Assembly (NCBI GenBank): GCA_017560205.1
Contig: JAFYOL010000096.1
Location: 1-32,690, forward strand
Direction: 5' to 3'
Source: Erysipelotrichaceae bacterium
GTDB lineage: Bacteria; Bacillota_I; Bacilli_A; Erysipelotrichales; Erysipelotrichaceae
DNA length: 32,690 nucleotides
Shown here: positions 1 through 32,690 of the stretch, one piece after another
How positions within the stretch are numbered: position 1 is the stretch's first letter
Layout of the letters: each line of letters begins with the position of its first letter
The notes under the pieces: generated by a model
What the model was told of the DNA's origin: nothing
Seen by the model: the letters and a program-made list of their open reading frames with translations, nothing else
Databases searched by the model: none
Position numbers and translations under genes: made by a program

Positions 1-1
1 C

Positions 2-184
2 TGGAACAAGACTCATCGTTTTGCAGGGTTTGTCTTTGTCTTGATGGGTTTATGGATGATTGTCTCGGCAGTGTTCAGTCTGAATGTCATGTGGTCAATT
101 ACACCGGCACTTGTCTGTGCGTTTTTACCTATGGTTTATTCTTATCTTCTGTATCGTAAGGAAAGTGGAGGCAAAGAAGAATGA
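2..184 (+). CDS. SdpI-family membrane protein, C-terminal part only
   Basis: The frame is open from the left edge to a TGA at 182-184, so only about the last 60 residues are visible. They begin WNKTHRFAGFVFVLMGLW and contain two hydrophobic stretches, then a basic tail (YRKESGGKEE). The W-x-K-T-H-R-F-A-G motif beside a membrane segment is typical of the C-terminus of SdpI/YhfL-type proteins. SdpI itself is the immunity protein against the SdpC toxin of Bacillus, but most family members are uncharacterised, so an immunity role is not established here. The stop overlaps the next start in an ATGA arrangement, implying translational coupling with the hydrolase downstream. Confidence 0.65.
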   Translation, partial: WNKTHRFAGFVFVLMGLWMIVSAVFSLNVMWSITPALVCAFLPMVYSYLLYRKESGGKEE

Positions 185-1113
185 TTTTAGAGGATGTTGT
201 CGTTTGTTCAAATCCTAAGTATCCTTTAAAGGGGATTCTGACGATTCCTGAGTCGAATGATCCGGTACCTGCTGTTGTGTTTGTGCATGGTTCTGGTGCC
301 TCCAACAAAGATGAAAAGATTGGTGGATTGACTCCATTTAAAGATCTGGCGGAAGGATTGGCACAATATGGAATTGCATCCATCCGTTATGACAAGCGTT
401 CTTTTGTCCATGGTTTTAAAATGCTTAGAGATAAAGATCTGGAAGTAACAGTCAAGTCTGAAACGATTGATGATGCCATTGCGGCAAGTGAATTGTTGAA
501 GAAAGATCCTCGTATTGATGCGGACAATGTTTATGTGATTGGTCATAGCATGGGTGCGATGCTGGCTCCACGTATTGATGCAGAAGGTGGTCAGTTCAAG
601 GGATTGATTCTGATGGCAGGAAGTCTTAGAACATTGGAAGCAATCATGATGAGTCAAAATGAAGCTGTGCTTTCCAAGACGAAAGGGTTTGTACATTGGA
701 TTGTGGAAAAGCAGGTTTCCAAGTTAACGAAACAGTTTGAAGGTCTGCATGAGATGAGTGATGCTCAGGCCAAAGCTGTGAAGATGGGAAATGGAGTCAC
801 TCTTCACTATTTCAAGGAAATGGGTGAACATCCAGCATCAGATTATCTGATGAAGCTGAAAAAACCAGTACTGATCCTTCAGGGTGAAAAGGATTTCCAA
901 GCTACAGTGAAAGATGACTATAGTCAGTATCAGAAGCTTCTGGAAGGCAAAGACAATGTGACATTCCATTTATATGAAGGTCTGAATCATGCGTTTGTAC
1001 CTGCAATCAGTGATGATATCATGATGGTAAAACAGGAATATAAGCCTAGAAGAAATGTGGATGCAAAGGTCATTGAAGATATTGCATTATGGATTAAAGG
1101 AAGTTCGAAGTGA
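181..1113 (+). CDS. alpha/beta hydrolase (esterase/acyl-hydrolase type)
   Basis: This 310-residue protein has a complete alpha/beta-hydrolase core. VFVHGSGASNKDE (about residues 33-45) supplies the oxyanion-hole loop. The nucleophile elbow GHSMGA carries Ser123, the acid is probably Asp238 in ILQGEKDFQ, and the base is His270 in GLNHAF. No signal peptide is seen, so it should be cytosolic. The fold and length match BAAT/dienelactone-hydrolase-like esterases, in which an extra helical cap (about residues 145-215) sits between strands. The substrate cannot be told from sequence. The start ATG overlaps the stop of the SdpI-like gene, so the two are likely co-transcribed. A hairpin overlapping the stop codon ends this unit. 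Confidence 0.9.
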   Translation: MILEDVVVCSNPKYPLKGILTIPESNDPVPAVVFVHGSGASNKDEKIGGLTPFKDLAEGLAQYGIASIRYDKRSFVHGFKMLRDKDLEVTVKSETIDDAIAASELLKKDPRIDADNVYVIGHSMGAMLAPRIDAEGGQFKGLILMAGSLRTLEAIMMSQNEAVLSKTKGFVHWIVEKQVSKLTKQFEGLHEMSDAQAKAVKMGNGVTLHYFKEMGEHPASDYLMKLKKPVLILQGEKDFQATVKDDYSQYQKLLEGKDNVTFHLYEGLNHAFVPAISDDIMMVKQEYKPRRNVDAKVIEDIALWIKGSSK

Positions 1114-1124
1114 ACTTCCTTTTA
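1096..1124 (+). terminator. intrinsic terminator after the hydrolase gene
   Basis: An 11-bp perfect stem, AAAGGAAGTTC (1096-1106) paired with GAACTTCCTTT (1112-1122), has a 5-base loop and ends in a short T run. The hydrolase stop codon lies within the loop and right arm. The T-tract is short, so termination may be partial. Confidence 0.6.
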
Positions 1125-1162
1125 ATCTGTGGTATCCTATAGATGTTAGGGGTTTAATAACT

Positions 1163-2527
1163 ATGAATTTGAAAAAATACATTGGAGATAAAACTTTTTA
1201 TAAAACTGCACTTGCGGTAGCGATTCCCTTGATGTTTCAGCAGCTGATTACCAGTTCAGTCAACTTGATTGATAATCTGATGGTAGGCCAGCTGGGGGAT
1301 GCTGCATTGGGTGGTGTTGCGGCTGTCAACCGTTATTATATGATTGCGACCTTCGGGACAAATGGGATCCTGGCTGCTGCAGCTATTTTTATTGCGCAGT
1401 ATTTTGGTGCCAAGAATTTATTGAAAACGAAAGAAACATTCCGTTTTTCAATTTTGTGTGCTTTTGCGATCATGGTGCCTTTTGCGCTGGTTGGTCTGAA
1501 TTTTCCAGAGACGATTGTACGTTTCTTTACAGATGATGCTGCAATCTTAAAAGAAGGTGCAGCCTACATGAAAATCGCGGGCTTTACTTTCTTTCCGATG
1601 GCACTTTCTTTGAGTATCAACAATGCTTTTCGTGCCTGTGGTGAAACCAAGAAACCATTGGTTATCGGGATTTTGACTGCACTGTGCAATACAGTGTTGA
1701 ACTATGTGCTGATATTTGGTCACTTTGGTGCACCTGCAATGAGAGTTCAGGGTGCTGCATTGGCAACATTGATTGCCCGTATCTTTGAAATGGTGACCCT
1801 GCTGGTGGTGCTGAAGAAATCAGATATGCCATTTAAGTCACGTGTCAGAAATCTCTTTAAATTTCCGTTTGAACTGGCTCAGCGTGTATTGGTTAAGGCA
1901 GCTCCATTGGCTGTCAATGAAGTGCTGTGGTCATTTGGTATGGCAACATTGTTCAAGTTCTACAGTACTCGTGGACCTGAAGTCATGTCAGGGTATTCAA
2001 TTTCATCGACGACATCGGATATTTTCTTTGTGCTGTTTGGCGGCATGGCCGTTGCGTCCAATGTGCTGATTTCTCAGGAGCTTGGCGCAAATCATCTGGA
2101 TGAAGCCAGAAACAATGGGTATCGTTTATTGGGGTTCAGTACCATGTTGTCTCTGATTTTTGGTTTAGGAATGTTTGGGGCAAGTTTTGTGGTTCCTGGT
2201 CTATATAATGTATCGGATGCTGCACGTGAAGTTGCGGTGACAGTGCTTCGTATTCAATCCTGCATGTTCTGGATTTATATGTTTACCTGCATGTGCTACT
2301 TTATTTTAAGAGCAGGTGGAGATACAAAAAATACACTTTTGATGGACTCAGTCTACATGTGGACAGTGAATCTTCCACTGGTTGGGCTTTGTACCTATCT
2401 GACAGATTTCCCGATTGTCGGGTTGTATCTGGTAGGACAGCTGACGGACCTGATTAAATTGTTTATTTCCTATAAGATGGTACGTAAAGAAAAATGGGTT
2501 CGTAATTTAACGACAACAGGAGAATAA
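1163..2527 (+). CDS. MATE-family multidrug/metabolite efflux transporter
   Basis: This is a 454-residue integral membrane protein with about 12 hydrophobic segments in two six-helix halves, the normal MATE layout and length. The first half carries the family hallmark around NLIDNLMVGQLGDAALGGVAAVNRYY. The second half repeats it in weaker form near LFGGMAVASNVLISQELGANHLDEA. Family members export organic cations or metabolites by Na+ or H+ antiport; the cargo cannot be predicted. I chose ATG 1163 because it follows a TTAGGGG ribosome site at a suitable distance and gives the usual N-terminus (MNLKKYIGDKTFYKTALAVAIPLMFQQL). The frame is open 36 codons further upstream, but that part overlaps the hydrolase. 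The next gene starts two bases after the stop. Confidence 0.92.
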   Translation: MNLKKYIGDKTFYKTALAVAIPLMFQQLITSSVNLIDNLMVGQLGDAALGGVAAVNRYYMIATFGTNGILAAAAIFIAQYFGAKNLLKTKETFRFSILCAFAIMVPFALVGLNFPETIVRFFTDDAAILKEGAAYMKIAGFTFFPMALSLSINNAFRACGETKKPLVIGILTALCNTVLNYVLIFGHFGAPAMRVQGAALATLIARIFEMVTLLVVLKKSDMPFKSRVRNLFKFPFELAQRVLVKAAPLAVNEVLWSFGMATLFKFYSTRGPEVMSGYSISSTTSDIFFVLFGGMAVASNVLISQELGANHLDEARNNGYRLLGFSTMLSLIFGLGMFGASFVVPGLYNVSDAAREVAVTVLRIQSCMFWIYMFTCMCYFILRAGGDTKNTLLMDSVYMWTVNLPLVGLCTYLTDFPIVGLYLVGQLTDLIKLFISYKMVRKEKWVRNLTTTGE

Positions 2528-2529
2528 AA

Positions 2530-3570
2530 ATGAACAGAGAATTTTTAAATGAAATGCTGAAGACCATGTCTGTATCAGGACATGAAGAAGAACTTCAGAA
2601 AAAAGTAATCCATGAAATGAAATCTTATGCAGATGACATTGTGTCAGATGTAACAGGCAATGTGATTTCTGTGTTGAACCCGCACTCAGAAACAAAAGTT
2701 TTGTTATGTGGTCATATTGATGAAATTGGGTTTATCGTAACTTCTATTTCACATGATGGTTCATTGAAGGTAACGAATGCTGGTGGAGTACGTGCTGTGC
2801 TGTATCTGGGTACACAGGTTCAGATCAAGACAAAGACAGGTGTGATTCATGGTGTTGTGATTACCAACAGTTCACTCACAAAGCGTTCAGATTTAAGCTG
2901 TGCAGATTTGACAATTGATATTGGTGCATCTTCAAAAGAAGAAGCAGAAAAACTGGTTTCAATTGGTGATCCTGTCTGTGCGAAGACAGATGTGCTGCCA
3001 TTGTTGAATGATCGTCTTGCGGCTCGTGCCATGGATGATCGCATTGGTGCTTTTATTGTGACTCAGGCATTGATTAAGGCCAAGGAAAAGGGATGCACAA
3101 CAGGTGTTTATGCTGCAACAACAGTGGGTGAAGAAACATCGATGCGTGGTGCATATTGGGCAAGTGTGAAAGTAAAACCAACTTGTGCGATTGCGGTTGA
3201 TGTAACATACACAAGTGATTATTCAGGTGTGGACAGCACAGCAACAGGTGAAATCTGTTTAGGCAAAGGTCCTGTTTTGTGTCATAGTTCAATCGTTTCT
3301 AAGAAGATGAATGCTCTGCTTGAAAAGTGTGCACAGAATCTGAATCTTCCGCTTCAGTATGAAATTGCACCAGGCAGAACAGGGACAGATGCAGACAAGG
3401 TTCATTTCACAAATGATGGTGTACCGACTGCTTTGGTTTCCATTCCGCTTCGTTACATGCACTCTTCCATTGAAACACTGGATATGAAAGATGTAGAACA
3501 GATTATTGATCTGCTGGCTGAATTTCTGTGTGTTTTCAGCAAAGAGATCGATTTAAATCCATTAAGTTAA
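2530..3570 (+). CDS. M42-family metallo-aminopeptidase (FrvX/glutamyl aminopeptidase-like)
   Basis: This 346-residue cytosolic protein has every landmark of the dinuclear M42 peptidases: His62 and Asp64 in CGHIDEIGF, the bridging Asp169 in ARAMDDRIG, Glu201/Glu202 in TTVGEETSMRGA, Asp224 in AIAVDVTY, and His311 in RYMHSSIE. The PDZ-like insertion domain lies roughly at residues 70-165. These enzymes form dodecameric tetrahedra that trim short peptides from the N-terminus. The gene directly follows the MATE gene and is the last of its unit, with a strong terminator six bases past the stop. Peptide specificity within M42 cannot be assigned from motifs alone. Confidence 0.9.
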   Translation: MNREFLNEMLKTMSVSGHEEELQKKVIHEMKSYADDIVSDVTGNVISVLNPHSETKVLLCGHIDEIGFIVTSISHDGSLKVTNAGGVRAVLYLGTQVQIKTKTGVIHGVVITNSSLTKRSDLSCADLTIDIGASSKEEAEKLVSIGDPVCAKTDVLPLLNDRLAARAMDDRIGAFIVTQALIKAKEKGCTTGVYAATTVGEETSMRGAYWASVKVKPTCAIAVDVTYTSDYSGVDSTATGEICLGKGPVLCHSSIVSKKMNALLEKCAQNLNLPLQYEIAPGRTGTDADKVHFTNDGVPTALVSIPLRYMHSSIETLDMKDVEQIIDLLAEFLCVFSKEIDLNPLS

Positions 3571-3571
3571 A

Positions 3572-3605
3572 AAAGACCTCCAGATTCTGAAACTGGAGGT
3601 TTTTA
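3572..3605 (+). terminator. intrinsic terminator
   Basis: Perfect 8-bp stem ACCTCCAG (3576-3583)/CTGGAGGT (3593-3600) with a 9-base loop, an A-run before it and a T-run after it. It separates the M42 peptidase unit from the regulator that follows. Confidence 0.85.
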
Positions 3606-3611
3606 ATATGC

Positions 3612-3640
3612 TTTACGCACGAAAATGAGCGTGTTAAAAT
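3612..3640 (+). promoter_or_regulatory. probable sigma-A promoter of the YhfZ-type regulator
   Basis: TTTACG (3612-3617), a 17-base spacer and TAAAAT (3635-3640). Transcription would start about seven bases past the -10, which is essentially the ATG at 3647, so the message would be leaderless. Confidence 0.5.
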
Positions 3641-3646
3641 TGATTT

Positions 3647-4570
3647 ATGGGATACAAAGAAATACTTTTCAGTAAAAACGGAATAGCAACATATACGCTC
3701 GCAAGAGAGTTCATTAAGTATCATGTAGGAGATAAGATTCCTACTGTGTCAGAACTCAGCGAGACTTTTGGTTTAGCACGAGGTACTGTGCAGAATGCAG
3801 TCAAGCTGCTTCAGCAAAGTGATGCGATTCGTATTGAGTCCAAGGGGCATGTTGGCTCTTATCTGATGAAGAAAAACATGACGATTCTTTTGGAGTTTGC
3901 AGGTATTTCTTCTATTGTGGGTGTAATGCCGCTGCCATATTCCAAGCGTTATGAAGGACTTGCATCAGGTCTTCTGGTGACAATGGAAAATCATTACAAC
4001 ATTCCTGCATCCATGGCTTTTATGCGTGGAGCTAAGAATCGCATCAGCATGCTGATTTCAAATCGTTATGATTTTGCGATTATTTCACGTTCAGCAGCAG
4101 AACAGATCATTAAAGAACATGACAACATTCTGATTGTGATGTCTTTTGGAAAAAATTCCTATTTGAGTGAACATGTGATTATCTTCAAGGATGATCAGAT
4201 GAAGGAAATTCAGGATGGCATGAGAGTTGGTATTGATTATGACTCTGTCGATCAGCGTGTGCTGACAGAAAAGGTCTGTGCGGGTAAAAACGTTGAATAT
4301 GTCCATGTGGATTATTCGCGTATTGTAGAGCGCGTCGTCAATGGGGAGATTGATGCGGCAATCTGGAACAAAGATGAAATTATAGAGAAGTTTATGAAAG
4401 TCAATTACACTGGGCTGAATGGATATGACAGTGTAACTGATGAAGCGGTTATGGTTGTCAGCAAAGAGGAATCAGAAATGGTAGAACTTCTTAAAAATAT
4501 TATTGATCCGCAGACTGTTGTGAACATTCAAAAGTTAGTGCTGGAAGGCAAAGTTACACCGAGTTATTAA
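3647..4570 (+). CDS. yhfZ: YhfZ-family transcriptional regulator (winged HTH plus ligand-binding domain)
   Basis: This 307-residue protein has an N-terminal GntR-like winged helix (about residues 8-75, with IPTVSELSETFGLARGTVQNAVKLLQQSDAIRIESKGHVGSYL). A C-terminal YhfZ domain (about 90-305) resembles a periplasmic-binding-protein fold and carries the family stretch MPLPYSKRYEGLASGLL, ending in PSY. The family regulator sits with yhfSTU-php genes in enterobacteria, and the same neighbours follow here. It is therefore the expected controller of the downstream operon, probably acting on the palindrome at 4626-4649. There is no ribosome site ahead of ATG 3647 and no other plausible start nearby. 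Together with the promoter position this suggests leaderless translation. The effector ligand is unknown. Confidence 0.88.
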   Translation: MGYKEILFSKNGIATYTLAREFIKYHVGDKIPTVSELSETFGLARGTVQNAVKLLQQSDAIRIESKGHVGSYLMKKNMTILLEFAGISSIVGVMPLPYSKRYEGLASGLLVTMENHYNIPASMAFMRGAKNRISMLISNRYDFAIISRSAAEQIIKEHDNILIVMSFGKNSYLSEHVIIFKDDQMKEIQDGMRVGIDYDSVDQRVLTEKVCAGKNVEYVHVDYSRIVERVVNGEIDAAIWNKDEIIEKFMKVNYTGLNGYDSVTDEAVMVVSKEESEMVELLKNIIDPQTVVNIQKLVLEGKVTPSY

Positions 4571-4586
4571 TAATTGATAGGTTTAG

Positions 4587-4615
4587 TTGACATTAAGTTT
4601 TGATAGTACTACAAT
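4587..4615 (+). promoter_or_regulatory. consensus sigma-A promoter of the yhf-like operon
   Basis: TTGACA (4587-4592), exactly 17 bases, then TACAAT (4610-4615). This is the best promoter match in the window. The predicted start near 4622 lies just before the palindrome at 4626. Confidence 0.85.
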
Positions 4616-4625
4616 AAAAATAGAG

Positions 4626-4649
4626 CAAAATACAAAATTTTGTATTTTG
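4626..4649 (+). promoter_or_regulatory. perfect 24-bp palindrome, probable operator for the YhfZ-like regulator
   Basis: The half-site CAAAATACAAAA (4626-4637) is followed without a gap by its exact reverse complement (4638-4649). It covers roughly +4 to +28 of the predicted transcript, where a bound dimer would block initiation or early elongation. The site lies 55 bases after the stop of the YhfZ-like gene. No T-rich terminator tail follows, and translation begins 13 bases later, so an operator is more likely than a terminator. Confidence 0.65.
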
Positions 4650-4662
4650 TGACGAGGGGATT

Positions 4663-5043
4663 ATGAGTAAAGAAGTAAAGTGTTACAAATGTGGGAAAGT
4701 ACACGATTTGACATATAAGACTGTTAGGCAGACCATCAGTTGTTCACACTGCCATGCACATATGACATTTGATTTGAAATCGATTCGTAAACTGAAAATC
4801 ATGCGTTATCTGTTTGTGGTAATTATTGTTTCTGCACTGATGCTGGGATTTAAGCAGGTAGAGACATTGAACAGCTATGTGACACTCATTCTGACATGTA
4901 TGGGTGCGATGGTGTTCTCTTTGTGGTCTGATCGTCTTTGTCTGTATGCAACTTATCGATTCATGAATGTGAATTATGTTGAGTGTCATCCGGAAGACAA
5001 AAGAAAAAACACAAAGCCTAATCAGAATAAAAAAAGGAGATAG
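4663..5043 (+). CDS. small zinc-ribbon membrane protein of unknown function
   Basis: This is the first gene of the operon, 126 residues, with an AGGGG ribosome site. The N-terminal 35 residues hold two CxxC pairs (Cys7/Cys10 in CYKC and Cys27/Cys30 in CSHC), which should bind one zinc. Two hydrophobic segments follow (about 48-63 and 71-89), then a strongly basic C-terminal tail (PEDKRKNTKPNQNKKRR). The zinc ribbon and tail would both lie on the same side of the membrane, probably inside. I do not recognise a named family, and nothing equivalent is in the E. coli yhf operon as I know it. Its place at the head of the operon, four bases before the PRD gene, suggests a membrane-linked sensing or assembly role, which is inference. 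Confidence 0.75.
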   Translation: MSKEVKCYKCGKVHDLTYKTVRQTISCSHCHAHMTFDLKSIRKLKIMRYLFVVIIVSALMLGFKQVETLNSYVTLILTCMGAMVFSLWSDRLCLYATYRFMNVNYVECHPEDKRKNTKPNQNKKRR

Positions 5044-5046
5044 AAT

Positions 5047-5424
5047 ATGGATTTCACAGAAAGATTGGAAATGTTTTTGGAAGGTGAAATGATCACCGTT
5101 GATGATGTAAGAAATGTTAATAATATCTTGGATATGTTCAAGGAAAAGTATGGGGTTACTTTGACTGAAGAAAATGCATCTACATTTGTTTCTCATGTAT
5201 GTGCTGCATTTTATCGCTACTCTGCAGGAGAGGAAATTGATCCGCTTCCTGAAGAAGTAGTGAGTGAAATTGCTTCACAGCCAACTTATGAGTTGTCTGT
5301 TGAAGTGTTTGAAAATATTATGAAAGTAATCGAAAAGCCTTTTAGCGAAGTAGAAAGAGGCTACGTATTACTTCATATAAACAACTTAATTCAGCTTTTA
5401 AAAAGCGAAGGGGAATGGAATTAA
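5047..5424 (+). CDS. yhfY: stand-alone PRD-domain protein (YhfY-like)
   Basis: This 125-residue protein consists almost wholly of one PTS regulation domain. Conserved histidines are visible as His50 (FVSHVCAAFYRYSAGEEIDPLP) and His110 (GYVLLHINNLIQLL), the usual spacing for PRD phosphorylation sites. There is no DNA-binding or RNA-binding domain, as in E. coli YhfY, whose gene also lies in the yhf cluster. PRDs are normally phosphorylated by HPr or EIIB proteins of the phosphotransferase system, so a free PRD could relay PTS status to a partner such as the YhfZ regulator or the YhfT transporter. That partner is not shown by sequence. AAAGGAG precedes the ATG, and the gene is tightly spaced after the zinc-ribbon gene. 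Confidence 0.8.
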   Translation: MDFTERLEMFLEGEMITVDDVRNVNNILDMFKEKYGVTLTEENASTFVSHVCAAFYRYSAGEEIDPLPEEVVSEIASQPTYELSVEVFENIMKVIEKPFSEVERGYVLLHINNLIQLLKSEGEWN

Positions 5425-5455
5425 GTTACAAAACAATTAGTAAAGGAGAAGAAAA

Positions 5456-6766
5456 ATGGAAGGAATTATTACTAGTTTTGAATTTCCGCTGTGGGCTAGA
5501 ACAGTCGTTCTGGTAATGATCTGTGCTTGGGCATCTCTGTTGTCACACAAGTGCATTTCTAACTTTAACGATGGTGCTAGACCTGTATTCCCAGAATTGA
5601 TGGAAGGCCGCATGTCTCGTGCTGAATTCGCTGTCGTTGTTACTGGTATGGGATTCGGTTGGGTACTCGCTGGGTTCTCTCAGTGGCTCGGTACTGGGCT
5701 GATTGCATGTCACTTGACTCTGATCGCTACTGACTGCTTGGGTGCTTGGTCTCCTAATAAGTGGGTTGCTCTGGGTATTGGTGCTGGTTACGGTCTGCTT
5801 TGCGCATTCGGTACAGAAGCTATCAATGCTATGTTCACAGCTCTGCCTCATAACTTCTTGAACGACTTGACTAATATCTCTACACCTACACTGCCAATCT
5901 TCTGTATGTTCCCTGCAGTTGCGATTGCTGGTCAGTTTGGTGCTAAAGAAGGTATTACTACTGGTGTTATTGAAGCTATCGTTTACATTATCTGCACTAT
6001 TCTTGGAAGCGTTACAATCGGTTCTATCAAAGTCAGCCTGTATCCATATACATTCGCTATGCTGGCTGGTATGATCTGCCTGATCGTTTATGCTGTTAAG
6101 AAGGGTAATGAATCTGGTTCAGTTGAAACTGATGAAGAAGAAGAAAATATGTTCTCTAAGAACGCTGCTCGCATCAAGTCTAACTGGAAATATCTGTGCG
6201 TACAGGGTGCTCTGAACGCTCTGGGTATCAAGATTCTGGCTCAGGCTTATCAGCCATATGTAATCAGTGCTGCTGTATTGGCAAATGACATGATGCCATT
6301 CTACATTGCAATGGTTGGTGTTATCATCGCCTTCATCCCACTGATCGTTTCTACATCTCTGGCAACTGGTGTTTACCAGGCTGTAGGTTTGACTTCAGTT
6401 ATGCTGTTTGGTGCTCTGGCTCCAACTTGGTGGCTGGCTCCAATCTTCGGTTTCGTTGCAGAATTCGTAGAAATCCAGCTGGTTGGTATGCTTGGTAAGC
6501 TGCTGGCTAAGTTCCCTGAACTGTCTAAGAGTGGTGACCACATCCGTGCTGGTATGAGCGCAACTCTGGGTCTGGCTCTGACTATCGGTGCATTCCTGGC
6601 TGCTAACGCAACTTGGGGTGTTGTAGGTATCATGATCGTTGGTGGCTTCTACGCTCTGAACGAAGTAACTGGTAACAGACTGCCTAAGACAGCTGTTGGT
6701 CCTTTCGGTGCTGTAGTAGTTGGTATCGTATACAACATCGTACTGTTCCTGGGTCTTCTGGGTTAA
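5456..6766 (+). CDS. yhfT: YhfT-family membrane transporter
   Basis: This 436-residue polytopic protein has about 11-12 hydrophobic segments and a central charged loop (about 222-235, SVETDEEEENMFSK) separating two halves, matching the length and layout of E. coli YhfT. The YhfT family is a predicted solute transporter with no proven substrate. It is followed after 35 bases by YhfU, its constant partner. Codons are heavily biased to GCT, GGT, CTG, ATC, AAC and TTC, unlike the surrounding enzyme genes, which points to very high expression. The ribosome site AAAGGAGAAG lies seven bases upstream of the ATG. A strong hairpin after YhfU suggests that YhfT/YhfU are made in larger amounts than the enzymes beyond it. 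Confidence 0.88.
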   Translation: MEGIITSFEFPLWARTVVLVMICAWASLLSHKCISNFNDGARPVFPELMEGRMSRAEFAVVVTGMGFGWVLAGFSQWLGTGLIACHLTLIATDCLGAWSPNKWVALGIGAGYGLLCAFGTEAINAMFTALPHNFLNDLTNISTPTLPIFCMFPAVAIAGQFGAKEGITTGVIEAIVYIICTILGSVTIGSIKVSLYPYTFAMLAGMICLIVYAVKKGNESGSVETDEEEENMFSKNAARIKSNWKYLCVQGALNALGIKILAQAYQPYVISAAVLANDMMPFYIAMVGVIIAFIPLIVSTSLATGVYQAVGLTSVMLFGALAPTWWLAPIFGFVAEFVEIQLVGMLGKLLAKFPELSKSGDHIRAGMSATLGLALTIGAFLAANATWGVVGIMIVGGFYALNEVTGNRLPKTAVGPFGAVVVGIVYNIVLFLGLLG

Positions 6767-6801
6767 TCTTTAATAATTAAATTATTTAGGAGAGTGTAAA
6801 A

Positions 6802-7182
6802 ATGTTAAAACTGGAAGTTTGTGGCTTGGGTGCTACAAAAACAACAGATATTATCAAAACGAAGTTTGCAGGTCAGGTTGAAGTTATCAACGATGCTGAC
6901 AGAATTGCAGTTCGTAAGGTAAAGAACGGCGAAGCAGATTATTATCTGGGAAGCTGTGAAACTGGTGGTGGAGCTTCTCTGGCTGCTGCTTTCGCGGTTT
7001 TAGGATTTAAGAACTGCCTGACTGTTTCTCGTCAGGGTATGATTCCTGATGAAAAGAAGATTCGTCACATGGTTTATGGCGGAACTCACAAAGCATTCGG
7101 TTATGTTCATACACATACTGAAAAAGTTGTTCCAGCATTAGTACAAGCATTGCTTGATAAAGCTGAAGGAAAGCCTGAATAA
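6802..7182 (+). CDS. yhfU: YhfU-family protein (DUF2620)
   Basis: This 126-residue soluble alpha/beta protein has a glycine-rich N-terminal loop (EVCGLGATKTTDI, residues 5-17) and the family stretch DYYLGSCETGGGASLAAAFAVLGF (about 47-70). In the known yhf cluster YhfU always accompanies YhfT, and both are uncharacterised. The first strand-loop with Cys7 resembles the phosphocysteine loop of PTS EIIB proteins, but I cannot show homology, so this remains a hypothesis. The gene follows yhfT closely with an AGGAGAG ribosome site and is followed 14 bases later by a strong terminator-like hairpin. Confidence 0.85.
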   Translation: MLKLEVCGLGATKTTDIIKTKFAGQVEVINDADRIAVRKVKNGEADYYLGSCETGGGASLAAAFAVLGFKNCLTVSRQGMIPDEKKIRHMVYGGTHKAFGYVHTHTEKVVPALVQALLDKAEGKPE

Positions 7183-7196
7183 GGAATAATTCATTA

Positions 7197-7230
7197 GGGC
7201 ATCAAGTTGTACTTGGTGCCCTTGTTTTTT
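7197..7230 (+). terminator. strong hairpin with U-tract between YhfU and Php (probable partial terminator)
   Basis: The stem GGGCATCAAGT (7197-7207)/ACTTGGTGCCC (7211-7221) is 11 bp with one G-T wobble, has a 3-base loop and is followed by TTGTTTTTT. By shape this is a rho-independent terminator. The genes beyond it clearly belong to the same set and I see no promoter between, so it probably lets part of the transcription through. Confidence 0.75.
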
Positions 7231-7254
7231 AAAAATGGTTGCGGGAGAAAATAT

Positions 7255-8166
7255 ATGATTAGAACGGTATTGGGCGATATTGAAAAGACTGAATTTGGTA
7301 AGACAATGTGTCATGAGCACTTCATTATTGACTTGGACAAAGTGCGTCATGATGGAATTTCAATGATTGAAACAGTGGAAGAAGTTATTCCAGAAATTGA
7401 AATGATGATGGATCTTGGTGTTGAAGCTGCAATTGAAGTGACAACGATTGATCTTGAAAGAGATGTATTGAAGTTGAAAGAAATCTGCGAAAAGACTGGA
7501 TTGAAAATGGTTTGTTCAACAGGCTATTATCTGTCACAGTTCCATCCTGAATGGCTGAATGATGCAACTGTTGAGGAAATTGCAGAAGTATATATAAAAG
7601 AATTGACTGAAGGTATTGATAATACTGGAATTAAAGCTGGTATTATTGCGGAAATCGCATCAGGACCTAAGTCATTTGTAGGAAATGAAAAGAAGATTCT
7701 GGAAGCTGCAGGTCTTGCAGCTGCTAAGACTGGATGTGCTGTCAGCACTCATACTGGACGTTATACAGCAGTTGAAACAATTGAAACATTGCTGTCATAC
7801 GGTATGAATCCAGATAAGATTATTATTGGTCATCAGGATTTGATCAATGACAGTGAATATCATCTGTCTTTGTTGAAGTATGGTGTCAACATTGCGTTTG
7901 ATACTTGCGGTAAGGTCAATTATATGGCGGATGAAATTCGTGCTGAAAATATGCTGAAGATTATTCGTGCTGGCTATGGTGATCACATTATGGTCAGTGA
8001 TGATGTTTCAAGAAGAACATATTTTGTTTCACATGGCGGCGTAGGTTATATTGCTGCTTACAAGACTGTACTTCCTTTATTGAAGGAATATGGTGCAACG
8101 GATGAAGATATCCGTAAGATTACAACAGATAATCCAGCTCGAATCCTTGATAACGACTGGAAATAA
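7255..8166 (+). CDS. php: phosphotriesterase-homology protein Php, first copy
   Basis: This 303-residue amidohydrolase-superfamily barrel keeps the dinuclear metal ligands of the Php/PTE family: His20 and His22 (CHEHF), the bridging acid Glu133 (IIAEIASG) in place of the carboxylated lysine of true phosphotriesterase, His166 (STHTGRY), His193 (IGHQD) and Asp250 (VSDD). E. coli Php, from the equivalent operon, has the same Glu bridge and no known physiological substrate. Relatives hydrolyse lactones or phosphorylated sugar lactones. ATG 7255 is preferred because GGGAG precedes it. An open frame extends 16 codons upstream but would translate through the terminator hairpin. It lies in one run with YhfX, the amidase, YhfS and YhfW. 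Confidence 0.9.
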   Translation: MIRTVLGDIEKTEFGKTMCHEHFIIDLDKVRHDGISMIETVEEVIPEIEMMMDLGVEAAIEVTTIDLERDVLKLKEICEKTGLKMVCSTGYYLSQFHPEWLNDATVEEIAEVYIKELTEGIDNTGIKAGIIAEIASGPKSFVGNEKKILEAAGLAAAKTGCAVSTHTGRYTAVETIETLLSYGMNPDKIIIGHQDLINDSEYHLSLLKYGVNIAFDTCGKVNYMADEIRAENMLKIIRAGYGDHIMVSDDVSRRTYFVSHGGVGYIAAYKTVLPLLKEYGATDEDIRKITTDNPARILDNDWK

Positions 8167-8184
8167 AGAAAAGGCGGTGTTCTG

Positions 8185-9351
8185 ATGTTTCTTGAAAAGG
8201 TACAGGAAAACAATAGACCTCTGGTGGAGTATGCATTTGAACTGCAGCAGAAAGGTTTGATTTTACCGGATACATATGTTTTAGACTATGATGCAATCAT
8301 GGAAAATGGAAAAAGCATGAAGGATGCAGCTGAACCTTTAGGGATTAAACTGTATTTCATGCTGAAACAGATTGGACGTAATCCTGAGATTGCCAAAGGT
8401 CTGATGGAAGTTGGGTTTGATGGCGTTGTTGCAGTGGACTTTAAAGAAACACTGGTGATGATGAAAAACGACGTTAAACTGGGAAATATCGGTCATCTGG
8501 TTCAGGTTCCAAAGGCAGCACTGAAAGAAGTTGTCAAAGCTCAGCCTGAAGTCATGACAGTGTATTCCTATGAAAAGATTCTGGAAATCAATGAAATCGC
8601 AAAAGAACTGAACATGGTACAGCCTTTGTTGATTCGTGTCAATGATACAGATTCAGCACTGTATTCGGGTCAGGTTGGTGGATTCTTGATTTCAGAACTT
8701 GAAGAATTGCTTAATAAAATTGAAACATTAAGCAATGTAAAAGTAGGTGGATTGACAGTGTTCCCTGCACTTTTGTTTGATGGAAAGAAAAATGAAATCG
8801 TTCCAACAGACAACTATAAAGTTCTGCAGCGTGCCATGGCCATCACAGAAAAGCTGGGTTATAAAGATCTTCTGATCAACATGCCATCTGCAACATGCAC
8901 TGCATCAATTCCACTGATTAAGGAACTGGGTGGAAACAATGGTGAACCAGGACATGGTCTGACAGGGACAACACCTCTTCATAAGGTTACTGATCAGAAA
9001 GAACGTGTTGGTTATGTTTATGTAAGTGAAGTATCTCATAACTATCTGGATAAGTCATATTGCTACGGTGGTGGACATTATCGTCGTGGTCATATGGAGT
9101 ATGCACTGGTTGGTACTTCATTGGAAAATGCAGTGACAGCACGTGTTGAAGCACCTACGATGGAATCCATTGACTATCATTATGAACTTGAAGGTAATTT
9201 CAATGTTGGTGATGCAGTTGTCATCTGTGCACGTACACAGGTATTTACGACAAGAAGTCATGTTGCCATCGTGAAAGGATTAAGCACAGGAAAACCTGAA
9301 CTGACAGGTATTTATGATAGTTTTGGGGAACCTGTGAATTTGAAGTGGTAA
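8185..9351 (+). CDS. yhfX: YhfX-family PLP enzyme (alanine-racemase-like fold III)
   Basis: This 388-residue protein has a racemase-type N-terminal barrel: LPDTYVLDYDAIMENGKSM (28-46), then Lys61 in YFMLKQIGRNP as the probable Schiff-base lysine, and a C-terminal beta domain. The family motif GGGHYRRGHMEYALVG lies at about 294-309. YhfX proteins are placed with alanine racemase and D-threonine-aldolase-like enzymes but have no proven reaction. The PLP lysine suggests racemisation, elimination or aldol cleavage of an amino-acid-like substrate. The gene starts 18 bases after php1, and its stop is six bases before the amidase gene, so it is firmly part of the operon. Confidence 0.87.
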   Translation: MFLEKVQENNRPLVEYAFELQQKGLILPDTYVLDYDAIMENGKSMKDAAEPLGIKLYFMLKQIGRNPEIAKGLMEVGFDGVVAVDFKETLVMMKNDVKLGNIGHLVQVPKAALKEVVKAQPEVMTVYSYEKILEINEIAKELNMVQPLLIRVNDTDSALYSGQVGGFLISELEELLNKIETLSNVKVGGLTVFPALLFDGKKNEIVPTDNYKVLQRAMAITEKLGYKDLLINMPSATCTASIPLIKELGGNNGEPGHGLTGTTPLHKVTDQKERVGYVYVSEVSHNYLDKSYCYGGGHYRRGHMEYALVGTSLENAVTARVEAPTMESIDYHYELEGNFNVGDAVVICARTQVFTTRSHVAIVKGLSTGKPELTGIYDSFGEPVNLKW

Positions 9352-9357
9352 TCAGCT

Positions 9358-10326
9358 ATGAAGGGTAATTATGAAAAACAGCATCGTCTTGCGCTGCATA
9401 ATCCATATGGATCTGTAGTGAAAGTACTTGATGCAAAAGAAGATGATCTTCTGGTGGGAATCAAGAACGTAGCATCGATTCCAAATACGTTGATGCACAA
9501 ACTTGAACCTCATGGATTTTCACTTCATACAATTGATAAAAAATCACAGCTTGCAGGTCGAGCTGTGGATACAGAACTGATTAATCCAATTACTGGACAT
9601 TACATGTCAGGATCATCTTCTGGTACAGCATTGAATGTGTTTGCAGGTATCAATGATCTGGGAATTGGAAATGATGGCGGAGGCAGCGTACTGGCTCCTG
9701 CTATGTGTGTAAATATTTACGGTTTTATTTCAAGACTGATTGAAAAAGACCGACAGCAGAAAGCGAAAGCCAATACAGATGGTATTGTTGCAGGGAATTC
9801 ACTGGGATTTCTGGCACGTGATCGCGAAATTCTGTTTAAAGCCATTGAAGTGGCTACTGGAGTAGTGAAAGCTGAAGATGCTGGTGTTGTCTGGACAGAC
9901 AAGCAGTATCCTGGCATTGATTCAGAAGTGGTTGAAGTGATGGATGCCAATGCACCAAGAGGTCCATTGACAGAATATCTGAAAGAAACACTGAAGAAGT
10001 GCGATGTTCTGGTTGTGACAGAAGGTCCTGTGGATCTGCATGGATTTGGTGATTCATTGTTTGGTCATTTTGATGAACGAACAAAAGCAATCCAGATGGA
10101 GGCAAACAAAGGTTATGTGCGTGTATGCAACATCGCCAATGCAACTGCACTTGCGATTCCACAGACTGGATTGGGAATGGCGACTTTGTTGATGTGTGAA
10201 AGCACAGAAGAAAAAGTTGCGAAACTGCTCAAACTGAGCGAAAAAATTGAACATGTACATGATGAACTCATTGAACGTTATTTCCTGGATCTGGACAATT
10301 ACTTCAATGAAGGTTATCAGATTTAA
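9358..10326 (+). CDS. minimal amidase-signature enzyme associated with the yhf-like operon
   Basis: This 322-residue protein shows the Ser-cisSer-Lys apparatus of the amidase signature family. Lys36 sits in LVGIKNVASIPNT. Ser86 in MSGSSSGTALNVFAGI is the cis-Ser candidate, and Ser110 in GIGNDGGGSVLAPA is the nucleophile candidate. The 24-residue Ser-Ser spacing matches fatty-acid amide hydrolase and GatA. The Lys-Ser interval is about 50 residues instead of about 75, and total length is well below the usual 450-500, so two stretches are missing. No stop or frameshift interrupts it, and the C-terminal half keeps VLVVTEGPVDLHGFG and NATALAIPQTGLGMATLL, so it reads as an intact compact variant. 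The start has only a poor ribosome site and relies on coupling to YhfX. I know of no counterpart in the E. coli operon. Confidence 0.8.
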   Translation: MKGNYEKQHRLALHNPYGSVVKVLDAKEDDLLVGIKNVASIPNTLMHKLEPHGFSLHTIDKKSQLAGRAVDTELINPITGHYMSGSSSGTALNVFAGINDLGIGNDGGGSVLAPAMCVNIYGFISRLIEKDRQQKAKANTDGIVAGNSLGFLARDREILFKAIEVATGVVKAEDAGVVWTDKQYPGIDSEVVEVMDANAPRGPLTEYLKETLKKCDVLVVTEGPVDLHGFGDSLFGHFDERTKAIQMEANKGYVRVCNIANATALAIPQTGLGMATLLMCESTEEKVAKLLKLSEKIEHVHDELIERYFLDLDNYFNEGYQI

Positions 10327-10338
10327 GGGGGAAAACTT

Positions 10339-11442
10339 ATGGAAGCATATCCTTTGGAAAGTATTAGTGTTAGACAGGCGATGCAGAAACAATTCAGACT
10401 GGTTGAATGTGCAATGCATCACTTTGAAGGCAGTGAATTTCTGACTCGTGGTGATTTAGGGGTTCATCAGCCTGAAAATCAGCCAATCACAACAATGAAG
10501 GCTGAAAAGGCAATTGCAGAATTCTTTGGTGCTGAAGACTGCATTTTAGTGCGTGGCGCTGGAACTGGTGCAATTCGTTATGGTCTGACTTCAATGATTA
10601 AGGCAGGTCAGAAAATGCTGGTGCACGATGCTGCAATCTACTCAACTACAGTAACCACTGTTGAAATGCTGGGATTGGACATCGTAAAGGCAGATTTCAA
10701 TGATTTGAATGAAATTGAACGTGTGATGAATGAAAATCCGGATATCGTATGCGCTCTGGTTCAGTACACACGTCAGAAACTGGATGATCGTTATGACATG
10801 GGTGAAGTTCTGCAGAAAATCAAATCCTGCAAAGATATTCCAATTCTGTGTGATGACAACTATGCTGTATTGAAAGTGGACAAGATCAGCTGCGAATTGG
10901 GTGCGGATCTGTCATGTTTCTCAACATTCAAGCTTCAGGGGCCTGAAGGCATTGGTGCTGTTGTAGGTAAACATGAATACATCGCAAAAATCAGAAAAAT
11001 GCATTATTCAGGCGGCTGCCAGACTCAGGGTTGGGAAGCTCTTGAAGTGCTCAGAGGTCTGGTTTATGCTCCAGTGATGCTGGCAATTGCAGCGGAAACT
11101 GGTGAAGAAGTGCTTAAGCGCATTAACGAAGGTGAACTAGCAGGCGTTAAGAAAGCATATCTGGCTAATGCACAGTCAAAAGTTCTGCTGGTAGAATTTG
11201 AAGAACCAATCGCAAAACAGGTTCTGGTTGAAGCTGAAAAGATGGGTGCTCTGCCTAATCCGGTAGGTGCAGAAAGCAAATATGAATTTGCCCCTCTGTT
11301 CTATCGTGTTTCAGGTACATTCCTGAAGACAGACCCAACATTGGCATCACGCATGATTCGTATCAATCCAAATCGTGCAGGTGCTGATACTGTTATGAAC
11401 ATTCTGAAGAAAAGCGTTGCGGCTGTTTCTGAGGTGAAATAA
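10339..11442 (+). CDS. yhfS: YhfS-family PLP-dependent enzyme (fold I), first copy
   Basis: This 367-residue fold-I PLP protein carries a cofactor phosphate-cup motif RGAGTGAIR (72-80), the acidic pair in ILCDDNYAVLK (Asp172/Asp173) that contacts the pyridine nitrogen, and Lys198 in CFSTFKLQGPEGIGAVVG as the Schiff-base lysine. It resembles E. coli YhfS in length and in its position next to YhfW. The family is related to cysteine-desulfurase/SelA-like lyases and aminotransferases, but its reaction is unknown. GGGGG precedes the ATG. The stop is followed immediately by the YhfW start, so the two are translationally coupled. Confidence 0.87.
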   Translation: MEAYPLESISVRQAMQKQFRLVECAMHHFEGSEFLTRGDLGVHQPENQPITTMKAEKAIAEFFGAEDCILVRGAGTGAIRYGLTSMIKAGQKMLVHDAAIYSTTVTTVEMLGLDIVKADFNDLNEIERVMNENPDIVCALVQYTRQKLDDRYDMGEVLQKIKSCKDIPILCDDNYAVLKVDKISCELGADLSCFSTFKLQGPEGIGAVVGKHEYIAKIRKMHYSGGCQTQGWEALEVLRGLVYAPVMLAIAAETGEEVLKRINEGELAGVKKAYLANAQSKVLLVEFEEPIAKQVLVEAEKMGALPNPVGAESKYEFAPLFYRVSGTFLKTDPTLASRMIRINPNRAGADTVMNILKKSVAAVSEVK

Positions 11443-12657
11443 ATGGATAAGCGTTTTGTTGTCATTGTGCTGGATGGCTTTGGTATGCAGGCAATGGCCG
11501 ATGCTGCTACAGCTCGTCCTGGTGATGAAGTTTCTTCAACACTTGGAAGTATTCTTCATGATTATCCAGATCTGAAGCTTCCAAATCTTGAAAAATTAGG
11601 TTTGATGAATGCTTATGGTTATGAATCTGCACAGATGAAATTCTCTGAAACTGCAGTTTATGGAAAAAGTGAATTGATGCATTTTGGTGCTGATACATTC
11701 ATGGGACATCAGGAAATTATGGGTTCATTCCCTAAACGTCCACTGGTTCAGCCATTTCAGATGAAGGTTGATGAAATCAAGGCTCATCTGGAAGAAACAG
11801 GTCATAAAGTAGAAGTTCGTTCCAACGGGAATCTGCGTTATCTGCTGGTGGATGACTACTGCACAGTTGGCGACAACATTGATGCAGACTTGGGTATGGC
11901 TTATAACTGTACTGCACCATTGGATTACATGAGCTTTGAAAAAGAACTTGAAATTGGTCGCAGAGTACGTGAAATCGCTACTGTCAACCGTGTTATTCCA
12001 TTTGGTGGTACAGGAAATACCATTGAAGATGTACTGGCTGCAGAAGAAACTCGTCAGGATACATTTATTGGTATTCATGCAGTAAAATCAAAGTCTTATG
12101 AACAGGGTTATGAATGCCGTCATTTAGGATATGGTGTTGATGAAAAAGTTCAGGCACCTACGATCCTGACAAATCATGGCGTACCAGTTTCTCTGTTTGG
12201 CAAGGTAGCGGATATTGTGGCCAATGATGGTGGAAAACTGGTTTCCTGTGTTGATACTGCAGAAGTACTGGATTTGACCATTGAAGAAATCAAGAGAATG
12301 CCTCATGGTTTCATCTGCACAAATGTACAGGAAACAGATCTGGCAGGTCATTCTCAGGATTCAGGCTGGTATAAGAAGCTTCTTGAAATTTCAGATGAAA
12401 AGATCGGAAAGATTCTTGAACTGCTGAATGATGAAGATATTCTGGTTGTTATGGCTGACCATGGCAACGATCCAAACATTGGACACAACCGTCATACTCG
12501 TGAAAATGTACCTCTTCTGATTCATAAGAAGGGTCTTGAAGGTGTGAACATTGGACTAAGAAAAACATTATCTGATGTTGGGGCAAGTGTCTGTGACTAT
12601 TTTGGTGTACCAACAACTCAGAATGGAACATCGTTTATCGGTGATTTGAAGAAATAA
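11443..12657 (+). CDS. yhfW: YhfW, phosphopentomutase-like phosphotransferase
   Basis: This 404-residue alkaline-phosphatase-superfamily protein closely follows phosphopentomutase (DeoB). Asp11 lies in IVLDGFG. Thr85 in FGADTFMGHQEIMG matches the phosphorylated threonine. Asp299 and His303 lie in ETDLAGHSQD, Asp339/His340 in VMADHGNDP, and His351 in HNRHTRENVPLL. All metal ligands and the cap-domain region (about 100-215) are present, so an intramolecular phosphate transfer on a sugar-like phosphate is likely. The E. coli yhf operon encodes the same protein, with unknown substrate. A normal deoB role is less likely because no nucleoside phosphorylase is nearby and neighbours are of the yhf type. 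A hairpin follows its stop. Confidence 0.88.
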   Translation: MDKRFVVIVLDGFGMQAMADAATARPGDEVSSTLGSILHDYPDLKLPNLEKLGLMNAYGYESAQMKFSETAVYGKSELMHFGADTFMGHQEIMGSFPKRPLVQPFQMKVDEIKAHLEETGHKVEVRSNGNLRYLLVDDYCTVGDNIDADLGMAYNCTAPLDYMSFEKELEIGRRVREIATVNRVIPFGGTGNTIEDVLAAEETRQDTFIGIHAVKSKSYEQGYECRHLGYGVDEKVQAPTILTNHGVPVSLFGKVADIVANDGGKLVSCVDTAEVLDLTIEEIKRMPHGFICTNVQETDLAGHSQDSGWYKKLLEISDEKIGKILELLNDEDILVVMADHGNDPNIGHNRHTRENVPLLIHKKGLEGVNIGLRKTLSDVGASVCDYFGVPTTQNGTSFIGDLKK

Positions 12658-12662
12658 AAAAG

Positions 12663-12692
12663 ACAGACACAGTTTTGTGTCTGTTTTCTTTT
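12663..12692 (+). terminator. hairpin with U-tract between YhfW and the second Php (probable partial terminator)
   Basis: Perfect 9-bp stem ACAGACACA (12663-12671)/TGTGTCTGT (12676-12684) with loop GTTT, an A-run before it and TTTCTTTT after it. The ribosome site TAGGAGG of the next gene begins right at its 3' edge, so the structure ends one module and abuts the next. Confidence 0.75.
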
Positions 12693-12704
12693 AGGAGGAA
12701 GAAC

Positions 12705-13667
12705 ATGAAAGATATGGTGAATTCAGCAACAGGTCCTGTTGCATTGGATGATTTGGGGATTATTCTGCCGCATGAACATCTTTTATTCGCAAGAGATGAA
12801 CGTCTGCCATTTTTAAAACAGGAACTAATTGATTATAAGAATGCAGGAGGGTCAGTGATTATTGATATGTCCACTCCTGAAATCTGCAAGTCTTTTGAAC
12901 GTGATGAACGCATTGATACGCTTTATGATCTGGCACAGGAAACAGGGGTTACTTTGATGTATGGTACAGGTTTTTATAAAGAGCCTCGTTTACCTGAATT
13001 CATCAAAGAGAAAACCATTGATGAACTTGCAGAAATGATGATTCATGAAATTGAAGTAGGACGCGGGAAACGTAAAATCAAGGCATCCTTGATTGCGGAA
13101 GTTGGCTCCAGCAACTACACCGTTTATGAAACTGAAGAGAAAGTGCTTCGTGCAGCAGGCAGAGCCTCTGCCAAGACAGGAGTTGCGATCACAACGCATA
13201 CGGGCCGTGGAACCATGTACAAGGAACAGCTTCGTTTCTTTGAAGAAGAAGGGGCTGATTTAACACGTGTAGCGATTGGTCATCAGGATGTTTATCCACG
13301 TCTTGAAGAAAGAATGGAAGCATATGAATACATTTTTTCAAAGGGGGCAACTGTTCAGTTTGACTGCATTGGAAAAAGAGGATTCTTTGAGATTCATCTG
13401 GATATCGATTATGGACAGAAGTTCCCATATGACGAAGATCGTGCAAAGATGATTAAGAAGTTTGTGGATATGGGTTATATCAGACAGATTATGATTTCAT
13501 GTGATATTGATGGTCCTACTTTGTGCAAACATTGGGGAGGATGGGGTTATTCTCATATGTTGACAAGTTTTGTGCCAATGTTGAAAAAAGAAGGATTAAC
13601 GGATGAACAGATTCATCAGATCATGGTTGAAAATCCTAAAAACATGTTAAGAAGAAAGGTGGTCTAA
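12705..13667 (+). CDS. phosphotriesterase-homology protein, second and divergent copy
   Basis: This 320-residue barrel of the same family as the first copy keeps the metal site: His23 and His25 (LPHEHLLFA), Glu132 (LIAEVGSS), His165 (TTHTGRG), His193 (IGHQD) and Asp267 (ISCDIDG). Outside these motifs it differs widely from the first copy and has insertions at about 224-245, in the loop that shapes the substrate pocket. The two are unlikely to be redundant. ATG 12705 is chosen because it follows a perfect TAGGAGG. Ten further upstream codons are open but would cover the hairpin. Its stop is directly followed by the second YhfS-like gene, so the two form a pair behind their own hairpin boundary. 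Confidence 0.88.
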   Translation: MKDMVNSATGPVALDDLGIILPHEHLLFARDERLPFLKQELIDYKNAGGSVIIDMSTPEICKSFERDERIDTLYDLAQETGVTLMYGTGFYKEPRLPEFIKEKTIDELAEMMIHEIEVGRGKRKIKASLIAEVGSSNYTVYETEEKVLRAAGRASAKTGVAITTHTGRGTMYKEQLRFFEEEGADLTRVAIGHQDVYPRLEERMEAYEYIFSKGATVQFDCIGKRGFFEIHLDIDYGQKFPYDEDRAKMIKKFVDMGYIRQIMISCDIDGPTLCKHWGGWGYSHMLTSFVPMLKKEGLTDEQIHQIMVENPKNMLRRKVV

Positions 13668-13668
13668 C

Positions 13669-15006
13669 ATGAACACTGTAAAAGAATATTTAGTTCATCA
13701 GCTTGGAATGAAGGTTTGTGCTGATGAGTGCTGTGCACAGATTGCAGATTTGATGGTAAATCCTGAATGTTTTGAGGAATATGAAGGACCTGCATTGAAA
13801 CAGGAAGCAAAAGAAGTATGCAGTTTATTGAATCGTGCTGAATTGTGTACTAAAGTTCAGAAAATACTTGTGGAACTTCTGAATCAGGAAGTACAGGCTA
13901 TTCCTTTTGAAAGTACTCCATTAAAGTCAATTTCTCTGGAACAGTCCATTAAAAATCAGTATCGTTTTGTGGATATTCTTCATCGTCATTTTGATGGCTA
14001 TGAAGCATTGGAAGCAGGAGATTATGGCTGTGTGCTGGGATTGGGAAGACCTAGAAGAACTGCAAAGGCTGAAAAAGTGATTGCGGAATACTTTCATGCA
14101 GAAGATTGCATCCTATTAAGAGGAGCAGGTACAGGGGCGATTCGTGCTATTTTGTTTGCTGCAGTTGAAAGAGGTACAAAAGTACTGGTGCATGATGCAT
14201 CCATGTATGTCACAACTCAGATTTCTATGGAAGGTCTTGGCGCAGAAATCATCAAAGCAGATTTCAATGATTTGACTAAGGTTGAAGAAGCTTTGAAGAA
14301 TGGTGTGGATATGGTCTACATCCAAAGAACTAGACAGGCAATGACAGATCATTACGATACAATTGAATTGATTGAGTTTGTCCGTGATATCACACCAGAT
14401 GTAAAGATTGTGGTGGATGAAAACTACGCCGTGTTCAAAGTTGAACAGTTAGGTTGCGAGGCAGGCGCTGATTTGTCGACATTCTCTTGTTTTAAGGTGA
14501 TGGGAATACCAGGAGTAGGCTGTGTTGTCGGTAAAAAGAAGTATATTGATAAACTGAGAGAGCACAATTACTCAGGTGGTGGACAGGTTCAGGGGCCTGA
14601 AGCCAGTGAAATTCTTCGATCATTAGTGAATGTGCATGCATTGCTGGGAACACAGAATCTTGCGGTTGAAGAAATTGCACAGCGATTGAATGCCAATGAG
14701 ATCCATCATGTCAGAAAAGCTGTGAAGGCAAACATTGAAGAGAGAATTCTGTTGGTGCAGCTGGATCTGCCAATCGCAAAACAGGTGATGGAACATGCGG
14801 CAAAGATGGGAGCACTGCCATATCCAGTTGGATCAGAAAGCCGCTTTGAAGTTCATACGATGTTTTATCGTGTATCACGTACAATGATGGAAAAAGATCC
14901 TGTGTTTGCCAATTATGTCATTCGTATCAATCCAATGAGAGCTGGAGCGGATACAGTGCTGAGAATTCTCGATGAGTCCATTAAAACAGTGCTGAATGAA
15001 AGATAA
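13669..15006 (+). CDS. second YhfS-like PLP enzyme with an extra N-terminal domain
   Basis: This is a 445-residue protein. From about residue 83 onward it parallels the first YhfS (TPLKSISLEQSIKNQYRFVD against YPLESISVRQAMQKQFRLVE). It retains RGAGTGAIR (151-159), VVDENYAVFK with Asp250, and Lys276 in FSCFKVMGIPGVGCVVG. The first 80 residues, rich in helix and cysteine (Cys17, 21, 22, 34, 51, 60), have no equivalent in the first copy. I do not recognise this extension; it could be a partner- or ligand-binding helical bundle. The gene follows the second Php by one base and ends the main run. Active-site surroundings differ from the first copy (VMGIPG against LQGPEG), suggesting a related but different substrate. 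Confidence 0.85.
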   Translation: MNTVKEYLVHQLGMKVCADECCAQIADLMVNPECFEEYEGPALKQEAKEVCSLLNRAELCTKVQKILVELLNQEVQAIPFESTPLKSISLEQSIKNQYRFVDILHRHFDGYEALEAGDYGCVLGLGRPRRTAKAEKVIAEYFHAEDCILLRGAGTGAIRAILFAAVERGTKVLVHDASMYVTTQISMEGLGAEIIKADFNDLTKVEEALKNGVDMVYIQRTRQAMTDHYDTIELIEFVRDITPDVKIVVDENYAVFKVEQLGCEAGADLSTFSCFKVMGIPGVGCVVGKKKYIDKLREHNYSGGGQVQGPEASEILRSLVNVHALLGTQNLAVEEIAQRLNANEIHHVRKAVKANIEERILLVQLDLPIAKQVMEHAAKMGALPYPVGSESRFEVHTMFYRVSRTMMEKDPVFANYVIRINPMRAGADTVLRILDESIKTVLNER

Positions 15007-15105
15007 AACAGGGAAAACAGTGGATATTTACCATTTTTCATAAAAATTTGAACAAAAAAGACATAAAGTTTAACAGAAAAAATAGAGTGTCTTAAAAAGA
15101 ACGAC

Positions 15106-15134
15106 TTCAAAATAGAAGTGAAATAGTTTATAAT
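15106..15134 (+). promoter_or_regulatory. promoter of the ABC importer unit, with an inverted repeat over the -35
   Basis: TTCAAA (15106-15111), 17 bases, then a perfect TATAAT (15129-15134). The inverted repeat ACTTC-N6-GAAGT (15104-15119) covers the -35 box and could bind a repressor, though at five bases per arm it may be chance. Confidence 0.6.
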
Positions 15135-15179
15135 AAATACATAAGTACGCAAAGCGTAACGGAAGGGAAAGAACACAAA

Positions 15180-16451
15180 ATGAAAAAGTTATTCAAACTT
15201 GCTCTGGCCCTGATGCTGGTGCTTGGCATGGTAGCATGCGGAAGCTCTGACACAGGTACAGACACACCTGCTGGCGATGAAAAAGTTGAATTCGCTATCT
15301 GGCACACATTCACTAAGGATCAGGAAGCTCTGCTGAATGACCTGGCTAATGAATTTATGGCTGCTAACGAAAACGTTACAATCAAAGTTCATGGCGGTTA
15401 TGATGCAAACGACTTCAATGGTACAGTAACTAATGCTGTTATCAATGGTGTTGGACCTCAGTTGATTTTCCAATATACCTCATTTGCTAAGAGCTTTGAA
15501 GGTTATGATTTGTTGCTTCCACTGGAAGAATATTGGGATTTCAAACTTGAAGACATCTGTCCAGCTGGATATGTAGAAGAAGCTAGTGCTTTTGAAGATG
15601 GAAAAGTTTACACTGCTCCAATTCAGACAACAGGACCAGTTCTGTTCTACAACAAGACTATCTATGATCAGTTAGGTCTGAGCGCTCCAAGAACTTGGGA
15701 AGATCTGAAAGTTGCATCTAAGAAGATTCATGATGAACTGGGAATCGTTGGTTTCGGTTGCGATGGTAAGCTGACTGACCTGGCTCAGATTTTCATCTAT
15801 CAGTCACATGATGGTGCATATGTAGACCTGGAAAACAACAAGGTTCTGTGGAATGACGAAAAGACAGTTGAATGGATCGAATACTGGGCAGAAGGTGTAC
15901 GTGAAGGTTACTTCCAGCTGAAAGCTCAGGCTGCTGATGGATACACTTCTGGTGATATCAACAACCAGCTCGTAGGTGCTTATATCGGTTCTTCTGCAGG
16001 TCTGCCTTATCTGAAACCAGCAGAAAATGGTTGGGAAGTTGCAGTAACAACTGTTCCAGTAATCGACGAAGAATCTGTTGAAGTTGTTAACTGGAACCGT
16101 TCAGCTATCGCTTTCAAGACTGACAGCGAAGCAACAAACCAGGCAATTGCTGATTTCGTAGCATACTTTATCGAACAGGATGGACGTTGGGCAAAGGTCC
16201 TGAATGCTTATTCTCCATACTATGCAGTACAGGAAACAGCTGAATATCAGGAATGGGTATCTAAGGACATCGCTCTGATCGCTCTGGGTCAGCAGCTTCC
16301 AAACGGATTGGTTCCTCCAACATTCACTGGTGGAGACATCATGCGTGAAGAACTGCACACTGTATTCTCAGGTGTTCTGGCTGAAGGATATGATGCTGCA
16401 ACTGCATTGAACACAGCAGCAGTAAATTCTGAAGCTGCAATGAATGAATAA
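15180..16451 (+). CDS. extracellular solute-binding lipoprotein of a Ugp-type ABC importer
   Basis: This 423-residue protein has a lipoprotein signal (basic MKKLFKLALALMLVLGMVAC, cleavage before Cys20) and a family-1 solute-binding fold. FAIWHTFTKDQEALLNDLANEF at the mature N-terminus and YTAPIQTTGPVLFYNKTIYDQLG near residue 150 are typical of UgpB and sugar-binding relatives. UgpB-like proteins bind glycerol-3-phosphate or glycerophosphodiesters, and the neighbouring phosphodiesterase makes a phosphodiester ligand attractive, but a plain sugar is possible. Optimal codons and a hairpin directly after the gene fit the higher demand for the binding protein over its membrane partners. Confidence 0.87.
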   Translation: MKKLFKLALALMLVLGMVACGSSDTGTDTPAGDEKVEFAIWHTFTKDQEALLNDLANEFMAANENVTIKVHGGYDANDFNGTVTNAVINGVGPQLIFQYTSFAKSFEGYDLLLPLEEYWDFKLEDICPAGYVEEASAFEDGKVYTAPIQTTGPVLFYNKTIYDQLGLSAPRTWEDLKVASKKIHDELGIVGFGCDGKLTDLAQIFIYQSHDGAYVDLENNKVLWNDEKTVEWIEYWAEGVREGYFQLKAQAADGYTSGDINNQLVGAYIGSSAGLPYLKPAENGWEVAVTTVPVIDEESVEVVNWNRSAIAFKTDSEATNQAIADFVAYFIEQDGRWAKVLNAYSPYYAVQETAEYQEWVSKDIALIALGQQLPNGLVPPTFTGGDIMREELHTVFSGVLAEGYDAATALNTAAVNSEAAMNE

Positions 16452-16463
16452 ATAATTCATTTT

Positions 16464-16497
16464 AAAGAGCCGGGAAATTAACTCTCGGCTCTTTTCT
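16464..16497 (+). terminator. hairpin after the solute-binding protein gene
   Basis: Stem AAAGAGCCG (16464-16472)/CGGCTCTTT (16486-16494), loop of 13 bases, then TTTTC. It is likely a partial terminator that lowers expression of the downstream transporter genes relative to the binding protein. I see no convincing promoter between it and the next gene. Confidence 0.7.
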
Positions 16498-16595
16498 CAA
16501 AATTGATGATTTTGTGTTCAATCATTCATAAAAAATGGTGAATACAAAATACTATTTCTGTGGGAGATAGGAATAGAAAATGAAAGGAAATAATT

Positions 16596-17888
16596 ATGAG
16601 TAAATTGCTTGTTTTTTGTTTGGATGCCTTATGTACATGTGATATCGAGTACATGAAAACTTTGCCTAATTTTAAGAAGATCATCGAAGGTGGAAGCTAT
16701 ATTAAGCATGTTGAGCCTGTGTACCCATCTTTGACATATCCATGTCATTGTTCAATTTTAACTGGTAGAACAGTCAAAGGGCATGGTATTCCTCATAATG
16801 AAATGGTTGAGATTGAAAATGAAAAAGCTCCATGGTATTCTTTGAAATCTCAGCTGAAATGCAGAACATTGCTTGATGTTGCTCATGATTATGGCAAGAA
16901 AACATGTTCACTTAGCTGGCCTGTATCAGGTGGGGCTGACATCGACTTTAATATGCCGATGATTGTTCCGATTGATTATCAGGGAGACAATCCTTATCAG
17001 TTCTTAGTGAACAATGCAACTCAGGAACTTCTGGATCGCTATTATTGGAAATACAAACATCATTTGATTGGTGAAAACCGCAGCCTTGATTTGTATACAA
17101 TGAGCCTTGCAATTGATATTCTGGAAGATTATGGTCAGCCAGATATTATGCTTGTTAAGATGTGCGATCTGGATACAGTTCATCATGTTACAGGACTTAA
17201 CAATGAACATGTAAAGAAGCAGTTAAGAATTCATGATACAGAACTGGGCAGACTAATGGAAGCCGTTGAACGTTTTGGTGATCTGGAAGATACAAATATC
17301 GTTATCCTGGGTGACCATGGTCAGCAGGAAGTATCACGTGTTCTGAACTTTAACTTGCTGTTAAAAGAAAATGGATTCATTCAGACGAACGAAGAAAATC
17401 AGCTGGTTGACTGGACAGCTTACTGTCATTCAGCTGCACTGTCTGCATGGATTGAATTAAAAGATAAAAATGATGATGCTTTAAGACAGAGAGTTTATGA
17501 ATTCCTGCTTGAAGTAAAAAATAACCCAATTTATAACATCGGTTATGTTTTCACAAGAGAAGAAGCAGAAGAAAAGTTTGGTCTTGTAAATGAACACATT
17601 GACTTTGTTATTGAAGGAAAAGAACCAATGTCATTTGGAAGTACATTATCAGGAAGAGACTTGTTTAAAGAATACTTAAGACCAGGATGGCACAGCAATG
17701 CTGCCTCTCATGGACATTTGCCAAGTTCTGATGAAACAACAACATTCATTGCCTGGGGTAAAAATGTAAAGCAGGGAGTTGTGATTGAACGCGGAAGCAT
17801 GATGAGTGAAGCTTCAACTATGGCTGCAATGCTTGGCATGGAAATGAACGATACTGAGGGTGCACCTTGGTTAGAAATTTTAAAATAA
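16596..17888 (+). CDS. cytosolic NPP-type phosphodiesterase (alkaline phosphatase superfamily)
   Basis: This 430-residue protein has the two-zinc site of nucleotide pyrophosphatase/phosphodiesterases. Asp10 (FCLDAL), nucleophile Thr47 (YPSLTYPCHCSILTG), Asp240/His241 (LGDHGQQEV), Asp193/His197 (DLDTVHHVTG) and a C-terminal His in SHGHLPSSD (372 or 374) are all visible. There is no signal peptide, so it should act inside the cell on imported substrate. A threonine nucleophile occurs in NPP phosphodiesterases and some phosphonate hydrolases. Placement between the binding protein and the ATPase gene implies that the ABC importer delivers its substrate, for example a phosphodiester. The ribosome site AAAGGA precedes the ATG. 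Confidence 0.86.
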   Translation: MSKLLVFCLDALCTCDIEYMKTLPNFKKIIEGGSYIKHVEPVYPSLTYPCHCSILTGRTVKGHGIPHNEMVEIENEKAPWYSLKSQLKCRTLLDVAHDYGKKTCSLSWPVSGGADIDFNMPMIVPIDYQGDNPYQFLVNNATQELLDRYYWKYKHHLIGENRSLDLYTMSLAIDILEDYGQPDIMLVKMCDLDTVHHVTGLNNEHVKKQLRIHDTELGRLMEAVERFGDLEDTNIVILGDHGQQEVSRVLNFNLLLKENGFIQTNEENQLVDWTAYCHSAALSAWIELKDKNDDALRQRVYEFLLEVKNNPIYNIGYVFTREEAEEKFGLVNEHIDFVIEGKEPMSFGSTLSGRDLFKEYLRPGWHSNAASHGHLPSSDETTTFIAWGKNVKQGVVIERGSMMSEASTMAAMLGMEMNDTEGAPWLEILK

Positions 17889-17903
17889 AAGGGGAGATTT
17901 CTT

Positions 17904-18962
17904 ATGAAAATTACAATTGAGCATCTGACTAAAGATTTTGGCTCTATGATTGCTGTCAATGACTTCAATGCAGTAATTGAGTCAGGCGAATTAATCGCTC
18001 TTTTAGGTCCTTCTGGATGTGGTAAGAGTACCATGCTGAACATGATTTCTGGTATTCTTCCATCAACTACTGGTAAGATTTACTTCGATGAAGATGATGT
18101 TACTGAAGTAACACCAGAAAAGCGCGGAGTTGGTCTGGTATTCCAGAACTATGCACTTTATCCACACATGACAGTATTGGAAAATATTGCATTCCCGCTT
18201 GAAATCAAGAAAGTTAAGAAAGCTGAACGTGAAGCAAAAGCAAAAGAAATGGCAAAACTGGTTCACGTTGATATGCTGCTAGATAGAAAGCCTAAACAGT
18301 TGTCTGGTGGTCAGCAGCAGCGTGTTGCAATTGCGCGTGCCTTGATCAAGAATCCACGTGTATTGCTGCTGGATGAACCTCTGTCAAACCTGGATGCTCG
18401 TCTGAGAATTGAAATGCGTGAAGAAATTCGCCGTATTCAGCAGGAAACTCAGGTTACAACAATTTTCGTAACTCATGACCAGGAAGAAGCAATGTCAATT
18501 TCTGACCACATCGTTCTGATGAAGGATGGTTTTTTGCAGCAGGTTGCTCGTCCTCAGGAACTGTATGATGAACCAGCAAACTGTTTCGTAGCAGACTTCC
18601 TTGGTAACCCACCTATCAATAAGACTTTTGGCGTTGTTTCAAACGGTAAGATCGTTCTGGATGGTGGATGCGAAGTTGAACTGGAAGCTGCAAAGAATTT
18701 ACCAGAAGGTAAGAAAGTCACTCTTTCAATGCGTGCTGAAGCTATCGTTGTTGATGAAGATCTGGTAAATGCTGAAGGTACAGTTGTAGAAACTTACGTT
18801 ATGGGTAAAGAAGTTCTGGCTTATGTAGAACTTGGTGATTACAAGGTTAGAGCTTATATCCCTGCAGAAAAGAGTTTCGGAAAAGGACAGAAAGTAACAG
18901 TTGGACTTAAGAAGCGTGGCGTCTTCGTATTTGATGCAGAAACAGGGGAAAGACTTGCATGA
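17904..18962 (+). CDS. ABC importer ATPase, UgpC/MsmK type
   Basis: This 352-residue nucleotide-binding subunit has a Walker A at GPSGCGKST (35-43), Q-loop Gln81, signature LSGGQQQR (133-140), Walker B VLLLDEP (153-159) and an H-loop in IFVTHDQEEAMS. A C-terminal OB-type regulatory domain (about 240-352) is the hallmark of the carbohydrate and glycerol-phosphate subfamily. It energises the two permeases directly downstream. ATPases of this class are sometimes shared among several importers, but its location makes it the cognate one. Its stop overlaps the start of the next gene as ATGA. Confidence 0.93.
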   Translation: MKITIEHLTKDFGSMIAVNDFNAVIESGELIALLGPSGCGKSTMLNMISGILPSTTGKIYFDEDDVTEVTPEKRGVGLVFQNYALYPHMTVLENIAFPLEIKKVKKAEREAKAKEMAKLVHVDMLLDRKPKQLSGGQQQRVAIARALIKNPRVLLLDEPLSNLDARLRIEMREEIRRIQQETQVTTIFVTHDQEEAMSISDHIVLMKDGFLQQVARPQELYDEPANCFVADFLGNPPINKTFGVVSNGKIVLDGGCEVELEAAKNLPEGKKVTLSMRAEAIVVDEDLVNAEGTVVETYVMGKEVLAYVELGDYKVRAYIPAEKSFGKGQKVTVGLKKRGVFVFDAETGERLA

Positions 18963-19870
18963 GTGCTCGTTCAGTAGGTAAGAAGAATAAGGTCTCTTTG
19001 AAGTCAAAGGTTGAACCTTATCTCTATCTGGCACCATTTGCCATTGGTGTCTTACTATTTACTCTTTATCCAATTGTTAATGTTGTATTGATGTCTTTTA
19101 AAGAAAACTACAATTTCATTAACCAGTCATATTCTGGCTGGGGTCTTGGAAACTATCTGTATGTTTTGAAAGATGCTTATTTCATTCAGGCATACAAAAA
19201 TACATTTATGTATGTATTTGTTGTTATTCCAATTTCAACATGCTTATCAGTTGTTATTGCGACTTTGTTAAATCAGAAGATTAAGTTCAGTGGAATGTTC
19301 CAGACAGCATACTTTTTACCAATGGTTACTTCTACCATTGCGATTGGTTTTGCATGGAGATTCATGTTTAACCATAAAACAGGTATTATCAACTATCTGT
19401 TGTCATTCTTTGGGGTAGAAGCAATCAACTGGCTTCAGATTCCTAAGTACAACTTCCCAGCACTTTGCATTTATGGTGTTTGGGCAATTCTGCCATTTAC
19501 GATTATTCTGCTTTTGTCAGGGCTTCAGAATATTGACCCAATGTACTACACAGCTGCAAAGGTAGATGGAGCTGGACCAATCAAGAGTTTCTTCAGAATT
19601 ACTCTTCCATTGCTTGCTCCAACAATCTTCCTGGTGCTTTGTGTAAACACAATCAGTACATTCAAGGTTTATAATGAATTATTCCCGTTGTTCCAAGGGC
19701 CTGGTATTGCTAGTAATTTGTTTACGGTTGTTTATTATATTTACTATCAGTTCCGAATTAAGACGCCTAGTAAATATGGATATGCAGCTGCAGCAGCAGT
19801 TATTTTGTTCTTGACAATCTTTGTGTTTACAATGATTCAACGTTTTGTTGAAAAGTTGACAAAAGATTAA
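18959..19870 (+). CDS. ABC importer permease, UgpA type
   Basis: This 303-residue inner-membrane protein has six hydrophobic segments. The cytoplasmic EAA loop that docks on the ATPase is seen as YYTAAKVDGAGPIKSFFRITLPLLAPT (about 199-225). It belongs to the MalF/UgpA branch of carbohydrate-uptake permeases and is co-translated with the ATPase through a 4-base overlap. It forms the translocation pore with the following permease. Confidence 0.92.
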   Translation: MSARSVGKKNKVSLKSKVEPYLYLAPFAIGVLLFTLYPIVNVVLMSFKENYNFINQSYSGWGLGNYLYVLKDAYFIQAYKNTFMYVFVVIPISTCLSVVIATLLNQKIKFSGMFQTAYFLPMVTSTIAIGFAWRFMFNHKTGIINYLLSFFGVEAINWLQIPKYNFPALCIYGVWAILPFTIILLLSGLQNIDPMYYTAAKVDGAGPIKSFFRITLPLLAPTIFLVLCVNTISTFKVYNELFPLFQGPGIASNLFTVVYYIYYQFRIKTPSKYGYAAAAAVILFLTIFVFTMIQRFVEKLTKD

Positions 19871-19880
19871 GGAGGTCATT

Positions 19881-20717
19881 ATGAGTAAAGCATTAAAAGA
19901 AATTACATTAGGAAGAGTCTTCATTTATCTTTTCTTAATTGCTGGTGCAGTAATAATGATTTTTCCATTCTACTGGATGATTACTGGTGCATTTAAGAGC
20001 TATGTTGAAATCGGTCAATACCCACCATTGTGGTGGCCAACAACTTTCAATTTTGATAACTTTGTTATCGCATTTGAAATGGCACCTTTCCTGACTTATT
20101 TCAGAAATTCAGTTGTTGCAATGGTTGGAAGTGTTTCATTGTGTGCTTTCACAACAATTCTTGCTTCCTTTGCATTCTCTAAATTGAATTTTCCGGGAAA
20201 ACATGTGATTTTTGGTCTGCTGCTTGGATTGATGATGATTCCATTCGAAATGATCATTATCACAAACTTCAGAACAATCATCGATATCAAGATTTACAAC
20301 ACAATCTTTGCTCTGATTATTCCATTTACATCAAGTATTTTCTATACATACATCCTGAAAGGCTTCTTCGACAGCATTCCTGATTCTTTGTATCAGGCAG
20401 CTCGAGTTGATGGATGCTCAAACTGGAAGTATCTGTGGAGAGTCATGGTTCCAATCGCACGTCCTTCTCTTGTCACAATCATTCTGCTGAATGCCATTGC
20501 TTCATGGAACAGCTTCATGTGGCCAATGCTGGCAGTCGTAGAAAGAGATTTAAGAACATTGCCATTTGGGCTGTATGCTTTCGTATCAGAAGGTGGTGCG
20601 GAAACTCAGCTGATGATGGCTGCTTCTACAATCATCGTTGTACCAATGATTATTCTGTTCTTGTTTGCAAGAAAACAGATTGTCAATGGTGTTGCTCGTG
20701 GTGGTCTGAAAGGATAA
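19881..20717 (+). CDS. ABC importer permease, UgpE type
   Basis: This 278-residue protein has six membrane segments and the EAA motif YQAARVDGCSNWKYLWRVMVPIARPS (about 172-197), typical of the MalG/UgpE branch. A strong AAGGAGGT ribosome site lies before the ATG. It is the last gene of the importer unit, followed five bases later by a region with a clear terminator. Confidence 0.92.
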   Translation: MSKALKEITLGRVFIYLFLIAGAVIMIFPFYWMITGAFKSYVEIGQYPPLWWPTTFNFDNFVIAFEMAPFLTYFRNSVVAMVGSVSLCAFTTILASFAFSKLNFPGKHVIFGLLLGLMMIPFEMIIITNFRTIIDIKIYNTIFALIIPFTSSIFYTYILKGFFDSIPDSLYQAARVDGCSNWKYLWRVMVPIARPSLVTIILLNAIASWNSFMWPMLAVVERDLRTLPFGLYAFVSEGGAETQLMMAASTIIVVPMIILFLFARKQIVNGVARGGLKG

Positions 20718-20726
20718 CACATACAC

Positions 20727-20757
20727 AAGCCGTCGAAAGACGGCTTTTCTTTTTTTA
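20727..20757 (+). terminator. intrinsic terminator of the ABC importer unit
   Basis: Perfect 8-bp stem AAGCCGTC (20727-20734)/GACGGCTT (20739-20746) with a GAAA tetraloop, followed by TTCTTTTTTT. It closes the whole yhf-like/importer region. Confidence 0.9.
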
Positions 20758-20774
20758 TTTCCCAGGAAATATGA

Positions 20775-20780
20775 TATAAT
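20775..20780 (+). promoter_or_regulatory. -10 element for the small membrane protein
   Basis: A perfect TATAAT lies 24 bases before the ATG at 20805. The -35 region falls in the T-rich terminator tail and has no good match. Confidence 0.5.
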
Positions 20781-20804
20781 GTCTACCTGAAAGAAGGTGT
20801 TTTT

Positions 20805-21254
20805 ATGAATCGTGTTTATGAACAGCATAAATCATCTGTGTTTGATACAGATGCAAATATTGTTTCTTTAAGTGTATATTTGATTCCGTTACTAGGAAAT
20901 TTTATGACATTAGGAATTATCTCTTGGGTATTTCCATTAGTTCTTTTGTTTGTGGAAAAGAAAAGTCCACTGGTTTATTTTCATGCGGTTCAGTCTTTGG
21001 TGATGCAGGCAGTAGTTACAGTTTTCAGTATAGTTTCCTTTATTATGACTGTTATCTCTGCTGGGTCTTCCTTTTTGTTGGGCTTTAATGTCTTCGGTGC
21101 GATTGGTGCTGCAGGAATTTTTAGTCTGATCAGTCTGGTGATTAATGGAATTATGATTGCTTTTGAAGTCGTTGGTATTATTAAAGCGTATGGATGGGAA
21201 GCGTATTATCTTCCTTTGTTTGGTACAATTGTACAGAAATTTACAAAAGAATAA
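20805..21254 (+). CDS. DUF4870/Tic20-like small membrane protein
   Basis: This 149-residue protein has three to four hydrophobic segments. The family pattern is visible: an N-terminal LSVYLIPLLGNFMTLGIISWVFPLVLLFVEKKSPLVYFHAVQSLVMQ (about 23-70), with the conserved F-H-A-x-Q-S signature, and a C-terminal I-K-A-Y-G-W-E-A segment. DUF4870 proteins are widespread and functionally undefined. It has its own -10 element and terminator, so it is a single-gene unit unconnected to the importer. Confidence 0.8.
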   Translation: MNRVYEQHKSSVFDTDANIVSLSVYLIPLLGNFMTLGIISWVFPLVLLFVEKKSPLVYFHAVQSLVMQAVVTVFSIVSFIMTVISAGSSFLLGFNVFGAIGAAGIFSLISLVINGIMIAFEVVGIIKAYGWEAYYLPLFGTIVQKFTKE

Positions 21255-21262
21255 CTGAGAGT

Positions 21263-21296
21263 GCACAGAACATTATTGTTCTGTGCTCTTTTTTTG
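21263..21296 (+). terminator. intrinsic terminator
   Basis: Perfect 10-bp stem GCACAGAACA (21263-21272)/TGTTCTGTGC (21277-21286) with loop TTAT, followed by TCTTTTTTT. Confidence 0.9.
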
Positions 21297-21303
21297 GTTA
21301 TGC

Positions 21304-21309
21304 TATAAT
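21304..21309 (+). promoter_or_regulatory. -10 element for the MerR-family gene
   Basis: A perfect TATAAT, 17 bases before the ATG at 21327, with ribosome site GAGGTGG between. No acceptable -35 box is found upstream in the terminator. Confidence 0.5.
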
Positions 21310-21326
21310 AAAACAGAGGTGGTTTT

Positions 21327-22139
21327 ATGGAGAAGTATACAGTGGGACAGATTGCAAAGGCAATGGGAGTTTCTGCGCAGACACTTCGTCATTATGAATC
21401 ACTGGGATTGATCAGCTCCATGCGAAATGACGAAAATCAGTATCGTACCTATTCTCTAGATGATACTCGCATTTTATTTATGATTTCTATTTATCGTTCG
21501 ATGGGATTTTCATTACCTAAGATAAAACAGATGCTCAAAGATATGAATGAGAAAGACGTAATTTCTTCTTTTGATGAAAGGCTTCGTGAGGTTGATGCGG
21601 AAATTCGTACGCTCGAACTTTTAAAATTTGAACTGGAACGATATCGACAAGGCATCGAAAATTCATTCGAAAATGTAGGAAAATATTGGATTGAAGACAA
21701 AGGCCATAAAATGGTTTCTGTTATGAAATCCGGTAGTGGTATGTCTTTGGATAATGACAAGGATAATGAACTGGTAGAATACCAGAAACTGGCACCTCAT
21801 GTCCGTCAAGGATTTGTCATTTCTAAGGACAGTTTTAAAGAAAATGCTGATTTTGATTATCAATATGGAGTATTGGTTTCAGATTCGATCGCAAGGCAGA
21901 TATTATCTGAGGAAGAATTAGAAAAATACATGATTTCTATTAAAGGTCCTATTGCAAAAACAATCATTCGTACCAATGGTGAACTTCTCTCAAAAGAAAC
22001 ATTTAAGAGTTTTTTTGAGTGGATAGAGATGCAAGGGTATGAAATTGTCTCAGACTTATATGGAACTGCTCGATATCATGCGTACTACCAACAGGAGACA
22101 ACACTCTTTGAGTTTTTGGTTTCTGTACGTATGAGATAA
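21327..22139 (+). CDS. MerR-family regulator with C-terminal effector domain
   Basis: This 270-residue protein starts with a classic MerR winged helix (YTVGQIAKAMGVSAQTLRHYESLGLISS, residues 4-31, then NQYRTYSLDDTRILFMISIYRSMGFSL). A dimerising helix follows (about 75-115) and then a roughly 150-residue C-terminal domain that looks like a GyrI/BmrR-type small-molecule pocket. There is no metal-binding cysteine cluster, so a metal sensor is unlikely; an organic ligand is more probable. Directly downstream lies a promoter with the 19-bp spacer and dyad typical of MerR targets, in front of the flavoprotein gene. That gene is therefore the likely regulated target. Confidence 0.88.
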   Translation: MEKYTVGQIAKAMGVSAQTLRHYESLGLISSMRNDENQYRTYSLDDTRILFMISIYRSMGFSLPKIKQMLKDMNEKDVISSFDERLREVDAEIRTLELLKFELERYRQGIENSFENVGKYWIEDKGHKMVSVMKSGSGMSLDNDKDNELVEYQKLAPHVRQGFVISKDSFKENADFDYQYGVLVSDSIARQILSEEELEKYMISIKGPIAKTIIRTNGELLSKETFKSFFEWIEMQGYEIVSDLYGTARYHAYYQQETTLFEFLVSVRMR

Positions 22140-22154
22140 AATTCACAAAAAAGA

Positions 22155-22185
22155 TTGACCTTACAATTGTTGTAAGGTTTATTTT
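22155..22185 (+). promoter_or_regulatory. MerR-type promoter/operator of the flavoprotein gene
   Basis: TTGACC (22155-22160), a 19-base spacer, then TATTTT (22180-22185). The perfect dyad ACCTTACAA (22158-22166)/TTGTAAGGT (22170-22178) fills the spacer. An overlong 19-bp spacer with a dyad of ACCTTA/TAAGGT type is the signature of promoters activated by DNA distortion by MerR proteins. The dyad could also fold as a hairpin, but its tail (TTATTTTATT) is a poor U-tract. Confidence 0.75.
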
Positions 22186-22206
22186 ATTGGCAAGGAGGAA
22201 AGAACT

Positions 22207-24333
22207 ATGAAAAAGTTTTTTATGCTTCTTCTGGCTGGTTTGATGGCTGTTTCTGTAGCAGCTTGCTCAACTAAACCAACAGAAGAAAAAATCTACACAG
22301 CAGGTACATACACTGCAACTGCAGCTGGCTTTGGTGGTGATGTAACTGTTACTCTGACTGTAAGTGATACTGCAATCACAGCTGTTGAAATCGTTGGCGC
22401 TCAGGAAACTGAAGCTATCGGTGGTGCAGCTCTGGAAACTCTGGCCACAGCAATCAAAGACGCAAACAGCGTTGAAGTTGATGTTGTATCTGGTGCTACA
22501 GTAACAAGCAATGCTGTTCTGGCTGCTGCTAAGAAGGCATGTGATCAGGCTATGGGTGTTGCGCCAAGCAAGACTGCTTTGACTGATGGTACATACACAG
22601 CTACAGCTGTTGGTTACAGCTGGACTGGTATGATGACTGGTGAAGTTAAGATTGAAAATGGAGCAATCGCTTCTATTACAATCACTGAAGAACATGATAG
22701 CGATACAGGTGAAATCGCTAAGACTGCACTGGATCTGCTGCCTGGCAGAATCGTTGCAAATCAGTCTTTGGCTACTGATGCAATCTCTGGCGCAACTGTA
22801 ACTTCTAATGGTATCAAGGATATCGTTGCTCAGGCTATAGAAATGGCTGGCGGAAAGTCAACTGAATGGATGGATGAAGTTGCTAAGGAAACTGACACTG
22901 TTAAACTGGAAGGCTACGACGTTGTTGTAGTTGGTCTGGGTGGTTCAGGTATGCTGTCTTACATGGCTGCTGCTGAACAGGGTGCTACAGTATTCGGTAT
23001 CGAAACAGCTGCTAAAGTTGGTGGTAACTCTACAACTACTACAGGTCCTATGCTGCTGGGTCCAATCAATGATTCTTATGCTGAAGTAAACTTCGCTGAC
23101 AAGGATGAAGTTTACCAGGTATGGATTGATTATGTTGGTTCTGAAGAAAAGGCTGACATCATCAAGGAAGCTGTTTACAACAATGATACTCATATCAAGT
23201 ACTACCAGGATAACTTCGGTTTCGAATTCACTGGTATGATTATGAGCTTTGTACGTCCACAGTGGTCTGCATTCTGGACTCGTTACGTACCAGAAAATGG
23301 TCAGTCTAACATTTTCGGTCCTAACAAGACTAACCAGTATGTTCGTGCTATGGACAAGGCTGTTGCAATGAACGAAAAGAACGACTATGCTCTTGAACTG
23401 ACTGCTGAAGAACTGATCTTCAATGGTGATACAGCAGTAGGTGTTAAGGCTGTTGCATACGATGGAACTACTTATGAAGTATACGGTGATGCTATTATCC
23501 TGGCTACTGGTGGTTACGTTGGTAACGCTGAAATGTGTGAAGAAAACTGGGGTAGAACTCTGAACACTGTTGCTCAGACTACATCTGACGGTACAGGTAT
23601 CAACATGGGTATCTCTGCTGGTGGTGCTACTTACATGCTGGGTGTTGACCCAATGATCCACATCCTGCAGGTCCCTAATATGATCAAGAACAATGATCTG
23701 ACTGCTGATCAGAAGGCTATTTTGTCTGCACTGGCTCTGGTTAAGGGCGAAATGAGCACTAACGTTTATGGTGAAGCTCTCGACCTGACTTTGGCTGAAG
23801 CACAGATTCCTAACTACATGTACTACAACATCTATACTGAAGCTGAACTGAACGATATGAAGACAAATGGTCTGCCTGAAAACGTAAGCAGAGCTACTTC
23901 TATGTTCATGAAGCAGGGTGGAACAATGACTGCTGGTGCTCCAGTAACTGATATGGATACAATCCTTGAAGTTGGTATGGAATACGGTAACGTATTGAAG
24001 GCTGACAGCATCAAGGATCTGGCTGCTCAGATTGGTTGCGATGAAGCAACTCTGGCTGCTACTCTGGGTGAAGACACTACTTACTATGCAGTAATCTGCG
24101 CTGGTTACACTTATGGTTCAGTTGGTGGTCTGGACGTTGATGTAAACATGAACGTTCTGAGAGCTGACGGTACTCCAATTGCTAACCTGTTCGCAGCTGG
24201 TGCTGATTGCCAGGGTGTTGAAAACGTTGAAGGCAAGATCTACACTCCTTGGGGTGGTCAGGCTCAGTCTTGGACATTCACATCTGGTTACCTGGCTGGT
24301 CATGCTGCTGCAGCATACGGTCTGTCTAAGTAA
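22207..24333 (+). CDS. secreted lipoprotein flavin reductase: two FMN-binding domains plus FAD_binding_2 domain
   Basis: This 708-residue protein has a lipoprotein signal (Cys20 after LMAVSVAA). Two tandem FMN_bind domains follow (about 30-117 and 126-215), each ending in the covalent flavinylation motif D-x-x-S-G-A-T (Asp92-Thr98 and Asp191-Thr197), the acceptor site for ApbE. A Rossmann FAD motif VVVGLGGSG (241-248) opens a fumarate-reductase/urocanate-reductase-type domain that closes with IANLFAAGADCQGV. Such proteins take electrons from a membrane donor and reduce an external acceptor. Residues that bind fumarate in characterised relatives seem absent, so the acceptor is probably different. 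Codon use is highly biased, implying strong expression. No apbE gene is in view. Confidence 0.9.
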   Translation: MKKFFMLLLAGLMAVSVAACSTKPTEEKIYTAGTYTATAAGFGGDVTVTLTVSDTAITAVEIVGAQETEAIGGAALETLATAIKDANSVEVDVVSGATVTSNAVLAAAKKACDQAMGVAPSKTALTDGTYTATAVGYSWTGMMTGEVKIENGAIASITITEEHDSDTGEIAKTALDLLPGRIVANQSLATDAISGATVTSNGIKDIVAQAIEMAGGKSTEWMDEVAKETDTVKLEGYDVVVVGLGGSGMLSYMAAAEQGATVFGIETAAKVGGNSTTTTGPMLLGPINDSYAEVNFADKDEVYQVWIDYVGSEEKADIIKEAVYNNDTHIKYYQDNFGFEFTGMIMSFVRPQWSAFWTRYVPENGQSNIFGPNKTNQYVRAMDKAVAMNEKNDYALELTAEELIFNGDTAVGVKAVAYDGTTYEVYGDAIILATGGYVGNAEMCEENWGRTLNTVAQTTSDGTGINMGISAGGATYMLGVDPMIHILQVPNMIKNNDLTADQKAILSALALVKGEMSTNVYGEALDLTLAEAQIPNYMYYNIYTEAELNDMKTNGLPENVSRATSMFMKQGGTMTAGAPVTDMDTILEVGMEYGNVLKADSIKDLAAQIGCDEATLAATLGEDTTYYAVICAGYTYGSVGGLDVDVNMNVLRADGTPIANLFAAGADCQGVENVEGKIYTPWGGQAQSWTFTSGYLAGHAAAAYGLSK

Positions 24334-24515
24334 GCTTTAAGACTTAAACCTTCGGATTTCTCCGAAGGTTTTTCTTTTTGTATTAAGTCTTTTTCTCTTA
24401 AATGATAAATATATTCATTTGATCCATCGGGATAACTGATTCGCATAGCGAAGTAAGTAATCCCTTTTTCTGTTGTCATGTTGATGATGCGTGGTATGGA
24501 ATTTGTGCAGTACAT
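24300..24515 (-). CDS. small hypothetical protein, convergent with the flavoprotein gene
   Basis: This is a 71-residue open frame on the - strand. Support is positional. A GAGGTG ribosome site (24521-24526) lies five bases before the ATG at 24515, and TATACT (24534-24539) sits at the right place for a -10. The peptide contains MTTEKGITYFAMRISYPDGSNEY, which reads like a small soluble domain but matches no family I know. Its last third is translated from the antisense of the flavoprotein terminator and last codons, which is unusual and could mean that the frame is only partly real. The surrounding stretch 24334-24605 holds otherwise only terminators and this promoter. Confidence 0.4.
   Translation of the reverse strand: MYCTNSIPRIINMTTEKGITYFAMRISYPDGSNEYIYHLREKDLIQKEKPSEKSEGLSLKAYLDRPYAAAA
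24346..24377 (+). terminator. intrinsic terminator of the flavoprotein gene
   Basis: Perfect 11-bp stem AAACCTTCGGA (24346-24356)/TCCGAAGGTTT (24361-24371) with loop TTTC and a T-rich tail. Confidence 0.9.
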
Positions 24516-24533
24516 GTAATCACCTCTGTGTGT

Positions 24534-24579
24534 AGTATATTGCAGAAAAGGTGAGAGAAATGTCCTTTTATGCGGACAT
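24534..24579 (-). promoter_or_regulatory. possible promoter and inverted repeat before the small convergent gene
   Basis: A -10 of TATACT (24534-24539) reads on the - strand. An inverted repeat ATGTCC (24560-24565)/GGACAT (24574-24579) covers the place of the -35 and may be an operator. No consensus -35 is seen. Confidence 0.35.
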
Positions 24580-24585
24580 AAGAAA

Positions 24586-24607
24586 AAGACTCACAAACGT
24601 GAGTCTT
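24586..24607 (-). terminator. intrinsic terminator of nrdDG
   Basis: Read on the - strand, a 9-bp stem AAGACTCAC/GTGAGTCTT with a 4-base loop is followed by a run of T. Its first arm overlaps the nrdG stop codon at 24606-24608. Confidence 0.85.
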
Positions 24608-25127
24608 AAAGTTGATATAGAATAACCTGATTTTCTTTAAGTGATTGTTGAACATCAATGATTCTCTGGTTGGAAGAACCTCTGAACTTTAATTTAAGGT
24701 CACGCAGTTCATCAACAAACTTGCCATCTACCAGTACATCATACAGACTGATAAGTGGAAGTGTGAAGTCATACTTCTTTGTCATTTCATTGAGAATCTG
24801 TTGATCAAACAAATATCCTGAATAACACCAGATGGTTTTTTCCGGGTAACGTTCTTTCACTTTCTGAATGAATGGAAGCAGCACTTTCTGATTGCAAGGT
24901 TCCATTGGCTCTCCACCTAACAGAGTAAGACCTGCAATGTAACTTGGACTTAACAGTTCCAGAATCTGTTCTTCAACTTCAGGAGTAAATGGGTTTCCAT
25001 AATTGAAGTCCCATGCTTCTGCATTGAAACAGTTCTTGCAATGATGTGTGCATCCACTGACAAACAAAGAGATTCGAACACCTTGACCATTGGCAACATC
25101 ACAATTTTTAATCGATGCGTAGTTCAT
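24606..25127 (-). CDS. nrdG: anaerobic ribonucleotide reductase activating enzyme
   Basis: This 173-residue radical-SAM protein has the CxxxCxxC cluster motif at Cys26, Cys30 and Cys33 (SGCTHHCKNC), followed by the NrdG hallmark FNAEAWDFNYG and the SAM-binding TLLGGEPM. It uses a 4Fe-4S cluster and S-adenosylmethionine to place the glycyl radical on NrdD. Its start codon shares one base with the nrdD stop (TAATG), so translation is coupled. It is the last gene of the two-gene operon. Confidence 0.96.
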   Translation of the reverse strand: MNYASIKNCDVANGQGVRISLFVSGCTHHCKNCFNAEAWDFNYGNPFTPEVEEQILELLSPSYIAGLTLLGGEPMEPCNQKVLLPFIQKVKERYPEKTIWCYSGYLFDQQILNEMTKKYDFTLPLISLYDVLVDGKFVDELRDLKLKFRGSSNQRIIDVQQSLKENQVILYQL

Positions 25128-27253
25128 TACAGGTGAGTCACCCTAGCCTTGATTTCCTTTGTCTTACCAACGTTCCAGAAGTTTTCTCCCAGATAGCCGC
25201 AAGTTCTGCGTGTTACGTTCATCTTGTGCTTATCTTTGTTGTGGCAGCAAGGGCATTCCCATTCATTGTTGTCATTGATGATGATTTCACCATCATATCC
25301 ACATTCATGACAGAAGTCAGACTTTGTGTTGAACTCTGCATACTGAATGTTGTCGTAAATGAACTTAACGAGTTCTTCCAGAGCTTCCAGATTGTGTCTC
25401 ATGTTAGGAATTTCAACATAAGAAATAGCACCACCAGAGCTGATTGGCTGGAACTGTGATTCAAATTTCAGCTTAGAGAAAGCATCAATGTGTTCACGCA
25501 CATCGACATGATAAGAATTTGTATAGTATCCCTTATCTGTGATGTCTTTGATATCACCAAAACGCTGTTTATCAATTCTTGCGAAGCGATAGCACAAGCT
25601 TTCAGCTGGTGTTCCATACAGACCAAATCCAAGTCCGCTTTCAGCTTTCCACTGTTCGCAAGCCATACGCAGACGCTTCATGACTTTTCTAGCAAACTTT
25701 TCACCTTCAGGTGTAGTCTGTGACTGACCAGTCATCAGAAGAGTTACTTCATACAGACCAATGTATCCCAGTGAAATAGTCGAATAACCATTCTTCAGCA
25801 GAGAGTTGATCTTTTCGCCTGGTTTCAGACGAGCGATAGCACCGTGCTGCCAATGAATTGGCGATACATCAGATGTAACAGACTGAAGTGCATGATGACG
25901 GCACATCAGAGCTTCATGGCATAGTTCAAGACGTTCGCTGAGCAGTTTCCAGAATTTTTCTTCATCTTTATTTGCAAGAATACCAATCTGAGGAAGGTTG
26001 ATGGAAACAACACCCTGATTGAAACGTCCTTCAAACTTGTAGTTGCCATCTGCATCCTGCCATGGAGACAGGAAGCTTCTGCATCCCATTGGTGAGAAGA
26101 CATTGCCTTCATAGTTTTCACGCATTTTCTTTGCGGAAATATAATCTGGGTACATTCTCTTTGATGAACATTCTACTGCAAGATGAGTAATATAATCATA
26201 CTTTCCGCCCTTCAGACAATTATGTTCATCCAGAACATAAATCAGCTTAGGGAAGGCTGGTGTTACATAAACACCTTTTTCATTTTTAATACCTTTAATA
26301 CGCTGTTTCAGAACTTCTGAAATAATCAGTGCAGTTTCTTCGATATATGGATCCTTTTCATCCAACTCAAGGAACAAAGTAACAAATGGGCTCTGACCGT
26401 TTGTAGTCATCAATGTATTGATCTGATACTGAATGGTCTGTACACCTGCAGAAAGTTCACTCTGCAGACGATCATTTACGATAGATTGAATCAGTTCTTC
26501 ACTCATGTCATTGCCATGTTTTGTCTTTAGTTCATTGTAGAACTTTTCTTTTGAAACTCTCAGATATTTACCTAAATGCTTCAGATTGATAGACTGCCCA
26601 CCATACTGTGAACTTGCCACAGAAGCAATAATCTGAGTCATGACTGTACATGCAACCTGGAAACTCTTAGGAGTTTCAATCAGTTTACCATTCATCATTG
26701 TGCCGTTATCAAACATATCTTTAATGTGGATCAGACAGCAGTTGAAGATTGGCTGCAGGAAGTAGTCAGCATCATGGAAATGCAGAACTCCTTCTTCATG
26801 TGCCTTTGAAATTGATTCAGGAAGCAGCAATCTCTTTGTCAGGTCTTTTGAAACTTCACCTGCAATCAAGTCACGCTGAGTTGATGCAGTGACTGCATTC
26901 TTGTTGGAATTTTCATCCATAACTTCCTTATTAGTATGACGAATCAAACCAAGGATTGATTCATCTGTTGTATTCTGCTGACGTACAAGATGTCTTGTAT
27001 ATCTGTACAGCATATACTTCTTTGCCAGTTCGAATTTCTTCATATCCATGAGCTGCTGCTCAATCATGTCCTGAATATCTTCAACCAGCATGCGTTTTTT
27101 GTTCTGGCTTTCTACATAATCAACAATTTCATTAATCTGAGCCTGTGTAACACGAGCTCTTGTAGGAAGGTCAGCATTGGCTTTTTGAATAGCTACGACG
27201 ATTTTACTGCGGTCATAATCGACGCTACGCCCGTCTCTTTTAATTACTTTCAT
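25127..27253 (-). CDS. nrdD: class III anaerobic ribonucleoside-triphosphate reductase
   Basis: This 708-residue enzyme reduces ribonucleotides to deoxyribonucleotides under anoxia. The N-terminal ATP-cone (MKVIKRDGRSVDYDRSKIVVAI, residues 1-90) provides allosteric control. The C-terminal zinc site is formed by CHECGYD and CPCC, and the glycyl radical residue is Gly686 in RRTCGYLGENFW. I chose the ATG at 27253 because GGGGGATGG lies just upstream and the ATP-cone begins there. A further 25 upstream codons are open but contain no domain and run into the regulatory region. Its presence fits an anaerobe. It is divergently transcribed from a Crp/Fnr-family gene. Confidence 0.96.
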   Translation of the reverse strand: MKVIKRDGRSVDYDRSKIVVAIQKANADLPTRARVTQAQINEIVDYVESQNKKRMLVEDIQDMIEQQLMDMKKFELAKKYMLYRYTRHLVRQQNTTDESILGLIRHTNKEVMDENSNKNAVTASTQRDLIAGEVSKDLTKRLLLPESISKAHEEGVLHFHDADYFLQPIFNCCLIHIKDMFDNGTMMNGKLIETPKSFQVACTVMTQIIASVASSQYGGQSINLKHLGKYLRVSKEKFYNELKTKHGNDMSEELIQSIVNDRLQSELSAGVQTIQYQINTLMTTNGQSPFVTLFLELDEKDPYIEETALIISEVLKQRIKGIKNEKGVYVTPAFPKLIYVLDEHNCLKGGKYDYITHLAVECSSKRMYPDYISAKKMRENYEGNVFSPMGCRSFLSPWQDADGNYKFEGRFNQGVVSINLPQIGILANKDEEKFWKLLSERLELCHEALMCRHHALQSVTSDVSPIHWQHGAIARLKPGEKINSLLKNGYSTISLGYIGLYEVTLLMTGQSQTTPEGEKFARKVMKRLRMACEQWKAESGLGFGLYGTPAESLCYRFARIDKQRFGDIKDITDKGYYTNSYHVDVREHIDAFSKLKFESQFQPISSGGAISYVEIPNMRHNLEALEELVKFIYDNIQYAEFNTKSDFCHECGYDGEIIINDNNEWECPCCHNKDKHKMNVTRRTCGYLGENFWNVGKTKEIKARVTHL

Positions 27254-27326
27254 ATTCCATCCCCCATATTCTACTTTGTTTCCGTTTCGGTACGAATGAA
27301 AGTTTAACACGTGAAACGCGTGAAAC

Positions 27327-27344
27327 ATGTTGCAAATGCAACAT
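27327..27344. promoter_or_regulatory. perfect inverted repeat in the nrdD-crp/fnr intergenic region
   Basis: ATGTTGCA (27327-27334), two bases, then its reverse complement TGCAACAT (27337-27344). Read as GTTGC-N4-GCAAC, it has the 5-4-5 geometry of Crp/Fnr-family sites. It overlaps a possible promoter of the divergent regulator (TTGCAA 27330-27335, 16 bases, TAAGAT 27352-27357), which would fit autoregulation. It lies 74 bases from the nrdD start. Confidence 0.6.
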
Positions 27345-27376
27345 AAAATGGTAAGATTTATTTAAGGGGTGGTTTT

Positions 27377-27988
27377 ATGGAAAAAGCTGAACTTGTTAAT
27401 CAACTTTATGAACTTTTAAAGAAGAAGCCTTACTGCAAGGTAAAACGTTTTAAGCGTTCGGAAGTGATCACCAATTACATCCGCAATCGTGAGATGATGC
27501 ATTGCATGCTCAGCGGACAAGCTAATCTGGTACACTATACTCGTTCAGGAGAAGAACAGTTTGTAGAAAAATATCATCGTTACGATTTCTTCAGTGAGTC
27601 TTTTCATGAAGTCATTCTGAACAATGAATACAGTGTAGTTGCCAAAAGAGAATGTGCGGTTTTTTCTGTTAACCTGTCTGAATTGAAAGATCGACCAGAA
27701 GGACAGGAAGCACTGGCGCTTCTGGAAGAGATGATGAAGATTCGTATTCGTGAGATTTCAGCCCATAATACAATTCTGATTCAGCGTACAACACGTGATA
27801 AGATCCGTGAGTATTTTAATCTTCTTTCACGAAGAATGCTGACGCGTGAGTTTGAACTGCCAATGAGCTATACAGAGATGGCAGTTTATCTGAATGCTGA
27901 TCGTGCAGCGATGACTCGTGAACTTACATTGCTGGAAAAAGAAGGATTTATTGAGAAAAAAGGGCATAAGATTCGTCTTCTTTGGTAA
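27377..27988 (+). CDS. Crp/Fnr-family transcriptional regulator
   Basis: This 203-residue protein has an N-terminal cyclic-nucleotide-binding-type beta barrel (about 20-115) and a C-terminal Crp helix-turn-helix (about 140-200) whose recognition helix is in YLNADRAAMTRELTLLEKEGFIEKKG. The N-terminus lacks the four-cysteine cluster of Fnr, so direct iron-sulfur sensing of oxygen is unlikely. The usual cAMP-pocket R-S/T motif is also not obvious, so the effector is unknown. AAGGGGTGG precedes the ATG. The palindrome just upstream is its likely own site, and divergent nrdDG may be a target. Confidence 0.88.
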   Translation: MEKAELVNQLYELLKKKPYCKVKRFKRSEVITNYIRNREMMHCMLSGQANLVHYTRSGEEQFVEKYHRYDFFSESFHEVILNNEYSVVAKRECAVFSVNLSELKDRPEGQEALALLEEMMKIRIREISAHNTILIQRTTRDKIREYFNLLSRRMLTREFELPMSYTEMAVYLNADRAAMTRELTLLEKEGFIEKKGHKIRLLW

Positions 27989-28047
27989 TGAAAGAAAAAT
28001 TTTTGTGAATTTCTTAATTTGTACACACAAAATCAGATGAAATAGGG

Positions 28048-28053
28048 TATAAT
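28048..28053 (+). promoter_or_regulatory. -10 element for the transglycosylase gene
   Basis: A perfect TATAAT, 36 bases before the ATG at 28090. No good -35 at standard spacing. Confidence 0.45.
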
Positions 28054-28089
28054 CATGAATGCGCGCCTGTGCAGGAAAGGAGTTCATTC

Positions 28090-28743
28090 ATGAAACTGAT
28101 AAAAAAATGTTTTCAGCTGATAATGAAAACTGCATTCCTTCTGGTCCTGGCTAATGTGATTTATTTTGGCCTTTCTGGATGGATAATGTATCGTCAGTGT
28201 ATTGTTGAGACTCCTGTTGAAATGGTTGTACAGGAAATTCAAAGTCGTGAAGACTATATTTCGTTGAATCAGATTTCTTCGGACTATATTGATGCTTTGC
28301 TGGAGTCAGAGGACAATGTTTTCTATCAGCATCACGGTTTCAATCCGATTTCTACTTTGCGGGCATTGATGACCAACATTGCAGAAGGATACTTTGCAGA
28401 AGGTGGAAGCACCATTACACAGCAGCTGGCTAAGAATCTGTATTTTGATTTTGAAAAGAAAATTGAACGCAAGGTAGCGGAACTGTTCATGGCATGGGAA
28501 ATTGAAAATGCTCTGGAAAAAGATGAAATTCTTGAAGTCTATTTGAATGTGATTTACTATGGTGAAAACTGCTATGGTATTGAAGATGCTGCGCAGCATT
28601 ATTATGGTGTCAGTGCAATGGATTTGAACGATGAACAGATTGAAGCTTTGGTTGTGACAGTGAAATCACCAAACAACTACAATCCAAATGTTCTGACAGA
28701 CAGTGCTTCACTGGCAAGAGTCATTGAATACATCAATCGTTAA
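28090..28743 (+). CDS. monofunctional peptidoglycan glycosyltransferase (GT51)
   Basis: This 217-residue protein has one N-terminal membrane anchor (about 12-33) and a GT51 transglycosylase domain facing outward. Motif 1 SEDNVFYQHHGF carries the catalytic Glu74. Motif 2 GGSTITQQLAKNLYF follows, and motif 3 KIERKVAELFMAWEIE carries Glu131. IEVYLN-type motif 4 appears as ILEVYLNVIYYG. No transpeptidase domain follows, so it polymerises lipid II glycan strands without cross-linking, as MtgA does. ATG 28090 is preferred since AAAGGAG precedes it. A seven-codon upstream extension lacks a ribosome site. It ends at a terminator and is a single-gene unit. Confidence 0.92.
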   Translation: MKLIKKCFQLIMKTAFLLVLANVIYFGLSGWIMYRQCIVETPVEMVVQEIQSREDYISLNQISSDYIDALLESEDNVFYQHHGFNPISTLRALMTNIAEGYFAEGGSTITQQLAKNLYFDFEKKIERKVAELFMAWEIENALEKDEILEVYLNVIYYGENCYGIEDAAQHYYGVSAMDLNDEQIEALVVTVKSPNNYNPNVLTDSASLARVIEYINR

Positions 28744-28770
28744 CAGCCTTTCAAGGCTGTTTTTCTTTTT
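28742..28770 (+). terminator. intrinsic terminator
   Basis: Perfect 7-bp stem AACAGCC (28742-28748)/GGCTGTT (28755-28761) with a 6-base loop, followed by TTTCTTTTT. Confidence 0.88.
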
Positions 28771-28782
28771 GCCGGTTTGAAA

Positions 28783-28811
28783 TTGACAAGCTTTTCGTGG
28801 ACGAGTAAACT
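28783..28811 (+). promoter_or_regulatory. sigma-A promoter of psuK-psuG
   Basis: TTGACA (28783-28788), 17 bases, TAAACT (28806-28811), about 20 bases before the gene. Confidence 0.75.
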
Positions 28812-28830
28812 TAATTTATAAGGACAGGAT

Positions 28831-29757
28831 GTGAGTGAAATGAATCAGAACCATCAGGGGTATATCTGTGTAATTGGAGCTGTGAATGTTGATATTATTG
28901 CATCTTCTTATGTGCGTCTGATTCATCAGGATTCCAACCCAGGTACTGTTAAGATTTCTTATGGCGGAGTTGGAAGAAACATTGCAGAAAATCTGTGTCG
29001 ATTGAATCAGAAAGTAGAATTGATTACGGTACTGGGTGATGATTATCATGCCGATGAAATCTCTGATCAGTGTGAAGAACTGGGGATTTCATTAAAGCAT
29101 TCATTGAAAGTAAAAGATGAACATTCATCGATGTATATCTGTATCAATGATGAAAAAGGTGAAATGCAGATTGCTGTTTCTGTTATGGAAGTTTATGATG
29201 AATTGACACCTGCTTTCTTTGAAACAAAACTGGATGTGATCAATGGTGCATCAGCAGTGATTATGGATTTGAATCTGTCAGCTGCTGCAGTAAAATATCT
29301 TTGCAATCATGTGAAAGCTCCTATTTTTGTGGATCCTGTTTCTACACGCAAAGCGTTGAAGATTAAGCCATGTTTAAAGAATGTGTATGCGATTAAACCA
29401 AATCGTATGGAAGCAGAGTTGATTCTGGGAAGAAAAATCAAGACAGATGAAGAGATTCTGTCTGCTGCTCAGAGATTTCTGGATCTGGGTGTAAAGCGAG
29501 TGTTTATTTCACTGGCTGAAAAGGGAGTCTGCTATGCAGACCGCAATGAATCTGGATTTGTACGTGTTCAGAAATCAAAAGTAGTGAATACAACAGGCTG
29601 TGGTGATGCATTCATGGCAGGATCTGTTGTTGGTTTTGTACAGGATAAATCAATCCGTGAATGTGCCGAAATGGGACAAAGAGCAAGTCGAATCTGTCTT
29701 TCAGATGATAAAGCGGTCAGTCCGAAAATGAATCTAAAGGAAGTAGAAGGAGAATAG
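28831..29757 (+). CDS. psuK: PfkB-family kinase, probable pseudouridine kinase
   Basis: This 308-residue ribokinase-fold protein has the PfkB N-terminal glycine motif (YGGVGRNIAENLCRL, about 44-58) and the C-terminal anion-hole motif NTTGCGDAFMAGS with catalytic base Asp259. PsuK phosphorylates pseudouridine to pseudouridine 5'-phosphate. That substrate is inferred from PsuG being encoded five bases downstream; the family alone cannot distinguish nucleosides from sugars. The start could be GTG 28831 (AAGGA six bases upstream) or ATG 28840 (AGGA ten bases upstream). The two differ by three residues. Confidence 0.87.
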   Translation: MSEMNQNHQGYICVIGAVNVDIIASSYVRLIHQDSNPGTVKISYGGVGRNIAENLCRLNQKVELITVLGDDYHADEISDQCEELGISLKHSLKVKDEHSSMYICINDEKGEMQIAVSVMEVYDELTPAFFETKLDVINGASAVIMDLNLSAAAVKYLCNHVKAPIFVDPVSTRKALKIKPCLKNVYAIKPNRMEAELILGRKIKTDEEILSAAQRFLDLGVKRVFISLAEKGVCYADRNESGFVRVQKSKVVNTTGCGDAFMAGSVVGFVQDKSIRECAEMGQRASRICLSDDKAVSPKMNLKEVEGE

Positions 29758-29761
29758 GTGA

Positions 29762-30685
29762 ATGAAAAACTTGGAAAAATATTTGTCTGTATCTGAAGAG
29801 GTAAAACAGGCATTGGCTGAAGGAAAACCAGTTGTTGCGTTGGAATCAACGATTATTTCTCATGGTATGCCTTATCCAAAGAACGTTGAAACTGCACTGA
29901 ATGTAGAGAAAATCGTTCGTGAAAATGGCGCAGTACCGGCAACGATTGCGATTATTAAAGGTAAGATTACAGTAGGTCTTTCTAAAGAAGAAATTGAATA
30001 TCTGGGCAAGGAAGGTCTTGCGGTAACGAAGGCATCACGTCGTGACTTGCCTGTTCTGTGTGCTCTGGGTGCAAATGGGGCAACAACAGTCGCTACAACA
30101 ATGATTGGTGCTGCACTGGCAGGTGTAAAGGTTTTTGCGACAGGTGGTATCGGTGGTGTTCATCGTGGTGCAGAAACAACAATGGATATTTCAGCTGACC
30201 TGGAAGAATTTGCGATGACACCTGTTCTGGTTGTCTGTGCTGGATGCAAATCAATCCTGGATATCGGATTGACTTTGGAATATCTGGAAACAAAGGGTGT
30301 ACCTGTGATTGGTTATAAGACTGCAGAATTACCTGCATTCTATACAACACACAGTGGATTTAAAGTAGACTACAAGCTGGATGATGCTGAAACAGTTGCG
30401 AAGGCATGGGCTGCAAAGCTTGAAATGGGCATGCAGGGCGGTATGGTAGTAGCTAACCCAATTCCTGAAGAATACGCAATGGATCTGGATTACATCAATT
30501 CCAACATTGAAGCTGCAGTTGAAGAATGCAATCGTCTGGGCATCAAGGGTAAAGAAACAACCCCATTCTTGCTGGATAAGATTCAGAAACTTACTGCAGG
30601 CAAATCACTGGCAGCCAACATTCAGCTGGTCTACAACAACGCTAAGGTTGCAGCACAGATTGCCTGTGAATTATCAAAAATTTAA
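29762..30685 (+). CDS. psuG: pseudouridine-5'-phosphate glycosidase
   Basis: This 307-residue protein carries the unmistakable PsuG N-terminus (VVALESTIISHGMPYPKNVETA). Residues corresponding to the E. coli active site appear at a constant offset: Glu28, Lys90 and Lys163, with Asp142 nearby in TTMDISADLEEF. It splits the C-C glycosidic bond of pseudouridine 5'-phosphate into uracil and ribose 5-phosphate, completing salvage started by PsuK. It is co-transcribed with psuK and ended by a palindromic terminator. Confidence 0.96.
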   Translation: MKNLEKYLSVSEEVKQALAEGKPVVALESTIISHGMPYPKNVETALNVEKIVRENGAVPATIAIIKGKITVGLSKEEIEYLGKEGLAVTKASRRDLPVLCALGANGATTVATTMIGAALAGVKVFATGGIGGVHRGAETTMDISADLEEFAMTPVLVVCAGCKSILDIGLTLEYLETKGVPVIGYKTAELPAFYTTHSGFKVDYKLDDAETVAKAWAAKLEMGMQGGMVVANPIPEEYAMDLDYINSNIEAAVEECNRLGIKGKETTPFLLDKIQKLTAGKSLAANIQLVYNNAKVAAQIACELSKI

Positions 30686-30706
30686 GCAGAGAATTCTCTG
30701 CTTTTT
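30686..30706 (+). terminator. intrinsic terminator after psuG
   Basis: Perfect palindrome GCAGAGAATTCTCTGC (30686-30701), a 6-bp stem with AATT loop, followed by TTTTTC. The next ribosome site begins within ten bases, so termination may be partial. Confidence 0.75.
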
Positions 30707-30720
30707 CTAAAGGAGAGTTT

Positions 30721-30963
30721 ATGAGAGAAATAGTAAAGGGTGGCATTTATCGTCACTTCAAGGGAGATTATTATCTGGTGGAGACACTGGCAAAAGACTG
30801 TGAGACAACAGAACCTGTTGTGGTTTATCGTCAGCTTTATGGAAATGGTGAACTGTGGGTTCGTCCACTTTCAAGTTTCATGGCTGAAGTCGATAAAAAG
30901 AAATATCCTGATGTAAAACAGGTCTATCGTTTTGAATATCAGGAAGTAAAGAGTGTAAAGTAA
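30721..30963 (+). CDS. DUF1653 small protein
   Basis: This 80-residue soluble protein shows the compact beta pattern of DUF1653: GGIYRHFKGDYYLVETLAKDCETTEPVVVYRQLYGNGELWVRPLSSF. Family members are common in bacteria and have no assigned role. AAAGGAG lies just before the ATG. The stop is separated by one base from the following transporter start, so they are translated together. Confidence 0.87.
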   Translation: MREIVKGGIYRHFKGDYYLVETLAKDCETTEPVVVYRQLYGNGELWVRPLSSFMAEVDKKKYPDVKQVYRFEYQEVKSVK

Positions 30964-30964
30964 T

Positions 30965-31783
30965 ATGATTTATCTTGGCTTAGCGATTTTTTCCAGCTGC
31001 ATGGTCAGTGTATGCATGAGATTTGCAGAAAAGAAAAGTCAGTATCCATTGGGGCTTCTAGCGTCCAATTATCTGATCTGTTCCATCATGGCTATGATTT
31101 ACTGTGATCAGTTTCAGTTCAGTTTAGGATTAGGTGCTTTTGGTTTTCTGAATGGTCTTGCTTATCTGATTGCTTTTATCTTGATTCAGTGGAACATCAG
31201 AAACAATGGCATGATCATGACTTCGACTTTCAATAAGCTGGGTGTTACAGTGCCTGTTCTTGCATCAATGCTGCTGTTTCATGAGAATCCTACGTTGACT
31301 CAATGTCTGGGGATGCTTCTGGCGGGTCTTTCCATCTTTTTATTAAAGGGAAAAAGTGAACAGAAACCTATGCGACTGCTTCCTTTGGTAGTGCTGCTGT
31401 TTATGGGGGGATTTACTGATTTTACTTCAAAGATTTTTGAAATGGTTTTTGATGTCATGTACAAGGATGTCTTTCTGTTTCTGACGTTCTTTTCTGCCAT
31501 GCTTTTCTGTGTTGTGTATGTGTTTGTGAAGAAGCAGAAAATTACTCGTACAGAACTGTTTTATGGGGCATTGATTGGTCTTCCTAATTATTATTCTGCA
31601 CGTTTTCTGCTGCATGCATTGACTCAGATTGATGCAATTGTGGTCTATCCGACATGCAGTGTAGGGACTATTCTGATGGTCAGTGTGTTTGGTTTTCTTT
31701 TCTTTGGGGAGAAACTTACAAAAAGACAGGTCTTTATTATGGGTTTGATTCTGGTTTCTTTGATTCTTTTGAATCTTTCGTAA
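30965..31783 (+). CDS. DMT-superfamily (EamA-like) transporter
   Basis: This 272-residue membrane protein has about nine to ten hydrophobic helices in two halves. The first half ends with STFNKLGVTVPVLASMLLFHENPTLTQCLGMLLAGLSIFLL, and the second repeats the pattern at VVYPTCSVGTILMVSVFGFLFFGEKLTKRQVFIMGLILVSLILL. This duplicated E-x-P-T/G-E-K-L segment is typical of EamA drug/metabolite transporters. Cargo is unknown. Its start depends on coupling with the DUF1653 gene, since the ribosome site is weak. The final codons contain the -35 box of the next gene. Confidence 0.85.
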   Translation: MIYLGLAIFSSCMVSVCMRFAEKKSQYPLGLLASNYLICSIMAMIYCDQFQFSLGLGAFGFLNGLAYLIAFILIQWNIRNNGMIMTSTFNKLGVTVPVLASMLLFHENPTLTQCLGMLLAGLSIFLLKGKSEQKPMRLLPLVVLLFMGGFTDFTSKIFEMVFDVMYKDVFLFLTFFSAMLFCVVYVFVKKQKITRTELFYGALIGLPNYYSARFLLHALTQIDAIVVYPTCSVGTILMVSVFGFLFFGEKLTKRQVFIMGLILVSLILLNLS

Positions 31784-31797
31784 ACCCATGTTATAAT
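31769..31797 (+). promoter_or_regulatory. promoter of the nucleotidyltransferase gene
   Basis: TTGAAT (31769-31774), 17 bases, TATAAT (31792-31797). The -35 box lies inside the last codons of the transporter gene. Confidence 0.75.
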
Positions 31798-31824
31798 GAA
31801 TAAAAGGAATAGGAGAATGATCAT

Positions 31825-32690
31825 ATGAAAGAACCTGTATTAGTGATTCTTGCGGCAGGTATGGGCAGCCGTTATGGAGGACTGAAACAAATTGATACTG
31901 TTGGAAGCAATGGTGAATCCATCATTGATTTCTCAATTTATGATGCAATTCGTGCAGGCTTTAAGAAAGTTGCTCTGATTATCCGCAGAGAACATGAAGC
32001 TGCATTCAGAGCTTCTTTAACAGATAAGATTGAAAAGAAAATTGAAGTGGAATTTGTATTCCAGGATTTAAAAGATGTACCAGAAGGAATTACTGTTCCT
32101 GAAGGTCGTGAAAAGCCATGGGGAACAACTCATGCATTGCTGGCATGCAGAAATCAGATTGATGCACCATTTATGATCTGCAATGCAGATGATTATTATG
32201 GACCAGATGCATTCAAGAAAATGTATGATTTCCTGAAGAATGAGGCAAAAGATGGTGAGTATGGCATGATTGGTTATGTGCTGGAAAACACATTGACTGA
32301 CCATGGTACAGTGACTCGTGGTGTATGCGAAAATGAAGATGGTTATCTGAGCGCAATCACAGAAATCCAGAAAATCCGTAAAGGTGCAGCGGGTGCTGAA
32401 TATGAAAAAGATGGTCAGTGGGTAGCATGTGAAAATGGCACATTGGCATCCATGAACTTCTGGGGATTCACACCAAAAGTATTTGAAGAATTTGAAGCAA
32501 TCTTCACTTCGTTTATTGGTGAAGCAGTGAAAGAAAATCCAATGAAGTGTGAACATGTTATTCCTACAGCAGTAGGTGATCTGGTCAAAGCAAAGGCTGC
32601 CAAGGTGAAGATTATGGCAAGCACTGATAAGTGGTTTGGTGTTACATACAAAGAAGATAAGCCATCTGTTGTGGCAAATCTTCAGAACTA
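31825..32690 (+). CDS. sugar-phosphate nucleotidyltransferase-like protein, 3' end cut by the window
   Basis: The first 288 codons are visible. The N-terminal signature LAAGMGSRYGGLKQ (residues 9-22) is the nucleotide-binding loop of the glucose-1-phosphate thymidylyl/uridylyltransferase fold. Its Arg and Lys are conserved, and WGTTHALL (99-106) and the metal-binding ICNADDYYG (118-126) follow in the expected order. It probably makes or modifies an NDP-sugar or a related phosphoalcohol. The exact sugar is unclear because the characteristic GLMPK loop is altered to GLKQIDTVG. AGGAG lies ten bases before the ATG. The last two bases of the window (TA) could begin a stop or a tyrosine codon. Confidence 0.88.
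   Translation, partial: MKEPVLVILAAGMGSRYGGLKQIDTVGSNGESIIDFSIYDAIRAGFKKVALIIRREHEAAFRASLTDKIEKKIEVEFVFQDLKDVPEGITVPEGREKPWGTTHALLACRNQIDAPFMICNADDYYGPDAFKKMYDFLKNEAKDGEYGMIGYVLENTLTDHGTVTRGVCENEDGYLSAITEIQKIRKGAAGAEYEKDGQWVACENGTLASMNFWGFTPKVFEEFEAIFTSFIGEAVKENPMKCEHVIPTAVGDLVKAKAAKVKIMASTDKWFGVTYKEDKPSVVANLQN

Follow-up and report, generated by a model that had tools for sequence, protein, structure and literature searches.

What an amidase-signature (AS) enzyme of only 322 residues does within a yhf operon is the question raised by the locus analysed here, a stretch of 32,690 nucleotides from an Erysipelotrichaceae bacterium (contig JAFYOL010000096.1; hereafter the window). For each of the eight genes of the Escherichia coli K-12 operon (yhfS-yhfT-yhfU-php-yhfW-yhfX-yhfY-yhfZ) a counterpart was located in the window (Table 1), which adds to them the AS gene and one further copy each of php and yhfS. 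The E. coli K-12 record annotates its yhf operon genes as putative or uncharacterised only, and no paper on a compact amidase or on yhf operon function was found in the literature searched, which lay mostly outside subscription journals.

Table 1. The yhf operon of the window, with the compact amidase gene and the codons of its three key residues.
Feature	Coordinates	Strand	Remarks
YhfZ-type regulator (HTH_41 + YhfZ_C)	3647..4570	+	
YhfY-type PRD-domain protein	5047..5424	+	counterpart in E. coli
YhfT membrane protein (PF10797), presumed uptake protein	5456..6766	+	family match; transport role presumed
YhfU (DUF2620)	6802..7182	+	
Php1, phosphotriesterase-family hydrolase	7207..8166	+	
YhfX, alanine-racemase-like PLP enzyme (PF21279)	8185..9351	+	
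Compact AS enzyme	9358..10326	+	322 aa; Lys36, cis-Ser86, Ser110
Lys36 codon	9463..9465	+	catalytic Lys by alignment
Ser86 codon	9613..9615	+	cis-Ser by alignment
Ser110 codon	9685..9687	+	nucleophile by alignment
YhfS, aminotransferase/lyase-like PLP enzyme (PF22475)	10339..11442	+	
YhfW, phosphopentomutase-type	11443..12657	+	

Several other genes of the window were recorded alongside this set. A 126-aa protein with weak zinc-ribbon-like matches is encoded at 4663-5043, between yhfZ and the PRD gene, a position that it also occupies in most close operons. Directly past yhfW, at 12675-15006, lie another php-type gene and another YhfS-type gene, longer than the first (445 aa); the pair recurs in loci L003, L004, L007, L008 and L010, its php part also in L009, and suggests a branch or a paralogous step of the pathway. 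The plus strand at 15180-20717 encodes a carbohydrate/UgpB-like substrate-binding protein, a PF01663 phosphodiesterase-type enzyme, a UgpC-like ATPase and two permeases, which perhaps import a phosphorylated or glycerol-phosphate-like compound, and at 28831-30685 a PfkB kinase nearest to pseudouridine kinase is followed by an Indigoidine_A family protein in what looks like a pseudouridine catabolic pair.

The amidase reading frame opens with ATG, runs for 322 codons free of internal stops, starts 6 bases past the yhfX stop and is followed 12 bases downstream by yhfS, so that the intact frame, the length and the placement between these two genes were all as originally predicted. The Pfam Amidase model PF01425 matched residues 77-123 only (47 residues; 35.1 bits against a cut-off of 27; E = 1.1e-8), which by the curated cut-off places the protein in the AS family, and alignments likewise located equivalents of the family's Ser, cis-Ser and Lys positions. 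A phmmer search of solved chains paired the same residues 77-123 with malonamidase E2, where S131 and S155 correspond to Ser86 and Ser110; the residues of that enzyme (K62, S131, S155; Lys-cisSer interval 69) were taken from mutant names in PDB titles. When profiles were aligned globally with those of GatA-type proteins from the window's family, K36, S86 and S110 were paired with GatA K63, S138 and S162, and the alignment reached the C-terminal core (residues 214-306) while omitting a large middle part of GatA, the middle being weakly aligned. The pairing of Lys36 comes from this global alignment and from fragment alignment only: the local profile alignment stops short of Lys36, and full-length MAFFT alignments misplaced it. 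The three residues of the expected triad are thus present, with the predicted Ser86-Ser110 spacing of 24.

When the family profile was compared with solved chains, GatA, FAAH, hydrazidase and malonamidase E2 were matched and GatA scored best, a result that could be taken to favour a glutaminase- or GatA-like role in which the protein supplies ammonia to a partner enzyme of the operon. This is improbable: no GatB- or GatC-like partner occurs among the operon genes, and the PLP enzymes YhfX and YhfS are not known to require ammonia from glutamine. Membership of any named AS subfamily was itself ruled out, no NCBIfam model (GatA, allophanate hydrolase, AtzE and others) coming near its own cut-off; the best score was 29.8 bits against 463.

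The amidase shares with AS enzymes of PF01425 such as malonamidase E2, GatA, FAAH and UMG-SP2 the Lys/cis-Ser/Ser residues, the serine spacing of 24 and glycine-rich motifs, and differs from them in three usual but non-defining traits: a Lys-cisSer interval near 69-78, a length above 400 residues, and an Arg two residues past the nucleophile. The interval is 50 in the window amidase and 48-50 in 18 of 18 aligned members, as against 75-78 in 22 fragments of AS enzymes encoded on viral contigs and 75 in both UMG-SP2 (Lys91/Ser166/Ser190; PMC11708778) and ClbL (Lys80/Ser155/Ser179; PMC10478638). The original estimate of an interval some 25 residues shorter than usual therefore holds for most of the AS enzymes compared (50 versus 75-78), and has to be reduced to 19 in the case of malonamidase E2. 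Members of the subfamily are 317-337 aa long, whereas the AS chains among the structural matches listed have at least 403 residues, and the position two past the nucleophile is Leu in 18 of 18 members versus Arg in 20 of the 22 fragments. The serine spacing was 24 in all 40 sequences, both sets taken together. Of 38 AS stretches initially gathered from viral contigs, seven near copies and nine lacking a match to the Lys pattern (some of them cut by contig ends) were discarded; agreement at the Lys in 22 of 22 fragments is thus a product of selection, the fragments having been picked for a recognisable Lys motif, while the interval was not selected. Since the short interval and the short length are common to the whole subfamily, they are read as a variant rather than as failed AS membership.

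Across the 18 rows, which extend down to 35% identity, K36, S86, S87, S88, G107-G109, S110, V111 and L112 are invariant, and comparison with an 89% identical relative (L004) gave dN = 0.088 and dS = 1.42 (dN/dS ~0.06), placing the gene under purifying selection. A truncated pseudogene, fragment or assembly artefact, as might be suspected of a protein that is short for its family and matched by Pfam over just 47 residues, is ruled out by the length and spacing common to 18 members, the open frames, this dN/dS ratio and a full predicted fold; the amidase belongs instead to a coherent compact subfamily. The same pattern of conservation bears on the suggestion that the protein is a non-catalytic relative which binds a ligand or acts as a scaffold for other enzymes. 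Its chain is shorter than any AS chain among the structure matches listed (the smallest having 403 residues) and a conserved Arg has been replaced, but a non-catalytic protein would have no need of an invariant triad and an invariant GGG before Ser110, and we consider such a role hardly probable. The non-hydrolytic relative that had been offered as an option is likewise disfavoured by the invariance of triad, cis-Ser motif and GGGS segment alike.

Homologues were detected in 20 of the 145 genomes of the window's family. A 21st genome (G141) was dropped, its match covering 41 residues of a 451-aa frame that is presumably an ordinary AS enzyme, and a 53-residue match at 42% in G000:C67 belongs to an ordinary GatA-type AS enzyme. 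In the GTDB collection, 11 of 12 homologue loci are titled Erysipelotrichaceae or its genera, and one Oscillospiraceae; no relatives of the compact amidase were found on viral contigs, and neither Pfam nor NCBIfam, as searched here, has a separate entry for the subfamily. The metagenome-assembled genome (MAG) labelled Oscillospiraceae (G497, locus L011) carries a yhf operon with the amidase gene in pieces on two contigs, and no other among the 245 genomes in its order has the short amidase; a binning error or a single transfer is possible. MAG RGIG4604 has identical amidase proteins on two contigs (L003 and L004), reflecting either assembly redundancy or recent duplication.

Structure prediction was undertaken with two alignments. 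The first AlphaFold2 model, built from 11 close sequences and no other AS sequence, serves only as an AS-free control: its pLDDT was 62 and it was unsure around the active site, and Foldseek returned no match at E <=0.001, although the top rows were AS enzymes (probability 0.99-1.00) and AS enzymes made up 50 of 50 structural matches among those listed (Z 10.0-12.6). The second model, with the 22 AS N-terminal fragments added, reached a pLDDT of 85.8 and a pTM of 0.88; all 50 Foldseek rows and all 50 VIA rows among those listed were AS enzymes, the top Foldseek match being malonamidase E2 (E = 1.2e-13) and the best VIA-align match 6-aminohexanoate cyclic dimer hydrolase (Z 26.4, rmsd 3.5, 296 residues aligned). 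The AS agreement of the N-terminal half is partly built in, because the added rows cover that half only; the C-terminal half rests on the compact family's own sequences, C-terminal AS fragments having aligned at the wrong place and been left out. In this model Lys36 ends the strand 31-36, Ser86 stands just before helix 88-95, and Ser110 lies between strand 101-106 and helix 112-117; AS enzymes likewise have the Lys at a strand end and the two serines in loops. The predicted structure has the AS fold over nearly its whole length, and looks like a natural minimal version of that fold, clearly smaller than the solved AS chains among the matches listed.

The amidase thus keeps the residues required for AS chemistry, in which the Lys deprotonates the cis-Ser, the nucleophilic Ser is thereby activated, backbone amides stabilise the oxyanion, and an acyl-enzyme is formed from which water releases the acid (PMC11708778; PMC10478638). 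By homology, Lys36 would take the proton of cis-Ser86, which in turn would activate Ser110 to attack a carbonyl that the DGGGS segment holds by its backbone; with formation of an acyl-enzyme the amine would depart, and water would free the acid. What the protein lacks is most of the usual loop after the Lys (~21 residues), visible in the multiple alignment as a gap of ~21 columns directly after the Lys strand, together with the middle segment that helps to cover the active site in other AS enzymes. With both missing, the pocket is probably more open, and such openness would be expected to promote hydrolysis or to make room for a bulky substrate.

These losses also bear on whether the acyl group is instead passed to an amine or other acceptor, the chemistry up to the acyl-enzyme being kept and an amide made or exchanged. 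The relevant precedent is ClbL of the colibactin pathway, a pathway-dedicated AS enzyme with the same triad that forms an amide bond and differs from the compact amidase in having 487 residues and a flexible lid and in belonging to an unrelated operon (PMC10478638); the lost segments and the Arg-to-Leu change could conceivably have altered the reaction. However, conjugation by ClbL is said to be favoured by a hydrophobic pocket and a lid of ~50 residues (PMC10478638). The cover missing from the compact amidase would, by analogy, lie roughly at the position of the ClbL lid, and the apparent absence of a lid-equivalent segment should favour water; the yhf operon, moreover, looks catabolic. Acyl transfer is accordingly considered unlikely, and hydrolysis is the reaction expected of the compact amidase.

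The original prediction had further proposed a new subfamily dedicated to the yhf pathway, to be recognised by the same short form next to yhf genes elsewhere. Genes of the yhf set adjoin the short amidase in 29 of 29 loci, in three gene orders, two same-genome pairs (L003/L004 and L052/L053) being included in the count; the short form likewise stands beside yhf genes in two genomes from another family of the class (G168 and G193), and within a complete yhf operon on a plasmid of Cetobacterium somerae (Fusobacteriota; NZ_CP092520.1). The Cetobacterium protein (MKD34_RS09785, annotated just as 'amidase family protein') belongs to the same family (36% identity, with 86% of the query aligned), and its operon has a gene order unlike that of the window. 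In a draw of 392 genomes across the phylum, the amidase was present in 11 and YhfT in 13, and all 11 amidase genomes were among the 13 (hypergeometric probability 1e-19, relatedness ignored). Within the 145 genomes of the family, YhfT was found in 24, of which 18 have the amidase and 6 lack it, and YhfX in 27 (19 with and 8 without); in the two amidase-bearing genomes without YhfT (G103 and G115) the contig ends at the amidase gene or close to it. As the short form was encountered solely in the company of yhf genes, its standing as a dedicated subfamily is well supported, and it is present in the yhf clusters of many gut bacteria.

Dedication to the pathway does not extend to being required by it. 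The complete operon of E. coli K-12 has no amidase, and complete operons lacking it were found in four relatives: G025, where the contig ends within yhfW, G034, G077, where YhfT is in two pieces, and G124. Amidase-free complete operons therefore make the amidase an optional yhf component. In a further amidase-free genome (G127), yhfS was not found either. A locus from the window's own genus (L217, G069) has yhfZ, the PRD gene, yhfT, yhfU, php and then two adjacent YhfS-type genes, with no amidase before the contig end, which falls within the operon.

The distribution of the amidase was then compared with trees of its neighbours, drawn from 24 amidase-bearing and 6 amidase-free loci; L217, whose contig ends within the operon, L214-L216, which have yhfX without the core operon, and several short amidase-bearing contigs were omitted. 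On the YhfT tree the presence of the amidase needs 2 changes, a value as low as which occurred in 0 of 500 shuffles; on the Php tree it needs 3 (0 and 2 of 500 shuffles as low), and on the tree of YhfX, YhfS and YhfW combined it needs 4, against a shuffled mean of 5.6 (23 and 21 of 500 as low). Amidase presence thus agrees better with the YhfT tree than with that of YhfX/S/W. The amidase-free locus L212 and the amidase-bearing L047 are 55%, 64% and 67% identical in YhfX, YhfS and YhfW and only 37% in YhfT, whereas L212 and L213, both amidase-free, share 58% identity in YhfT. It would thus seem that the amidase and the uptake-type protein are passed on together. Few lineages contribute to this signal, the six amidase-free loci coming from a small number of them, and some branches are long and flagged as unsure, so that placing the amidase at the front end of the pathway rests on few events.

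The reading that we favour, at a probability of roughly 0.6, is that the compact AS enzyme is a front-end hydrolase, a constant part of one of the two versions in which the yhf operon occurs, and acts on an imported compound. An imported compound is preferred to a core intermediate because the core enzymes YhfX, YhfS and YhfW occur without the amidase, the presence of which follows YhfT; the substrate would then be met upstream of the steps of Php, YhfX, YhfS and YhfW. The original suggestion that a pathway intermediate carries an amide was a fair inference as to the bond, and fares less well as regards a core intermediate, given the complete operons without the amidase and the association with YhfT. 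That the amidase tends to come and go with the uptake gene hints that the nutrient enters with the bond that the amidase cuts, and in some lineages this nutrient probably carries an amide or a similar acyl bond.

An amide would be the expected scissile bond, and the alternative, in which a hydrolase of the same mechanism cleaves an ester, carbamate or lactone and no amide is implied, is judged doubtful. In its favour, the AS enzyme UMG-SP2 cleaves carbamates (PMC11708778), and the neighbouring Php resembles the phospho-furanose lactonase model, its score of 138 bits being far below the cut-off of 630.

The hydrolase of an imported compound can be taken one step further, and here the proposal becomes speculative and on balance rather unlikely: the amidase and its own type of YhfT would constitute a swappable front end, importing and unmasking an amide-linked compound for the YhfX/YhfS/YhfW core, which in E. 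coli would be supplied by another route, and the enzyme, having mostly lost the AS cover, would be completed by another protein of the operon as a subunit of a yhf complex.

Fold and chemistry are in this case already known, and it is the compact subfamily that is new, within an uncharacterised pathway. An optional, pathway-bound hydrolase with a well-understood mechanism offers a chemical handle on that pathway, in that its substrate should hold a scissile acyl bond, and setting operons that carry the amidase against those that lack it should help to identify the substrate of the yhf genes.

Follow-up and report, generated by a model that had tools for sequence, protein, structure and literature searches.

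A predicted doubly flavinylated extracytosolic reductase whose acceptor probably differs from fumarate and urocanate

Among the numerous flavinylated fumarate reductase-like enzymes, many have no known substrate (PMC8238504). The gene at 22207-24333 of the window (the whole stretch of 32,690 nucleotides analysed here, contig C77 of a 1.9-Mb Erysipelotrichaceae genome that is 93% complete) raises the same question, namely which acceptor its product reduces. The reductase is real and well conserved, with an ordinary architecture and an unusual active site.

Architecture and relatives

The reading frame is intact and joins in one chain a secretion signal, SGAT-type FMN_bind domains and a FAD_binding_2 domain, the make-up of flavinylated fumarate reductase-like enzymes, which are described as FMN_bind combined with PF00890 (PMC8238504). 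The features of the gene are as follows:

22192-22198, + strand: ribosome-binding site AAGGAGG, read from the sequence
22207-24333, + strand: FMN/FAD reductase lipoprotein of 708 aa, predicted to be doubly flavinylated (open reading frame, Pfam, relatives)
22207-22266, + strand: predicted signal peptide with lipobox V-A-A-C and lipidated Cys20 (from the translation)
22327-22542, + strand: FMN_bind domain 1, with DVVSGATVTS at residues 92-101 (Pfam, motif)
22498-22500, + strand: Thr98, predicted FMN site of FMN_bind domain 1
22621-22842, + strand: FMN_bind domain 2, with DAISGATVTS at residues 191-200 (domain search, motif)
22795-22797, + strand: Thr197, predicted FMN site of FMN_bind domain 2
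22918-24219, + strand: FAD_binding_2 domain (Pfam; model with pLDDT 92 and pTM 0.90)
24346-24371, + strand: intrinsic terminator 3' of the reductase, 11-bp stem and T run

Judged from its sequence, the protein is filed as flavinylated fumarate reductase-like, and by class it would be neither a fumarate or urocanate reductase nor a 3-ketosteroid dehydrogenase (KSTD). The two SGAT motifs reported by the first-pass annotation are both present, as DVVSGATVTS and DAISGATVTS. Its statement that most relatives carry one such motif holds for the wider class (in this genome two FMN_bind domains occur in two of the six FMN/FAD reductases, the query included), but not for the query's own clade, in which two motifs are present in nearly all complete members; double flavinylation is the rule there and does not set the query apart.

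Among the close kin is an Erysipelotrichaceae MAG at 82% identity, and orthologues at 65-66% identity are found in Holdemania massiliensis, H. filiformis and Dielma fastidiosa. Relatives at 44-64% belong mostly to Clostridia and Oscillospiraceae MAGs, together with one MAG labelled Lactobacillus. The clade with YTPWGG or YSPWGG, of 26 members, is recovered with SH-aLRT 100, and a wider set of 30 sharing Y-x3-GG (YVTYGGA in four) with SH-aLRT 99. On the enzymes of H. filiformis and D. fastidiosa, the literature searched gave no match.

Active site of the FAD domain

The query was aligned with its clade relatives, with Fcc3 (letters of 1d4c) and with the five other FMN/FAD reductases of the genome under four MAFFT settings. 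In all four, Fcc3 R381 falls on Leu511, the G-x-R-F arginine (Arg394 in Fcc3) on Ala524, His504 on Tyr636, His505 on Gly637 and Arg402 on a gap; E378 falls on Ala508 or Ile505 depending on the setting, and R545 on Tyr679 or Gly676 but never on an arginine. The subclade of the query has a deletion at the Fcc3 stretch FMNEITT-R402-D, and the longer clade members have no conserved arginine there. The positions concerned are:

23659-23661, + strand: His485 (in PMIHILQ), sole invariant histidine of the FAD domain, candidate equivalent of Fcc3 His365 or proton donor
23779-23835, + strand: segment L525-Y543, shortened against the Fcc3 Arg402 loop (FMNEITTRDKASAA), with no conserved arginine
24112-24114, + strand: Tyr636, at the place of Fcc3 His504, tyrosine in 26 of 26 members
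24241-24258, + strand: Y679-T-P-W-G683-G, in place of GANRLGG, matching Tyr487-x3-Gly491 of KSTD

The strings GEMSTNVYGEAL, YTYGSVGGL and GKIYTPWGGQ, on which the earlier expectation of a non-fumarate site was built, all occur as quoted. The histidine before GG-L is indeed replaced, by the invariant Tyr636, and G-x-N-R-L-G-G by GKIYTPWGGQ, which reads Y-[TS]-P-W-G-G-Q throughout the 26 members; as the replacements are common to the whole clade, they are not sequencing noise. The description of G-x-R-F/NE as the proton-donor region needs correction, since Arg402 sits eight residues beyond it (GNRFMNEITT-R402-D in 1d4c). Catalytic arginine and histidines at shifted positions had been named as the finding that would overturn the expectation. 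For the arginines this does not apply: the FAD domain has no invariant arginine among the 26 clade members, and arginine is most frequent at Arg652 (21/26) and Arg380 (20/26), a result that hardly depends on the alignment. The only invariant basic residues of the domain are His485, Lys315 and Lys503. His485 could replace Fcc3 His365; the His504 place is held by Tyr636.

The Arg402 acid and the E378/R381 relay of fumarate reductases are thus absent, as is the clamp of His365, His504 and Arg544/545, His485 being a possible counterpart of His365. The Arg411, His520 and Arg560 of urocanate reductase are likewise lacking, as judged by the absence of an invariant arginine and by equivalence through Fcc3 positions. 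TIGR01813 (flavocytochrome c, cut-off 285 bits) does not appear among the query's 25 best NCBIfam matches, the highest of which scores 67 bits. That match, VprA (vinyl phenol reductase), was rejected as a named identity because 67 bits lies far below its cut-off of 600. The 5beta-reductases of PMC12238238, of the 2,4-dienoyl-CoA reductase type, belong to a different family and were also set aside. The missing arginines in the alignments are a strong argument against a dicarboxylate clamp, and with the clamp and the Arg402 acid both missing the acceptor would not be a dicarboxylate. The expectation of an acceptor other than fumarate or urocanate is therefore supported, the catalytic set of Fcc3 and UrdA being gone from the clade alignment; the acceptor probably differs from both and is perhaps an unsaturated ketone. 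That the protein is a non-fumarate extracytosolic reductase is considered very likely.

The suggestion of a ketone comes from comparison with KSTDs, the solved structures of which have FYPGPG or AYPGAG at the GANRLGG place. In these enzymes Tyr487 and Gly491 (4c3x chain numbering minus 20) drive keto-enol tautomerisation of the substrate (PMC5348764). Against a profile of annotated KSTDs from plasmid records, Tyr679 aligns with Tyr487 and Gly683 with Gly491, so that the Tyr487-x3-Gly491 carbonyl anchor is matched by the query. A tyrosine also stands at the Tyr679 place in two paralogues, on contigs C154 and C66. Counted from the following GG, KSTD Leu447 occupies the place of Fcc3 His504 and query Tyr636. 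Of the KSTD proton acceptors Tyr318 and Tyr119, the former, eight residues past the G-x-R-F arginine, corresponds to Fcc3 Arg402; the query has a deletion at this place, and its active site thus differs from that of a KSTD as well. The NCBIfam equivalog for 3-ketosteroid dehydrogenase gives 55 bits against a cut-off of 788.

A whole-protein model (pTM 0.74, with a low-confidence pocket) was superseded by a model of the FAD domain built from 38 sequences, with pLDDT 92 and pTM 0.90. KSTD has the highest Foldseek TM-score for the latter (0.68), ahead of cyclohexanone dehydrogenase (0.63-0.65), UrdA (0.64) and Fcc3 (about 0.60). A gap of 0.04 is small, and by E-value UrdA, not KSTD, comes first. 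The alignment of the Y-x3-G motif and the KSTD TM-score together lend modest support to a predicted ketone-type pocket.

Regulation, paralogues and electron supply

The reductase gene is preceded by a regulator and a promoter of its own:

21327-22139, + strand: MerR-family regulator of 270 aa, directly upstream, ending 67 bp before the reductase
22155-22185, + strand: predicted MerR-type promoter/operator, TTGACC-(19-bp dyad TTACAATTGTTGTAAGGTT)-TATTTT

MerR-activated promoters typically have a 19-bp spacer occupied by a dyad, and here the dyad lies in the 19 bp between -35 and -10 with a merR gene adjoining. The MerR-type operator was found in none of 100 shuffles and at a single site in the genome when up to two mismatches were allowed. 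It is conserved 5' of the orthologue in a same-genus genome, in Dielma and in a Hungatella MAG, each with a MerR gene, and in three other lineages a MerR homologue sits at the equivalent position; in Holdemania and some others a divergent LysR gene takes its place. The length and N-terminus of the regulator resemble BmrR/EcmrR, and no Pfam domain was matched in its C-terminal 160 aa. That the gene has its own regulator, and that the operator occurs once in the genome, suggests one inducing substrate. In more than 20 loci only regulators, and no metabolic gene shared between species, were found next to the reductase, and gene context therefore names no substrate. Two genes at 24606-27328 (- strand), convergent with the reductase, resemble an anaerobic ribonucleotide reductase and its activating enzyme.

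The query is the most divergent of the six FMN/FAD reductases and has the lowest FAD_binding_2 score. The paralogue on contig C149 keeps every compared Fcc3 residue and scores 402 bits for TIGR01813 against the cut-off of 285; fumarate reduction is thus already covered in the genome. The C2 paralogue keeps Arg402, two histidines and the NR motif, the C66, C154 and C90 paralogues have lost Fcc3 residues in other ways, and TIGR01813 is the first or second match for all five. By alignment, loss of fumarate residues is common in the class, and it is the particular combination in the query that appears to mark its clade. The C66 enzyme (7522-9627, within 5648-9627) is a second predicted doubly flavinylated reductase; it adjoins amidohydrolase/deaminase-like genes and an MFS-like transporter, with a divergent MerR gene at 9757-10770, a context that could name the substrate of that reductase.

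Codon adaptation was computed against 36 ORFs of the str/S10 region, and 115 ORFs were ranked, a sample biased by the choice of contigs for flavoproteins. The high codon bias reported for the query is borne out, its index of 0.879 (rank 2 of 115) exceeding that of EF-Tu (0.866). The further claim that the query is the main respiratory route does not follow, as bias is equally high in all six reductases, which rank 1, 2, 3, 6, 8 and 9, with C149 the highest at 0.910, and equal or exceed most translation-machinery genes. Flavin respiration as a whole, rather than the query alone, is accordingly a main activity.

As for the source of electrons, contig C115 carries rnfB (short), A, E, G, D and part of C, and its RnfG (4318-5511) has three FMN_bind domains. 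Contig C68 ends in rnfC, which adjoins an ApbE gene, one of two in the genome. Multi-flavinylated RnfG has been proposed to send electrons to extracytosolic acceptors (PMC8238504), and the triple-FMN RnfG hints at an outward branch for electrons in this Rnf complex; from it we infer a link between Rnf and the query. A UbiA-family prenyltransferase, detected in 14 of 14 control genomes, had no match in the 93% complete genome, which makes a quinone-fed EET route less likely. The RnfB at C115 2578-2883 has only 101 aa; it keeps the N-terminal anchor and a single Fe-S motif but lacks the ferredoxin domain that RnfB usually has. At C181 7356-10431 an ApbE gene lies beside a singly flavinylated lipoprotein of 321 aa and two rhodanese-like lipoproteins, possibly a separate flavin electron chain.

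Proposed acceptor and comparison with known systems

The reading we favour, with moderate confidence, is an extracytosolic reductase, fed by Rnf and induced by its acceptor, that acts on a carbonyl-conjugated alkene. The protein would act as a lipid-anchored terminal reductase of anaerobic respiration, to which ApbE would attach FMN at Thr98 and Thr197. Electrons would leave the membrane, most likely from the Rnf complex with its triple-FMN RnfG, and pass from FMN to FMN to the non-covalent FAD and as hydride to the acceptor. Tyr679 and the backbone NH of Gly683 may hold the carbonyl oxygen, as Tyr487 and Gly491 do in KSTD, and carbonyl anchoring of this kind would direct hydride to the beta carbon of a C=C bond conjugated with the carbonyl, as in an enone. 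The pocket may be aromatic, lined by Tyr636, Trp682 and Trp689 with a lid bearing Trp353 and Trp357, and the proton donor would be a tyrosine or histidine, with Tyr636, Tyr540/543 and His485 as candidates. Expression would be switched on by the neighbouring MerR regulator, the presumed inducer being the acceptor or a related compound.

The same respiratory architecture could serve an acceptor that is not an enone, such as a vinyl-phenol, a propenyl-phenol or another aromatic alkene, or a carboxylate bound without the help of arginine, with Y-x3-G playing a structural part. We consider this somewhat unlikely: VprA is the best NCBIfam match, many aromatic residues are conserved and the Tyr679-place tyrosine recurs in paralogues, yet the VprA score is close to those of many other families, and the exact Y-x3-G spacing with a small residue at the His505 place follows the KSTDs. 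A fumarate or urocanate reductase with shifted catalytic residues is very improbable, since the FAD domain has no invariant arginine, the Arg402 loop is deleted and TIGR01813, prominent in all five paralogues, is outside the query's best 25 matches, although the fold is identical, UrdA leads by E-value and His485 may stand for His365.

Operation as an oxidase or dehydrogenase like KSTD, an extracellular ketone feeding electrons into the flavin chain, would agree with the top TM-score match being a dehydrogenase, but it is decidedly improbable: in this class it is reductases that use covalent FMN domains (PMC8238504, PMC10882135), six such enzymes, among them an orthodox fumarate reductase that is equally codon-biased, are encoded in the genome, and Tyr318, the KSTD base, has no counterpart in the query. 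It seems improbable as well that the protein is a flavin shuttle with no specific small-molecule acceptor, passing electrons at the surface to iron, free flavins or quinones; two FMN sites and lost catalytic arginines suit an electron carrier, and multi-flavinylated proteins have been proposed as long-distance carriers (PMC8238504), but residues of the FAD domain are strongly conserved across the 26 proteins, down to about 45% identity, and the gene has a dedicated regulator with a single genomic operator.

Reduction of a carbonyl-conjugated alkene, if correct, could extend to the speculative and rather unlikely proposal of a distinct class of gut respiratory reductases with a KSTD-like carbonyl anchor on the outside of the cell, through which Holdemania, Dielma and relatives respire host steroid or bile acid enones or plant enones via multi-flavin Rnf. 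The clade is well delimited and present in the named gut species Holdemania filiformis, H. massiliensis and Dielma fastidiosa, and by codon bias the reductase is apparently highly expressed in the window's organism. The dedicated MerR switch could be used as a substrate sensor in screens, and the identity of the acceptor would tie energy conservation in these bacteria to a compound of the host or the diet.

Among known systems, Fcc3 and the Listeria FrdA type share the fold and the flavin chain with the query and are represented in its genome by the C149 paralogue, but Fcc3 R402, R381, E378, H504 and R544/545 are all missing from the query. UrdA of Shewanella oneidensis (6t85-6t88) is similar in combining FMN_bind with FAD_binding_2, in being membrane-anchored and respiratory and in the idea of an aromatic lid; it differs in having one FMN, the acid Arg411, His520 and Arg560 (PMC10882135), whereas the query lacks those arginines and has a second FMN site. 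KSTD (4c3x) and cyclohexanone dehydrogenase (8am8) share Y-x3-G, the small residue at the His505 place and the best TM-scores, but they are dehydrogenases without FMN domains, and their base Tyr318 is absent here. The bile acid 5alpha-reductases BaiP and BaiJ of gut Firmicutes combine FMN and FAD domains with enone reduction, BaiP reducing a 3-oxo-delta4 bile acid (PMC9645264); compared by description only, they are, at 563 aa, too short for two FMN_bind domains and the FAD domain of the query. Cgr2 of Eggerthella, also compared by description only, has a [4Fe-4S] cluster and a cytochrome partner in place of FMN domains, but like the query it is a secreted FAD_binding_2 reductase without the fumarate residues, and it reduces an unsaturated lactone (PMC5953540).
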